A stretch of 51,539 nt of DNA. It comes from Solirubrobacter phytolaccae (GTDB taxonomy: Bacteria > Actinomycetota > Thermoleophilia > Solirubrobacterales > Solirubrobacteraceae). Under the pieces are notes generated by a model that saw only the letters and a program-made list of their open reading frames with translations, did no database searches and was not told the DNA's origin. The stretch's first letter is position 1; every line of letters begins with the position of its first letter. The DNA is taken from positions 1 through 51,539 of the forward strand of contig NZ_JAPDDP010000052.1 in assembly GCF_027587195.1 (NCBI RefSeq). The letters run 5' to 3'. Below are positions 1-51,539 of the stretch, piece by piece. The position numbers and the translations under genes are program-made.

Positions 1-605
1 ACCGCCGTCGCCGGCGCCCTCCTCGTCGCCGCGCTCGCGGTGTCCCTGGACGGCGGCAGCTCGGCGCTGCCGCTCTCGCTGCTCGGCGCGGCCACCGCGG
101 GCGCGTCCGTGCGGCAGGCCCAGGCCGCCGCGAGGGCCAACGGGACCTGCACGACGAAGATCGCGCGCCAGTCGAAGGCCTCGGTGAGCACGCCGCCGAT
201 CGCCGGGCCGGCGGCCGTGCCGATCAGCGCCGCGCCGAGCCACCAGCGACGGCCCGTGGGGGATGCACCGGCCTCGAGGACCTGGAAGGCGGTCAGCAGG
301 GCCGCCGCCGCGCCCGCCGCCTGGACGGCGCGGAACAGCAGCATCAGCCACAGGTTCGGGGCGAGCGCGCAGCCGATCGAGGCGGCCGCGAAGACGAGCA
401 GGCCGGCCGGTCCGGGACGAAGCCCACGGGCCGGCCAGAGGCATGCGGCGAGGACGAGCGCGTAGACGCCGACGATCGCGGCCGCGCCCGTGATCGTGGT
501 CTCGAACTCGACCAGGATCGGCGGGAGCGCGAGCGCGACGATCGACGCGTCGGCCAGCGCGAGTGCGGCTGCGATCGCGACAAGCGCGCGTCGGGTTCCG
601 GCCAT
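1..605 (-). CDS. MFS efflux transporter (DHA2-like), N-terminal half, cut by window edge
   Basis: Reading leftward from ATG at 605, about 201 residues are open to the window edge. They begin MAGTRRALVAIAAALALADA and form a run of hydrophobic helices. The stretch around residues 128-160, with GPAIGGVLTEAFDWRAIF followed by a hydrophobic helix, is the TM5-TM6 signature typical of 14-TM DHA2-type drug:proton antiporters. The visible part ends in the polar loop after TM6, so the second half lies outside the window. It starts 13 bp after the stop of the HTH regulator gene in the same orientation, suggesting a regulator-exporter operon controlled by that regulator. Substrate cannot be told. Confidence 0.85.
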   Translation of the reverse strand, partial: MAGTRRALVAIAAALALADASIVALALPPILVEFETTITGAAAIVGVYALVLAACLWPARGLRPGPAGLLVFAAASIGCALAPNLWLMLLFRAVQAAGAAAALLTAFQVLEAGASPTGRRWWLGAALIGTAAGPAIGGVLTEAFDWRAIFVVQVPLALAAAWACRTDAPAVAAPSSESGSAELPPSRDTASAATRRAPATA

Positions 606-617
606 TGGCCGGAGAGC

Positions 618-1208
618 TTATTCGCGGTGCTCGTAGTGCAGGATCGCCAGCTCCATCGCGACCTTGGACGCGCCGTTGCCGTTCGAGCGCCGTTCGGCCG
701 CGCGCGACTGGATCTCCCGCGCACGCTCGACGGTCTCGCGCAGCAGCTCCGCGATCTCGCCGGACCCTTGCTCGTCGAGCTCCAGTGGGGCCCGCAGGAC
801 GACGCTGGACGGGCTGTCGAAGCCCCCCGCGTCGGCGGCCGCGGTGACGCTGCCGAAGATGTGCTGGAGGTTCTGCCCCAGGATCCCCCGGCGCGCCGAA
901 CGCGGCAGCTTCTGCCAGTCGGCCTCGCTGAACCAGACCGTGGTCACGGCCCGGTAGAAGTGCTCGAGCGCACCTCGTCGCGGCTCGGTGCGTACGAGCT
1001 CGATCGCCCCGAGGTCGTTCAGCAAGCGGATGTGGTAGCTGACCCGCCCCAGGGGCAGGTCCAGCTCACGCGCCAATTGGTTCGGGCTGGCGGTCCGCCC
1101 GTCGAGCATGCCCAGCAAACGATGTCTGAGCGGATGCGAGATCGCCCTAAGCAGCGATTCGTCCAGCTCACCCGATCCCTGCGCCGGGTGCAGTTCAGCT
1201 TCGGCCAT
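618..1208 (-). CDS. ArsR-like winged-helix transcriptional regulator
   Basis: 196 residues. An ArsR/HTH_20-type winged helix spans about residues 18-85: ISHPLRHRLLGMLDGR, then the helix-turn-helix with QLARELDLPLGRVSYHIRLL, then a wing ending near HFYRAV. The C-terminal half is helical, with a charged helix near 150-175, and probably serves dimerisation or ligand sensing. No metal-binding CxC motif is present, so it is not a classical metal sensor. ATG at 1208 has a good ribosome site (GGAGG at 1214-1218). It is followed 13 bp later by the MFS exporter, its likely target. Function as local regulator is inferred. Confidence 0.88.
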   Translation of the reverse strand: MAEAELHPAQGSGELDESLLRAISHPLRHRLLGMLDGRTASPNQLARELDLPLGRVSYHIRLLNDLGAIELVRTEPRRGALEHFYRAVTTVWFSEADWQKLPRSARRGILGQNLQHIFGSVTAAADAGGFDSPSSVVLRAPLELDEQGSGEIAELLRETVERAREIQSRAAERRSNGNGASKVAMELAILHYEHRE

Positions 1209-1313
1209 TGCTACCTCCAGAAGACGTGGATCAATCTACGCCTCCCGACACAAAAAGTCATCAAGCTGTCAACTTCGCATGGCGTTTTTGCTCTGAGCGG
1301 GAACTTCGGATTC
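1209..1313 (-). promoter_or_regulatory. AT-richer promoter region of the regulator-exporter operon
   Basis: This 105-bp gap is visibly richer in A/T than its surroundings. On the minus strand it holds a perfect TTGACA (1267-1272), a TAGATT hexamer (1233-1238) and GGAGG (1214-1218) before the ATG at 1208. The TTGACA-TAGATT spacing is 28 bp, too long for one promoter, so at most one of these hexamers belongs to the main promoter. Confidence 0.45.
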
Positions 1314-1949
1314 CTAAAGCGCCGCCAGCGCAAGTATTTCGCTGGCGCTAATTATGTTGACGACGCGGTCCGCTACCGCGAGCGAAGCTTCGGTTCCAGG
1401 CACTCGACAGACCCCGAGCGTCGGCATCCCGGCACTGCGCCCGGCCCGCACACCAGGGCCGGAATCCTCGACGACGACGCATCGTTTCGGTTCGATTCCT
1501 AGCCGCTCGGCAGCGAGCAGAAACATGTCGGGCGCGGGCTTGCCGCGGGAGACCTCGTCGCCGGCAATCGTTATGCCGAACTCGAGTCCGACGCTCGCCA
1601 GCGTGTGATCGAGCCGCTCACGCACCGAAGAGGAAGCAACCGCCATCGGCACGCCGGCCGCGCGCAGCTCCGCCACCGCCTCCAGCGCGTCCGCGAACGG
1701 CTTCAGGTGTGTGGCGTAGAGGCCGAACAAGGTCGCGTGCAGCTCGCGCTGCAGCGTCTCGGCGGCGGGGATCGCGACGCGCTCGGCCATGAACGCGTGG
1801 GTCCGCTTGTAGGTCGTCCCGAGGCACGCCTCGAGGTCTGCGTCGGTGACGGTGTAGCCGTAGGGCGCGAGCGTGCGGCGCCACGACTCCCCCGAGAGCG
1901 GCTCCGAATCCACCAGCGTTCCGTCGCAGTCGAAGATCACTCCGATCAA
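1314..1949 (-). CDS. HAD-superfamily phosphatase (beta-phosphoglucomutase-like)
   Basis: 211 residues, the usual size for HAD subfamily IA. Motif I is FDCDGTLVDSE with nucleophile Asp7 and acid/base Asp9. Motif II is AVASSS, motif III the Lys of SRGKPAPD, and motif IV VVVEDSGPG. A helical cap lies between motifs I and II. This layout fits phosphoglycolate phosphatase or beta-phosphoglucomutase-type enzymes; the substrate is not predictable. The start is TTG at 1949, with a TAGGCT hexamer (1958-1963) 8 nt upstream and no Shine-Dalgarno, so the mRNA may be leaderless. The 3' end of the gene can fold (1323-1330 with 1340-1347). Confidence 0.88.
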   Translation of the reverse strand: MIGVIFDCDGTLVDSEPLSGESWRRTLAPYGYTVTDADLEACLGTTYKRTHAFMAERVAIPAAETLQRELHATLFGLYATHLKPFADALEAVAELRAAGVPMAVASSSVRERLDHTLASVGLEFGITIAGDEVSRGKPAPDMFLLAAERLGIEPKRCVVVEDSGPGVRAGRSAGMPTLGVCRVPGTEASLAVADRVVNIISASEILALAAL

Positions 1950-1957
1950 GGCGCGAG

Positions 1958-1963
1958 AGCCTA
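1958..1963 (-). promoter_or_regulatory. candidate -10 (TAGGCT) for leaderless HAD gene
   Basis: The TANNNT hexamer lies 8 nt upstream of the TTG start at 1949, placing the expected transcription start at or next to the start codon. No convincing -35 is seen. Confidence 0.4.
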
Positions 1964-1973
1964 GCCTTCGGGC

Positions 1974-3122
1974 TCAGCGCGGGAGCCGTGCGGCGAGCCA
2001 CTCGGCGAGCGCGCCGTCGGCCTGCTCGAGGTGGGCGCGGTCGACCGTGGCGCCCGCGCCGACGAGCGCTTCGGCCACGCCCACGTAGTCGCGACCGTCG
2101 AGCGCGTGGTGCTGGGAGCCGTGGGCGGCCCAGCCGAGGTCGACCGGTCGCGCGCCGTGCTCCAGCAGGAAATGCGCGAGCGCGGGGTCCCCCACCCAAC
2201 TCACGTGCTCGAGCAGCGCGCCCTCGGGCGACCCACCGACGACGCCGCGGAAGTCCGGCCCGAGCAGCTCGACCACGCGCGCCATCCGGCCACGCAGCGC
2301 GGCGAGGATCACGACTTCCTGCTGGTCGACGTCAAGCGCGCGTGGCAGGTCGTCGCGCAGCTCGGCGACGGCGCGGTCGGCGGCGTCGACCTCGGTGTTC
2401 GCGCCCAGCTCCGCGAGCGTGCGCGCGTTGTCGCTCTGGCCGCGCAGGACGGCGTGCTGGTAGGCGGTGCGCAGCGGGACGTCGCCGCGCCACGTCTCTC
2501 CCCCACGGTGCTCGAGGTCGGCGCCGTGCGCGTGCAGGAGGCGCAGCGTCTCGGGCCCGCGGCCGCGGCGGACCGCGAACGGGAGCAGCTCGCGCGGGTC
2601 GGCACCCGCGGCCAGGAGGACCTGCGCGTGCTCGATGCGGTCGTGGTCGAGCGCGTGCGCGAGGACGATCGGCTCGGGGACCGCGCCGAACTCGAGGACG
2701 AGCTTCAGGCAGGCGGCGTCGGGCGCCTCGGTGGCGTGGTAGGCCGACTCGCCGTCGTTCGGGTTCGCGCCCGCCTCGAGCAGCGCGCGGGTCAGCTCGG
2801 GGTCGTGGCGGACGCCCGCCGCGCCGTAGAGCGCCGGCATCTGGCCGTACTCGTTCAGGAAGGTGGCGTTCGGGTCGGCGCCGCGGGCGAGGAGATCCCG
2901 CGCCAGCGCCGTCGTGTCGAAGACGCTGAAGCAGGCGTACAGGAGCGGGGCGCGGTCCAGCGGGCCGCCGGGGGCGTTGACGTCGCCGTCCCACGCGCGG
3001 CCGGCGGTGAGCCGCACCCAGCGGTCCTGCGCCACCTCCGGATGCTCGGCGAGCAGCGCCTCCGCCCGGGCGCGCCGGCCCGACGTCGCCGCGCGCAGGA
3101 CCTCCTCCACAATGCCGAGCAT
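1974..3122 (-). CDS. Ankyrin-repeat protein
   Basis: 382 residues from ATG at 3122 (MLGIVEEVLRAA). Ankyrin-type repeats run through most of the chain: repeated helix pairs such as ARDLLARGADPNATFLNEYG, ALLEAGANPNDGESAYH, AQVLLAAGADPRELLPFA and ARTLAELGANTEVDAADRA. No signal peptide or membrane segment, so it is probably a cytoplasmic protein-protein interaction scaffold. The N-terminal 60 residues resemble a short helical cap. A GTG four codons in is a possible alternative start. Its ATG overlaps by two bases the ATG of the divergent oxidoreductase. TACGAT (3130-3135) lies 7 nt upstream, consistent with a leaderless mRNA. Partner unknown. Confidence 0.85.
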   Translation of the reverse strand: MLGIVEEVLRAATSGRRARAEALLAEHPEVAQDRWVRLTAGRAWDGDVNAPGGPLDRAPLLYACFSVFDTTALARDLLARGADPNATFLNEYGQMPALYGAAGVRHDPELTRALLEAGANPNDGESAYHATEAPDAACLKLVLEFGAVPEPIVLAHALDHDRIEHAQVLLAAGADPRELLPFAVRRGRGPETLRLLHAHGADLEHRGGETWRGDVPLRTAYQHAVLRGQSDNARTLAELGANTEVDAADRAVAELRDDLPRALDVDQQEVVILAALRGRMARVVELLGPDFRGVVGGSPEGALLEHVSWVGDPALAHFLLEHGARPVDLGWAAHGSQHHALDGRDYVGVAEALVGAGATVDRAHLEQADGALAEWLAARLPR

Positions 3123-3135
3123 GCGCGCGATCGTA
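3108..3135. promoter_or_regulatory. Interlocked divergent start-codon/promoter element
   Basis: The tetranucleotide CATG at 3120-3123 carries the minus-strand ATG (3122-3120) and the plus-strand ATG (3121-3123). Each has a -10-like hexamer exactly 7 nt upstream: TACGAT on the minus strand (3130-3135) and CACAAT on the plus strand (3108-3113). Each promoter therefore sits inside the other gene's coding sequence. The polymerase footprints would overlap and could not be occupied at the same time. Confidence 0.45.
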
Positions 3136-4074
3136 ATCGAGGAGAAGGGCGGGCCGGACGTCCTGCAGGTCCGGGACGAGCCGGAGCCGACGGTGGGCGA
3201 CGACCAGCTGCTGGTGCAGGTCGAGGCGGTGGGCGTCAACTACCGCGACGTGTACGAGCGTGAGGGCCGCGGCGCGGCATACGGGAACGCGAAGCTGCCG
3301 CTGATCGTGGGGGCCGAGGGCGCGGGGACGGTGCTGCGCGGCGCGGGTTCGTTCAGCGAAGGCGACCGCGCGGGCTGGGTGGCCGCGCCCGCGTCGTACG
3401 CGGAGCGCGTGGCGGTGCCGTTGGACGCGGCGATCCCGGTGCCGGATGGCGTGACGTCCGAGCAGGCCGCGGCGGTGCTCCTGCAGGGCATGACCGCGCA
3501 CTACCTCGCGTACTCGACCTATCCGGTGGCCGCGGACGACGTGGTCGTCGTGCACGCGGCGGCGGGCGGCGTCGGGCTCTTGCTCACGCAAATGGCGAAG
3601 GCGCGGGGCGCGCACGTGCTCGCGACGACCTCGACCTCGGAGAAGGCTGACCTGGCGCGCGGTGCCGGGGCCGACGAGACGCTCGGCTACGACGGCTTCC
3701 GCGAGCGGGCGCTGGAGCTCGGCGGCGCGCACGTGGTCTACGACGCGATCGGCGCGACGACGTGGGAGGACTCGCTGGCGTCACTGCGCGCGCGTGGGTT
3801 CCTCGTGCTCTACGGGATGGCGAGCGGGCCGGCGCCGGACTTCGACCCGCAGCGGCTGCAGGCCAAGTCCCTGTACCTCACGCGGCCGGGGCTTCCCGCC
3901 TACACGGCGACGCGCGACGAGCTGCTCGCGCGTGCCGATGCCGTGCTGGGCTGGGTCGCGGACGGGAGCTTGGACGTGCGGATCGGGGAGCGCTACGGAC
4001 TGGAGGACGCGCGGCGCGCGCACGAGGACCTGGAAGCGCGGCGCTCGACCGGAAAGTTGCTGCTGATCCCGTAG
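3121..4074 (+). CDS. NADPH:quinone oxidoreductase (zinc-independent MDR family)
   Basis: 317 residues from ATG 3121 (another ATG lies at 3112). An N-terminal GroES-like fold has the family stretch VEAVGVNYRDVYEREG and then GAEGAGTV. The Rossmann domain carries the nucleotide motif HAAAGGVGLL followed by QMAKARGAHVLATTST. The zinc-ligand cysteines of alcohol dehydrogenases are absent, as expected for QOR-type enzymes that reduce quinones or enones with NADPH. The C-terminal SLDVRIGERYGLEDARRAHE is typical. Divergent from, and overlapping the start of, the ankyrin gene. Confidence 0.9.
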   Translation: MRAIVIEEKGGPDVLQVRDEPEPTVGDDQLLVQVEAVGVNYRDVYEREGRGAAYGNAKLPLIVGAEGAGTVLRGAGSFSEGDRAGWVAAPASYAERVAVPLDAAIPVPDGVTSEQAAAVLLQGMTAHYLAYSTYPVAADDVVVVHAAAGGVGLLLTQMAKARGAHVLATTSTSEKADLARGAGADETLGYDGFRERALELGGAHVVYDAIGATTWEDSLASLRARGFLVLYGMASGPAPDFDPQRLQAKSLYLTRPGLPAYTATRDELLARADAVLGWVADGSLDVRIGERYGLEDARRAHEDLEARRSTGKLLLIP

Positions 4075-4139
4075 CGACGTATCAGGGCGTGGCGTCGTCG
4101 CTCTGTTCGGACGCATGACGACGTCAAGCCCGCTCATGG

Positions 4140-4145
4140 TACGTT
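4140..4145 (+). promoter_or_regulatory. candidate -10 (TACGTT) for the first ECF sigma gene
   Basis: TACGTT lies 8 nt before ATG 4154, the same spacing seen at several other genes here. This supports 4154 rather than the upstream ATGs at 4115 or 4136 as the start. Confidence 0.4.
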
Positions 4146-4153
4146 CGCGCCTC

Positions 4154-4717
4154 ATGGCTGAGGTCGCCCTCTTGGTGCGTCGCGCCGCGGACGGGGATCG
4201 TGCCGCCTGGGACGCGTTGGTGGACCGCTACAACGGGCTCGTCTGGTCCGTCGCGCGGTCGCACCGGCTGTCCACGGTGGACGCCTCCGACGTGGTGCAG
4301 ACGACCTGGCTCCGCCTGGTCGAGCATCTGGGCCGCCTGCAGGACCCTGAGCGCGTCGGCGCCTGGCTCGCCACGACGGCGCGCCGCGAGTGCCTGCGCA
4401 CGTTGCGTCACTCCGCCCGGATGGTGGCCGTCGAGGAACCACCGGAACAGGTCACGGAGCCGCAGCTGGACGCCGCGTTGCTGGTGGAGGAGCGCGACCG
4501 CGCGCTGTGGCAAGCCTTCGGCGGGCTCTCCGAGCGCTGCCAAGGGCTGCTCCGGCTGCTGGTCGCGGATCCGCCGCCGAGCTACGACGAGGTGTCAGTC
4601 GCGCTGGACATGCCGATCGGGAGCATCGGTCCGACCCGTCAGCGGTGCCTGGAGCGGCTCCGCGGGCTGGCCGAGGGCGAGGGCGTCACCACCACTGACA
4701 CCTCTGGAGGGAACTGA
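4154..4717 (+). CDS. ECF-type RNA polymerase sigma factor
   Basis: 187 residues from ATG 4154. Sigma region 2 spans about 8-75, with DRYNGLVWSVARSHRLS, then DASDVVQTTWLRLVEHLGRL and ERVGAWLATTARRECLRTLR. Region 4 spans about 125-180, with LSERCQGLLRLLVADPPP and an HTH ending in RQRCLERLRGL. No region 3 or 1.1, hence ECF/group 4. Three bases separate it from the 147-residue gene, and both lie upstream of a TPR-CHAT protease. No recognisable zinc-binding anti-sigma follows, so control probably involves one of these neighbours (inference). Confidence 0.92.
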   Translation: MAEVALLVRRAADGDRAAWDALVDRYNGLVWSVARSHRLSTVDASDVVQTTWLRLVEHLGRLQDPERVGAWLATTARRECLRTLRHSARMVAVEEPPEQVTEPQLDAALLVEERDRALWQAFGGLSERCQGLLRLLVADPPPSYDEVSVALDMPIGSIGPTRQRCLERLRGLAEGEGVTTTDTSGGN

Positions 4718-4720
4718 GCC

Positions 4721-5164
4721 ATGGACGATCTGGAAGCACGCCTGCGGGCGGTGGTCGGCCACGTCGACCCGGTGCCGTCGCTGGTCGACGAGGCCGCGCG
4801 GTCCGCGTTCGGCTGGCGCACGATCGACGCGGACCTCGCCGAGCTCCTGCGCGACTCGGCCGACGAGGTCCTCGAAGCGGGCGTGCGCGGCCCCAGCGGC
4901 GCGCGACAGCTGTCTTTTGAGTCTCCGCGACTCGGGATCGAGCTCGAAGTGGTGGACATCGGGCCGCGCGAGCGGCGGTTGGAGGGCCAGCTGCTGCCGC
5001 CCGCCTCGGCCGTCGTGACGATCGAGCGGCCCGGCGAGGACTCCGTGTCCGTTCAGGCCGACGAGCTCGGCCGGTTCGTGCTCGAAGGGCTCCGCGCGGG
5101 CGTCGTGCGCCTACACGTGCTGCTGCGCGGCGCGCAGATCGCCGTGCCCTGGACGACGATTTGA
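4721..5164 (+). CDS. Small soluble protein of the sigma/CHAT cluster (unknown function)
   Basis: 147 residues, no signal peptide or membrane helix. The N-terminal ~55 residues are helical and acidic (MDDLEARLRAVVGHVDPVPS). From about residue 60 a beta-rich portion follows, with RQLSFESPRLGIELEVVDIG and a carboxypeptidase-regulatory-like sandwich (LEGQLLPPASAVVTIER, then LGRFVLEGLRAGVVRLHVLL). GGAGGG precedes ATG 4721, and only 3 bp separate it from the sigma gene, so the two are co-translated. The conserved position between an ECF sigma factor and a CHAT protease makes it a candidate sigma-binding protein or protease substrate, but nothing in the sequence proves that. Confidence 0.85.
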   Translation: MDDLEARLRAVVGHVDPVPSLVDEAARSAFGWRTIDADLAELLRDSADEVLEAGVRGPSGARQLSFESPRLGIELEVVDIGPRERRLEGQLLPPASAVVTIERPGEDSVSVQADELGRFVLEGLRAGVVRLHVLLRGAQIAVPWTTI

Positions 5165-5229
5165 ACGGCGACGTCAACGGCTGAGCACACCGCTGGGCGT
5201 TCCCCCGTTGCGTATGGCGAGGGCCGACC

Positions 5230-5280
5230 GGGGGCGCGGTCGGAAACTGTCCCCACAGGACACTTTGCGACCGCACCCCC
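5230..5280. repeat. 51-nt imperfect palindrome (long hairpin)
   Basis: Left arm 5230-5252 and right arm 5258-5280 pair at 20 of 23 positions around a 5-nt loop (CCACA). Mismatches are at 5235/5275, 5243/5267 and 5247/5263. The stem starts GGGGG and has no T-run after it. It sits between the sigma/small-protein pair and the CHAT gene. It could be a factor-dependent terminator, an attenuator, a regulator site or a dispersed REP/MITE-like element. The rest of the 5165-5339 gap shows only a TAGGCT hexamer at 5328-5333, 6 nt before the CHAT GTG. Confidence 0.8.
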
Positions 5281-5339
5281 TACACGCTCGCCGCGCCCTC
5301 GGGTCTGGTCAGCCGTTGCCGTTCCCATAGGCTCCGTTC

Positions 5340-8300
5340 GTGCTCTCGGTCGCCGAGGAGGCAGTGCGGCTGGCGTCCGCCGATGCGCGCGCGGCGCGGC
5401 GGGCGGCGGCGTCCGTGGTCGCCGAGACGGTGGACGTGGAGGCGCGGTCGGTCGCCGAGCGGGCCTTGGGGCTCGCGGCGGTGGAGCTCGGGGACGTGGC
5501 CGCGGCCGTGGTGCACCTCGAGCGGGCGCGCGAGCTGGCGCTGGGCGGCGGGCTCGCGGGCCGGGCCGGCGAGGCCGACATGTCGCTCGCGCTCGCGTTG
5601 ACGCTGGTCGGCGACACGGCGGGCGCGTTGTCGGCGCTGGACCGGGCCGAGCCCGCGCTCGACGGGCACCTGCGCGCACGCGTGCAGGGTCAGCGCGCGT
5701 TGATCCTGCAGAAGCTCGGGCAGCTGGACGAGGCGCTCGCGGGCTACCGGCGGCCGCTCCGCGCGCACCGCGCGAGCGGGGACGTGCTGTGGGAGGCGCG
5801 GCTGCTGTGCAACCGCGGTGTGTTGCAGGTCTATCGCGGCGCGCTGGCCGCCGCCGAGTCGGACCTGGCCCGCGCCGAGGAGCTGCACGAGTCGATCGGC
5901 CAGGCCCTGGCCGCAACGCAGGTCCGCCACAACCGGGGCTGGCTCGCGGCCCGCAGCGGCGACGTGCCGCTCGCGCTCGCAAGGTACGACCGCGTCGAGG
6001 TCGAGTACCGCGCCCACGACGTGCCGCTCGCGCTGCTGCTGATGGACCGCTGCGAAGTGTTGCTGTCCGCGCGCCTGGCGGCCGAGGCGAAGGCGAACGC
6101 CGCCGCCGCCGTGACCGAGCTGGCCGCCGCGGGCCTCGCCGCCGACCTCGCCGAGGCCCGCCTGCTCGCCGCGCACGCGGAGCTGCTGGTCGGCGACACG
6201 GCGGCGGCCCGCGAGCACGCACGCCGAGCCGACACAGCTTTCAGTCGCCAGCACCGCCCGGGTTGGGCCGCGCTGGCACGAGCCGCCGCGGCTGAGGCCG
6301 CCTGGATCGAAGCCACCCGCACCGATGCCGATCCCGCGACGACGGGCGACGGGATCGGACCGGCGGGGCCGGACGGCACACCGCGGCCAGCGACGAGCGG
6401 CGAGGTCGAGACGGCAACGGCCGGCGGCGAGACGGGGTCGGCGACGAGCGGCGAGGTCGAGACGGCAACGGCCGGCGGCGAGACGGGGTCGGCGACGAAT
6501 GGCGAGGTCGAGACGGCTCCGGCCGGCGACGCGACGGGGTCGGCGACGACCGGCGAGGTCGAGACGGCGACGGCCGGCGGCGAGACGGGGTCGGCGACGA
6601 GCGGCGGGAACGAACCAGCGACGGCCGGCGACGCGACGGGGTCAGCGACGAGCGGCGGGAACGAACCAGCGACGGCCGGCGACGCGACGGGGTCAGCGGC
6701 GAGCGGCGGGAACGAACCAGCGACGGCCGGCGACGCGACGGGGTCGGCGGCGACCGGCGACATGACGGGGTCGGCGACGACCGGCGAGGTCCGGCGGGTG
6801 CGGCTGGAAGCGGCGCTCGGCGCGGCGCAGCGGGCGGTGCGGGCGCTGGAGCGGGTCGGGTGGGACGTCGAGGCGCTCGATGCGCGGCTCATCGCGGGGC
6901 GGGCCGCGCTGGAGCTCGGGCGGCCGCGGACCGCGCGGCGCTACCTCGAGCTCGCGGCGACCGGAGGGGACCGCGGGCCGGTCCAGGTGCGCACGCGGGC
7001 CTCGCACGCGGCGGCGTTGCTGCGGCTCGCGCGGGGTGACCGGCGTGGAGCGAGCGCGGCCGTGGCAGCCGGGTTGCGCGCGCTCGAGGCGCACCAGATG
7101 ACGCTCGGAGCGACGGAGCTGCGGGCGCACGCGTCCGGGCACGGCGAGGCGCTCGCGACGCTCGGGCTGCGGCTCGCGGTCGAATCCGGCTCCGCCCAGC
7201 GCGTGCTCGCCGCCGCCGAACGACGACGCGCCGCCGGGCTGATGCGGCGGCCGGCGCGACCGCCCGACGACGCGGCGCTCGCGCGTGACCTCGAAGAGCT
7301 CCGGCGGGTGTCCGCCGCGCTGGAGGCCGGACTGCGCGACGGTCGGCCCGAGACGGAGCTGCGCCGCCGCCAGGCCGCGCTCGAACGGTCCGTCCGCCGC
7401 CGCGCGCTCCAGGCCCGCGGAGAGATGCGCGCGGGCACGACGACCGCCGCGCGAGTGGGCGGCGCACGCGTGGGCGTGAGCGCACGCGGCGACAGCGACG
7501 ACGCGCGGGGCGGCGAGGAGGCGCGGCGCGACGAGCGCGGTGCCGGGCGGGGCGGCGGCGGCGGGATCGTGGCCGCCGTGGTGCGACGGGAGACCGCGAG
7601 CCACGTGGCGTTGATGGCCGACCTGGAGCGGATGCCTTCGTTCGACGCGGTGGTCGCGGCGCTCGGGAAGCGGGTGCTCGTGGAGTTCGTGGCGCTCGAC
7701 GGGGTGCTGTTCACGGTGACGGTCGTCGACGGGCGGGCCAGGCTCAAACGGCTGGGCAGCGAGGCGGACGTCGCCAAGGAGGTGGCGAGCCTGCGGTTCG
7801 GGCTGCGGCGGCTCGCGACCGCTGCGCCGGGAAGTCGCATGGCGCAGGGGATGGCGGACGTGGTGGCGACGGTCGCCCAGAGGCTCGACGCGCTGCTCGC
7901 ACTCGACTCGACCGCCGCTGCCGGCGACCGGCCGCTCGTGATCGTGCCGACCGGGGAGCTGCACGCGCTGCCGTGGTCGATGCTGCCGAGCCTCGACAAG
8001 CGGCCGGTGTCGGTCTCCCCCTCGCTGCGGCTCTGGTACCGGGCGGCGTTCGCCGGGCCGCTGCCGCACCGGCCGCGGCACGTGCTCGTCGCGGGCCCGC
8101 GGCTCCCGGCGGCCACCGAGGAGATCGAGGCGCTCGCGCGGCGTCATCCCGAGGCGACGACGCTCACGCACGAGCAGGCCACGGTCGCCAACGTGGCGCG
8201 GGCACTCGACGGCGCCGACTCCGCGCACGTCGCCGCGCACGGGCGGTTCCGGGACGACAACCCGCAGTTCTGCAGCCTCGAGCTCGCCGACGGGAACGTC

Positions 8301-8615
8301 ACGGTCTACGACCTCGAGCGGCTGCATCGCCTCCCCCAGCGGATCGTGCTGTCCTCGTGCGAGTCCGGGCTGTCCGCGGTGCACGCCGGGGACGAGCTGA
8401 TGGGCTTCACGGCCGCGGTGTTCGCGCTCGGGACGAGCACGGTGATCGCCGCGGTCGTGCCGGTCCCGGACGAGGCGACGAAAGGCCTGATGCTGGCCCT
8501 GGACGAGGCGCTGCAGGCCGGCGCCAAACCCGCCGAGGCGCTCGTGAAGGCCCGAGCTAAAGACGCCTTCATGAGCGTTGCCGGAGCGGCGTTCGTCTGC
8601 TTCGGCGCGGGCTGA
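5340..8615 (+). CDS. TPR-CHAT protease (caspase-like, HetF-associated)
   Basis: 1091 residues from GTG 5340. Residues 1-330 are tandem helical TPR-like repeats (e.g. LILQKLGQLDEALAGYRR). Residues 351-469 are a 17-residue tandem repeat linker. Further helical repeats run about 485-610, and a charged coiled coil about 635-700 (ARDLEELRRVSAALEAGLRD). The C-terminal CHAT domain (about 860-1091) carries the catalytic dyad His967 (HVAAHGRF) and Cys1007 (LSSCESGLS), plus VPTGELHALPWSMLPS. CHAT domains are caspase-family cysteine peptidases, often in regulated proteolysis or conflict systems. No signal peptide, so cytoplasmic. Located downstream of an ECF sigma factor and a small protein; activation and substrate are unknown. 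Confidence 0.9.
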   Translation: MLSVAEEAVRLASADARAARRAAASVVAETVDVEARSVAERALGLAAVELGDVAAAVVHLERARELALGGGLAGRAGEADMSLALALTLVGDTAGALSALDRAEPALDGHLRARVQGQRALILQKLGQLDEALAGYRRPLRAHRASGDVLWEARLLCNRGVLQVYRGALAAAESDLARAEELHESIGQALAATQVRHNRGWLAARSGDVPLALARYDRVEVEYRAHDVPLALLLMDRCEVLLSARLAAEAKANAAAAVTELAAAGLAADLAEARLLAAHAELLVGDTAAAREHARRADTAFSRQHRPGWAALARAAAAEAAWIEATRTDADPATTGDGIGPAGPDGTPRPATSGEVETATAGGETGSATSGEVETATAGGETGSATNGEVETAPAGDATGSATTGEVETATAGGETGSATSGGNEPATAGDATGSATSGGNEPATAGDATGSAASGGNEPATAGDATGSAATGDMTGSATTGEVRRVRLEAALGAAQRAVRALERVGWDVEALDARLIAGRAALELGRPRTARRYLELAATGGDRGPVQVRTRASHAAALLRLARGDRRGASAAVAAGLRALEAHQMTLGATELRAHASGHGEALATLGLRLAVESGSAQRVLAAAERRRAAGLMRRPARPPDDAALARDLEELRRVSAALEAGLRDGRPETELRRRQAALERSVRRRALQARGEMRAGTTTAARVGGARVGVSARGDSDDARGGEEARRDERGAGRGGGGGIVAAVVRRETASHVALMADLERMPSFDAVVAALGKRVLVEFVALDGVLFTVTVVDGRARLKRLGSEADVAKEVASLRFGLRRLATAAPGSRMAQGMADVVATVAQRLDALLALDSTAAAGDRPLVIVPTGELHALPWSMLPSLDKRPVSVSPSLRLWYRAAFAGPLPHRPRHVLVAGPRLPAATEEIEALARRHPEATTLTHEQATVANVARALDGADSAHVAAHGRFRDDNPQFCSLELADGNVTVYDLERLHRLPQRIVLSSCESGLSAVHAGDELMGFTAAVFALGTSTVIAAVVPVPDEATKGLMLALDEALQAGAKPAEALVKARAKDAFMSVAGAAFVCFGAG
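6390..6746 (+). repeat. 51-bp in-frame coding minisatellite, seven copies
   Basis: Seven consecutive 51-bp units encode 17-residue repeats of two types: ATSGEVETATAGGETGS (first four, with small variations) and ATSGGNEPATAGDATGS (last three). Degenerate partial units continue to about 6788. All are in frame, giving a Thr/Gly/Ala/Glu linker between two helical-repeat regions of the CHAT protein. Near identity between units implies recent expansion. Confidence 0.95.
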
Positions 8616-8616
8616 C

Positions 8617-8622
8617 TACCCT
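8617..8622 (+). promoter_or_regulatory. candidate -10 (TACCCT) for lepB
   Basis: TACCCT starts 2 nt after the CHAT stop codon and ends 8 nt before the GTG at 8631. No Shine-Dalgarno is visible, so signal peptidase may be made from its own leaderless transcript as well as by read-through. Confidence 0.4.
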
Positions 8623-8630
8623 TCGCAAGC

Positions 8631-9251
8631 GTGAAGACGAAACCGCTCCGCTCGACGGTTGAACTCATCCTGACCGTCGCCGTGGCGCTGTTCTTCGCCC
8701 TGACGATCCAGGCGTTCGCCGTCAAGCCCTACCGCATCCCGTCCGAGTCGATGGTGCCGACGCTCCAGGAGGGCCAGCGCATCCTCGTGAACCGGTTCTC
8801 GCACAAGATCGGCGGGGACCCCAAGCTCGGGGACGTGACCGTCTTCACGCCGCCGCGCGGCACGGACGAGCGCGAGTGCGGCAACGCGGGCCAGGGCCCG
8901 TTCTACAACGGCGGCGCCGAAGCGCGCCAGTCGTGCGCGAAGCCGACCGCCGAGAAGTCCAAGACGACGTTCGTCAAGCGCGTCGTCGGGATGCCCGGGG
9001 ACACGATCGCGGTCTCCAACGGCCACGTGATCCGCAACGGCAAGCCCGTCAAGGAGTCGTTCGCGTCCGACTGCTCGGACTCGTCGTGCAACCTGAACCC
9101 GATCACGGTCCCCGCGGGCCACTACTTCATGATGGGCGACAACCGCGGCAACTCCGAGGACAGCCGCTTCTGGGGCCCCGTCCCGCGCGACTGGGTGATC
9201 GGCAAGGCGGTGGCCACGTACTGGCCGCCGAAAGAGATGGGCGGGGTCTAA
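8631..9251 (+). CDS. lepB: Signal peptidase I
   Basis: 206 residues from GTG 8631. One N-terminal membrane anchor (about 10-30) is followed by box B, IPSESMVPTL, with catalytic Ser40. Box D, FVKRVVGMPGD, contains the catalytic Lys116, and box E is MMGDNRGNSEDSRFWGPV. Removes Sec/Tat signal peptides on the outer face of the membrane. The loop between Ser and Lys holds two cysteines (83 and 102), and a third pair lies at the SDCSDSSC stretch, so extracellular disulfides are possible. The many secreted proteins nearby are natural substrates. Confidence 0.95.
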   Translation: MKTKPLRSTVELILTVAVALFFALTIQAFAVKPYRIPSESMVPTLQEGQRILVNRFSHKIGGDPKLGDVTVFTPPRGTDERECGNAGQGPFYNGGAEARQSCAKPTAEKSKTTFVKRVVGMPGDTIAVSNGHVIRNGKPVKESFASDCSDSSCNLNPITVPAGHYFMMGDNRGNSEDSRFWGPVPRDWVIGKAVATYWPPKEMGGV

Positions 9252-9321
9252 AGGGTTCGGCGGGCCCTCCCCTAGGGGGATCCCCGATGCGCGCGGCCCG
9301 CGCGCAGTCCACGATCGGCGC

Positions 9322-10641
9322 ATGCTGATCACGGACCGATCTTCCGCCGCCGTCGAAGCCCTCCGCAACCGCCTCCACGGCGAGGTCTACGGACCGGACG
9401 ACGCCGGCTACGACGAGGTCCGCCGGCCCTGGAACCGCGCGGTCGAGCAGCGCCCCCTCGCGGTCGCGTTCCCGCGTACCGACGCCGACGTGGTCGCCCT
9501 CACCCACGTCGCCCGCGAGCACGGCCTGGAGCTCGCCCCGCAGGCCACGGGCCACGGCGCCGGCGCGACCGGCCCGCTCGAGCACACGGTGCTGGTCAGC
9601 ACGAAGCACATGCGCGGCGTCCGGATCGACCCCGTCACGCGCACCGCCCGTGTCCGCGCCGGGAACGTCTGGGGCGATGTGACCGGCCCCGCCGCGCGCT
9701 ACGGCCTCGCCCCGCTCGCCGGCAGCTCGGCCACCGTCGGCGTCGTCGGCTACACGCTCGGCGGCGGCACGGGCTGGCTCGCCCGCGCGCACGGCTTCGC
9801 CTGCAACAGCGTCACCGCGATCGAGATCGTCACGGCCGACGGCGAGCACGTCCGCACCGACACCCGCACCGAGCCCGAGCTGTTCTGGGCGCTGCGCGGC
9901 GGCGCGGCCTGCACGTACGGGATCGTCACCGCGCTCGAGTTCGAGCTCTACCCCGTCGAAGAGCTGCACGGCGGCGCGCTCGTCTTCCCCGGCCACCGGG
10001 CCGAAGGGATCTTCCGGGCGTGGCGTGACTGGACGAAGACCGTCCCGGACACCGTCAGCTCGCTGTGCCGCCTCGTGAACCCGCCCGGCGGCGACCCGGT
10101 GGTGCTGATCGAGGTCGCGGTCGAAGGCGACGACGCGATCCTCGCCCCGCTGCGCGCCCTGCAGCCCGTCGCCGACCTCATCGGCCCGATGACGCCCGAC
10201 CAGCTCACCGACATCCACAACGACCCGAAGGACCCGAGCCCCGGCGCGCACGGGCACCGGCTGCTCGGCGAGCTCTCCGACGGCGCGCTCGACGCGCTCG
10301 TCGCCCACGCCGGAGCCCCGCTCGTCTCGGTCGAGCTGCGGCACATGGGCGGCGCGATGGCCCACGGGAGCGTCTGCCACGGCGCGCTCAACGACGTGCA
10401 CGCGTCCTACTCCCTGTTCGGCGTCGGGATCGCGGGAAACGCGGAGGCCGCGATGGCCGTCGACGCCGCGCTCACGCGCCTGACCGACGCGCTGGAGCCC
10501 TACGACGCCGGCCGCGCGCTGCTGAACTTCTCCAGCGGCCCGGCGCGCTTCTACGACGGCTTCACCCAGCACCGGCTGCGCGCCCTCAAGGCCCAGCTGG
10601 ACCCCGAGGGCGTGTTCGCCGGCCGCGGGCAGACTCCATAG
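9322..10641 (+). CDS. FAD-binding oxidoreductase (berberine-bridge-like)
   Basis: 439 residues. A PCMH-type FAD domain spans about 40-215 and a C-terminal BBE-like substrate domain follows. ATGHGAGATG contains His78, the usual site of covalent 8-alpha-histidyl FAD attachment. The second covalent ligand of bicovalent members (Cys in the CPTVG-type motif) is replaced: the local sequence is SSATVGVVGYTLGGGTGWLA. Single covalent flavinylation is therefore predicted. No signal peptide. Uses O2 or another acceptor to oxidise an unknown alcohol, sugar or alkaloid-like substrate. The start ATG 9322 is the first in frame. Confidence 0.9.
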   Translation: MLITDRSSAAVEALRNRLHGEVYGPDDAGYDEVRRPWNRAVEQRPLAVAFPRTDADVVALTHVAREHGLELAPQATGHGAGATGPLEHTVLVSTKHMRGVRIDPVTRTARVRAGNVWGDVTGPAARYGLAPLAGSSATVGVVGYTLGGGTGWLARAHGFACNSVTAIEIVTADGEHVRTDTRTEPELFWALRGGAACTYGIVTALEFELYPVEELHGGALVFPGHRAEGIFRAWRDWTKTVPDTVSSLCRLVNPPGGDPVVLIEVAVEGDDAILAPLRALQPVADLIGPMTPDQLTDIHNDPKDPSPGAHGHRLLGELSDGALDALVAHAGAPLVSVELRHMGGAMAHGSVCHGALNDVHASYSLFGVGIAGNAEAAMAVDAALTRLTDALEPYDAGRALLNFSSGPARFYDGFTQHRLRALKAQLDPEGVFAGRGQTP

Positions 10642-10655
10642 GGAGCCTGCCCGCG
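10624..10655. terminator. Bidirectional terminator hairpin
   Basis: CGCGGGCAG (10624-10632) pairs with CTGCCCGCG (10647-10655), and inner CTCC (10634-10637) pairs with GGAG (10642-10645). One mismatch and the loop ATAG result. The loop includes the end of the oxidoreductase stop codon. It lies between convergent genes, so it can serve both. No T-tract on either side. Confidence 0.65.
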
Positions 10656-10665
10656 CGCGAGATGC

Positions 10666-12564
10666 TTACGGGTTCGTGGTGCTCAGCGTGAAGGTGAGCG
10701 TCTTCGAGTACGTGCCCGTGCGCAGCGCGTCGTTGGCGCCGATGAGCTGCTTGAAGGTGACCGGCACCTTCTCGTTGGACGTCGGCGCGGTCCACGTCTT
10801 GACGACGCCCAGGCCCTGCAGCGGCTTGGGCAGCGCGAACGTGCCGTTGACCAGGTAGCCCGGGTTGGCACCGGTGTCGGCGACCGTCAGGGTCGCGTCA
10901 CCGGCCGTGGAGATCACGGTCGCGTCGGTGGTGGCCGTGTACTCCCGCTCGACGCCCGGCGTGAACGCGCCGAACGTCGCCGGAGTGCCGAGCGACAGCG
11001 CGAGCGTCGCGGGAACCGTGCCACCGACGTTGCCCTCGGTGCACAGCGACAGGTTCGCCGTCTGGCCCTTGTCGACGAGCACCGTCTTGGAGTCGACGAC
11101 CGTGCCGTCCGGCTTCGAGCACGTGAGCGTCCAGCTCTCCTGGTAGTAGCCGCTCGGGCCGGGGACCATGCCCTCGGCGCGGTACGGCGGGACCGGGCGC
11201 ACGGACGGGTTCACGTGGAACTCGAACTTGCCGCTGGCCGGGACCTGCATCCACGACTCGAGGTGCGTCGGGATCGCCTGCGGCTGGTTGAACGTGACCG
11301 GCGTGGTGTTGTTGCGGATCGTCGCCGTGTACAGGTTGAAGTCCTTGGTGACCTTCAGCGTGTAGCCGGCCGGCGCGGTGCCGTTGATGACGGAGTGGCC
11401 GGCGGAGATCGTCGAGTAGACGAGCGACTGGTAGAAGGCGTCACGCATCGCGTGGCCGCTGTACGCCGTCTTGATGTCCGCGGCGGCGTCGGCCGGCACG
11501 AAGCCGGTGTAGTCGCCCGTGGTGCAGTTGACGTAGTTCGGGGCCTTGCCGGCCTTGTTGGTGGCCGAGGCGCGGTTGCAGGTGCTCGAGCCGCCGACGG
11601 TCTCGGGCGTCACGGCGAAGCCGCGCGTCGCGTAGTAGGACCAGTCGATCGTCTCGCCCGACGTCTCGTAGTCGTGCGCCGAGTCGCGGACGTTCGTGTA
11701 GCCGTTGTTGGTGGCGGCCGCCATCGCGACGGAGAGGCCGCGGATGGAGTCCAGGTCGGCGGGGAGGCCGGCCGCGACCTCGAGGCCGGGGTAGAAGAAC
11801 GCGTGCGAGTTGTTGTGGTTCGTGAGCAGCGCCACGACCTGGTTGTTCTTCACGATGTCCATCGTGTTCTGGACCTCGGGCTCCGAGCCCGGGCCGAGCC
11901 CGCGCGCGGCGAACGTGACGCCGATGTTCGAGCCCCAGCCGAACGGATAGTTGCGGTTCATGTCGACGCCGGTGGTGACGCACGTCGAGCCCGCGGGCGG
12001 CGCGGTGATGCCGCCGCAGTTCGCGCGGCGGTTGCGCACCCAGCCGTCGACGTTGACCACCGGGATGACGATCAGGCGGACCTTGTCCAGGAGGGCCTTG
12101 ACCTTCGGGTTCGTCTTGGACGTGTTGATCACGTCGTAGATGAACTCGAGCGTGTGCTCGCCGGCGGCCCACTCGTCACCGTGGATCGAGCCCATCATGA
12201 AGTAGACCGGGCGGCCGTCGTACGCGGAGACGTTGTTGGCGAGCTCGATGTACTTGACGTCGCGACCCTCCACGCTCTTGCGCGGCAGCGTCTTGAGCGT
12301 GACGAGCGTCGGGTTGGCGGACGCGAGGTTCGCCAGCTCCTGGTTGATCTGGTCGTAGGTGCGGTAGCCGAAGTTGTCGGCGGCACCGACCGTGTTCGAG
12401 ACCACGCGCCCGGACGGCATCGTGGTCAGCGGCGCGAGGCCGAGATCCCGGAACGCCGTGACGGCGGCTTCGACGTTCGGCTCCGCCGACGCGACGGCCG
12501 GCATGGCACACCCGGCGATGGCCGTGACCGCAGCAGCGGTCATCAGCTTGTTTCTGAGCGACAT
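10666..12564 (-). CDS. Secreted M14 zinc carboxypeptidase with WxL-like C-terminal domain
   Basis: 632 residues. ATG 12564 is preceded by a strong AGGGGG ribosome site and a signal peptide (MSLRNKLMTAAAVTAIAGCA, cleaved near ASA-EP). The M14 domain has zinc ligands His128 and Glu131 in GSIHGDEW, substrate Arg in DMNRNYPFGWG, the third zinc His region in LTNHNNSHAFFYPG, and catalytic Glu in AVTPETVGG. It should trim C-terminal residues from extracellular peptides. The last ~119 residues (10669-11024) form a beta-domain ending LRTGTYSKTLTFTLSTTNP, shared with two other large exported proteins in this window and probably a surface-attachment module. Confidence 0.93.
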   Translation of the reverse strand: MSLRNKLMTAAAVTAIAGCAMPAVASAEPNVEAAVTAFRDLGLAPLTTMPSGRVVSNTVGAADNFGYRTYDQINQELANLASANPTLVTLKTLPRKSVEGRDVKYIELANNVSAYDGRPVYFMMGSIHGDEWAAGEHTLEFIYDVINTSKTNPKVKALLDKVRLIVIPVVNVDGWVRNRRANCGGITAPPAGSTCVTTGVDMNRNYPFGWGSNIGVTFAARGLGPGSEPEVQNTMDIVKNNQVVALLTNHNNSHAFFYPGLEVAAGLPADLDSIRGLSVAMAAATNNGYTNVRDSAHDYETSGETIDWSYYATRGFAVTPETVGGSSTCNRASATNKAGKAPNYVNCTTGDYTGFVPADAAADIKTAYSGHAMRDAFYQSLVYSTISAGHSVINGTAPAGYTLKVTKDFNLYTATIRNNTTPVTFNQPQAIPTHLESWMQVPASGKFEFHVNPSVRPVPPYRAEGMVPGPSGYYQESWTLTCSKPDGTVVDSKTVLVDKGQTANLSLCTEGNVGGTVPATLALSLGTPATFGAFTPGVEREYTATTDATVISTAGDATLTVADTGANPGYLVNGTFALPKPLQGLGVVKTWTAPTSNEKVPVTFKQLIGANDALRTGTYSKTLTFTLSTTNP

Positions 12565-12644
12565 GGTCCCCCTCTTCAGAGCACCGCGCCTGGACCGCGC
12601 GTGCAGATTTGGCGAGCAGAACCTATGCGCCACCTAAGGGACAA

Positions 12645-13859
12645 TCAAGGCGTTGGGCGCTGGGAAACCTCAACACGCGTCGGCGTCGACTGCCACGCCA
12701 GGTACGCCGTCGCGCCGTCGAACGCGACCGAGGGCTGGTGCGGCTCCTGCTCGGGACCGCTGACGTCCTCGGGCGCGCCGAAGGCGGTCCCGTCGAACGG
12801 CACGGCCCAGATCCGGTCCTTGGCGGCGACCGCGACGACGGCCTTGCCGCCCGCCGAGGTGGCGAGGTCGCCGAGCCCGATGTCGGCGAAGCTCTGGTCG
12901 GGCGCGACCGGCGCGATGGCCTGCGGCGCCCCGATCGAGCGGCCGTTGACGAGCGCGGCCTTGATGGCGTCCGAGCCGGAGAAGACGACCATGTTCGGCG
13001 CGGCTTTGACGCCGACGCCGCCCGCGATGTCGTTGTTGCCGTACGTGTCGAGCTGCTTGGGAGCAGCGAAGCCCCGCGTGGCGGTGCGGGCCGTGGCCCA
13101 GGCGGAGCCCTTCGCGGCCTCGCCCTCGCTGATGCGCTGGTCGATCCAGCCGACGACCGCGCGCCGGTCGTCCCCCAGCGCGACGCCGAGCTTGAGCGCC
13201 GCGTCGGTCTTGCCGAGTGCCTTCACGGCCGACAGCCGCTCCGAGCGCGCGTACCAGTACCGCGCCTCGATCGTGCCCGCGCGATCCCAGACGGCGAGGA
13301 TGTCGCCGCCGGCGTTGGTCGCCACCGCGACCGAGCGGATGCTGCCGCGGCCGGAGAGCTTCTGCGTCGGCTCGAGCTTCGCGCCTTCCTGGCGCACGAG
13401 GTACACGGAGCCGGGCCCGAACGTGCCGAACACGGCCGCTCCGGGGGCCGCGGCCGCCCGAGCACCGCCGGTCTTGGGCCCGCGCAGCGACGTACGCCAC
13501 TGCCCGTTGGGGCCGGACGCCTCGCCGACGAGGACGCGCTCCTCGCCGTTGGAGCCGACATAGAGCGCGCGCTCACCGCCCGCGAACGCGCCGTAGGTGG
13601 TGTCGAAGCCCTTCGCGCCCGGCCAGTCGACCGCCTGGGCGGAGCCGTCGAGCGGCGCCTGCAGGACGGGGCGCGCGAACGACGCGCCGGGCCCGTTGAA
13701 CGCGACGGTGCCGGCACCGCCGGCGAAGAGGACGTGCGGCGCGGAGGTCGCTTCGCTGGACACCGAGACGGGAGCGCTCCACGGCGGCGCGGCCTGCGCG
13801 GCGGCCGGGAGCGCGAGCGCCGCGACGGCGGCGGCGATCAAGGTCTTGGGGAGGTGCAT
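12645..13859 (-). CDS. Secreted beta-propeller-like protein, unknown function
   Basis: 404 residues with a clear signal peptide (MHLPKTLIAAAVAALALPAA, cleavage near AQA-AP). The mature part is beta-rich, with recurring blades that include a central Val/Ala strand and a W or aromatic near the blade end (GGDILAVWDR, DDRRAVVGWID, GATAYLAWQS). That suggests a six- or seven-bladed propeller. No catalytic motif recognised. Upstream of, and in the same orientation as, the carboxypeptidase gene (80-bp gap). The divergent intergenic region upstream contains a 24-bp perfect palindrome. Confidence 0.82.
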   Translation of the reverse strand: MHLPKTLIAAAVAALALPAAAQAAPPWSAPVSVSSEATSAPHVLFAGGAGTVAFNGPGASFARPVLQAPLDGSAQAVDWPGAKGFDTTYGAFAGGERALYVGSNGEERVLVGEASGPNGQWRTSLRGPKTGGARAAAAPGAAVFGTFGPGSVYLVRQEGAKLEPTQKLSGRGSIRSVAVATNAGGDILAVWDRAGTIEARYWYARSERLSAVKALGKTDAALKLGVALGDDRRAVVGWIDQRISEGEAAKGSAWATARTATRGFAAPKQLDTYGNNDIAGGVGVKAAPNMVVFSGSDAIKAALVNGRSIGAPQAIAPVAPDQSFADIGLGDLATSAGGKAVVAVAAKDRIWAVPFDGTAFGAPEDVSGPEQEPHQPSVAFDGATAYLAWQSTPTRVEVSQRPTP

Positions 13860-13903
13860 GGCTCTACAGCTAACGACGCCCGATGAGTGCTCGCGCTGCC
13901 CCT

Positions 13904-13927
13904 CAGCCGGACACGCGTGTCCGGCTG
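13904..13927. promoter_or_regulatory. 24-bp perfect palindrome between divergent genes (candidate operator)
   Basis: CAGCCGGACACG followed by its exact reverse complement, 12+12 bp with no spacer, centred at 13915/13916. It lies 45 bp from the leftward ATG (13859) and 55 bp from the rightward ATG (13982). Both neighbours encode exported proteins. Position and symmetry favour a dimeric repressor site; a structural hairpin is the alternative. Confidence 0.6.
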
Positions 13928-13981
13928 GCCGTACCCGTTGCCGGATCCCGGCGTCCTCGGCATCGTGTTGACTGTGCGGCG

Positions 13982-15421
13982 ATGGTCCGGTTCCTCGCAG
14001 CGTTGGCGCTGCTGCTCGTGCTCGCGCCGGCGGCGCGGGCCGCGTCCACTCCCGTCACCCCGCCGCCGCCCGAGCACCGGGCGGACCCGTCGCTGACCAC
14101 GTACGTCCAGCGCTCCGGCCCGTTCAAGCTCGGCCCGTACGCGACGCTGAAGACGTCCGCGAAGGTGCAGCCGCCGGAGGTCGCGGGCGCGATCGTGGGG
14201 ATGGACGCGCGGCTCGTGGACGCCGACGGCAAGGAGCTGCCGCAGTACGTGGCGATGCTCCATCACCTCGTCTTCACCAACGGCGGCCCGGACGGCGAGC
14301 GGCGCGACCCGATGTGCCCGAAGAAGACGACCCGCGAGCGCTTCTTCGGCACGAGCGAGGAGCTGCGCGCGCTCACGCTCCCGCCCGGCTACGGCTATCC
14401 GACGACCCCGGCCGACCGGTGGAACGCGCCGATCATGGTCATGCACCACCGCGGCGGCTTCCAGGAGTTCTTCCTCGAGTACCGCGTGACGATCGACCCG
14501 CGCCCGGTGACCCCGGTCACGCCGTACTGGCTGAGCGTGATCCCGTGCTCGCCCGACCCGCAGTGGTCGGTGCCCGGCCGGGGGAGCAAGGAGCACCGGC
14601 GCTCCCGCATGTACGCGATGCCCACGGCGGGCCGGATCGTCGCGGTCGGCGGGCACCTGCACGGCGGCGCGAACGACCTCATCCTCAGCCAGCCGGCGTG
14701 CAAGCACCGCACGCTCGTGACCAACACGCCGTTCTACGCGCCCGCGAGCGACAAGCTGTACGCCGTCAAGCCGCTGCTGCACGAGCCCGACCCGAAGGCG
14801 ATCAGCTGGTGGCAGTCGCCGACCGGCTACGCGTTCCGCAAGGGCGAGGACCTGAAGGTCACCGCGGTCTACGACAACCTGCGCCCGCACACGCGGGTCA
14901 TGGGCATCAGCCACGTCTACGTCGCGCCGCCGCTCCCGGGCGCGCCCGACGTGCGCTGCTCGGCCGCCCCACCCGACGCGCAGCAGCTCGGCGCGCAGTT
15001 CGAGGGCCCGCGCACCACGCCGCCGACGGTCGGCCTGACGCTCGCGCGGGTCGGCAAGGACGGCCTCGCGCGGTCGACCACGACCGCGGCGGGCACGGCG
15101 CGTGAGATCGAGGGCGAGTCGGCGACCGTGACCGTGCGCGACTTCCGGTTCAGCTCGACCAACCTCGTCGTCGGGCGCGGCGCCGTCGTGCGCTGGCGCT
15201 TCCCCGACGACGAGCAGCACGACGTCACGCTCGCCGACGGCCCCGTCGGCTTCGCCTCACCGTGGCTGCGCGACGGCGGCGGCTACGGCAAGCGCTTCAC
15301 CGAGCCGGGCCGCTACCTGCTGATGTGCTCGCTGCACTCCGCGTACATGTCACAGGTGGTGACGGTGCGCTCTACACCGCCACGACCGCCCCGCCCCGAC
15401 GGGGATCCCCGCCCCCGCTGA
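13982..15421 (+). CDS. Secreted copper protein: monooxygenase-like domain plus cupredoxin
   Basis: 479 residues. ATG 13982 starts a signal peptide (MVRFLAALALLLVLAPAARA). Residues ~50-330 contain several histidine clusters (MLHHLVF, VMHHRGG, VGGHLHGG) resembling type-2-copper monooxygenase/SURNod19-like beta-sandwiches. Residues ~375-460 are a plastocyanin-like cupredoxin. Its type-1 copper ligands are visible: His in EQHDVTL, then Cys, His and Met in LLMCSLHSAYM. The fusion suggests an extracellular copper redox enzyme or copper carrier; activity is unproven. The proline-rich tail overlaps the convergent gamma-glutamyltransferase gene by 50 bp. Confidence 0.87.
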   Translation: MVRFLAALALLLVLAPAARAASTPVTPPPPEHRADPSLTTYVQRSGPFKLGPYATLKTSAKVQPPEVAGAIVGMDARLVDADGKELPQYVAMLHHLVFTNGGPDGERRDPMCPKKTTRERFFGTSEELRALTLPPGYGYPTTPADRWNAPIMVMHHRGGFQEFFLEYRVTIDPRPVTPVTPYWLSVIPCSPDPQWSVPGRGSKEHRRSRMYAMPTAGRIVAVGGHLHGGANDLILSQPACKHRTLVTNTPFYAPASDKLYAVKPLLHEPDPKAISWWQSPTGYAFRKGEDLKVTAVYDNLRPHTRVMGISHVYVAPPLPGAPDVRCSAAPPDAQQLGAQFEGPRTTPPTVGLTLARVGKDGLARSTTTAAGTAREIEGESATVTVRDFRFSSTNLVVGRGAVVRWRFPDDEQHDVTLADGPVGFASPWLRDGGGYGKRFTEPGRYLLMCSLHSAYMSQVVTVRSTPPRPPRPDGDPRPR

Positions 15422-16826
15422 ACGAGCCCTTGCCGTGGTGGCGCTCCGCCGCCTGGCAGCCGCCGAAGAACAGGTTGCGCTCGCGGAAGCGCACCATCGT
15501 GCGAGCCACGACGTCCTCGATCCCCGGCTCGGCGTAGACGAGGCCGTCCTCGAAGTGCAGGCGCGGCGCGTCGACGGCGGGCTGGGCGTCCATCCCGTGG
15601 TCGATCGCGTTGACGATCACCTGCAGGATCGCGGAGCGGATCCGGTTCGAGCCGGCGCTGCCGACCACGAGCTCCGGACGGCCGTTCTCGAGCACGATCG
15701 TCGGCGCCATCATCGACGGCAGCCGGCGGCCCGGCGGGTGCGTGAACCAGCCCGCGGGCGACAGGTCCTGCTCGCCCATCATGTTGTTGACGTGGACGCC
15801 GGTGCCGGGCACCACGAGCCCGGAGCCCTCGCCGTTGGTGGTCGTCACGCTGCACGCCCAGCCGTCCGCGTCCATCACGGAGACGTGCGTGGTCGAGCCC
15901 AGCCGGGAGCTCATGAACGAGTCGGTGAAGCCCGGCTCGTGCAGGTGGTCGAGGAACGCGTCGGTGCGCTCGGCCTGCGCGGTCTCCATCGCCGCCACGA
16001 GCGCGGCGCCGTCCGGCTTGCTCTCGCTGCGCTGCAGGAGCGCCAGCGCGTAGGCGATCAGCAGCCCGCCCGCGCTCGGCGGCGGGTTCGTCAGCACGTC
16101 GCGGCCGTGGTAGCCGACGCGGACCGGCTCGCGCGGCAGCGTTCCGTACGCCGCGAGGTCCGCGCGGGACAGCGTGCCGCCGCGCTCGAGCACCCAGTCC
16201 GAGACCGCCGCGCCGATGTCGCCGGTGTAGAACGGCGCGGCGCCGTCGGTGGCGAGGCGCTCGATCGCGTCGGCCAGGTCCGGGTCGCGCACGACCTCGC
16301 CCTCGCGCGGCGCGCGCCCGTCCAGCTGGTAGCGGGCGCGGGACTCGGGTGTGGCGAACGCGATCGGCCCCAGCAGGTCGAACAGCAGCGCCTGGGTGGC
16401 GTTCATCGCGACGCCGCCGCGGGCGGCCGCGATCGCCGGTGCCGCGAGGTCGGAGAGCGGGACGCTGCCGAAGCGCGCGGACGCCTCCGCGATCCCCGCC
16501 GGCACGCCGTAGACGCCGCACGAGGACGCGCCGATGTGGAAGACCTGGACGGCGTCGCCGAAGTCGAGCACGACCGCGTCCAGCGGCGCGCGCTCGCCGT
16601 TGGAGGGCGAGGCGACCATGAAGTCGAGCAGCACCGGCTCTCCCCCGGGCGGCGCGACGAGCATGTAGCCACCGGCGCCGAGCCCCGTCAGGAGCGGCTC
16701 GGCCATCAGCGACATCATCAGCGCGGCCAGCGCCGCGTCGACCGCGTTGCCGCCGGCGCGGAGGATGTCCGCGCCGGCTTGGGCGGTGAGCGGGTGGCCC
16801 GCCGCGACGACTCCGCGGCTAGCCAC
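15372..16826 (-). CDS. Gamma-glutamyltranspeptidase family protein
   Basis: 484 residues from GTG 16826, a single-chain Ntn-hydrolase precursor. The N-terminal GHPLTAQAGADILRAGGNAVDA and the later NPPPSAGG are family signatures. Autocleavage is expected before Thr312 in LGSTTHVSVMDADG, making Thr312 the nucleophile; oxyanion and substrate-binding region GRRLPSMMAPTIV follows. Cleaves gamma-glutamyl bonds (glutathione or related). No signal peptide is seen, unlike E. coli Ggt, so it may be cytoplasmic. The last 50 bp overlap the convergent copper-protein gene, giving a Gly/Arg-rich tail. Confidence 0.92.
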   Translation of the reverse strand: MASRGVVAAGHPLTAQAGADILRAGGNAVDAALAALMMSLMAEPLLTGLGAGGYMLVAPPGGEPVLLDFMVASPSNGERAPLDAVVLDFGDAVQVFHIGASSCGVYGVPAGIAEASARFGSVPLSDLAAPAIAAARGGVAMNATQALLFDLLGPIAFATPESRARYQLDGRAPREGEVVRDPDLADAIERLATDGAAPFYTGDIGAAVSDWVLERGGTLSRADLAAYGTLPREPVRVGYHGRDVLTNPPPSAGGLLIAYALALLQRSESKPDGAALVAAMETAQAERTDAFLDHLHEPGFTDSFMSSRLGSTTHVSVMDADGWACSVTTTNGEGSGLVVPGTGVHVNNMMGEQDLSPAGWFTHPPGRRLPSMMAPTIVLENGRPELVVGSAGSNRIRSAILQVIVNAIDHGMDAQPAVDAPRLHFEDGLVYAEPGIEDVVARTMVRFRERNLFFGGCQAAERHHGKGSFSGGGDPRRGGAVVAV

Positions 16827-16831
16827 GCTCA

Positions 16832-16852
16832 GCCCTCAACGGTGTTGAGGGC
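16832..16852 (-). terminator. Hairpin after ftsZ that includes the ribosome site of the next gene
   Basis: GCCCTCAAC (16832-16840) and GTTGAGGGC (16844-16852) form a 9-bp stem with a 3-nt loop. On the minus strand it lies 37 bp after the ftsZ stop and just before the gamma-glutamyltransferase GTG at 16826. The downstream arm contains GAGGG, the only Shine-Dalgarno candidate for that gene. It may act as terminator, translational block, or both. The rest of the 62-bp gap has no clear promoter. Confidence 0.5.
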
Positions 16853-16888
16853 GGATGATCGGGGTGGGGCGGTGGGGTTGTCCCGGCT

Positions 16889-18286
16889 TCAAAATCTCGG
16901 GATGAACTCAGGAACGTCGACGTCGGTCGGACGCTGGGAACGCTGGGCGGGTTCACGCTCACGCGTACGGGTTACCCGCGGTTCGCCCGCGGGCTCGCGA
17001 AACGAGCCGCGATCGGACGCGGCCGGCCGCGCCGCCTGCGTCTCGTAGCCCGTGGCGACGACCGTGACCCAGACCTCGTCCTCGTCCAGGTTGTCGTCGA
17101 CCATGGCGCCGAAGATGATGTTCGCGTCCGGGTGCGCGGTCTCCTGGACGGCGCGAGCCGCCTCGTTGACCTCCCACAGCGACAGGTCCCGGCCGCCCGT
17201 GATCGACAGCAGGATCGCCTTCGCGCCCTCGAGCGTCGTCTCCAGCAGCGGCGACGTGGTCGCCTGCGTGGCGGCCTCGAGCGCGCGCTTGTCGCCCGTG
17301 CCCATGCCGATGCCGAGCAGCGCGTTGCCGGCGTCCGACATGATCGTGCGGACGTCCGCGAAGTCGAGGTTGATCAGGCCCGGGAGCGTGATGAGGTCGC
17401 TGATGCCCTGGACGCCCTGGCGCAGCACGTCGTCGGCGACGCGGAACGCCTCGACCATCGACGTCTGCTTGTCCAGCACCGACAGCAGCTTGTTGTTCGG
17501 GACGACGATGAGGGTGTCCACCTCTTCGGCGAGCGCCTGGATGCCGGCCTCGGCCGCCTGCAGGCGGCGCGAGCCCTCGAAGCCGAACGGCTTGGTGACG
17601 ATGCCGACGGTCAGCGCGCCGAGCTCACGCGCCACGCGGGCCACGACGGGCGCGGCGCCCGTGCCGGTGCCGCCACCCTCGCCGGCGGTGATGAAGACCA
17701 TGTCCGAGCCCTTGAGCAGGGACTTGATGCGGTCATAGTCCTCCATCGCGGACGCGCGGCCGCGCTCCGGATCAGAGCCCGAGCCCAGGCCGCGCGTGAT
17801 GTCCGCGCCGATCTGGAGCGTCAGGTGCGCCGAGGAGGACTGCAGCGACTGCGCGTCCGTGTTCAGCGCGAGGAACTCGACGCCGCTCACGCCGGCCTCG
17901 ATCATGCGGTTGACGGCGTTCACGCCACCGCCACCCACGCCCACGACGCGCAGCTGCGGCTGGCCGACGCGCTCGTCGCGCCCGGAACCCCACGTGTAGT
18001 CCGTGGCGGCCGGCGGCGGCTCGTGCGCCGGCGGCTCCTCGGGCGGGGCCATCATGTCCCCCGGCACGTCCGTGCTGAAGGCGTGGCGCAGGCGCTCCTG
18101 CGGGGTCGGCGGCTGCACCGGGGTGACCCGCTCGGGCACCGACGGTTCCTCCCGCGGCTCAGGCACAGGCGATTCCTCTTGATTCATCATCGGCGACTGG
18201 GACGGGCCCAGCCCTTCCGTCTCGGTCTTGCGGAACAGGTTGGCCAACGGGCCTTCCCGCATGCTTGCCCGCTTGCCGCTACCCAT
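16889..18286 (-). CDS. ftsZ: Cell division protein FtsZ with long N-terminal extension
   Basis: 465 residues. The tubulin-like GTPase core begins near residue 111 (QLRVVGVGGGGVNAVNRMIE). The GTP-binding T4 loop GGGTGTG is at 204-210, and the catalytic synergy loop is NLDFADVRT. The C-terminal tail ends DVDVPEFIPRF, the conserved peptide that binds FtsA/SepF/ZipA-type partners. Unusually, ~110 disordered, Pro/Glu-rich residues precede the core and open with a basic amphipathic segment (KRASMREGPLANLFRKT). The ATG at 18286 overlaps the end of the ParA-like gene by 8 bp, so the two are translationally coupled rather than ftsZ sitting behind ftsQ. An internal ATG at residue 33 or 34 could give a shorter form. 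Confidence 0.95.
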   Translation of the reverse strand: MGSGKRASMREGPLANLFRKTETEGLGPSQSPMMNQEESPVPEPREEPSVPERVTPVQPPTPQERLRHAFSTDVPGDMMAPPEEPPAHEPPPAATDYTWGSGRDERVGQPQLRVVGVGGGGVNAVNRMIEAGVSGVEFLALNTDAQSLQSSSAHLTLQIGADITRGLGSGSDPERGRASAMEDYDRIKSLLKGSDMVFITAGEGGGTGTGAAPVVARVARELGALTVGIVTKPFGFEGSRRLQAAEAGIQALAEEVDTLIVVPNNKLLSVLDKQTSMVEAFRVADDVLRQGVQGISDLITLPGLINLDFADVRTIMSDAGNALLGIGMGTGDKRALEAATQATTSPLLETTLEGAKAILLSITGGRDLSLWEVNEAARAVQETAHPDANIIFGAMVDDNLDEDEVWVTVVATGYETQAARPAASDRGSFREPAGEPRVTRTREREPAQRSQRPTDVDVPEFIPRF

Positions 18287-19031
18287 TCGAGAGCACCTCC
18301 TTCGCCAGCCGGCGATACGCGTCTGCCGCTTGCCCAGTCGGGTCGTACTTGAGGACGGACATCCCCTTCACGGGCGCTTCCGCGAAGCGAACGGTCTTCT
18401 TGATGCGCGCCCCGAACACCCGGTCCCCGAAGTTCTCCTCCAGGATCTCGAGCGCTTCCTGCGCGTGCAGCGTCCGCGTGTCCACCATCGTGGGAAGGAT
18501 TCCCATGATCTCGACGGTTGGATTGAGGTTCTCGCGGATCATTTCCAGGGTGTGCTGGAGCTGTAGAAGCCCACGCATCGAGAGATACTCGCACTGCACG
18601 GGGACGATCACCTTGTCGGCCGCCGTAAGTGCGTTCACCGTCAAGAGTCCCAGAGAGGGCGGCGTATCGATGCACACGAAGTCGTAGTCGTCGGAAACTG
18701 CGCGGAGAGCCTTGTCCAAAGAACGTTCGCGACCGATCTTCATCGACATCGCGATCTCGGCGCCGGCGAGGTCGATCGAGGCCACTGCGACGTCGATCTC
18801 GCAGCGGTACGTGACCTCGCGAATCGGCATGTCGTGGACGAGCACGTCGAACATCGACTTGTCCAGCGTCTCCGGGTCGATGCCCTGGGACATCGACAAG
18901 TTGCCCTGCGGATCCATGTCCACGCACAGCACGCGATGACCCGCCTCGGCAAAGGCCGCGGCGAGGTTCAGGGTCGTCGTCGTCTTGGCGACTCCGCCCT
19001 TCTGATTGGCAAAGGCGATCACCTTGGCCAC
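18279..19031 (-). CDS. ParA/Soj-family ATPase
   Basis: About 250 residues. A deviant Walker A, KGGVAKTTTT, is near the N-terminus, A' box DMDPQGNLS, Walker B-type IDTPPSLG, and the ParA signature VPVQCEYLSMRG. Members bind DNA or membrane as ATP-dependent dimers and position chromosomes, plasmids or division proteins. No parB follows; the next gene is ftsZ (8-bp overlap), which hints at a role linked to division placement. Two GTG starts are possible, 19037 and 19031. GGAG at 19041-19044 lies 9 nt from 19031 but only 3 nt from 19037, so 19031 is preferred. Confidence 0.93.
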   Translation of the reverse strand: MAKVIAFANQKGGVAKTTTTLNLAAAFAEAGHRVLCVDMDPQGNLSMSQGIDPETLDKSMFDVLVHDMPIREVTYRCEIDVAVASIDLAGAEIAMSMKIGRERSLDKALRAVSDDYDFVCIDTPPSLGLLTVNALTAADKVIVPVQCEYLSMRGLLQLQHTLEMIRENLNPTVEIMGILPTMVDTRTLHAQEALEILEENFGDRVFGARIKKTVRFAEAPVKGMSVLKYDPTGQAADAYRRLAKEVLSNG

Positions 19032-19090
19032 GGTCACACGCTCCGTTCGCTGTCGCAGGGGAAGCCCATCTCAGGCCCCGAGTTCGCCTC

Positions 19091-19116
19091 GCGGCGCGGG
19101 ATTCCTCCCGCGCCGC
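19091..19116. terminator. Strong terminator hairpin
   Basis: GCGGCGCGGGA (19091-19101) and TCCCGCGCCGC (19106-19116) form a perfect 11-bp stem with loop TTCC. It lies 25 bp beyond the stop of the giant secreted protein gene (minus strand) and upstream of the ParA gene, separating the two transcription units. Confidence 0.7.
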
Positions 19117-19140
19117 TTGGCTATCTGTCCGGTGCGAGCG

Positions 19141-22100
19141 TTACGGCGTGGTGGTGCTGAGCGTGAACGTCAGCGTCTTGCTGTACGTCCCCGTGCGGAG
19201 CGCGTCGCTGGAGCCGATCGCCTGCTTGAACGTGACCGGCACCTCGACGTTCGAAACCGGACCCGTCCAGGCCGTCGTGCCCAGCTCGACCCGCAGCGGC
19301 TGCGGGAGGCTGAACGCGCCATTGGCCAGATGGCCGGGCTCGGACACCGTCAGCGCCGCGTCACCCGCCGTGGAGATCACGGTCGCCTTCGTCGTGGCCG
19401 TGTACTCGCGCTCCACGCCCGGGACGAACGTCGGGAACGCCGCCGGTGCGCCCATCGTCAGCGCCAGCGTCGCCAGGACGGACCCGCCGACCGGCGCGTC
19501 CGCCTTGGTCTCGACGGCCACGGCGACGTCCTGCGCCGCCGAGGACGAGCTCAGCGAGCGGCGCTCGTCGGAGGAGACGTAGCGCGCGCGCAGCGTGTGC
19601 GCGCCGCCCGACAGCGTCACCGTCTCGGTCGCCTTGCCGCGCAGCACCGGGATCATCGCGATCTCGGTGCCGCCGTCGAGCAGCTCGACGTAGCCGTTGA
19701 CGTCGCGGTCGGCCGCGAACGCGGTCGAGTCGGCCTTGACCTCGACGTTCGCCGTCAGCGGCTTGCCCGCCACGCGCTCGCCCACGAGCGACAGCGTGGT
19801 GATGGTCGGCGTCGGATCGCCCAGCGGCGGCTCCGTGCCGGCTGCCCGCATCAGGCCGACGCCCAGCGAGACCGGCGAGGCGGTCGTGTCGCGGTCGGCG
19901 GTCGGCTCGAACCGCGCGAACACCTGCTGGATGTCGGTCGGGATCGTGCCCGTGCGGGTCGCGACGCCGTTGACGACCGGCACCGGCGTGCCGAGGGCCG
20001 TGCCGCCGTACTGGAAGAACTGCACGGAGCCGGCCAGCGACCGGTCGGAGACGCGCGCCGTCAACGTGTGCGGCTGGTTGGTGATGCGCGTGCCGGTGAC
20101 GGTCACGGCGACCTTCGGGATCGTGATCGCGCGCGGCTCGGCCGGCGTCGAGCCCGCCGGGGCGATCTCGACCGGGATCTCCGCCGAGTAGCCGGAGAGG
20201 TGGTTCGTCCTGCCGGTCGATACCAGGACGTTGATCCGGTGCTTGCCGGCCGCCAGCGCCGTCGTGTGGATCGTCGCCTCGCCGCCTGAGTCCCCGGTGA
20301 TGTAGCCGAACTCGGCGGACGGGTTCTCCGGCGTGTTCGTACCCACGATCGGCGTGCTCGTCGCCGAGCCGTTGACGCGCGTCGCGAACTGGAACGTGAG
20401 GTTCGAGCCCAGCTCGGCCGGCGTGTAGCCGCGCAGCTTGGCCTTGATCGCGAGCGAGCCGCCGGCGACGCGGTCACCCGTGATCGACACGACCTCGATC
20501 TGCGGCGCGTGCGGCTTCCACCCGATGAACACCGGGGTGACCTCAGACGACGACGAGAGGAACGTCTCGGGGTTGCTGGTGATGAACTCCGCGCGCAGGC
20601 TGCGCAGGCCGGCGGGCAGCCGTGTGCCGGGTCGGATCGTCACCTTCCCGTTGACGACCGGGAAGTTGGTGTCGAGGGTCCCGGAGTCCTCGTCCGGGAG
20701 GTTCGAGCCGCCGTTCCAGAAGCGGATCGTGCCCGTGGCGGCCGGGTCGCTGACCGTCGCGGTCAGCTTGAGGGCCTCGCCGTAGATCGTCGGCCCGGAC
20801 ACCTGCAGCGTGGTCGTTGTGGCGGTCCGCGGGCCCTGCAGCGGCGTCACGTCGACCTTCGTGGCGCTCGCGGAGCGCGAGGCGGTGTTCTCGGCGCGCA
20901 CGTCGACCGTGTACCCATCTCCGGCGGGAACGCCCTCGAACCGGGTGCTCGTCCCCGTCACGAACCGCGGCGAGCCCGGAGCGTTGGTCCCGGACGCGGT
21001 CCTGGCCGTGACGTAGTAGCGCGTCGCGCGCTCGGCGGCGTTCCAGTCGACCTGGATCGCCCCCACCGCGGCGGTGGCGGTGAGGCCGCCGATGGCCCCG
21101 GGGCGCTCGGTCGGCGCGTCGAGCGTGACGTACTGGCCGTACGTCTTGCCCAGGCCGGTGTCGCCGGAGTCGGCGGTGAGCAGCACGCGGCTGCCCGGGC
21201 CGAGGTTCGCCGGCACCTCGGCGATGCCCTCCCACGCGCCGATCCGGGCCGCGTCCGTCAGGAGCTCCTTGACCATCTGCGGGTCGTGGGCCGAGTTGCC
21301 GTCCCACGTGTACAGCGCCCAGTTCTGCAGCGAGTCGCTCGTGTCGCCCGGACCGGCCGCGATCAGGTACTGGTCCTGCGCGTTCTTGGCGATGTCGCGG
21401 ATCGAGCGGCCGCCGAGATCGAGGAAGATCGGCTGGCCGAGCTGCGCGTCGACCGCGTTCGACGTGAGCTTGTCGATGTTGTTCACCGGGAGGATGACGG
21501 CGCGCTCGATGCCGTCGGCGCCCGTGACCGTCGGCGCGCGCATGCCGAACCAGCCGGTCGTGGAGCTGCCGGGGGCCATCGTCAGCCCCTCGACGTTCCA
21601 GCCGTTCGGCGCGTTCGGCAGCACGCCAGGCCGCGTCGCCGTCTCGAACTTGAGCTTGTTCGCACCGAGGCCGTGGCCGTTGGTCGCGTCCCACGCGCGC
21701 CACTGGTCCCACAGGCGCGTGTAGCTGCCGGCGCCCGTGAGCTTGATCTGCTCACCGCTGCCCGACAGCGTCATGAAGGCGAGGAAGCGCCGCTCGACGC
21801 GCAACTCACCCGAGCGGTTGAGGCCGTGCGAGCCGGAGACGATGATCGTGTCGCCGTTGCGCACCGCGCCCTCGAGGTCCGCCTCGCCGCCGGGCAGGCC
21901 GGCCTGGAAGCTCTCGAGCCCGGCGCCGTTCTCGCCCTTCTTGAACAGGGTGAGGGCGTTGACCTCGTCGGACATGCCGAGGAAGAGGTCACCGCCGAGG
22001 TCGACGGCCGCCGAGATGTCGACCAGGTTCTCGTAGTAGTGGCTGGTGGGGTCGGGCGGTTCCGGGAAGACGCTGACCAGGATCTCGCGCGTCGTCTGCT

Positions 22101-23460
22101 CGCCGCCGGCCGTGAGCGTCAGCGTGACGTAGCTCCCGCCCGCGACGGTCGGCTCGAACGTGACCGTGCGGCGCGTCCCGGTGCCGGTGACCGTGATCGC
22201 GTCGTCCGGGAGCCCATCGGGGTTCGTGGAGCGGGCCGTCAGCGTCAGCTCCGACGAAGGCGTGTTCGGATCGGCGACGTCCACCGTCAGCGTCGTCGTA
22301 CGGCCGGCGAACGCCTCCACGGCCTCGGTGGCCGGGTACAACCGCGGCGGCGTCGCGGGGTAGGGCGTCGCGTCGGCCGGGAAGCCGTTGCCGGGGGCGA
22401 ACGTGAGGCCGGTGAAGCGGCGCTTGTCCGGCGCGTAGGCGATCGTCTCAGCGTCCGTGGTGGCGAGCGCGGCGCCGCTCTCGGCGGTGTCGACGACCTT
22501 CAGCACGCGCATCCCGTCGACCGAGGACGTGTAGACCTCGACGACGCCGGCGACGGCGCGCGCGGTCACGTAGTTGAAGTCGCCCTTGAGGTTGCCGCGC
22601 TGCGTCCACTGCCCGCCGCTGAGCGTGTACTTGTACAGGCCGCGCCTGTAGCGCGAGACGTAGGCGGTGTCCACGCCGGGCGTCGTGTCCGTGTCCACGA
22701 ACGCGCTGTCGACCGAGCCGGAGAGGTCGATCAGCTGGGTGCGCGGCGGCGTCGTGGCGATCGAGCCCGTCGTGGGCAGGCCGCCTTCGAGGCGATAGAC
22801 GCCGGTGCCGGTCGTGAACTGCAGCGCGCCGTCGACGAGGTCGATGGCGGGCGAGATCTCCCTGAGGGCGCTGATGCCGATCCGGGTGTTCTCGGTCTCG
22901 CCGGGCACGATCGTGTACAGCTCGCCGCTGTTGTGGAACCAGTCGCGCGTGCCGTCGACGGTCACCGCGCTGAAGTTGCCGGTGTTCTCGTAGCCGAGCG
23001 GGAGCCGGCTGCTCGAGCCGTCGGCGCCGACGTGCACCGCGACGTGCGACCGCTGGTTGATGAAGACCTGGGAGTTGAACGGCAGCGCGTTGGCCGTGAA
23101 CGTCAGAAAGCGCCCGTCGGCGGAGCGCTTGAGCGCATGCTCGCGCATCGGCGCGATCGCCGTGTAGTTGTTCTTGGTGAGCGGCGTGACGCCTTCGGCC
23201 GCAACGGCCGGGTACTGCAGCCGGCCACGGTACGCGCCGTCGCCGGTGGCGTAGCGGTAGACCGCGATCTCGTCGGTGGCGCTGCGGCCGACGTCGAGCG
23301 GCGGGAGCGCGCCGCCGATCGTCAGGACGGCGAGCTCGTCCGGGACGGCCGGCCCGGCCTTCACCGGGTCGGCGTGCGCGGGTGAAGCCGAGGCGAGCGC
23401 GCCAACGGCCAGCGCCACCGCGAGCGAGAGCGCGCGTCGGCGAGCAGACGGATGGGACAA
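19141..23460 (-). CDS. Giant secreted multidomain protein (propeller, FnIII, Ig-like, WxL-like C-terminus)
   Basis: 1439 residues from TTG 23460, chosen because AGGAG lies 7 nt upstream and a signal peptide follows directly (SARRRALSLAVALAVGALA, cleavage near AHA-DP). In order: an N-terminal propeller-like region; an Ig-like domain with TLTVDVADPNTPSSELTLTA; a second propeller-like part resembling DUF3616 (NVEGLTMAPGSS, SIRDIAKNAQDQ); a fibronectin III domain (GGLTATAAVGAIQVDWNAAE); and several bacterial Ig-like repeats (TTTTLQVSGPTIYGEALKLT). The last ~115 residues (19144-19488) are the shared WxL-like module ending LRTGTYSKTLTFTLSTTTP. Probably a cell-surface adhesin or scaffold; enzymatic activity is not evident. 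GTG 23487 is an alternative start. Confidence 0.9.
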   Translation of the reverse strand: MSHPSARRRALSLAVALAVGALASASPAHADPVKAGPAVPDELAVLTIGGALPPLDVGRSATDEIAVYRYATGDGAYRGRLQYPAVAAEGVTPLTKNNYTAIAPMREHALKRSADGRFLTFTANALPFNSQVFINQRSHVAVHVGADGSSSRLPLGYENTGNFSAVTVDGTRDWFHNSGELYTIVPGETENTRIGISALREISPAIDLVDGALQFTTGTGVYRLEGGLPTTGSIATTPPRTQLIDLSGSVDSAFVDTDTTPGVDTAYVSRYRRGLYKYTLSGGQWTQRGNLKGDFNYVTARAVAGVVEVYTSSVDGMRVLKVVDTAESGAALATTDAETIAYAPDKRRFTGLTFAPGNGFPADATPYPATPPRLYPATEAVEAFAGRTTTLTVDVADPNTPSSELTLTARSTNPDGLPDDAITVTGTGTRRTVTFEPTVAGGSYVTLTLTAGGEQTTREILVSVFPEPPDPTSHYYENLVDISAAVDLGGDLFLGMSDEVNALTLFKKGENGAGLESFQAGLPGGEADLEGAVRNGDTIIVSGSHGLNRSGELRVERRFLAFMTLSGSGEQIKLTGAGSYTRLWDQWRAWDATNGHGLGANKLKFETATRPGVLPNAPNGWNVEGLTMAPGSSTTGWFGMRAPTVTGADGIERAVILPVNNIDKLTSNAVDAQLGQPIFLDLGGRSIRDIAKNAQDQYLIAAGPGDTSDSLQNWALYTWDGNSAHDPQMVKELLTDAARIGAWEGIAEVPANLGPGSRVLLTADSGDTGLGKTYGQYVTLDAPTERPGAIGGLTATAAVGAIQVDWNAAERATRYYVTARTASGTNAPGSPRFVTGTSTRFEGVPAGDGYTVDVRAENTASRSASATKVDVTPLQGPRTATTTTLQVSGPTIYGEALKLTATVSDPAATGTIRFWNGGSNLPDEDSGTLDTNFPVVNGKVTIRPGTRLPAGLRSLRAEFITSNPETFLSSSSEVTPVFIGWKPHAPQIEVVSITGDRVAGGSLAIKAKLRGYTPAELGSNLTFQFATRVNGSATSTPIVGTNTPENPSAEFGYITGDSGGEATIHTTALAAGKHRINVLVSTGRTNHLSGYSAEIPVEIAPAGSTPAEPRAITIPKVAVTVTGTRITNQPHTLTARVSDRSLAGSVQFFQYGGTALGTPVPVVNGVATRTGTIPTDIQQVFARFEPTADRDTTASPVSLGVGLMRAAGTEPPLGDPTPTITTLSLVGERVAGKPLTANVEVKADSTAFAADRDVNGYVELLDGGTEIAMIPVLRGKATETVTLSGGAHTLRARYVSSDERRSLSSSSAAQDVAVAVETKADAPVGGSVLATLALTMGAPAAFPTFVPGVEREYTATTKATVISTAGDAALTVSEPGHLANGAFSLPQPLRVELGTTAWTGPVSNVEVPVTFKQAIGSSDALRTGTYSKTLTFTLSTTTP

Positions 23461-23617
23461 GGGAGAGCTCCTGAGTCGGTTCCGCACTTCAGGACCGGCT
23501 TCCTGCCGAGCCCTGCGGGGGACAACCGAACCCTTTCGCCCGCGACTCAGCGCGAGGTGACCGGCTCGTTGCCGATTGGTTGCGCGCGTGGACCGATTCG
23601 GCCCAGGAATGAGCGAA

Positions 23618-24310
23618 TCAGGTCTTCGGCGGCCGGCAGGCCGGCGGCAGCAGCGGAGCGGACTCCGGGGAGACCACGAGCTTCTCGCCCGGGACGAGCT
23701 CGGCCTTGCACCACGCGTACGTGTACGTGTCGAAGTGGACGACCGCCCGGAACGGGTAGCCGAGCGCGCCGGCCATGTTGCGCTTGCCCGAGGAGATCGG
23801 GGTGGTCTGGATGAAGCAGTTGAAGACGCCGATCGGGCCGCTGGTCGGCGTGCCCTCGGCGCGTTCGCACGTCGGCGGGGCGGTGACCTGCTTGATCTCG
23901 CCACTCGCGGAGCGTGCCTTCGCGTCCGCGTACATGTCGGTCTGCATCTTGTCCATCAGCTGCGTCCGGGCGGCTTCGACCTCGGCGGCGCTCGCGCCGT
24001 CGGCCGGCCGCAAGGCGAGTCCCTCGCCGGTCTTCGCCGCCTGGGCCTTGTTGATGCGCGCGACGTTCTCCTGCCGCACGCGCTCCTTGAACGCGGCGTA
24101 GTCGGCCGCGTACTGGTCCTTGCTGGAGTCGATCCGCGGGACCATGATCGCGAGCCCGATGCCGACGATGACGGCGCCGACGAGGCTGTAGAGCCCGATC
24201 TTGCGCCACGGCACGGGCGGGATCCGGACGTCGCGCGGCGGCGTCCAAATATGCAGCCAGGCGCCGAGGATCTCGAAGGGGTTGGCCTTCTGCTCGGGTG
24301 CTTGCTGCAC
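23618..24310 (-). CDS. Single-pass membrane protein, unknown function
   Basis: About 230 residues from GTG 24310 (TTG 24319 also possible). A ~45-residue cytoplasmic segment with NPFEILGAWLHIWTPP precedes one membrane helix (KIGLYSLVGAVIVGIGLAIM). A charged coiled-coil-like stretch (YAAFKERVRQENVARINKAQ) and an outer domain with three or four cysteines follow. No recognised enzymatic motif. Divergent from the eCIS DUF4157 gene with an 81-bp spacer, so a functional link is possible but unsupported. The start has no Shine-Dalgarno; CATTAT (24321-24326, minus strand) lies 10 nt upstream. The preceding 23461-23617 gap shows only the ribosome site of the giant secreted gene. Confidence 0.8.
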   Translation of the reverse strand: MQQAPEQKANPFEILGAWLHIWTPPRDVRIPPVPWRKIGLYSLVGAVIVGIGLAIMVPRIDSSKDQYAADYAAFKERVRQENVARINKAQAAKTGEGLALRPADGASAAEVEAARTQLMDKMQTDMYADAKARSASGEIKQVTAPPTCERAEGTPTSGPIGVFNCFIQTTPISSGKRNMAGALGYPFRAVVHFDTYTYAWCKAELVPGEKLVVSPESAPLLPPACRPPKT

Positions 24311-24354
24311 GTCGCACAAGATAATGCGTGCACGGCTGGACGCCCAATCGGCTC

Positions 24355-24384
24355 TTGCGCGCTTAACAGAAGGACACGTATCCT
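24355..24384 (+). promoter_or_regulatory. Promoter of the DUF4157-AAA eCIS genes (leaderless)
   Basis: TTGCGC (24355-24360), an 18-bp spacer and TATCCT (24379-24384), with the GTG start 7 nt later at 24392. This predicts a transcript starting at the start codon. The main eCIS operon at 44 kb has the same hexamer-to-GTG arrangement. Confidence 0.5.
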
Positions 24385-24391
24385 CGAAGGC

Positions 24392-24937
24392 GTGAGTAGC
24401 GATCCGCAGCGCCTTCACGAGCACGAGAAGCCGCGGGCCCCGAAGCCCGAGGAGCAGCGGGAGGACGCGGCCGCCCCGCTGCACAACCTCGTCTCCAACG
24501 TCGGCAACCGGGCGTTCGGCGGCGCGATCGCGGCCCGCCAGGGCGCGGGGATCACGGAGGGCGGCCAGGTCCACTCGTCCGTGCAGTCCAAGATCGACTC
24601 CACGCGCGGCGCCGGCCAGAACCTCGACGGCGGCGTGGCCAACAAGCTCTCGCCGCAGCTCGGCGACCTGTCGGATGTCCGCGTCCATACCGGCGACTAC
24701 TCGAACGACCTCAACCACGCGGTGTCCGCGAAGGCGTTCGCGACGGGCTCCGACGTCTACTTCGGCAAGGACCAGTACAAGCCGGGCACGTCGGACGGCG
24801 ACAAGCTGATCGCGCACGAGCTCGCCCACGTCGTCCAGCAGCGCGGCGCGCCGACCAGCGGGCCGCTGACCGTCTCGAATCCGGGCGACGCCATGGAGAA
24901 CGAGGCGGATTCTGTGGCGGACAAAGTCTCTCAGTGA
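24392..24937 (+). CDS. eCIS-associated DUF4157 metallopeptidase-like protein
   Basis: 181 residues from GTG 24392. A polar, disordered N-terminus (~60 residues) precedes a DUF4157 (eCIS core) domain at about 90-175. It includes LGDLSDVRVHTGD, AFATGSDVYFGKDQY and the HExxH zinc motif HELAHVVQQ with His142, Glu143 and His146, then ENEADSVADKV. DUF4157 is the commonest non-structural domain of extracellular contractile injection system loci; proposed roles are effector, effector-processing or cargo adaptor. Here it is short and carries no obvious toxin domain. Its TGA overlaps the GTG of the AAA+ ATPase by 4 bp. Confidence 0.92.
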   Translation: MSSDPQRLHEHEKPRAPKPEEQREDAAAPLHNLVSNVGNRAFGGAIAARQGAGITEGGQVHSSVQSKIDSTRGAGQNLDGGVANKLSPQLGDLSDVRVHTGDYSNDLNHAVSAKAFATGSDVYFGKDQYKPGTSDGDKLIAHELAHVVQQRGAPTSGPLTVSNPGDAMENEADSVADKVSQ

Positions 24938-26913
24938 CAGAGATCAGCTTTGGTTTCATCGACCGTCGCGTGATGGCGGCGGTCGAGCGCGTCGCGGCGT
25001 CCGATCCCGACCCGGGCGATCCGTTCCGGGGCCTGTACATCTCCGACGAGGTCGCGCTGCGGCTCTCGCACGGCGAGGGCGAAGGCTCGGTGGACTCCGA
25101 CGGGCGACTGCAGGAAGTGGTGCGCGCGCTCGGGCTGGACCTGCTCGAGGCCGCCGTGCTCGCGGTGTGCTCCGCGACCGAGCTCAACCCGCGCTACGGG
25201 CGGCTCTACGCCTACCTGCAGGACGACGTCACGCGCAAGCTGCCGTCACCGCGCCTGGTCGGCCAGCTGCTCGAGGGTGAGGGGCTGACGCCCGCCGACG
25301 TGATGGTCGCGTTCGACGCGGCCGGGCGCCTGCGCTCGCTCGGCGCGCTGAAGCTGCTCGGGGACGCGCAGACGCCGCTCGCGGAGCGCCCGATCAAGAT
25401 CGCCGACCGGCTCGCGGCCGTGCTCCTCGGCGGTCGCATGGACGAGTCGCCGCAGCCCACGCGGCTGCGCCTGATCGACATGCCCGCGCACGCCCCGGGC
25501 CGGGCCGAGGCGGTCGAGATGATTGCCGCGCTGCTGGCGCGCGAGTCGCACCTGCCGATCGTCCTGGCCGGACCGGACGCCGACACGCTGATCGCGACCG
25601 CCGTCGGCCGCCCGCTGGTCGCCGCGCACGTGCGCGACCTGACCGACAAGGACGTGATGGCCGAGGCCGCGCTGATCAGCGCGCTCGAGGACCGGCCGAT
25701 GATCTTCGAAGGGCTGGAGGACGTCGAGCCGGGCGACCGCGCGCGGATCCTGCGGGCGATCGAGGCCCGGCCGGAGCGGACGGTCCTCGCCGCCCCGACG
25801 CGCACCGCGGCGCTCGCGCTCGGGGAGCGCACCGTGCTGCTGGTCGAGGCCGGCCCGCCGTCGTTCGCGGAACGCCGCCAGGCGTGGGCGGACCTGACCG
25901 GCGTCGCCGCGACCGAGGACGTCGCCGCCAAGTTCCGGCTCTCGATGACGCAGATCATCGAGGCGGCCGAGGTGGCGCGGCTGTCCGCGATCGCCCGCGG
26001 GGCCGAGGTGCCGGAGCTGAGCGACCTCGACGCCGGCGCGCGCCAGGCCTCCTCCTCCAAGCTCGGCGAGCTCGCCGCCCGCCTCCCGCCCGGCTACAAG
26101 TGGGAGGACCTCGTCGTCCCGCCCAAGCAGACGGAGCAGCTGCGGTCGATCAGCGCCTACCTGCGCCACCGCGACCGCGTGCTCAGCGAGTGGGGCTACG
26201 AGAAGACGGTCTCCCGCACCCAGGGCCTGAAGGTCCTGTTCGCGGGCGAGTCCGGCACGGGCAAGACGATGGGCTCGCAGGTGATCGCGGCCGAGCTCGG
26301 CCTGGAGATCTTCCGCGTGGACCTCGCGACCACGGTCTCCAAGTACATCGGTGAGACCGAGAAGAACCTGGACCGGATCTTCGGCGCCGCCGAGGGCTCG
26401 AACGCGATCCTCTTCTTCGACGAGGCCGACGCCCTGTTCGGCAAGCGCTCGGAGACCAGCGACTCGCACGACCGCTACGCGAACATCGAGGTCGCCTACC
26501 TGCTCCAGAAGATGGAGGGCTACCCGGGCGCGGTGATCCTCGCGACGAACTTCCGCCGCAACATCGACGACGCCTTCATCCGCCGCCTGGACTTCGTGAT
26601 CGACTTCCCGTTCCCGGAGAAAGAGGACCGCCGGCGCATCTGGCGCAAGGTGCTCCCGCCCGAGGCGCCGCTCGCGGACGACGTCGACCTCGACTTCCTC
26701 GCCGAGAAGTTCAAGCTCTCCGGCGGCGCGATCCGCAACTGCTCGCTAGCCGGCGCCTTCGAGGCCGCCGACGACGACTCCCCGATCGGCATGCGGCACC
26801 TGGTCCGCGCGGTCGCGAACGAGTACGGCAAGCAGGGCCGCCTGACCCTGGAAGCCGACTTCGGGTCCTTCCACGAGGTCATCAAGGTCGGCGCCCGCGC
26901 GAACGGGCACTGA
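24934..26913 (+). CDS. eCIS AAA+ ATPase (Afp15/Pvc15-like)
   Basis: 659 residues from GTG 24934 (GTGA overlap with the DUF4157 gene). The N-terminal ~190 residues include the winged-helix-type region typical of this ATPase group. A degenerate first ATPase-like module (200-330) follows, and a complete AAA+ domain from about 400. Walker A GESGTGKT is at 438-445, Walker B ILFFDEAD at 492-499, sensor 1 Asn in ILATNFRRN, and arginine finger region DAFIRRLDFVIDFPFP. Such ATPases are universal in eCIS clusters and are thought to assist particle assembly or cargo loading. The C-terminal SGGAIRNCSLAGAF is the sensor-2 helix. Confidence 0.93.
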   Translation: MTEISFGFIDRRVMAAVERVAASDPDPGDPFRGLYISDEVALRLSHGEGEGSVDSDGRLQEVVRALGLDLLEAAVLAVCSATELNPRYGRLYAYLQDDVTRKLPSPRLVGQLLEGEGLTPADVMVAFDAAGRLRSLGALKLLGDAQTPLAERPIKIADRLAAVLLGGRMDESPQPTRLRLIDMPAHAPGRAEAVEMIAALLARESHLPIVLAGPDADTLIATAVGRPLVAAHVRDLTDKDVMAEAALISALEDRPMIFEGLEDVEPGDRARILRAIEARPERTVLAAPTRTAALALGERTVLLVEAGPPSFAERRQAWADLTGVAATEDVAAKFRLSMTQIIEAAEVARLSAIARGAEVPELSDLDAGARQASSSKLGELAARLPPGYKWEDLVVPPKQTEQLRSISAYLRHRDRVLSEWGYEKTVSRTQGLKVLFAGESGTGKTMGSQVIAAELGLEIFRVDLATTVSKYIGETEKNLDRIFGAAEGSNAILFFDEADALFGKRSETSDSHDRYANIEVAYLLQKMEGYPGAVILATNFRRNIDDAFIRRLDFVIDFPFPEKEDRRRIWRKVLPPEAPLADDVDLDFLAEKFKLSGGAIRNCSLAGAFEAADDDSPIGMRHLVRAVANEYGKQGRLTLEADFGSFHEVIKVGARANGH

Positions 26914-26999
26914 CCCGCCATCCCCCGAACGGTCGGCGGAGGTCATGATGGCCTCACGCGTTGGTCACACGACGACGATTCGCTCGTCTCCCCTTGTAG

Positions 27000-27497
27000 A
27001 TGGACCCGTTCGACCGCATGTATCTGCGCTACCGCGACCCGGTGCTCGGCTACTTCGCGCGGCGAGTGGGAGAGCCGGAGGTCGCAGCCGACCTGATGGC
27101 GGAGACGTTCGCGCGCGCGCTGGTGCACTTCCGCACCCGCCCGCCGGATGACCCTGCCAGCTGGCTGTTCTCGATCGCTCGCAACCTGCTGATCGACAGC
27201 GCGCGCCGGGGGCAGGTGGAGCAGTCCGCCCGGCGCAGGCTGCGCCTGGACCCGCTCGTGCTCGACGACGTCGACATCCAGCGGATCGAGGAGGTCGCCG
27301 AGGCCGCCGACCTGGCCGAGACGGTCAGGGAAGCGCTGTCGGCGAGCGAGTACGAGGCGCTGCGCGGCCGTGCCGTCGATGAGGAGTCCTACGCCGAGCT
27401 GGCGCTGCGTCTGCGCTGCTCGGAGGCGGTCGCGCGCAAGCGCGTGAGCCGCGCCATAGCCAACGTGCGCACGATGATGAGGGACGGGCATGAGTGA
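27000..27497 (+). CDS. ECF-type RNA polymerase sigma factor (second)
   Basis: 165 residues from ATG 27000. Region 2: FDRMYLRYRDPVLGYFARRV, DLMAETFARALVHFRT and PASWLFSIARNLLIDSARRG. Region 4: LSASEYEALRGRAVDEESYAELALRL and EAVARKRVSRAIANVRT. The gene overlaps the next by 8 bp, so the downstream membrane protein is co-translated with it; that protein's short cytoplasmic N-terminus is the likely anti-sigma contact. The 86-bp upstream gap (26914-26999) contains TTGGTC (26961-26966) but no clear -10. Confidence 0.92.
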   Translation: MDPFDRMYLRYRDPVLGYFARRVGEPEVAADLMAETFARALVHFRTRPPDDPASWLFSIARNLLIDSARRGQVEQSARRRLRLDPLVLDDVDIQRIEEVAEAADLAETVREALSASEYEALRGRAVDEESYAELALRLRCSEAVARKRVSRAIANVRTMMRDGHE

Positions 27498-30400
27498 TTT
27501 TCGGGATCGCTACGGCGATCAGCTCAAGCGGGCGCGCCAAGCGCAACGACGGCGGCGGTTCGGCGGACTGGGCCAGGCGCGGCTGCGGGCGCGCCGCTCC
27601 CCGCGGCAGACCATCGCGGGCGCCGTCGGCGGCGTCGCGCTGCTCGCGGCGATCGTGACGCTGGCGCTGACCGGCTCGGTGGCCGAGCGCCCGCCGTCCG
27701 CGCCGACCGACCTGATCGCGATCGCGCCCGAGAACGAGGCGCTCGAGCAGCTGGCCGGCGTTACGCCCGACGAGATGCAGGACCTCAAGCTCAGCTCCAA
27801 CGCGCCGGTCACGCGCGCGCAGGTGGACCAGATGAAGGCGCAGGCGGCGGCGATCGCGCCCGCCGCGAGCACCGTCGGCTGGCAGCAGCTCGGGCCGTAC
27901 AACATCGGCGGGCGCGTGACCGACGTGGTCGCGGACCGCTTCACGCCCAACTCGGCGTTCGCCGCGGTCTCGGGCGGCGGCATCTGGAAGACGACCGACG
28001 GCGGGACGAGCTGGAAGTCGATCTGGCCCGATTCCTACGTCCAGAGCATGGGGGCGTTCGACCAGGCGCCCGACGGGACGTTGTGGGCCGGCACGGGTGA
28101 GGCGAACCCGCCCGGTGGCGGCCTGACCTTCTTCGGCGACGGCGTCTACAAGTCGACCGACAACGGCGGCACGTGGACCAACGTGGGCCTGCGCGAGAGC
28201 GAGTCCGTCGGACGCATCGCGGTCGATCCCAAGAACTCGAACCGCGTCTTCATCGCGGCCACGGGCCACATCGCCCGCAGCTCCGGCCAGCGCGGCCTCT
28301 ACCGCACGACCGACGGCGGCAAGAGCTGGGAGCTCGTCCTCGCGCCGACGACCTCGACCACCGGCGCGGTCGACGTCGCCATCAACCCGGACAACCCGCA
28401 GATCGTCTACGGCGTGCTGTGGGACCACAAGCGCACGAACGGCACCCGCACCTACGGCGGCATCGGCTCGGGCCTGTTCCGCTCCGACGACGGTGGCGAC
28501 ACGTGGAAGCGCCTGGAGACGATGGCGGCGGGCCAGGCCCTGCCGGCCTACGACCAGACGCAGACCGGCCTGCGCGCCGACGCGTCCCTCGGCCGCATCG
28601 GCATCGCCGTCGCCCCCAGCAACCCGGACCGCGTGTACGTCGCGTTCGGCTCGCCCTACGGCCCCGACAAGGGCTTCTACTACTCCAACGACGGCGGCAA
28701 CTCGTGGTGCACCACGGGCGGGACCACCGAGTGCCCGTTCACCGCGGGCCGCGCCTACCAGGCCAACGGCGGCTTCCAGTGGTGGTTCGGCCGCCTCTGG
28801 GTGGACCCGGACGACGAGAACCACATCTTCAACGCCGACGTCGCGCTGCGGACGTCGACCAACGGCGGCCAGACCTGGTCCGCGCACAACGGCCCGCACG
28901 CCGACCAGCACGGGATGGCGTGGGACCCGTCGACGCTCGACGGCGATCCGGCCACGCCCAACCGCGTCTTCCTCGGCAACGACGGCGGCATGTACCGCTC
29001 CGAGACGAGCGGCCTGACGTCGGCGTCGTGGGTGCCGGCGAGCAACCAGCCGTGGAACCAGGCCTACCACCTCGCGGTCTCCAAGCAGCGGCCCCAGCGG
29101 CTGATCCAGGGCCTGCAGGACAACGGCAGCGTCCGGACGTTCACGGCGACCGACCCCGTCCCCGCCGACCCGGAGCTGCGCACCTGGAACGCCGCCGGCG
29201 GTGGCGACGGCCACTACAACGCGATCGACCCGACCGACGACCGCGTCTACTACACGTGCTCGCAGTCATCGGGCGGCGGCACGCACTCGTGCACGGGCCG
29301 CCGTGACTCGGCGACCGCGACGACGACGTTCACCGTCGGCCAGGTCACCTTCCCCAACACCACCACGCGCGTGCCGGGGCAGCGCTACACGACCGACGCG
29401 CCGCTGGAGATCGACCCGAACGTCCCGCCGCTCGCGGCGGACGGCACCCAGCCGCCCAACGCGGTCTACGTCGGCGGCAACTACATCGGGCGCTCGCTCA
29501 ACCGCGGCACCACGATGAACCCGATCAGCCCGATCGACGAGACGCCCGCCGACTCGACCGACCCGACGGCCGCGCTGCCCGGGCCGATCCCGGCGTCCGA
29601 GGTCGACATCGGGCTCTACACCAACCTCTACGGCGCCGTGACGTCCCTGGCGCCCGCGAAGTCGGCAACGCCCGTCCCCTACGCGCAGGTGATCTACGCG
29701 GGCACGGACACGGGCCTCGTGTGGAAGACCGAGGACGCGGGCGCGACCTGGCAGCGCATGCAGGGTCTGCCGGAGCGTTGGGTGAACAAGATCGTCGTCG
29801 ATCCGGAGAGCCCGGACCACGCGTACATCGCCTTCAGCGGCTTCCGCCAAGGCATCGACGCCGCCAACGTCTACGAGACACGCGACGGCGGCGACTCATG
29901 GCAGAACATCTCGGGCAACCTGCCCAACGGCCCCGTCCAGATGCTCGAGTACGACGCGCGCAACGACGTGCTCTTCGCGGCCACCGACGTCGGCGTCTTC
30001 GACCGCAAGGACGGCGACGCGCACTGGTACGAGATCAGCGTCGGGATGCCGGAGGTGCCGGTGCTCGACCTCAAGCTCTCCCACGACGACAAGGCGCTCT
30101 ACGCGGCGACCTTCGGGCGCTCGCTGCTCAAGCTCAACCTGAGCACGGACGCGACCGACGGCGGTGGCGTGGGCGGCTCGGTGCCGGCCACGCTCGCGCT
30201 CGAGCTGCGCGGGCCGGCCACGTTCGCGGCGTTCGTCCCGGGCGTCGACCGGGAGTACACGGCGTCCACGACCGCGAACGTCGTGAGCACGGCCGGTGAC
30301 GCGACGCTGAGCGTCTCCGACCCCTGCTGCCTGGCCAACGGCGCGTTCTCGCTGCCCGAGCCGCTGCAGGTGTCGTTCAGCAAGTCCACGTGGACCGCGC

Positions 30401-30519
30401 CCGTCTCCAACGACGAGGTGACGATCGGGTTCCGCCAGCACATCGGTGCATCGCAGCCGTTGCGCACCGGCCGCTACTCGAAGACGCTGACGTTCACGCT
30501 GTCGACGACCAACCCCTAG
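27490..30519 (+). CDS. Membrane-anchored extracellular BNR/sortilin-type propeller with WxL-like C-terminus; putative anti-sigma
   Basis: 1009 residues. Residues 1-41 are cytoplasmic and very basic (MSDFRDRYGDQLKRARQAQR). One membrane helix spans 42-62 (IAGAVGGVALLAAIVTLALT). Outside lies a long propeller (about 110-890) with repeated BNR/Asp-box motifs: GIWKTTDGGTSWKS, GVYKSTDNGGTWTN, GLYRTTDGGKSWEL and VWKTEDAGATWQR. These resemble VPS10/sortilin and glycosidase-like propellers. The last 115 residues (895-1009, from 30172) are the shared WxL-like module. Start ATG 27490 overlaps the ECF sigma gene by 8 bp. The arrangement suggests a one-protein sensor: outside ligand or wall attachment, inside sigma binding. 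This function is inferred. Confidence 0.9.
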   Translation: MSDFRDRYGDQLKRARQAQRRRRFGGLGQARLRARRSPRQTIAGAVGGVALLAAIVTLALTGSVAERPPSAPTDLIAIAPENEALEQLAGVTPDEMQDLKLSSNAPVTRAQVDQMKAQAAAIAPAASTVGWQQLGPYNIGGRVTDVVADRFTPNSAFAAVSGGGIWKTTDGGTSWKSIWPDSYVQSMGAFDQAPDGTLWAGTGEANPPGGGLTFFGDGVYKSTDNGGTWTNVGLRESESVGRIAVDPKNSNRVFIAATGHIARSSGQRGLYRTTDGGKSWELVLAPTTSTTGAVDVAINPDNPQIVYGVLWDHKRTNGTRTYGGIGSGLFRSDDGGDTWKRLETMAAGQALPAYDQTQTGLRADASLGRIGIAVAPSNPDRVYVAFGSPYGPDKGFYYSNDGGNSWCTTGGTTECPFTAGRAYQANGGFQWWFGRLWVDPDDENHIFNADVALRTSTNGGQTWSAHNGPHADQHGMAWDPSTLDGDPATPNRVFLGNDGGMYRSETSGLTSASWVPASNQPWNQAYHLAVSKQRPQRLIQGLQDNGSVRTFTATDPVPADPELRTWNAAGGGDGHYNAIDPTDDRVYYTCSQSSGGGTHSCTGRRDSATATTTFTVGQVTFPNTTTRVPGQRYTTDAPLEIDPNVPPLAADGTQPPNAVYVGGNYIGRSLNRGTTMNPISPIDETPADSTDPTAALPGPIPASEVDIGLYTNLYGAVTSLAPAKSATPVPYAQVIYAGTDTGLVWKTEDAGATWQRMQGLPERWVNKIVVDPESPDHAYIAFSGFRQGIDAANVYETRDGGDSWQNISGNLPNGPVQMLEYDARNDVLFAATDVGVFDRKDGDAHWYEISVGMPEVPVLDLKLSHDDKALYAATFGRSLLKLNLSTDATDGGGVGGSVPATLALELRGPATFAAFVPGVDREYTASTTANVVSTAGDATLSVSDPCCLANGAFSLPEPLQVSFSKSTWTAPVSNDEVTIGFRQHIGASQPLRTGRYSKTLTFTLSTTNP

Positions 30520-30524
30520 CGCAC

Positions 30525-30555
30525 GCGGGAGCTCCGTCGCCGACGGAGCTCCCGC
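30525..30555. terminator. Bidirectional terminator hairpin
   Basis: GCGGGAGCTCCGT (30525-30537) and ACGGAGCTCCCGC (30543-30555) form a perfect 13-bp stem with loop CGCCG. It is placed between the convergent propeller gene and the amino-acid-binding lipoprotein gene. Confidence 0.8.
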
Positions 30556-30559
30556 CCGC

Positions 30560-31798
30560 TCACTTGCCGGCGAGCTGCTCCACCCGGGGCAGCGCGCCGG
30601 AGAGCGGGTCGTCCGAGACCGGCACGAACACGAAGCCCTCGAAGCGCGCGAGGTACATGTCGGTCGGCGAGACGCCCTCGTGGTAGTCCGCGTTGTAGCC
30701 ACGCTGGTCGCCGTTGGCGCCGATGATCTTCGCGCCGTCGTTGATCGTCTCCAGCAGCGGCGCGCCGAGCCCCGTGGACTGCCCCGCGGCTTCCTGGACG
30801 AGCTTGATCGCGTCGTAGGGGTACATCGCCCAGTCCGGAGGCTGGATGACGTCGCGGCCGTCCTGCTGGACGCCGACCTTGTCGGCACCGAGCAGCGACT
30901 CGTAGCGCTCGCGGAACGCGTTGAAGGGCTTCGGCCCCACCTCGGCGGTGATGCGCGAGGAGACGAAGCGCAGGCGCGCGAGCCGCTCGGGATGCGCGGC
31001 GAGGCGCTGGCGGATCAGCGGGTCCTCACCCGTCTGGCCCGAGAGGACGGGGACGTCCCAACCCGCGGTGGCGACGTCCTCGAGCACGGTCGCGACGTTG
31101 GCGGCCCTGGCCCAGACGACCACGCGGTCGGCGCCGGCGCGACGCGCCTGCAGGATCTGCGGTGCCAGGCCGGTGGCGCGGCGCGGGATCACCTGGTCGG
31201 ACACCACCTCGACCTGGTCGATCGCCAGCGCCTCCTTGAGCGCGGCGCGGCCCTGCTCGCCGTAGCTGGAGTCGTCCGTCAGCAACGCCACCTTCGGGCC
31301 GGCGTTGGCGATGTAGTCGGCCAGGCGGCGCGTCATGATCGCGTCCGCCGGAGCGAGGCGGAACACGCTCGGGTGGCGGGCCGCGTCGATCAGGCCGGCG
31401 CCGCCCTCGAAGACGATGAACGTCGTCAGCCGCGCGCGGTCGGTGACATCGGCGATCGCGGTGGCGCCCGTGCCGTCGGTGATCAGCGTCGCCGCTCCGC
31501 GCGACACCGCCTCACGCGCGTTGGCCAGGGCCTGCGCCGGGCTGGAGGCGTTGTCGAGGACCACCAGCTCGAGCGGGTGGCGCCGGCCCTCGAGGCCGAC
31601 CACGAGGCCGCCCTCGTCGTTGATCTCCTCGACGGCGAGGCGAGCCCCCTTCTCGATCGACGCGGCGATCCACGGCTCGGTCGAGATGGGTGCGCTGACC
31701 ACGATCGGCACGGCGGCGCCGTCCTGGCCGCAGCCCGACGCGAGCGCAAGGGCGAGCAGCGGGATGACGAGCGAGAACCGGCCCATGCGGGCAGGCAT
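30560..31798 (-). CDS. Branched-chain amino acid-type ABC transporter substrate-binding lipoprotein
   Basis: About 412 residues from ATG 31798 (ATG 31786 also possible). A lipoprotein signal ends in the lipobox LALASGC. The mature protein is a two-lobe periplasmic-binding-protein fold of the LivJ/K (type I) family: ARLAVEEINDEGGLVVG, LELVVLDNASSPAQALAN, VALLTDDSSYGEQGR and VPVLSGQTGEDPL. It would deliver amino acids, amides or similar ligands to the permease encoded divergently (78-bp spacer to GTG 31876). The ligand is not predictable from sequence. Confidence 0.9.
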   Translation of the reverse strand: MPARMGRFSLVIPLLALALASGCGQDGAAVPIVVSAPISTEPWIAASIEKGARLAVEEINDEGGLVVGLEGRRHPLELVVLDNASSPAQALANAREAVSRGAATLITDGTGATAIADVTDRARLTTFIVFEGGAGLIDAARHPSVFRLAPADAIMTRRLADYIANAGPKVALLTDDSSYGEQGRAALKEALAIDQVEVVSDQVIPRRATGLAPQILQARRAGADRVVVWARAANVATVLEDVATAGWDVPVLSGQTGEDPLIRQRLAAHPERLARLRFVSSRITAEVGPKPFNAFRERYESLLGADKVGVQQDGRDVIQPPDWAMYPYDAIKLVQEAAGQSTGLGAPLLETINDGAKIIGANGDQRGYNADYHEGVSPTDMYLARFEGFVFVPVSDDPLSGALPRVEQLAGK

Positions 31799-31861
31799 CA
31801 TGACGAACGCGGCGGACCCCCAGGCGGCCACAGTGCGCGAGGGCCGGCGGCGCATCCGGTA

Positions 31862-31867
31862 TACGGT
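31862..31867 (+). promoter_or_regulatory. candidate -10 (TACGGT) for the transporter operon
   Basis: TACGGT ends 8 nt before GTG 31876, again the leaderless spacing. It lies in the short divergent gap between the binding-protein gene and the permease gene and would drive the long rightward transporter operon. Confidence 0.4.
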
Positions 31868-31875
31868 CTGCCGAC

Positions 31876-32775
31876 GTGAGCGGGGCCGTCGCGATCCAAG
31901 CGCTCGTGACCGGGCTCGCCACAGGTGCCGCCTACGGCTTGATCGCCCTCGGCTTCGCGCTCGTCCACCGGCTCACCGGCACACTCGCGTTCGCCCACGG
32001 GGACGTGGTCACCGGCGGCGTGCTGATCGGGGTGCTGGCGCTGCTCGGCGCCACGCCGATCGCCACGCCGCTCGGCGCCGGCAAGGCCGTGGCGCTGGTG
32101 CTCGTGGCGCTCGTCGCGGGAGCGCTGCTGTCGGTCGCCGTCTACGTCGTCGCCGTCCGCCCGCTGCGGGCCCATGCGCTGGCCTGGGTGGCCGGGGCCC
32201 TCGCGGCCGGTCTCGCGGTGCGCGAGCTGCTCGGGGTCGCGTTCATCCAGGAGGCCTACGCGCTGCCCGACCCGCTGGGCACGCCCGGCGTCCTCGGCCT
32301 CGGCGACGGCGTGACCGTGCCCGTGCGCGCGCTCGAGGTGCTCGCGATCGGCCTGGCCGCCGGCGTGCTCGTGGAGCGGCTGCTCGCGCTCACCGGCGCG
32401 GGCGCCGTCATGCGCGCCGTCGCCGACGACGCGGGCGCGGCGGCGCTGCTCGGGGTCCCGACCGAGCGCGTCGTCCTGGCCGCGTTCGCGCTCGCGGGCG
32501 CGCTGGCCGGCCTCGCCGGCGTGCTGATCGCCCCGGCGGCGCCGATCGGCGTCGGCGACGGCGTCCTACTCGGGTTGAAGGCGATCACCGCGGCGCTGCT
32601 GTTCCGGTTGGCGTCGCTGCCGCTCGTGCTCGCCGGTGGGCTGGTGCTCGGCGCCGCGGAAGGGCTGATCCTCGCCTGGCCGGGGCTCGGCGCGCGCTGG
32701 GCGGACATCGCGATCCTCGCGCTGCTGGCCGTGCTCGCCGCCACGCGGCCTCGTGGAGGCCTGGCCCCGGCGTGA
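31876..32775 (+). CDS. Branched-chain amino acid ABC transporter permease, LivH type
   Basis: 299 residues from GTG 31876, almost entirely hydrophobic with about eight membrane helices. Begins with the LivH-type pattern ALVTGLATGAAYGLIALGFA followed by TGTLAFAHGDVV. The coupling-helix region is VMRAVADDAGAAALLGVPTE, then the usual AFALAGALAGLAGVL. Forms the membrane channel with the LivM domain of the next gene (4-bp GTGA overlap). Confidence 0.9.
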   Translation: MSGAVAIQALVTGLATGAAYGLIALGFALVHRLTGTLAFAHGDVVTGGVLIGVLALLGATPIATPLGAGKAVALVLVALVAGALLSVAVYVVAVRPLRAHALAWVAGALAAGLAVRELLGVAFIQEAYALPDPLGTPGVLGLGDGVTVPVRALEVLAIGLAAGVLVERLLALTGAGAVMRAVADDAGAAALLGVPTERVVLAAFALAGALAGLAGVLIAPAAPIGVGDGVLLGLKAITAALLFRLASLPLVLAGGLVLGAAEGLILAWPGLGARWADIAILALLAVLAATRPRGGLAPA

Positions 32776-34151
32776 CCGACCTCGCTCACGAGCTGTACCT
32801 GTTCGCCGCGGTGCTCGGCCTGCTCGCGGCCGTCGGCCTGGCCGGCGTCCCGGTGCTCGCCCAGAGCGCGTTCGTGGCCGTCGGCGGCTTCGGGGCGCTG
32901 CGGCTCGAGCAGGCCGGGCTGCCGATCGGCGGTGCCCTGCTGGCCGCGACCGCGCTCGGCGCCGTGGCGGGCGCGCTGACCGGCCTGCTGATCGCACGCG
33001 CCGAACCCGCGTTCGCGGCGCTGTCGACGTGGGCGCTGGCCTGGTTGGCGCCGCTGTGCTTCCCCACCGACGGGCTGGTCCGGCCCGCCTTCGACACCGT
33101 CCAGACGCCGTTCGGGACCACGCTCGAGCTCACCCCGGGCGTGCACCTCGTCGCCGCGGTCGTGCTGTGCGGCCTCGCCGCCCTCGTCGTCCACCGGCTG
33201 CGCGCGAACGCGATCGGGAGCGACGCGGTCGCCCTGCGCGAGGACCCCGAGCTCGCGCGTGAGCTGCGCGTCCCGATCGCCGCCCGCAAGGCGCTGCTGC
33301 TCGCGCTCGCCGGCGCGACCGGAGCGGCCGCCGGTGCGGGCATCGCGATCCTGCTGGGCGTGGCGGCGCCCACGGACGCGTCGCCGCTGCTCGCGCTCGA
33401 GCTGCTCGCCGCCGCGCTCGCCGCGACGCGTCACCCGCTGCTCGGGCTGGTCGCGATCGTCGCGCTCCACCGGGCCCCGGATCTGATCACCCCGCTGATC
33501 CTGCTGGCCGCGGTGCTCGCCCGGCGCCCGCTCGGCCTGCGGCCCGACGACGTCGTGCCCGCGGAGACACCGCCCTTGGAACCGGCACGCGGCGGGCTCG
33601 AGGTCCGCGATCTGCACGTGACGCGCGGCGGCCGCGAGATCCTCCGCGGGTTCGACCTGACGGTCGCCGCGGGCGAGATCCACGCGCTGCTCGGGCCCAA
33701 CGGCAGCGGCAAGTCGACCACGATCGACGCGCTCCCGGTCGCCCGGACCTTCCAGCGCGACGCGGGCTTTCCGTCGCTCACCCCCTACCGCCAGGTCCTG
33801 CTCGCCCTGCGCGCGCCCGGGCACGACGAGCGCGTGTGGACCTACCTGCGGCTCGTCGGCGTGCCGGCCGAGGCGACGGACCTCGGCACGGGGGAGCGGC
33901 GCCTGCTGGCCGTGGCCCGAGCCGCCGCCACCGGCGCGCCCAACCTGGCCTTCGACGAGCCCGCGGTCGGGATGTCGGCGGAGGAGCGGCACCGGCTCGC
34001 CGGCGCCCTGCGGCAGCTCGCGGCGAGCGGACGCGCCGTGCTGATCGTCGAGCACGACCTGCGCTGGATGACCGTGCTGGCCGACCAGATCACCGTGCTC
34101 GAGGACGGGCGTGCGGCCGGCGTCGACGCCTTGGCCCGGGTGTACGCATGA
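32772..34151 (+). CDS. LivM-LivG fusion: permease joined to a shortened ABC ATPase
   Basis: 459 residues from GTG 32772. Residues 1-260 are a compact LivM-type permease (GLAGVPVLAQSAFVAVGGFG). From about 275 an ATPase domain follows with intact Walker A GPNGSGKST (Lys314), Walker B LAFDEPAVGM and switch His in LIVEHDLRW. Two features are abnormal. Only ~10 residues separate Walker A from the Q-loop (VARTFQ), where LivG normally has about 40, so the beta-arm subdomain is missing. The signature loop reads GTGERRLLAVARA instead of the usual LSYGQQRRLEIARAL. Codon use is uniform across the junction, so this is not an obvious sequencing gap. Confidence 0.88.
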   Translation: MTDLAHELYLFAAVLGLLAAVGLAGVPVLAQSAFVAVGGFGALRLEQAGLPIGGALLAATALGAVAGALTGLLIARAEPAFAALSTWALAWLAPLCFPTDGLVRPAFDTVQTPFGTTLELTPGVHLVAAVVLCGLAALVVHRLRANAIGSDAVALREDPELARELRVPIAARKALLLALAGATGAAAGAGIAILLGVAAPTDASPLLALELLAAALAATRHPLLGLVAIVALHRAPDLITPLILLAAVLARRPLGLRPDDVVPAETPPLEPARGGLEVRDLHVTRGGREILRGFDLTVAAGEIHALLGPNGSGKSTTIDALPVARTFQRDAGFPSLTPYRQVLLALRAPGHDERVWTYLRLVGVPAEATDLGTGERRLLAVARAAATGAPNLAFDEPAVGMSAEERHRLAGALRQLAASGRAVLIVEHDLRWMTVLADQITVLEDGRAAGVDALARVYA

Positions 34152-34690
34152 TCGAGGTCGCGTCCGGCTCCGTCGTCGCCGTCGTCGGGCACGACGGCGC
34201 GCCCGCCCGGGTCGCGCGGCGCTTCTACGGCGTCGGCTACGTGCCGCCGGGCCGGCGCGTGTTCGCGTCGCTGACCGTCGAGGAGAACCTCGCGGTCGGC
34301 GCCTACCGCGCGCGCAAGGACTTCGGAGGGATCTACGCCCGCTTCCCGCGCCTGCAGGAGCGTCGCGCGCAGCGCGCCGGCACCCTGTCGGGCGGCGAGC
34401 AGCAGCTGCTGGTGATCGCCCGGGCGCTGATGGGCGCGCCCGCGCTGCTCGTGCTCGAGGACCCGTCGGCCGGGCTGGCGCCGCCCGCGGTCGAGGCCGT
34501 CGCGCGGGCGCTGCGCGGGCTCACGGTGCTGATCGCCGAGGAGCGCCTGGCCCTGGCGAGCGCGGCCGCCGACCGGATCGTCCTGGTCGAGGGCGACCGC
34601 ATCGTGCTCGACGCGCCGCGCGAGCAGGCCCTCGCGGACGATCGGCTCGACTCCGCCTACGTCGATGTGGCAAAGGTGAGACGTGCGTGA
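34148..34690 (+). CDS. Degenerate LivF-type ABC ATPase without P-loop
   Basis: 180 residues against about 235 for LivF, from ATG 34148 (ATGA overlap with the fusion gene). The Walker A position reads GHDGAPAR (14-21): the P-loop Lys and Ser/Thr are gone. The ~40 residues up to the Q-loop are absent, so the chain jumps to YGVGYVPPGRRVFASLTVEE. The signature LSGGEQQ (80-86) is intact. Walker B ends VLED (Glu104-Asp105) instead of the usual D-E, swapping the Mg-binding and catalytic acids, and the switch is IAEERLA rather than a His-containing loop. It probably cannot hydrolyse ATP but can still complete the partner's site through its signature loop. Confidence 0.88.
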   Translation: MIEVASGSVVAVVGHDGAPARVARRFYGVGYVPPGRRVFASLTVEENLAVGAYRARKDFGGIYARFPRLQERRAQRAGTLSGGEQQLLVIARALMGAPALLVLEDPSAGLAPPAVEAVARALRGLTVLIAEERLALASAAADRIVLVEGDRIVLDAPREQALADDRLDSAYVDVAKVRRA

Positions 34691-34717
34691 AATAGTTCGC
34701 GCCGAGGGCATCGAGGG

Positions 34718-35548
34718 GTGTGGTCATGGGGAACGAGGAGCCGGTCTGCCGGCGCGGCGCTGATCGTCGCGCTGCTGTCGGTACCCCTCGCGGTCATGGT
34801 GCTGGGCGCGCTGCACCCGCCCGGCGCGCCGCCGCCCGTCGGGTTCGAGCTGCTCTCGGTCCAGCCGTCGCTCGACGCGTTCGCGCGGGCGTTCGAGCTG
34901 GTGCCGCTCGGACAGCAGCTGCTGAACTCGTTGACGATCGTGGCCATCGCCGTGCCGCTCACGGTCGTCTGCGCGTCGCTGACCGGCTTCGCGATCACCC
35001 GGCTCGGGCGACCGTGGCACGGGCTCGCCGTCACCTTCACGCTCGTGTGCCTGACGATCCCGGCGTCGGCGCTGTGGGTGCCACGGTTCGCGGTCTTCCG
35101 GACGCTGGGCGCGCTCGACACCTATGTGCCGCTGATCGCGCCGGCGCTCGTCGGGACGTCGCCGCTGCTCGTGCTGCTGTGCTACTGGAGCGCGCGTGGC
35201 CTCTCGCGCGACCTGATCGACGCCGCGCGGCTGGCGGGCCTCGGCCCGATCCGCGTGTGGTGGCAGGTGGTGCTCCCCCTCACGCGGCGGACCGCGATGG
35301 CGGTGGCCGCGCTCGCGTTCGTCGCGCACTGGGGGAACTTCATCGAGCCGCTGCTGTATCTCTTCGACACGGCGAAGGCGACGTTGCCGATCGGCCTGAG
35401 CAGCCTGCGCCAGCTCGGCCCGACGGACGCGCCGGTGGTGCTGGCGGGCGCGGTGGTGGCGACGGTGCCGCCCGTGCTCGCGTTCGCGGTTGCGCAGCGA
35501 GCGGTTCTCGACGACACAAGGAGGGCGGGATGGGTGCCAAGGCGCTGA
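34718..35548 (+). CDS. Carbohydrate ABC transporter permease, MalG/CUT1 type
   Basis: 276 residues from GTG 34718 (GAGGG 9 nt upstream). About six membrane helices. The cytoplasmic EAA loop is DLIDAARLAGLGPIRVWWQV followed by VLPL, diagnostic for importer permeases. It follows the amino-acid transporter genes by 27 bp, so both importers may share one mRNA. Gene order here is permease, binding protein, ATPase, permease. Its end overlaps the binding-protein start by 19 bp. Confidence 0.9.
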   Translation: MWSWGTRSRSAGAALIVALLSVPLAVMVLGALHPPGAPPPVGFELLSVQPSLDAFARAFELVPLGQQLLNSLTIVAIAVPLTVVCASLTGFAITRLGRPWHGLAVTFTLVCLTIPASALWVPRFAVFRTLGALDTYVPLIAPALVGTSPLLVLLCYWSARGLSRDLIDAARLAGLGPIRVWWQVVLPLTRRTAMAVAALAFVAHWGNFIEPLLYLFDTAKATLPIGLSSLRQLGPTDAPVVLAGAVVATVPPVLAFAVAQRAVLDDTRRAGWVPRR

Positions 35549-36798
35549 TATGCGCGGGGGTCATGGTGGCGCTCGGCCTGAGCGGCTGCGGCGGCGAGGA
35601 CGAGCCGGCGGCGGCGCGGGGCACGGCGACGGCCGAGGCTGTGCCGGAGATCACGTTCCAGGTGACCGGCGACCCGGAGGAGACCCGGGTCTACAAGGAC
35701 CTGGCGGAGTCCTACAAGCGCGACACGGGGCGGACGGTCAAGATCGACGAGGTCCCTGAGCGCGATGTCCACCTGGCCAAGCTCACGACGGGCTTCTCGG
35801 CCGGCCAGGCGCCCGAGGTGTTCCTGTTGAACTACCGCTATCTGGGCGGCTTCGCCGACAAGGGGGTGGTCGAGCCCGCGGGTCCGCGCCTGGACAAGTC
35901 GAACGCCTTCGCGCGCGAGGACTTCTACCCGATCCCGATGGCGGCGTTCGAGTACCAGGGCGAGCTGCAGTGCGTCCCGCAGAACGCGTCCTCGCTGGCG
36001 GTCTACTACAACAAGGACCTCTTCGAGCGGGCCGGTGTGGCCGAGCCGGGCGACTCGTGGACGTACGAGCAGTTCACGACGGCTGCGGACAAGCTGACCA
36101 CCGGCGAGACCTACGGCGTGGGGATCGACCTGAGCACGATCCGGGCGGCGCCGTGGGTGTGGGCCGCGGGCGGTGAGCTCGTCGACGACCCGGTGAACCC
36201 GACCAAGTTCCTGTTCGACACGCCCGAGGGGCGCCGCGGGCTCGAGCACGTGGTGGCGTTGCGGGCCAACGGCTGGTCGCCGACGGCCGACGAAGCCGAC
36301 TCGAAGGCGATCGACGAGCGCTTCCTGGAGGGGTCGCTGGGCATGTTCCTCTCCTCGCGCCGGGACGTGCCGATGCTGCGCACGATCACCGGCTTCGAAT
36401 GGGACGTCGCGCCGTTCCCGACCGACGTCGAGCCGGCTTCGGTGCTGCACTCGGACGGCTTCTGCATCGCCAAGGGCGAGCACGCGGACGCCGCGTGGCT
36501 GTGGGTCGAGTACGCCCTGGGCAAAGCGGGTCAGCAGGTGCTCGCCGCGTCGGGGCGCAGCGTCCCGTCGTTGAAGGCGGTGGCGGAATCGCCGGCGTTC
36601 CTGGACCCGAGCGAGCCGCCCGCGAACTCGAAGGTGTTCGTCGACGCGCTCTCCCAGATGCATCAGCTGCCGGTGACGGCGAACTGGAGCGAGGTCGAAG
36701 GACGCACGGACGACATCCTGGGCGAGCTGTACTACGGCCGCATCGAGCTCGACGAGGCGCTGGACCGGCTGGCGAAGGAGACTGACGGGCAATTCTGA
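35530..36798 (+). CDS. Carbohydrate ABC transporter substrate-binding lipoprotein (CUT1)
   Basis: 422 residues. ATG 35530 has AGGAGG 7 nt upstream. The lipoprotein signal ends GLSGC with the lipidated Cys at about residue 20. Family-1 solute-binding fold: ITFQVTGDPEETRVYKDLAE, SAGQAPEVFLLNYRYLGGFA, VPQNASSLAVYYNKDLFERA and SLGMFLSSRRDVPML. Sugar or oligosaccharide ligand expected; identity unknown. Its TGA stop shares bases with the next gene's likely CTG start. Confidence 0.92.
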   Translation: MGAKALICAGVMVALGLSGCGGEDEPAAARGTATAEAVPEITFQVTGDPEETRVYKDLAESYKRDTGRTVKIDEVPERDVHLAKLTTGFSAGQAPEVFLLNYRYLGGFADKGVVEPAGPRLDKSNAFAREDFYPIPMAAFEYQGELQCVPQNASSLAVYYNKDLFERAGVAEPGDSWTYEQFTTAADKLTTGETYGVGIDLSTIRAAPWVWAAGGELVDDPVNPTKFLFDTPEGRRGLEHVVALRANGWSPTADEADSKAIDERFLEGSLGMFLSSRRDVPMLRTITGFEWDVAPFPTDVEPASVLHSDGFCIAKGEHADAAWLWVEYALGKAGQQVLAASGRSVPSLKAVAESPAFLDPSEPPANSKVFVDALSQMHQLPVTANWSEVEGRTDDILGELYYGRIELDEALDRLAKETDGQF

Positions 36799-37739
36799 GC
36801 GTCGAGGAGGTTTCGCGCCGGTACGGCGCGGTCGAGGCACTGCGATCGCTGTCGTTGACGGTGGCGCCGGGTGAGCTGATGACGGTGCTCGGCGCCTCCG
36901 GATCGGGGAAGTCGACGTTGCTGCGCGTGATCGCCGGCCTCGAGCCGGCCGATGCCGGCCGGGTGCTGATCGACGGCGCCGACCAGGCGCGCGTCGAGCC
37001 GTCCCGGCGCGGCGTCGCCATGGTCTTCCAGTCCTTCGCCCTGTTCCCGCACTTGGACGTGCGGCGCAACATCGCGTTCGGGTTGCGGGCGCGCTCGGCG
37101 CCGGGCGAGCTGATCGCCGAGCGCGTCCGCGAGACGGCGGCCGCGCTCGGGCTCACCGAGCTGCTGACGCGCCGGCCGGGAGAGCTGTCGGGCGGCGAGC
37201 GCCAGCGGGTGGCGCTGGCGCGGGCGCTGGCGGCGCGCCCACGGGTCCTGCTGCTGGACGAGCCGCTCTCGAACCTGGACGCCCAGCTGCGGGTGTCCAC
37301 GCGCAACGAGATCCGGCGCGTGCAGAAGCAGACCGCCGTGACCGCGTTGCACGTCACGCACGACCAGGTCGAGGCGCTGGCGCTCGGGCATCGCGTGGCG
37401 GTCATGCGCGACGGACGGGTGGAGCAGGTCGGCACGCCGGACGAGGTGTGGGAGCGGCCGGCCAACGCGTGGGTGGCGCGCTTCATCGGCACGCCCCCGA
37501 TGAACATCCTGCCGTCCGGCGAGGCCTTCCGCGCCGAGCACGCGAGCTGCGCGGTGGACGCGGACGGGGCGTACACGTTCGCCTTCGCCGAGCGGGTGGG
37601 CGCCGAGCGCTACTGGCACCTGCACCTCGGCGACACGGAGGTCGTCGTGCGCGCCCCCGCGGACGAGGACGTGCCCGAGCGCGGTACGCGCATCTCCGTC
37701 ACCGTCGTGCCCGGTCGCGTCCGCCGGTTCGACCCGTGA
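36795..37739 (+). CDS. Carbohydrate ABC transporter ATPase (MalK/UgpC-like), probable CTG start
   Basis: 314 residues if started at CTG 36795. Walker A GASGSGKST, Q-loop VFQSFALFPHL, signature LSGGERQRVALARAL, Walker B LLLDEPLSNLDAQLR, switch His in HVTHDQVEAL, and a shortened C-terminal OB/TOBE region. The nearest standard start, TTG 36855, would delete the first strand and the A-loop Tyr (SRRYG, residue 10) that stacks on ATP. No ATG, GTG or TTG lies in frame between the upstream in-frame stop and 36855. CTG 36795 forms a CTGA overlap with the previous stop, copying the GTGA/ATGA junctions of neighbouring genes; ATT 36792 is the other option. Confidence 0.9.
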   Translation: MSVEEVSRRYGAVEALRSLSLTVAPGELMTVLGASGSGKSTLLRVIAGLEPADAGRVLIDGADQARVEPSRRGVAMVFQSFALFPHLDVRRNIAFGLRARSAPGELIAERVRETAAALGLTELLTRRPGELSGGERQRVALARALAARPRVLLLDEPLSNLDAQLRVSTRNEIRRVQKQTAVTALHVTHDQVEALALGHRVAVMRDGRVEQVGTPDEVWERPANAWVARFIGTPPMNILPSGEAFRAEHASCAVDADGAYTFAFAERVGAERYWHLHLGDTEVVVRAPADEDVPERGTRISVTVVPGRVRRFDP

Positions 37740-38608
37740 GCGAACGCCGCCAGCTCGGCCTGATGCTCGCGCCCTACGTAGTGGGGGCGCTGCTGCTGTT
37801 CGTCGTGCCCGCGGCGTACTCGATCGCCTTGGCGTTGACCGACGCCGACCTGCTGACGCCGTCACGCTTCGTCGGGACGGCGAACTTCGAGGAGCTGGCG
37901 TTCGACGACCCGATCGTCCCGGGCGTGCTGTGGCGGTCGGCGCTGTTCGTGGTGATCGCCGTGCCGCTGCGACTCGCGGTCGCCACCACGCTCGCCCTGA
38001 TGCTGCACGCGCGGGCGCGTGGCGTGCACGCCGGCCGCACCTTCGCGTTCCTGCCGAGCGTCATCCCGGACGCCGCGTGGGCGATGGTCTGGTTGTTCCT
38101 GCTCAACCCGGTCTACGGGCCGGTCAACTGGCTCCTGGGTCTCCTCGGGATCGCCCCCGTCTCGTGGTTCTCGAACGGGACCGCCGCGTTCTTCGCGATC
38201 GTGTTGATGCTCGCCTTCACCGTCGGCGAGGCCTTCATCGTCGCGCTCGCCGCCCGGCAGGAGCTGCCCCGGGAGCTGTACGCGGTCGCGCGGCTCGAGG
38301 GCGCCCGGCCGTGGTTCGTGCTGCGGACGGTGACGCTGCCGCTGATGGCGCCCGTGCTCACCCTGCTGGCCGTGCGCGACGTGGCGGTCAGCCTTCAGGC
38401 GACGTTCACCGCGACCTACCTGCTGACGGACGGCGGGCCGGACCGCGCCACCCTGTTCCTACCGATCTACTCGTTCGACATGGGCTTCGAGCTGCTCCGC
38501 TACGGATACGCCAGCGCGATGATGCTGCTCGGGTTCCTCGGCTGCCTGGCCCTGGCGCTCGCGCAGTTCGGGCTCGTCCGGCGCTGGCGGCTCGGCGTCA
38601 CGCGATAG
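37736..38608 (+). CDS. Carbohydrate ABC transporter permease, MalF type
   Basis: 290 residues from GTG 37736 (GTGA overlap with the ATPase gene). Six membrane helices. The EAA loop is ELYAVARLEGARPWFVLRTV followed by TLPLMAP. The segment TYLLTDGGPDRATLFLP is typical of MalF/UgpA-type partners. Last gene of the rightward transporter operon; its stop is 2 bp from the stop of the convergent lipoprotein gene, with no room for a separate terminator. Confidence 0.9.
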   Translation: MSERRQLGLMLAPYVVGALLLFVVPAAYSIALALTDADLLTPSRFVGTANFEELAFDDPIVPGVLWRSALFVVIAVPLRLAVATTLALMLHARARGVHAGRTFAFLPSVIPDAAWAMVWLFLLNPVYGPVNWLLGLLGIAPVSWFSNGTAAFFAIVLMLAFTVGEAFIVALAARQELPRELYAVARLEGARPWFVLRTVTLPLMAPVLTLLAVRDVAVSLQATFTATYLLTDGGPDRATLFLPIYSFDMGFELLRYGYASAMMLLGFLGCLALALAQFGLVRRWRLGVTR

Positions 38609-38610
38609 CG

Positions 38611-39000
38611 TCAGGAGACCGTGTACCGCAGGCGCAGCTTCCCGTCGCACAGGGAGGCGACCTGCACGCTGACCAGCCGGCCGTCGGCACCCTCGAGGTG
38701 CGCCTCGGCTTCGACCGGGGGCTCGGCGTCCTCGCGGAGCAGCGTGTAGCCGCCACGCACGAGCGCCTCGGCGGCCACGTCACGCTTGGCTTCGAGCTCG
38801 GCCTCCCCGCCGTCGATCACGGCGTAGAAGCGCTCCGTCCGACCGAACGGCCCTTCCGACAGGTAGACGCGCGCCCCCGTGGGCAGCGCCAACGCCGCCG
38901 GCGGCCGGCGCTCGGCCTCGCCCTGGATCGCGGGCGAGCACGCACGCGACCGCTCGCCACCGCAGCCGACGAGCGCGACCGCCGCCACGAGGGATGTCAG
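38611..39000 (-). CDS. Small lipoprotein, probable CTG start
   Basis: About 129 residues if started at CTG 39000, which overlaps the previous TGA stop as CTGA. A short hydrophobic segment ends in the lipobox LVGC. The mature part is an alpha/beta domain with VYLSEGPFGRTERFYAVIDG, RGGYTLLREDA and a C-terminal VQVASLCDGKLRLRYTVS. No ATG, GTG or TTG gives a longer signal in this frame; GTG 38988 would leave only eight residues before the Cys. Last gene of the acyltransferase/SGNH operon; probably works in the envelope. Function unknown. Confidence 0.65.
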   Translation of the reverse strand: MTSLVAAVALVGCGGERSRACSPAIQGEAERRPPAALALPTGARVYLSEGPFGRTERFYAVIDGGEAELEAKRDVAAEALVRGGYTLLREDAEPPVEAEAHLEGADGRLVSVQVASLCDGKLRLRYTVS

Positions 39001-39890
39001 CCGGCCGCGGATGGGGCCAGTATGGCCGCATCGGCGGAGCGATCGATCGCCCGGGTGATGTACGGCCCGAGCGAGGCCGAGAAGTCCTGCGTGAGGTGGT
39101 CCTGGTCCTTGTGGACGAGCACGCCGCCGACGACCGGGAAGCACTCCTTCGAGGAGCAGAAGAACGGCGTGAGGTCGATCACCCGGGCACGCGGGGATCG
39201 CGCGGCGGCGGTGACGGTCGGGTCGCTCACCAGCGCGCGCTTGCGCGGCACCGCGCAGCGTGCGCCCGCCTCGAGCTTGCGCCGGATCGCGCCGCGGATG
39301 CAGTCGGGCGTCGCGAGCAGGTTCGTGGGTGTGTCGCGAAGCACGAAGATCCGCTTGACCGAGGGCGGCAGCCAGGCGAACGCGGCCATGTCGCCCTGGA
39401 CGCGGTAGAGCTTGCCGCGCTCGGCCATCTCCAGCCGCGCGTTGTTGGAGACGAAGACGGTGGCGACCTGCGGGTTCTCCGCCAGCCAGGTGAGCACGTG
39501 CTGGTTGTAGGCCACGCACTCGTCCGCGCCCGCCTGGCTCGGGGCGGGGACGGCGTAGGAGAACGGGCAGTGCGGGCGGGCGAACTCGAGCACGCGCCAG
39601 CGCTTGGCCTTCGCGACCACCTCGAGCCCCGCCCGCCAGTGCGCGGCGTGCGAGTCGCCGAGCAGGGCGACGGTCGCGACGGGGTTCTGCGCGCCGTAGG
39701 CGCACGCGTCGGCGAGGCCCGCGACCGCGCCGCGCACGCACGCGACGTTGGGCGTGAGCGCGGCCTCGTCGGGCGTCGGCTCGACCGACTTGGACGCGTT
39801 GACGCAGCGCTGCTCGGTGTCCCGCGCGGCGGCGCCGGTGCACGGCGTGCCTCCGAAGAGGCTCAGGGCGACCGCGAGGGCCGCGATCAC
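38997..39890 (-). CDS. Secreted SGNH-domain protein (O-acetyltransferase-associated type)
   Basis: 297 residues from GTG 39890 (GTGA overlap with the Cys-rich gene). A signal-anchor-like N-terminus (MIAALAVALSLFGG) precedes an SGNH domain of the kind fused to AT3 acyltransferases. The nucleophile Ser80 is in LLGDSHAAHW, Asn in FVSNNARLE, and the Asp/His pair in DQDHLT (Asp262, His265). Several cysteines suggest disulfides outside the membrane. With the MBOAT and the second SGNH gene upstream it probably transfers or removes acetyl groups on an exported glycan. Confidence 0.87.
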   Translation of the reverse strand: MIAALAVALSLFGGTPCTGAAARDTEQRCVNASKSVEPTPDEAALTPNVACVRGAVAGLADACAYGAQNPVATVALLGDSHAAHWRAGLEVVAKAKRWRVLEFARPHCPFSYAVPAPSQAGADECVAYNQHVLTWLAENPQVATVFVSNNARLEMAERGKLYRVQGDMAAFAWLPPSVKRIFVLRDTPTNLLATPDCIRGAIRRKLEAGARCAVPRKRALVSDPTVTAAARSPRARVIDLTPFFCSSKECFPVVGGVLVHKDQDHLTQDFSASLGPYITRAIDRSADAAILAPSAAG

Positions 39891-40222
39891 GTGTTCTGCT
39901 GGTACGTCAACTCGACCTTGCGGCTGCCGTACTTGCAGGTCACGCGACCGTTGATCTCGGTGGAGATCGTCGTGCGCTTCTCGTTGCAGGCGTACTTGCG
40001 GACCTTGGAGACGCAGCGGCCGCTGACGCCCTTCTTGGTGCGGCACTTGTGGAAGGCCAGCGCGACCTTGCTCGCTTCACCGCAGCTGACCTTGGTGGCC
40101 TTGAGCGAGGTGAAGTAGCCCGACCCCGGGTACTTCGGCGGCGTGCAGGTGGCGGCCTGCGCGGACGCGGGCAGGGCCACGAGGAGGGCGAGTGCTGCGA
40201 CAAGACCGGCGAGACGTTTCAT
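39887..40222 (-). CDS. Small secreted six-cysteine protein
   Basis: 111 residues. ATG 40222 has GAAGGG upstream. Signal peptide MKRLAGLVAALALLVALPAS with cleavage near AQA-AT. The mature ~85 residues hold six cysteines, enough for three disulfides, and many Lys/Arg (SLKATKVSCGEASKV, FHKCRTKKGVSGRC, VRKYACNEKR). It looks like a compact basic domain exported to the wall or medium. Function unknown; conserved placement between two SGNH genes suggests a role in the same envelope-modification process. Confidence 0.85.
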   Translation of the reverse strand: MKRLAGLVAALALLVALPASAQAATCTPPKYPGSGYFTSLKATKVSCGEASKVALAFHKCRTKKGVSGRCVSKVRKYACNEKRTTISTEINGRVTCKYGSRKVELTYQQNT

Positions 40223-40232
40223 TGGTGGCCCT

Positions 40233-41225
40233 TCAGTAGGTGAAATCCTGCCCGAGGCGCGCCAGGACCGTCTCCGCAAGCAGACCGGCACCCTCGTCAT
40301 TGAGGTGGATCCCATCAGCATTGCGAACGATGCGGCGTCGCCCGTCGATCGTGATCGCGTCCTCGTAGCCGCGGGGCGCGAACATCGGCACGGTGTCGAG
40401 GATCCGGACCTGGCTCGCCCACGGCTGCGCCGCGACCTTGACCGCCGCGTTGACGACGCGGTTGATCTTGGCGCGGTCGGCGTCGCGGGCCGTCGGGATC
40501 GTGATCCAGTACACGCGGGCGTTCCCCGCCTGGCGGTAGGTGTCGGCCATCCGGCGCGCGCGGTTGGCGTACAGCGCCGCCCACTCGGCCGAGCAGCACT
40601 CGACCTCCTGGCCCGCGCCCGTCTCGATCGGGAAGCCCTCGTTGGCGCCGATGAACACGACGACCGCGTCCGGCGTGCGGCGCTTGACCTGCTGCGTGGA
40701 CAGCTCGCCCCAGTCGAGCAGGAACGACTTGGAGATGCCGGTGCCGAGCCGCACGTCGCGCTCGACCTTCACGCCCTTGTCGCTCAGCGCGGTCGCGAGC
40801 TTCGCGTCCAGCGGCTGCGCCATCGAGTCGCCCGTCACGAGCAGCGTGCGCAGGCGCTCCTTCTGGGGCGGCGCGGCGCCGATCGTCGCCGGCTCGAACG
40901 CGTCCTTGGTGACCGGCGGCAGCTCGCCCCCGGCCTGCGCGGCGACGTTCTCGAACCCGCCGCCGCTCTCGAGCTTCTCGTCCGGCGAGAGGAACGCGAG
41001 CGCGTCGTCGGCGGCGTCCGCGAACGGCAGCGCGTCCGCGATCTCCCCCGCGGGGTTGCCGAAGAACAGCACGACGTCGCGGTCCCAGCCCGGGTCCATC
41101 CGCTCGCCCTGGTTGCGCAGCCCGTCGCCCTTGAAGACCACCAGCAGCGCGGCGCAGACGAGCAGCGCGAGCACGCCGTCGCGCGCCCGGAACCGGGTCA
41201 GCCCGTTGCGGTCGAAGCGGTTCAT
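40233..41225 (-). CDS. DUF459/SGNH-family membrane-anchored protein
   Basis: 330 residues from ATG 41225 (TTG 41243 would add six). One membrane anchor (about 18-32) precedes an extracellular SGNH domain: Ser134 in LLVTGDSMAQPL, Asn in FIGANEGFPI, and the Asp/His pair Asp304/His307 in DGIHLNDEG. It directly follows the MBOAT gene, as AlgJ/AlgX or PatB follow AlgI/PatA in polysaccharide O-acetylation. The likely role is therefore to accept acetyl from the MBOAT and pass it to a glycan. Confidence 0.9.
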   Translation of the reverse strand: MNRFDRNGLTRFRARDGVLALLVCAALLVVFKGDGLRNQGERMDPGWDRDVVLFFGNPAGEIADALPFADAADDALAFLSPDEKLESGGGFENVAAQAGGELPPVTKDAFEPATIGAAPPQKERLRTLLVTGDSMAQPLDAKLATALSDKGVKVERDVRLGTGISKSFLLDWGELSTQQVKRRTPDAVVVFIGANEGFPIETGAGQEVECCSAEWAALYANRARRMADTYRQAGNARVYWITIPTARDADRAKINRVVNAAVKVAAQPWASQVRILDTVPMFAPRGYEDAITIDGRRRIVRNADGIHLNDEGAGLLAETVLARLGQDFTY

Positions 41226-41247
41226 GAGGGAGTCGTCAGGCAAGGCT

Positions 41248-42633
41248 CTAGAAGCGGAAGTAGATGAAGGGGGCGACGCCTTGGCTGGACACGGTCGCGG
41301 CGACCAGCGCGATGACCACCGCGAGCCCCGCGCCCAACAACACCGGGTTCGTGCGCTCGATGCGCACCTGCACCCGCTCGACCGTCCGCTCGGGCACGAG
41401 CTGCAGCCCGATCACGGCCGCGATCATCAGCGCGACCGGCACCGTGAACAGCGTGGCAGGCCCGGGCTCGACCATACGCTCCAGGAAGTCGCCGAAGATG
41501 TCCAGGTTCGGCGAGCGGAACAGGATCCAGCCGAAGACCACGAGATGGAAGGTCACAGCCCAGCGCACCCACGCCGGGATCTTCACCCGCCCGCGCCACG
41601 CGTGCTCGATGCACAGGCACGCGCCGTGGAAAAAGCCCCACAGCACGAACGGCCACGCGGCGCCGTGCCAGAGCCCACCGAGGACCATCGTGAGCATCAG
41701 GTTCCGGTAGGTCTTCCACTTGCCCTTGCGGTTGCCGCCGAGCGGGATGTAGAGGAAGTCGCGCAGGAAGCGACTCAGCGTCATGTGCCAGCGGCGCCAG
41801 AAGTCGCTGAAGCCGGTCGCGCGGTAGGGCGAGCGGAAGTTCTGCGGGAACACGTAGCCCATCAACAGCGCGAGCCCGATCGCCATGTCCGTGTAGCCGG
41901 AGAAGTCGCAGTAGATCTGGGCGGTGTAGCCGTAGGCGGCGAGCCACAGGTCCGGCGCGGCGTACGCGTCGGGCACCGCGAACACCGGGTCCACCACTTC
42001 CCGCGCGAGCGTGTCGGCGATCGCGAGCTTCTTGATCAGGCCGAGCGCGATCAGCGCCAACCCGCTGCCCACGGCGACCTTGCGCGGGTCCGGCGGCTGC
42101 TGGAGCTGCGGGAGGAACTCGCGCGCCCGGACGATCGGGCCGGCCACCAGGTGCGGGAAGAAGCTCAGGTAGATCGCGACGTCGACGGTCGACGCCGGCT
42201 CCACCAGCCGGCGCTTGACGTCGACCACGTACGAGATCGCCTGGAACGTGAAGAACGACACGCCGACCGGCAGCGCGATCGTCAGCAGCGGCAGCGGCAA
42301 CGAGAACGGCCCGAGCGCGCGATCCCAGCTGTCGACGAAGAACGCGTAGTACTTGAAGACGCCCAGCACGAGCAGGTCGAGCGCCACCGCCACGCCCAGG
42401 ATCCACGACCGCGCCCGCTCGCCCTCGGTACGTGCGATCAGCACCGCCGCCGCCTGGTTCCCGACCGTGATCGCGCCCAGCAGGACGCAGAACCGCCAGT
42501 CCGCGTAGCCGTAGAAGACGTAGCTCGCGACGATGATGAACGGCTTCCACAGCGCCTGTCGCTTCATCAGCGCCCACGAGAGAACGAGGACGACCGGGAA
42601 GAACAGCGCGAACTGGACGGTCGGGAAGAGCAA
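41248..42633 (-). CDS. MBOAT O-acyltransferase (AlgI/PatA-like)
   Basis: 461 residues from TTG 42633, which gives the usual family N-terminus (MLFPTVQFALFF). About ten membrane helices. Family signatures: FDFWRRWHMTLS-type region at 276-290 (His283), RDFLYIPLGGNRKGKWKTYR and the catalytic His323 in GGLWHGAAW. Moves acetyl groups from the cytoplasm to an extracellular acceptor. It lies 18 bp after the methyltransferase gene and 22 bp before the DUF459 start, inside a leftward six-gene operon. Confidence 0.95.
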   Translation of the reverse strand: MLFPTVQFALFFPVVLVLSWALMKRQALWKPFIIVASYVFYGYADWRFCVLLGAITVGNQAAAVLIARTEGERARSWILGVAVALDLLVLGVFKYYAFFVDSWDRALGPFSLPLPLLTIALPVGVSFFTFQAISYVVDVKRRLVEPASTVDVAIYLSFFPHLVAGPIVRAREFLPQLQQPPDPRKVAVGSGLALIALGLIKKLAIADTLAREVVDPVFAVPDAYAAPDLWLAAYGYTAQIYCDFSGYTDMAIGLALLMGYVFPQNFRSPYRATGFSDFWRRWHMTLSRFLRDFLYIPLGGNRKGKWKTYRNLMLTMVLGGLWHGAAWPFVLWGFFHGACLCIEHAWRGRVKIPAWVRWAVTFHLVVFGWILFRSPNLDIFGDFLERMVEPGPATLFTVPVALMIAAVIGLQLVPERTVERVQVRIERTNPVLLGAGLAVVIALVAATVSSQGVAPFIYFRF

Positions 42634-42651
42634 GCGGGAGCAGGGTACGAA

Positions 42652-44064
42652 TCAGGGTTCGAGCAAGAACAAACGCGCCAGCTCGACGAGGTTGCGCTCA
42701 AGGTCCTCGAGCCCGATCTCGAAGCCCACCGCGGCCTTCAGGTCGGCCTGGATCGCCGCACGGTCGCGCGTGCCGTCGAGCAGGGTGATCAGCACTCGCG
42801 CCGCCGGCTCCTCCATCCGCACCCGCATGTAGGCGAGCGAGACCATGTCGGCGCCGCGCGCCGCCTGCCAGCGCGCCAACCTCGACGCGGTCGGCCGCTC
42901 CCCCGGCTCCTCCGCCGCGCGCAGCGGCCCGGCGTGCGGCATCAGCCGCTCACGCCGGAAGCCGTCGAGCAGCGCCTCGGCCAGCGCCATCGGCTCCGCC
43001 CCCAGCTCCTCGCGCAGCGCCTCGAAGCTCACCGCCCGCGGGCGCCGCGCGTCGAGCACCCGGAACGCGTCCGCGGTCAGCCCGACCTCGAACGGCTCGG
43101 CGTTCGGACGCACCGCCCAGTGCAGCCGCTGCGCCTGCACGGGCGAGGCGTCGGCGGAGGCGTCGCGCCCCGCGTGGCAGATCACGCTCTGACGGAAGTG
43201 GCGTGCCGTCAGCACGTCGCTCAGGTGCTCGAACGCGACCCGGTCGCCGTCGGCGAGGTTCCACACCTGCGGCTCGACCCCGTCCGGGAGCATCTCCGAG
43301 CGCAGGCTGAACAGGTCCGCCTCGCCCACGTACCCGAGCCCGTGGCCGGCGGCGTGCTCGGCGAACTCCCCGAACCAGCGCGGCGTCCACGAGTCCCCCA
43401 GGTCGTCGTGGACGAGCCGGTAGCTCGGCGCGTCGGCGAGCACCGGGACCTCGCGGCCGAGCAGCGCGCCGTAGGTGTCGGCGTCGCTGATCCGGTGCTC
43501 CTTGAGGAAGATGTAGAGCTCCTGCGCCTTCTCGGCCTTCGCCAGCAGCGTCTCCTCCTTGCGGGCGTGCCACAGGCCGGCGTCGCGCAGCATGCGCCGG
43601 AAGTAGCCGCCGGGCTGCGCGTTGAACGACACGTACGCGATCCCGGCGGGCGTCAGCGAGGCCTTGATCGTCGCGAGCAGCGCGTCGTCGGCCTCCTCGG
43701 GCATCCAGCCGTAGACGCCGTGGGCGATCACGTAGTCGAACTGCCCCAGCGCCCCGGTCGTCAGGTCACGGACGTCCGCCTGGTGGAACTCGGCGTTGGT
43801 CAGGCCGATCTCCTGCACGGCTTGTTGCGCCTCGGCGATCGGGGTCGCGGCGAGGTCCACGCCCACCGCCTTCAGGCCCGGCGTGGCCGCGGCCATGGCG
43901 AGCATGTTCCCTCCAGCGCCACAGCCGATCTCCAGCACCCGCGCGGAGAACGGGTCCGGTGGCTCGATCCCGTGCAGCATCGCGACCGTCGCCAGACGAT
44001 CGGGATGGGTCTGCGCATACGGGAAGTTGGAGTAACGTACCTCGTCGTAGATGGTCTCGGGCAT
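42652..44064 (-). CDS. SAM-dependent methyltransferase with regulatory domain
   Basis: 470 residues from ATG 44064 (GTG 44082 possible). The class I Rossmann domain spans about 40-200, with motif I VLEIGCGAGG (43-52), motif II region VGVDLAATPI and motif IV FDYVIAHGVYGWMP. The middle holds a methyltransferase regulatory-type domain (about 215-330), and the C-terminal third is a PqqD/winged-helix-like helical region. Substrate unknown. First gene of the leftward operon with MBOAT and SGNH genes and divergent from the eCIS operon, 51 bp apart. It could modify a glycan precursor or, less likely, an eCIS component. Confidence 0.88.
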   Translation of the reverse strand: MPETIYDEVRYSNFPYAQTHPDRLATVAMLHGIEPPDPFSARVLEIGCGAGGNMLAMAAATPGLKAVGVDLAATPIAEAQQAVQEIGLTNAEFHQADVRDLTTGALGQFDYVIAHGVYGWMPEEADDALLATIKASLTPAGIAYVSFNAQPGGYFRRMLRDAGLWHARKEETLLAKAEKAQELYIFLKEHRISDADTYGALLGREVPVLADAPSYRLVHDDLGDSWTPRWFGEFAEHAAGHGLGYVGEADLFSLRSEMLPDGVEPQVWNLADGDRVAFEHLSDVLTARHFRQSVICHAGRDASADASPVQAQRLHWAVRPNAEPFEVGLTADAFRVLDARRPRAVSFEALREELGAEPMALAEALLDGFRRERLMPHAGPLRAAEEPGERPTASRLARWQAARGADMVSLAYMRVRMEEPAARVLITLLDGTRDRAAIQADLKAAVGFEIGLEDLERNLVELARLFLLEP

Positions 44065-44102
44065 CAGGCGGGCAATCTTCACACCGTTGGGCCCGCCGCA
44101 GG

Positions 44103-44108
44103 TAGGGT
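44103..44108 (+). promoter_or_regulatory. candidate -10 (TAGGGT) of the main eCIS operon
   Basis: TAGGGT ends 7 nt before GTG 44116 with no Shine-Dalgarno, predicting a leaderless first gene. The layout matches TATCCT-N7-GTG at 24379-24392, upstream of the other eCIS genes. No good -35 is seen in the 51-bp divergent gap. Confidence 0.45.
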
Positions 44109-44115
44109 GCCTGCC

Positions 44116-44970
44116 GTGCTGACGATCAACGTGCCGCTCAACACGATGCTGGCGGACCTGGACGAGACGCTCCGGGACCTGCTGAAGGAAGAGCTCGAGC
44201 GGCACGGCTTCGAAGGCATCGACATCGAGTTCGACGCCCCGTCACGCGACTGGTCCGGGCAGCTCTCCAAGCCGACCGTGAACCTGTTCCTCTACGACCT
44301 GCGCGAGGCCGAGAACCTCCGCGCCAGCGAGTGGACGCCGACCAAGAGCTCCAGCAACGGCCGCCGGGTGGAGGTCCGCCCGCCGATGGTCATGGAGTGC
44401 TCGTACGCGGTGACGGCGTGGACGCAGGCCGTCGAGGACGAGCACCGCCTCCTCAGCCAAGTCCTCGCGATCCTGTTCGCCTACCCGCAGCTGCCCGAGG
44501 AGCGCCTGAACGGGCGCCTCATGAACGGCTCGCAGCCGTGGCCCATCAAGGGCCGGATCGGGCAGGGCAAGGGCGAGAAGTCGGACTTCTGGAGCGCGGT
44601 CGGCGGCCAGTACAAGGTGTCACTCGACTACGTGGTGCGGCTGGCCGTCGAGTCCGGCGCCCGCCGCGAGCGTGGCCCGGAGGTCCGTACGCAGACCATC
44701 CGCACGCAGCTGACCGACTCGCCGCGCACGGTGCTCGAGATGCACCGCTCCACGGGGCGGGTCCAGGACGAAAAGGGCAACCCGGTGTCCGACGTCTGGG
44801 TCACCTTGCCCGACCTGGGCGCGTGGGCCTCTTCGACGCCGCAGGGGACCTTTCGCTTCGACCGTTTGCCGCCGGGCCTGCACCGGGTACTGGCCCGCAG
44901 CGCCGACGGCCGCGAGGCCGACGGACTGCTCCAAGTCCCCGGCCCTGGCGCCGATCTAGTCATCGCCTGA
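44116..44970 (+). CDS. eCIS DUF4255 protein (Pvc16/Afp16-like sheath-terminator) with C-terminal beta-sandwich
   Basis: 284 residues from GTG 44116. The N-terminal DUF4255/Pvc16_N domain (about 1-190) has NTMLADLDETLRDLLKEELE, SKPTVNLFLYDLREAENLR and YAVTAWTQAVEDEHRLLSQV. In related particles this protein caps the tube and sheath and sets particle length. Residues ~215-284 are a carboxypeptidase-regulatory-like domain (STGRVQDEKGNPVSDVWVTL, RFDRLPPGLHRVLA). First gene of the main eCIS operon. Confidence 0.92.
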   Translation: MLTINVPLNTMLADLDETLRDLLKEELERHGFEGIDIEFDAPSRDWSGQLSKPTVNLFLYDLREAENLRASEWTPTKSSSNGRRVEVRPPMVMECSYAVTAWTQAVEDEHRLLSQVLAILFAYPQLPEERLNGRLMNGSQPWPIKGRIGQGKGEKSDFWSAVGGQYKVSLDYVVRLAVESGARRERGPEVRTQTIRTQLTDSPRTVLEMHRSTGRVQDEKGNPVSDVWVTLPDLGAWASSTPQGTFRFDRLPPGLHRVLARSADGREADGLLQVPGPGADLVIA

Positions 44971-45061
44971 ACATTGATGAACACGCTCTCCGGCACGGAT
45001 TGCCCAAATGGCTGCCTGTCAGCCTCTGGCCTTCCCGATCGATCCGCAGCAAGGTGTGGCC

Positions 45062-45430
45062 ATGGCGATTGAGCCCGGCCCCCGCGTCCTGCTCGGAAAC
45101 TTGGGACCGATCATGCGAATGGGCATGAATCGCGTCCTGATCGAGGAGGGCTGTGAAGTGGTCGGTCATGAGGACCGGCCCAGCGCCATCATCGGGGCCG
45201 CGCATCGTCTGCGCCCCGACATCGTGGTGCTCGATCTGGACAACGGGTCCTCGCATGAGCTGGCACAGCTCGTGCGCGGCGCGTCTCCGGAAACCACCGT
45301 CGTGCTCTGGGCCCGCGAAGAGGACCTCATGGAGGTTCTCGAGCCGGTCTGGAATACATCTCGCCTCGTCGCCGTCCCGATTGTCGAGCGACTGCGAAGC
45401 GAACTGAGCGGCCAGCACGTCCACGAGTGA
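45062..45430 (+). CDS. Degenerate response-regulator receiver protein in the eCIS operon
   Basis: 122 residues from ATG 45062 (AAGG about 8 nt upstream; ATG 45008 would add 18 residues). Receiver-like fold only, no output domain: RVLLGNLGPIMRMGMNRVLI, RPDIVVLDLDNGSSHELAQL, TTVVLWARE and LVAVPI. The phosphoacceptor-position Asp of VLDLD remains. However, the N-terminal acidic pair is replaced (GNLG), the conserved Thr/Ser position is Trp, and the conserved Lys before Pro is missing. Phosphorylation signalling is therefore doubtful. The 91-bp gap before it shows nothing else. A structural or regulatory adaptor for the particle is possible. Confidence 0.8.
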   Translation: MAIEPGPRVLLGNLGPIMRMGMNRVLIEEGCEVVGHEDRPSAIIGAAHRLRPDIVVLDLDNGSSHELAQLVRGASPETTVVLWAREEDLMEVLEPVWNTSRLVAVPIVERLRSELSGQHVHE

Positions 45431-45439
45431 AGGAGTGAC

Positions 45440-47002
45440 ATGCCCACGTACCTGACTCCCGGCGTTTACGTCGAGGAAGTCCCGTCCGCGAACAAGCCGA
45501 TCGAGGGCGTGAGCACGTCCGTCGCCGCGTTCGTCGGGCTGGCCCCGGGCGGCCCTGTGAACACGCCGATGCGGATCTCGAACTGGACTCAGTTCGCGAA
45601 GATCTACGGCGACCCGAACGAGCCCGACAACGGCCCGTTCATGGATGGCGCCTACCTGGCGCACAGCGTCTACGGCTTCTTCCAGAACGGCGGCACGACC
45701 TGCTGGATCGTGCGTGTCGGTGACGACGGCAGCTCCAACGGCCGCGCGGCGACGCCGCGTGCCGCGCTGCCCGCCGCGACCGACGCGTCCGTCGAGGCGT
45801 TCGCCGCCGTCGCGCTGAACGCCGGCAAGGAAGAGGTCACCGTCGAGGTCTCCGAGGAGCCCACCGCCGGTGAAGGCGCCGACAAGACCTACACGGTCAA
45901 GGTCACGCAGGGCTCCGAGAACGAGGAGTTCACGGGACTGTCGACCAAGAAGGGCCGCACGAACCTGGCCACCAAGGTCAACGCGCAGTCCAAGCTGATC
46001 AAGATCGAGGAGACCGGCGCCGCCCTGCCGGACGCGCAGCGCACGCCGGCCACCGGCGTGTTCAAGCTCTCCACGCCGTCGATCGACCCGGGCAAGGTCG
46101 AGGGCAGCCACTTCGCCGGCGACGTCGCCCGGCGCAAGGGCCTCGGCGGCCTCGCCGCCGTCGACGAGATCACGATGATCGTCGCGCCGGACATCGTCAA
46201 CCTCCTCGGGGATGACGGCGACGACACGGCGTTCCGTGACCTCCAGGGCAAGATGATCGCCCACGCCGAGGGCTCGGGCGACCGCATGGCGATCCTCGAC
46301 ACCCCGCCGGACCTGCTCCCGCAGGACGTGCTCGAGTGGCGCCTGAACACCGCCGGCTACGACTCGAAGTTCGCGGCGCTGTACTACCCGTGGATCGAGG
46401 TCCAGGATCCGCTGACCAACAAGCCGATCATGGTTCCGCCGTCCGGCCACATGGCCGGCCTGTGGTGCCGCGTGGACGGCACCCGCGGCGTCCACAAGGC
46501 TCCGGCCAACGAGGTCGCGCTGGGCGCGAACGGCCTGGGCTTCCAGGTCACGCACGCCGAGCAGGGCGGCCTGAACAAGGTCGGCATCAACTGCATCCGC
46601 GCCTTCCCGGGCCGCGGCATCCGCGTCTGGGGCGCCCGCACCCTGTCGAGCGACCCCGAGTGGCGCTACATCAACGTCCGCCGGCTCTTCAACTTCGTGA
46701 GCGAGTCGATCATGGAGGGCACGCAGTGGAGCGTGTTCGAGCCCAACGATGAGAAGCTGTGGATTCAGCTGCGCATCGCGGCGGAGAACTTCCTCACGCG
46801 CGTGTGGAACGACGGCGCCCTGTTCGGCTCCACGCCGGGCCAGGCGTTCTACGTCAAGTGTGACTCCGAGACCAACCCGCCCGAGGTCATCGAGGCCGGG
46901 CAGGTCATCTGTGAGATCGGCATCGCGCCGGTCAAGCCCGCCGAGTTCGTGGTCTTCCGCCTGTCGCAGTTCAGCGGCGGCGAAGGCTCCTCCATCAGCT
47001 AG
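45440..47002 (+). CDS. Contractile tail sheath protein (eCIS/phage tail sheath family)
   Basis: 520 residues. ATG 45440 has AAGGAG just upstream. The N-terminus MPTYLTPGVYVEEVPS with VSTSVAAFVGLAPGGPV is the classical sheath opening, followed by FFQNGGTTCWIVRVG. A ~100-residue inserted beta-domain (about 105-215, TVEVSEEPTAGEGADKTYTV) decorates the outside. The conserved C-terminal core has GFQVTHAEQGGLNKVGINCI, GIRVWGARTLSSDPEWRYIN and RRLFNFVSESIMEGTQW, ending ...SQFSGGEGSSIS. The sheath contracts to drive the inner tube through a target membrane. One sheath paralog is visible here. Confidence 0.97.
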   Translation: MPTYLTPGVYVEEVPSANKPIEGVSTSVAAFVGLAPGGPVNTPMRISNWTQFAKIYGDPNEPDNGPFMDGAYLAHSVYGFFQNGGTTCWIVRVGDDGSSNGRAATPRAALPAATDASVEAFAAVALNAGKEEVTVEVSEEPTAGEGADKTYTVKVTQGSENEEFTGLSTKKGRTNLATKVNAQSKLIKIEETGAALPDAQRTPATGVFKLSTPSIDPGKVEGSHFAGDVARRKGLGGLAAVDEITMIVAPDIVNLLGDDGDDTAFRDLQGKMIAHAEGSGDRMAILDTPPDLLPQDVLEWRLNTAGYDSKFAALYYPWIEVQDPLTNKPIMVPPSGHMAGLWCRVDGTRGVHKAPANEVALGANGLGFQVTHAEQGGLNKVGINCIRAFPGRGIRVWGARTLSSDPEWRYINVRRLFNFVSESIMEGTQWSVFEPNDEKLWIQLRIAAENFLTRVWNDGALFGSTPGQAFYVKCDSETNPPEVIEAGQVICEIGIAPVKPAEFVVFRLSQFSGGEGSSIS

Positions 47003-47036
47003 TCAGTTCGGGAACTGAGAGAAAGGATCGACCGGG

Positions 47037-47483
47037 ATGCCGGCCAACGATAAGGAAGCACACGTTCCGATTTGGTTCACCCTGTCCATCGGGGGCGCCG
47101 AGGCGGCTGGGTTCTTCAAGGAGGCCACGGGCTTCGACTCGGAGTCCGAGGTCACCGAGATCAAGCGGTCGCTGCCCAACGGGCGCACCGACGTGATCAA
47201 GGCGATGGGCAACACCAAGTGGGGCGACATCGAGCTCAAGCGCGGCGTCGATCAGGACAAGACGCTGTGGAACTGGCGCAAGCTGATCGTCGACGGCAAG
47301 CTCAAGGAAGCCCGCAAGGACTGCACCATCACGATGATGGACTACGAGCTGAACCCCGTGGTCACGTACTCCATCATCAACGCGTGGCCGAAGAAGTACA
47401 CGGGCGTGGGCCTGAAGGCGGACTCCAACGAGGTCGCCGTCGAGGGCATCACGCTCTGCCACGAGGGCTTCGAGATCAAGTAA
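47037..47483 (+). CDS. Contractile system inner tube protein (gp19/Hcp-like)
   Basis: 148 residues, standard tube-protein length, from ATG 47037 (AAAGGA upstream). Family pattern: WFTLSIGGAEAAGFFKEATG, the charged strand EVTEIKRSLPNGRTDVIKAM, KWGDIELKRGVDQDKTLWNW and GITLCHEGFEIK. Hexameric rings stack into the tube that carries cargo. Next to the sheath gene, 34 bp away. Confidence 0.96.
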   Translation: MPANDKEAHVPIWFTLSIGGAEAAGFFKEATGFDSESEVTEIKRSLPNGRTDVIKAMGNTKWGDIELKRGVDQDKTLWNWRKLIVDGKLKEARKDCTITMMDYELNPVVTYSIINAWPKKYTGVGLKADSNEVAVEGITLCHEGFEIK

Positions 47484-47499
47484 GGCTGGACCTGCGCCT

Positions 47500-47874
47500 G
47501 TGAAGTCGGAATACGCGTTCACGCTCCCGCGGGGGCTTGTCGACAGCGCCGGTGGTGTGCACCGCGAGGGCACCATGCGCTTGGCGACGGCCCGCGACGA
47601 GATCGAGCCGCTGCGCTCGGTGGAGGTCCGCCAGAACGAGGCGTACCTCACCGTGCTGCTGCTGGCTCGCACCGTCACCCGGGTCGGGGAGTTCACCGAG
47701 ATCACCCCCGAGCTGATCGAGAGCTTGTTCGCGGCCGACTTCGACCACCTCCAGCGCCTCTACGAGCGGATCAACTCCGACGGCGAGGCGGTGGGGGTGG
47801 TGGCCTGTCCGGCCTGCTCCAACCAGTTCGAAGTGGACCTGACGGAGATAGAGGACGGGCGCCTGGGGGAATGA
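47500..47874 (+). CDS. eCIS small protein, tail-assembly chaperone-like
   Basis: 124 residues from GTG 47500. N-terminal YAFTLPRGLVDSAGGVHREG and MRLATARDEIEPL resemble the tail assembly proteins found after tube genes in eCIS loci. Then EVRQNEAYLTVLLLARTVTR and FAADFDHLQRLYERIN follow, with a C-terminal CPAC pair that could bind metal only as a dimer. Stop overlaps the next ATG as ATGA. Probably helps fold or load the tape-measure or tube; unproven. Confidence 0.8.
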   Translation: MKSEYAFTLPRGLVDSAGGVHREGTMRLATARDEIEPLRSVEVRQNEAYLTVLLLARTVTRVGEFTEITPELIESLFAADFDHLQRLYERINSDGEAVGVVACPACSNQFEVDLTEIEDGRLGE

Positions 47875-48026
47875 CGAGGCCGTCCCCTCCTGAACTGCTG
47901 GAGGAGACGGCCCGGCTCGCGTATCACTTCCACTGGCCGCTCGACACGATCTTGGACCTGGAACACGCCGACCGGCGCAAGTTCCTGCGCGAAGCGGACG
48001 CGCTCGCATATCCGTACGAGGGATGA
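47871..48026 (+). CDS. 51-residue eCIS protein (DUF6760-like)
   Basis: ATG 47871 overlaps the previous TGA; stop at 48024-48026. The sequence has ELLEETARLAYHFHWPLDTI followed by LDLEHADRRKFLREAD. The YHFHWP...LEH.DRR pattern is that of the very small protein found between tube and downstream genes in actinobacterial eCIS operons, which I recall as DUF6760. It is easily missed by gene callers because of its length. Role unknown, perhaps an assembly factor. Confidence 0.82.
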   Translation: MTRPSPPELLEETARLAYHFHWPLDTILDLEHADRRKFLREADALAYPYEG

Positions 48027-48034
48027 ACAGATAG

Positions 48035-51000
48035 ATGGCCGACGACACCCCGCCCCAGAAGCGCCCACCCGTGAAGATGGGGTTGCGCGTGGTTGCCCGC
48101 CACAGCGCCGGCCGCCACGGCGGTCGGGCCCTCGCGCGTGACGTGATCGACGCGCGCGCGCCGAAGCACCTCGACGCCTCCACCCGGCTCGCGCGTCATC
48201 CCGAGCCGGCTTCGTCTTATGAGGCCCCGGCGCCGCCGGCGCCTCCTGCCCCGCCCGCGCCCCCGGCGCCGCCCGTCGCTGCCGCGCCCGCGCCCGTCGC
48301 GGAAGTCGCGCGCGAAGCTGCCCCGGCGCCCGCCGCCCCTGCTGCTCCGGCCGCTCCCGCCGCGCCGCCCGCGGGTGGCCCCGACTACGCGAAGGCCGGC
48401 ATCAGCGACTTCGCCGCCAACTGGCTCTTCGGCGACCAGAGCGCCGCCCAGGACGGCCTCGTGCCGATGAACATCGCCGAGAAGATGCAGGAGCCCACGA
48501 AGGAGCAGCGCCTCGCGCGCTTCCTCGCCCGTGGCGGCCTGGAGCGCTCCCGCGGCGCCCGCATCGTCGAAGGCGCCGCCGCCGGCCCGATCTCCTCCGA
48601 GGAGCTCGGCATGGGCGACTCCGAAGAAGGCGACTCAGGCGCGAGCCTCAAGCGCCTCTCCCGCAAGCCGATCGAGCCGTCGGCGTCCGACGCGCCCGCG
48701 TCGTCAGGCCCGGCGTCGCTCGCACGCACGCCGGCCGACACGCCGTCGTCTTCAGCCTCGTCGGGCTCCGCCGCGCCGTCGGCCGCGTCGAGCTCCACCC
48801 CGTCCTCGTCGCTCGCGCGCACGCCCGCCGACACGCCGTCTTCGCCCGCAGCCTCGTCGAGCTCCGCCGCGCCGTCGTCGCCGTCCAGCTCCGCCCCGTC
48901 GTCGCCGTCGCTCGCGCGCACACCGGCCGACGCGCCCCCGGCCTCGTCGAGCTCCGCCTCGCCGTCGTCGTCGGCGCCCACCTCCTCCGGCCCGGCCTCG
49001 ATCGCGCGGACGCCCGCCGACGCCGCGCCGTCGAGCTCGGCTCCGGTCGCGCCCACCCCGGGCGAGGACGCGCCGACGCCTTCGCCGGCCTCCGTCGCGC
49101 GCACTCCGAACGAGGACGCGCCGTCGTCCTCCTCGATCGCGCGCACCCCCGCCGACACGCCCAGCGCGGCGCCGACCTCGTCGGCCCCGGCCTCGATCGC
49201 GCGCACCCCCGCCGACGACAACCCGTCGACGCCCGCCGCGCCCACGTCGTCGGCGCCCACCTCGTCGCCCAGCCCGGCACCCGCCGCGCCGACCTCGTCA
49301 GGTCCCGCCTCGGTGGCGCGCACGGCCGCCGACGAAACGCCCTCCACGCCGACCTCGTCGGGCCCGGCCTCGGTCGCGCGCACGGCCGCCGACGAAACGC
49401 CCTCCACGCCGACCTCGTCGGGCCCGGCTTCGATCGCGCGCAGCGCCGTCGCCGACACGTCCGCCTCGTCGAGCCCGGCACCTGCCACGTCGACTTCGTC
49501 GTCTCCGGCCTCCGTCGCGCGCACGGCCGCCGGCGACACGTCTTCCACACCGACTTCGTCAGGCCCGGCCTCGATCGCGCGCACGCCCGCCGACGACGCG
49601 TCCAGCCCGACACCCGCCGCGCCGACCTCGTCAGGCCCGGCCTCCGCCGCGCGCACGGCCGCCGACGACACGCCCGCCGCGCCGACCTCGTCGGCCGCGG
49701 CCTCGATCGCGCGCACCGCCGACGACGCGTCCAGCCCGACACCCGCCGCGGCGACCTCGTCAGGCCCGGCCTCCGTCGCGCGCACGGCCGCCGACGACAC
49801 GCCCGCCGCGCCGACTTCGTCGGCCCCGGCCTCGGTCGCGCGCACCGCCGCCGACGACACGTCCGCCTCGCCCAGCCCGGCACCCGCCGCGCCGACTTCG
49901 TCGGCCCCGGTCTCCAGCGCGCGCACGGGCACCGACGCGCCCTCCACGACCTCGTCGGGCCCCGCCTCGGTGGCGCGCACGCCCGCCGACGACGCCCCGT
50001 CGCTGCCGAGCGCGGCGCCGGCCGGGCCTGTGAAGCTCGCTCGCAAGGCCGCGGAACCCGTCGAGGCGCCGGCGCGACCGGTCATGAAGGTCGCGCGCGT
50101 CGCGGAGGCTCCGCTGCGTCCGGTCGAGCCGGCACCCGCGCCAGTCGCCGAGCCGGAGCCGGCCGCCGCGCCCGTCGTCGCCGACGACGCGCCCGAGGAG
50201 GCGCCGCGCCGCGGGATCTTCCGCCGCTTCATCGACGCCGTGTCCGGCACCGAGCCGCAGGACGAGAACCCGACCCTCGCGCGCACCGAGGACACGCCCG
50301 CCGAGCCCGCGGCCAGCGGGCCGACGCTCGCGCGCACGGAGGACACGCCCGACGGGGACACGCCCGCGGCCAGCGAGCCGACGCTCGCACGCACCGCCGA
50401 CACGTCCGCACCCGCGGCCGGTGGCCCGACGCTCGCGCGGTCGGCCAGCACCCCCGCCGCCAGCTCGGCAGCCGCAGGCAACGGCCCGGCCCTCGCACGC
50501 TCGGCCGGTGGCAACGCCGCCGGCACAGGCACCACGTCGGCACCCGCGGCCAGCGGCCCGACACTCGCGCGGACGGCCAGCAGCACCGCCGCCGCCGGCA
50601 CAGGCACGGCGCCGGCACCCGCGGCCGGTGGGCCGACGCTCGCTCGGACGGCCGCGGCTCCCGCGGCCGGTGGCCCGACGCTCGCTCGGACGGCCGGTAC
50701 GCCCGCGGCCGCCGGCCCGGCGCTCGCACGCTCGGCCGACACGTCGTCGGCGCCTGCCGGCGGTGGCCCGACCCTTGCGCGCTCGACCGACCCTGGCGCG
50801 ACGGAGCCGACCCTGGCTCGCTCCGCGTCCGCCGCCGGCGAGGCCATGGCCGCCGATTCGACGTTGGCGCGCTCGGCACAGGCCGACGGCGAAGACGCCG
50901 CGGGGAACGATCTCCCCGCGGACGGGCCGAGCCTGTCGCGCGCCGCGCAGTCCGATGACGCCGACGAGGCGACGCGCTCCGCCGACGCGGCGCCCAGCCT

Positions 51001-51539
51001 CGCGCGCACGGCCTCGACCGACACATCCGCTCCGGCCGGCAGCACGGCCTCACCCGCCGCGCCGAGCCTGGCCCGGACCGCCGCCCCGGCAACGGCCTCA
51101 CCCGCCGCGCCCAGCCTCGCCCGGACCGCCGACGCAGCCCGCGGCACGGCCTCATCCGCCGCGCCCAGCCTCGCCCGGACCGCCGACGCAGCCCGCGGTG
51201 CGGCATCGTCCGCCGCGCCCAGCATCGCCCGGACCGCCGCCCCGGCGACGACATCGTCCGCCGCGCCCAGCCTGGCTCGGGCCGCCGCCCCAGCGACGGC
51301 ATCGTCCGCCGCACCCAGCCTCGCCCGCACGGCCGACACGGCCGCAACGACGAGCGGCGCGGCGTCGCCCGGCCCCAGCCTCGCGCGAGCGGCCGACACA
51401 GCCGCGGCCGACGCCCCGTCCACTGCGCCCTCGGCCGACGTGGACTCCGGCCCGACGCTCGCGGCTCCGCTCGCGCCGTCGCTGGCCCGTGCCGCGGCCG
51501 CGGCGGCTCCGCCCGCGCCCGCTTCGATGCCGTCCGGGG
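48035..51539 (+). CDS. Giant Ala/Pro/Ser-rich eCIS protein with ~40 LAR-motif repeats, open at window end
   Basis: ATG 48035 opens a frame of at least 1168 codons with no stop before the window edge, 8 bp after the small DUF6760-like gene. Residues 1-65 are basic (VKMGLRVVARHSAGRHGGR). Residues ~65-115 are a Pro/Ala linker. A short ordered patch with GISDFAANWLFGDQ lies at ~122-140, and a helical stretch with EKMQEPTKEQRLARFLARGG follows. From ~225 onward the chain is low-complexity with a recurrent [S/T/A]-[L/I/V]-A-R-[T/S/A] core every 15-20 residues, about 40 copies. One structured-looking island, RRGIFRRFIDAVSGTEPQ, lies near 725-742. No signal peptide or known domain. Position suggests a particle component, cargo or adaptor. 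Confidence 0.88.
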   Translation, partial: MADDTPPQKRPPVKMGLRVVARHSAGRHGGRALARDVIDARAPKHLDASTRLARHPEPASSYEAPAPPAPPAPPAPPAPPVAAAPAPVAEVAREAAPAPAAPAAPAAPAAPPAGGPDYAKAGISDFAANWLFGDQSAAQDGLVPMNIAEKMQEPTKEQRLARFLARGGLERSRGARIVEGAAAGPISSEELGMGDSEEGDSGASLKRLSRKPIEPSASDAPASSGPASLARTPADTPSSSASSGSAAPSAASSSTPSSSLARTPADTPSSPAASSSSAAPSSPSSSAPSSPSLARTPADAPPASSSSASPSSSAPTSSGPASIARTPADAAPSSSAPVAPTPGEDAPTPSPASVARTPNEDAPSSSSIARTPADTPSAAPTSSAPASIARTPADDNPSTPAAPTSSAPTSSPSPAPAAPTSSGPASVARTAADETPSTPTSSGPASVARTAADETPSTPTSSGPASIARSAVADTSASSSPAPATSTSSSPASVARTAAGDTSSTPTSSGPASIARTPADDASSPTPAAPTSSGPASAARTAADDTPAAPTSSAAASIARTADDASSPTPAAATSSGPASVARTAADDTPAAPTSSAPASVARTAADDTSASPSPAPAAPTSSAPVSSARTGTDAPSTTSSGPASVARTPADDAPSLPSAAPAGPVKLARKAAEPVEAPARPVMKVARVAEAPLRPVEPAPAPVAEPEPAAAPVVADDAPEEAPRRGIFRRFIDAVSGTEPQDENPTLARTEDTPAEPAASGPTLARTEDTPDGDTPAASEPTLARTADTSAPAAGGPTLARSASTPAASSAAAGNGPALARSAGGNAAGTGTTSAPAASGPTLARTASSTAAAGTGTAPAPAAGGPTLARTAAAPAAGGPTLARTAGTPAAAGPALARSADTSSAPAGGGPTLARSTDPGATEPTLARSASAAGEAMAADSTLARSAQADGEDAAGNDLPADGPSLSRAAQSDDADEATRSADAAPSLARTASTDTSAPAGSTASPAAPSLARTAAPATASPAAPSLARTADAARGTASSAAPSLARTADAARGAASSAAPSIARTAAPATTSSAAPSLARAAAPATASSAAPSLARTADTAATTSGAASPGPSLARAADTAAADAPSTAPSADVDSGPTLAAPLAPSLARAAAAAAPPAPASMPSG
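48715..51500 (+). repeat. LAR-motif repeat array inside the giant eCIS protein
   Basis: I count about 42 motif copies. The first block (48.7-50.0 kb) is mostly S-[LIV]-A-R-T-[PA]-A-D, separated by Ser/Thr/Pro/Ala spacers such as PTSSGPAS. Two divergent copies near 50.03 and 50.09 kb (KLARKA, KVARVA) precede the island at 50.2 kb. The second block (50.27-51.5 kb) is mostly [TS]-L-A-R-[TS]-A with GPTLARTA and AAPSLARTA flanks. In the last part spacing tightens to 16-18 residues. Neighbouring units at 49.31-49.43 kb and 51.1-51.35 kb are nearly identical, indicating recent duplication. Confidence 0.92.

What the first reader, a model, noticed from the sequence alone, without database searches (positions are those of the whole stretch)
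48035..51539. Giant LAR-motif repeat protein as part of an eCIS operon
Seen: one frame open for at least 1168 codons, starting 8 bp after a small eCIS gene, with about 40 copies of [S/T]-[L/I/V]-A-R-[T/S] every 15-20 residues in an otherwise disordered Ala/Pro/Ser/Thr chain. Two motif styles are separated by a short ordered island. The N-terminal part already contains looser versions (TRLARHPE, QRLARFLARGG). Known: eCIS operons encode sheath, tube, spike, baseplate, tape measure, cap, ATPase and cargo; a protein of this kind is not among the canonical parts. Inference: regularly spaced short linear motifs suggest a multivalent scaffold, a molecular ruler, or a cargo/lumen-docking protein whose copy number sets length or load.
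Basis: partly seen in the sequence, partly recalled or inferred. Interest (0 to 1): 0.85.

Follow-up and report, generated by a model that had tools for sequence, protein, structure and literature searches.

The report
Overlooked length ruler of injection machine
The giant repeat-filled gene is a conserved part of a bacterial injection machine and sits where related phages keep the gene that sets tail length, so it may be the ruler these machines were thought to lack.

Summary
The frame at 48035 is open for 1168 codons to the contig end and continues on another contig of the same genome (35-bp identical overlap, frame kept), stopping after about 1343 residues. The strict motif occurs 32 times against 0.09 in shuffles; the chain is almost wholly disordered with a few conserved islands.

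It is no oddity of one genome. A gene of this kind ("X": disordered, Pro/Ala-rich, about 460-2000 aa, conserved C-terminal helix) occurs in class IId-type injection loci of Solirubrobacter, Streptomyces, Actinomadura, Amycolatopsis, Chloroflexota and Deinococcus. LAR is the local form of a motif reading VQR, VAR or VSR elsewhere.

X follows a gene matching a phage tail-assembly-chaperone family (26 of 26 homologues) and DUF6760, which lies in the -1 frame behind a conserved G5 run (78 of 79 loci): the lambda G/GT layout that precedes tape-measure genes. Published S. coelicolor particles have 60 tube layers and one length, yet "no tape measure gene". I propose X is that tape measure. X length rises with published particle length in three lineages, through proxy species.

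Against: no tape-measure homology, cargo-less lumens look empty, X not named among particle proteins in the passages read.

The parts
48035..51539 (+). X, the LAR-repeat protein, first 1168 codons; about 190 more codons (15 of them covered twice or replaced at the contig edge) lie on contig C28:2-574, total inferred 1343 aa by arithmetic
   Evidence: open frame, overlap with C28, homologues of 1345, 1289, 1252 and 1404 aa in the genus
48035..48640 (+). conserved N-terminal region of X (GLRVVARHSAGRHGG...; SDFAAxWLFGD...KEQRxARFxARGGLERSRGARIVEG)
   Evidence: alignment of six congeners; predicted short helices
50207..50248 (+). conserved island PRRGIFRRFIDAV between the two motif styles (residues about 725-738)
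47871..48026 (+). DUF6760 gene, -1 frame of the gene before it; proposed frameshift extension of the chaperone
   Evidence: Pfam PF20546 at E 2e-5, below cut-off; frame relation in 80 of 80
47864..47871 (+). G run (GGGGGAA) before the chaperone stop, proposed slippery site; position given to within a base or two
47500..47874 (+). tail-assembly-chaperone-like gene (124 aa, CPxC near its end)
   Evidence: phrog_508 at E 4.6e-11, 26 of 26 homologues
47037..47483 (+). tube protein 1
   Evidence: Phage_T4_gp19
45440..47002 (+). sheath
   Evidence: Phage_sheath_1 and 1C
44158..44970 (+). cap/terminator (Pvc16_N); start approximate
24934..26913 (+). AAA+ ATPase
23561..24934 (+). eCIS_core (DUF4157) protein, separate from X; start approximate
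   Evidence: PF13699

Best explanation
X is the tape-measure protein of class IId-type contractile injection systems, a part reported as absent from them. Proposed working: the chaperone (47500) and its -1-frameshift extension DUF6760 hold the new, unfolded X chain; the conserved C-terminal helix of X docks on the tube-initiator/hub proteins encoded just after it; tube rings stack along the chain, guided by spaced phi-x-R motifs (LAR here, VQR in Streptomyces), and displace the chaperones; growth stops when the conserved N-terminal end meets the cap, so the residue count of X sets particle length at roughly 0.17-0.20 nm per residue. Shown here: conservation, gene order, chaperone homology by profile, frame relation, G run, predicted disorder, shared helix. 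Inferred: that frameshifting happens, chaperone binding, docking partner, ring contacts and length control.
For: Slot: sheath - tube - chaperone - DUF6760 - X - tube 2 (initiator) - LysM hub - spike; T4 likewise has its length determinator gp29 just before tube cap gp48 and tube initiator gp54. Chaperone: phrog_508 in 26 of 26 homologues. DUF6760 in the -1 frame in 80 of 80; G5+ run at the end of the chaperone gene in 78 of 79 loci against 17 runs in 28,131 nt of gene bodies; the same heptamer GGGGGAA was proposed as slippery site in tail assembly genes of corynephage phi16 (PMC5506516, passages). Need: S. coelicolor CIS has 60 tube layers, 268 nm, one length, and the authors state that the tape-measure gene is absent (PMC12237407 section 6). 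Particles lacking cargo genes sco4256-4258 were described as generally similar, so those cargos are not needed for particle structure. Length trend: Roseiflexus X 877-979 aa and 217 nm; S. coelicoflavus X 1355 aa and 268 nm for S. coelicolor; Deinococcus X 1535-1999 aa and 365 nm for D. aquatilis.
Against: No tape-measure profile hits X or the relatives scanned; phage tape measures are mostly helical (recalled), X is not. Outside the genus the relation rests on position, composition and a helix of about 30 residues: the genus C-terminal profile found 3 of 396 genomes of the phylum. The length trend uses relatives, not the species measured; D. grandis is out of line and the Tme of S. davawensis (2247 aa, about 200 nm) would be too long. 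Lumens of cargo-less S. coelicolor particles look mostly empty. Proteins named as detected in S. coelicolor preparations include sco4242, sco4256 and sco4251 but not sco4249 in the passages read. In some Chloroflexota and in D. aquaticus tube 2 lies between DUF6760 and X, and four Deinococcus plasmids and Roseiflexus RS-1 lack the G run. The chaperone has no tblastn match in phage records and no significant fold match.
Confidence: 0.6

Rival explanations
1. X is a cargo or effector of the Tme kind: a large, mostly disordered protein tied to the spike complex, loaded in the tube and ejected, whose eCIS_core domain was lost in this lineage.
For: Tme of S. davawensis is the largest gene, lies upstream of the baseplate genes, is about 70% disordered and carries DUF4157 (PMC11126660 passages). 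Four of six X relatives scanned carry eCIS_core. A DUF4157 protein co-elutes with the tube initiator in S. lividans (PMC13277306 section 5).
Against: No catalytic domain found by Pfam in X here or in the relatives scanned; the part after the core is a short helix; the loci keep a separate eCIS_core gene. The chaperone pair is unexplained by this reading. A protein can be both ruler and cargo.
Confidence: 0.25
2. X is a multivalent loading scaffold: phi-x-R motifs bind a receptor that also reads the [VI]QR leader of eCIS_core cargo, so motif number sets load, not length.
For: [VI]QR stands before the core in 10 of 16 loci with Q-type X and in 1 of 7 others; Chloroflexota eCIS_core proteins have repeated SIQR.
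Against: The association is confounded by kinship and small; no receptor is known; cargo and X motifs do not match in Solirubrobacter.
Confidence: 0.2
3. The G run and overlap before DUF6760 only serve start-codon coupling, and X is an unrelated low-complexity protein carried along in the operon.
For: An ATG or GTG of DUF6760 overlaps the chaperone stop in most loci; GGGGG could act as a weak ribosome-binding site.
Against: Eight loci (L082, L083, L084, L111, L114, L122, L125, L151) have no ATG, GTG or TTG at the junction, and seven of these eight still have the G run. Position and C-terminal helix of X are kept across phyla.
Confidence: 0.12
4. The long frame is not translated: an artefact of GC-rich repeats or of assembly.
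For: Several other frames here are also long, and contigs often end in this gene (28 of 75 loci).
Against: Third-position substitution bias, conserved ends, uninterrupted homologues in 4 of 6 congeners, the other two split by contig ends.
Confidence: 0.02

Closest known systems
Phage tape-measure proteins (lambda gpH, P2 gpT, T4 gp29) and Afp14 of the antifeeding prophage
   Same: Slot after tube and chaperone pair and before initiator/hub genes; very long; length varies while the ends are kept.
   Different: No detectable homology; disordered Ala/Pro/Ser/Thr chain with phi-x-R motifs instead of long helices (helical nature of phage proteins recalled).
Tme, tape-measure-related effector of Streptomyces davawensis (PMC11126660)
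   Same: Largest gene of its CIS cluster, upstream of baseplate genes, mostly disordered, associated with spike and initiator proteins.
   Different: Has DUF4157 near its N-terminus and a nuclease domain at its C-terminus; X here has neither.
The uncharacterised gene in the same slot of S. coelicolor (SCO4249 by inference)
   Same: Near-identical S. coelicoflavus has X of 1355 aa in the slot.
   Different: VQR instead of LAR motifs. The mapping to SCO4249 is inferred from gene order, not read from a record.
Lambda G/GT and P2 E/E+E' tail assembly chaperones
   Same: Gene between tube and tape measure with a -1-frame extension; GGGGGAA as proposed in phage phi16; P2 case in PMC3091744 passages.
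   Different: Frameshifting not demonstrated in CIS; the chaperone ends with CPxC.
eCIS_core (DUF4157, PF13699) proteins
   Same: Four of six X relatives scanned contain the domain about 100-220 residues before the end.
   Different: Absent from Solirubrobacter and S. coelicoflavus X; present there as a separate gene in Solirubrobacter.

Membership tests
Tape-measure protein | Gene slot: after tube and tail-assembly chaperones, before hub/initiator genes | tested here: met
   in some Chloroflexota and D. aquaticus tube 2 intervenes
Tape-measure protein | Detectable homology to known tape-measure families | tested here: not met
   Pfam, NCBIfam and PHROGs, on parts of X and on relatives
Tape-measure protein | Length of protein proportional to length of particle | tested here: inconclusive
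   three lineages through proxy species fit 0.17-0.20 nm per residue; D. grandis and Tme do not
Tape-measure protein | Deletion or resizing changes tail length | not testable with these tools
   bench test
Tape-measure protein | Mostly helical chain in the tube lumen | tested here: not met
   predicted disordered, 1090 of 1168 residues under pLDDT 50
Tail assembly chaperone with -1 frameshift (gene 47500 plus DUF6760) | Homology to phage tail assembly chaperones | tested here: met
   phrog_508, 26 of 26; not T4 gp26/gp51
Tail assembly chaperone with -1 frameshift (gene 47500 plus DUF6760) | Second frame at -1 with conserved slippery site | tested here: met
   80 of 80 frames, 78 of 79 G runs; absent in 4 Deinococcus plasmids and Roseiflexus RS-1; slippage itself not tested
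eCIS_core (DUF4157) effector | PF13699 domain in the protein | tested here: not met
   met in four of six relatives
eCIS_core (DUF4157) effector | Toxin or enzyme domain | tested here: not met
   no Pfam family in either part of X
Class IId contractile injection system (the locus) | Sheath, two tubes, LysM hub, spike, gp25, baseplate J, tail protein I, Pvc16 cap, AAA+ ATPase, CisA-like membrane protein | tested here: met
   the class label comes from sheath similarity to Streptomyces and papers, not from a tree made here

The most novel reading that the evidence does not exclude
Class IId injection machines are measured by an intrinsically disordered ruler: each phi-x-R motif docks to about one tube ring, so length is set by counting linear motifs on a stretched chain instead of by a rigid helix. 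In four full-length Solirubrobacter proteins there are 49-57 phi-[AS]-R motifs (median spacing 18-20 aa) in 1252-1404 residues, against 55-62 rings expected from the S. coelicolor ratio of 22.6 residues per ring. VQR counts in Streptomyces are only 8-25, so one motif per ring cannot hold there in that form.
Probability: 0.18. Interest if true: 0.92.

Novelty: new variant of a known kind. Interest (0 to 1): 0.8.

Why it matters
Papers on Streptomyces CIS report particles of one fixed length but no tape-measure gene. This work names a candidate gene in the same neighbourhood in three phyla and gives a simple test: resize it and measure particles. It also gives a likely role to DUF6760 and its neighbour as a frameshift-linked chaperone pair. 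If the ruler is a disordered chain with counted motifs, it is a new way to set the length of a protein nanotube.

Tried and rejected
Considered and rejected: a toxin or DUF4157 at the C-terminus of this copy; a chance or artefact frame; a gene private to this genome; the 1021-aa gene on C28 as the tape measure (zinc ribbon, one hydrophobic segment, PASTA domains: it looks like CisA); one motif per ring as a general rule.

Led nowhere: fold searches with the chaperone model, pLDDT 67; T4 gp26 and gp51 as yardsticks, hhalign probabilities 15 and 6 over a CPxC stretch, neither in phrog_508; tblastn of the chaperone in phage records; PDB search with S. coelicoflavus X, no hit at 0.01 and with the chaperone profile, three hits at E 0.7-0.87. 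R. castenholzii itself is not among the 6 Roseiflexus genomes held. D. aquatilis and C. chliarophilus could not be reached, so the 238 nm of C. chliarophilus stayed unused.

Literature limits: SCO4249 occurs in one paper, apparently for PhoP; DUF6760 in none; eCIS with 'tail assembly chaperone' in one paper, in its reference list; CIS with tape measure and 'intrinsically disordered' in two phage papers seen as listings. These searches cover open-licence PubMed Central only; supplementary tables were not read. Papers seen as passages: PMC11126660, PMC10066040, PMC10286715, PMC10020575, PMC13033682, PMC13222765, PMC5506516, PMC3091744, PMC8505568; passages plus one section: PMC13277306 (section 5), PMC12237407 (section 6), PMC12998442 (section 23).
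Full report
WHAT IS THERE. The window is one whole contig (C117) of a 7.74-Mb genome; the genus Solirubrobacter is inferred from named contigs that match its congeners. The frame from 48035 is open to the last codon. The last 35 bases recur at bases 13-47 of contig C28; the 12 bases before them on C28 differ. There the same frame runs to a stop ending at 574, followed after 10 bases by a second tube gene, then LysM hub, spike, gp25, baseplate J and tail protein I. 3505 + 524 bases make 1343 codons in frame; the closest congener has 1345.

THE MOTIF. Strict [ST][LIV]AR[TS] occurs 32 times in 1168 residues; 1000 shuffles gave a mean of 0.09 and a maximum of 2. Of 69 arginines, 47 sit in [LIVM][AS]R. 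Four full-length congeners (1345, 1289, 1252, 1404 aa) have 57, 54, 49 and 52 of the loose motif at a median spacing of 18-20; this genome has 47 plus 4 on C28. AlphaFold2 puts 1090 of 1168 residues under pLDDT 50, with short helices at 117-120, 125-131, 156-165 and 727-736.

A CONSERVED GENE. All six congeners held have the protein at both ends: four uninterrupted, two split by contig ends. None of the 54 other genomes (same family or order) matched the C-terminal part; one search gave one weak extra match with stops. A profile of the genus C-terminus found 3 of 396 genomes of the phylum, the window's own included. Sequence search alone thus sees little outside the genus, and the wider family rests on position, composition and a short helix. 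CIS_tube was found in 20 of 399 genomes of the class. I fetched 17 regions around such hits in other genera: in 12 a frame ends in the same C-terminal helix; the five without are two very short contigs (L059, L070), two other layouts (L060, L075) and L066, whose end looks like a diverged form. In 75 a frame behind DUF6760 could be picked: 46 are closed by tube 2, and 29 are not, in 28 because the contig ends. In 45 of the 46 the picked frame ends in the helix; in L121 a neighbouring frame does. The other five are L112 (no DUF6760 hit) and L084, L114, L125, L151, in which tube 2 follows DUF6760 at once; L084 and L114 have X between tube 2 and LysM. Roseiflexus RS-1 and other Chloroflexota-derived genomes show the same layout, and in D. 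aquaticus X follows tube 2. Ends look like LDELxxRLxxxxTRLxRTELRxDRERIGRLRD in Streptomyces, REELYEYFLDRFKRDLLAEREQMGHL here, DLDALARQVYxxLKRRLAAERRR in Chloroflexota.

LINEAGE FORMS OF THE MOTIF. The most enriched R-tripeptide is VQR in most Streptomyces (8-25 copies, up to 132 times expectation; not in L116, L138 or the wrongly framed L121), VQR/QRS in two of three Actinomadura, VAR (11 and 31 copies) or VSR (15) in three Amycolatopsis, LAR/IAR/VAR in Solirubrobacter. L083, L086, L087, L111, L138, RS-1, L187 and L193 show none at the threshold used. eCIS_core proteins of the same loci carry [VI]QR before the core in 10 of 16 loci with Q-type X and 1 of 7 others: suggestive, confounded by kinship.

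THE TWO GENES BEFORE X. The 124-aa gene at 47500 matches phrog_508, tail assembly chaperone (E 4.6e-11), as do all 26 homologues scanned. It has no Pfam or NCBIfam hit, no tblastn match in phage records, and its modest model has no significant fold match. DUF6760 lies in its -1 frame in 80 of 80 cases (window plus 79 of 80 loci). The end of the chaperone gene has five or more G in 78 of 79 loci (72 GGGGGAA, 4 GGGGGGA, 2 GGGGGGG; exception L084), although GGG is 14% of glycine codons and GAA 11% of glutamate codons, and gene bodies have 17 such runs in 28,131 nt. In eight loci no ATG, GTG or TTG lies at the junction; in L114, L125 and L151 the site is GGGGGGA before TAG. Corynephage phi16 was proposed to shift at GGGGGAA in its tail assembly genes (PMC5506516, passages), and P2-type phages make E and E+E' between tube and tape-measure genes (PMC3091744, passages). 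The run is absent in four Deinococcus plasmids and in RS-1. I read it as a programmed -1 frameshift; this is not demonstrated.

WHY A RULER. The S. coelicolor particle has 61 sheath and 60 tube layers, 268 nm, all identical in length, and the authors note that a tape-measure gene is absent (PMC12237407, section 6); two other papers say the same. Negative-stain images gave 295 nm on average. Atomic models cover SCO4243-4248, 4252-4253 and 4260, so SCO4249-4251 should be X, DUF6760 and chaperone. That mapping is my inference from gene order and from S. coelicoflavus, whose sheath aligns end to end and nearly identically with 8bky, taken as the S. coelicolor sheath (the entry's organism is recalled). 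Particles without sco4256-4258 were described as generally similar except for a mostly empty lumen.

LENGTHS. Published: R. castenholzii 217 nm, C. chliarophilus 238 nm, D. aquatilis 365 nm (PMC12998442); S. coelicolor 268 nm. X of relatives: Roseiflexus-type genomes 979, 877 and 909 aa, S. coelicoflavus 1355, four Deinococcus plasmids 1830, 1850, 1535 and 1999. RS-1 is named by its contig length of 5,801,598 bases, a recalled value. With 60 rings of 3.9 nm (assumed rise) and 34 nm of ends this gives 0.17-0.20 nm per residue; one search used 1999 and 1831 (the latter the annotated length of D. psychrotolerans X) for Deinococcus, and all four frames (mean about 1804) give 0.18 by hand. D. grandis is out of line: tube 1 and X are fused, 1264 aa together. 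S. davawensis, with a 2247-aa Tme and about 200-nm particles, does not fit the ratio but is another lineage. Three points through proxies are a trend, not a test.

AGAINST. No tape-measure profile hits X or the relatives scanned. Lumens of cargo-less particles look empty in about 85% of 73 cases. Proteins named as detected in S. coelicolor preparations include sco4242, sco4256 and sco4251; the passages do not name sco4249, and supplementary tables were not read.

ANCESTRY. Four of six X relatives scanned carry eCIS_core about 100-220 residues before the end, and Tme carries DUF4157. X may descend from an eCIS_core-bearing protein that lost the domain in actinobacteria, where a separate eCIS_core gene exists. 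The C-terminal helix profile also hits small genes in the DUF6760 slot of Chloroflexota and Deinococcus (E 4e-5 to 0.11), which hints at a shared docking site.

VERDICT. Observation confirmed. The protein is a conserved component of class IId-type CIS loci, most likely working as tape measure (0.6), with cargo/effector and loading-scaffold readings as rivals. It is filed as a new variant of a known kind: it sits and probably works like a tape measure, but homology to known tape measures was tested and not found, so family membership is not claimed.

Noticed in passing
L156:15660-19451 (Deinococcus grandis plasmid pDEGR-1): Tube protein and an X-like chain with the C-terminal helix are fused in one 1264-aa frame, with no chaperone or second tube hit nearby.
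   Followed up: partly
L184:7023-7226, L157:16659-16865, L205:14534-14722 and others: Small genes in the DUF6760 slot of Chloroflexota and Deinococcus carry the same helix motif as the C-terminus of X.
   Followed up: partly
L009:6517-9579 (contig C28): Zinc ribbon, one hydrophobic segment and three PASTA domains, in the slot after tail protein I where S. coelicolor has CisA: a likely membrane anchor.
   Followed up: partly
L076-L155: In 28 of 75 loci the contig ends before tube 2, mostly inside X, so draft genomes often break in this gene.
   Followed up: yes
L158:16786-20934 (S. clavuligerus plasmid) and L157:17763-23759 (D. aquaticus plasmid): X is missing from the PLSDB gene table of the first, and only its last part is listed as a DUF4157 protein in the second; that table is incomplete by design.
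   Followed up: no
27000-44205: Genes without CIS domains (sigma factor, sortilin-like protein, ABC transporter parts, SGNH and MBOAT proteins, methyltransferase) lie between the AAA+ ATPase and the cap gene.
   Followed up: no
45008-45430: A response-regulator-like protein below the Pfam cut-off sits between cap and sheath genes.
   Followed up: no
19144-23904 (-): A 1587-aa frame with bacterial Ig-like domains overlaps the start of the eCIS_core gene on the other strand.
   Followed up: no
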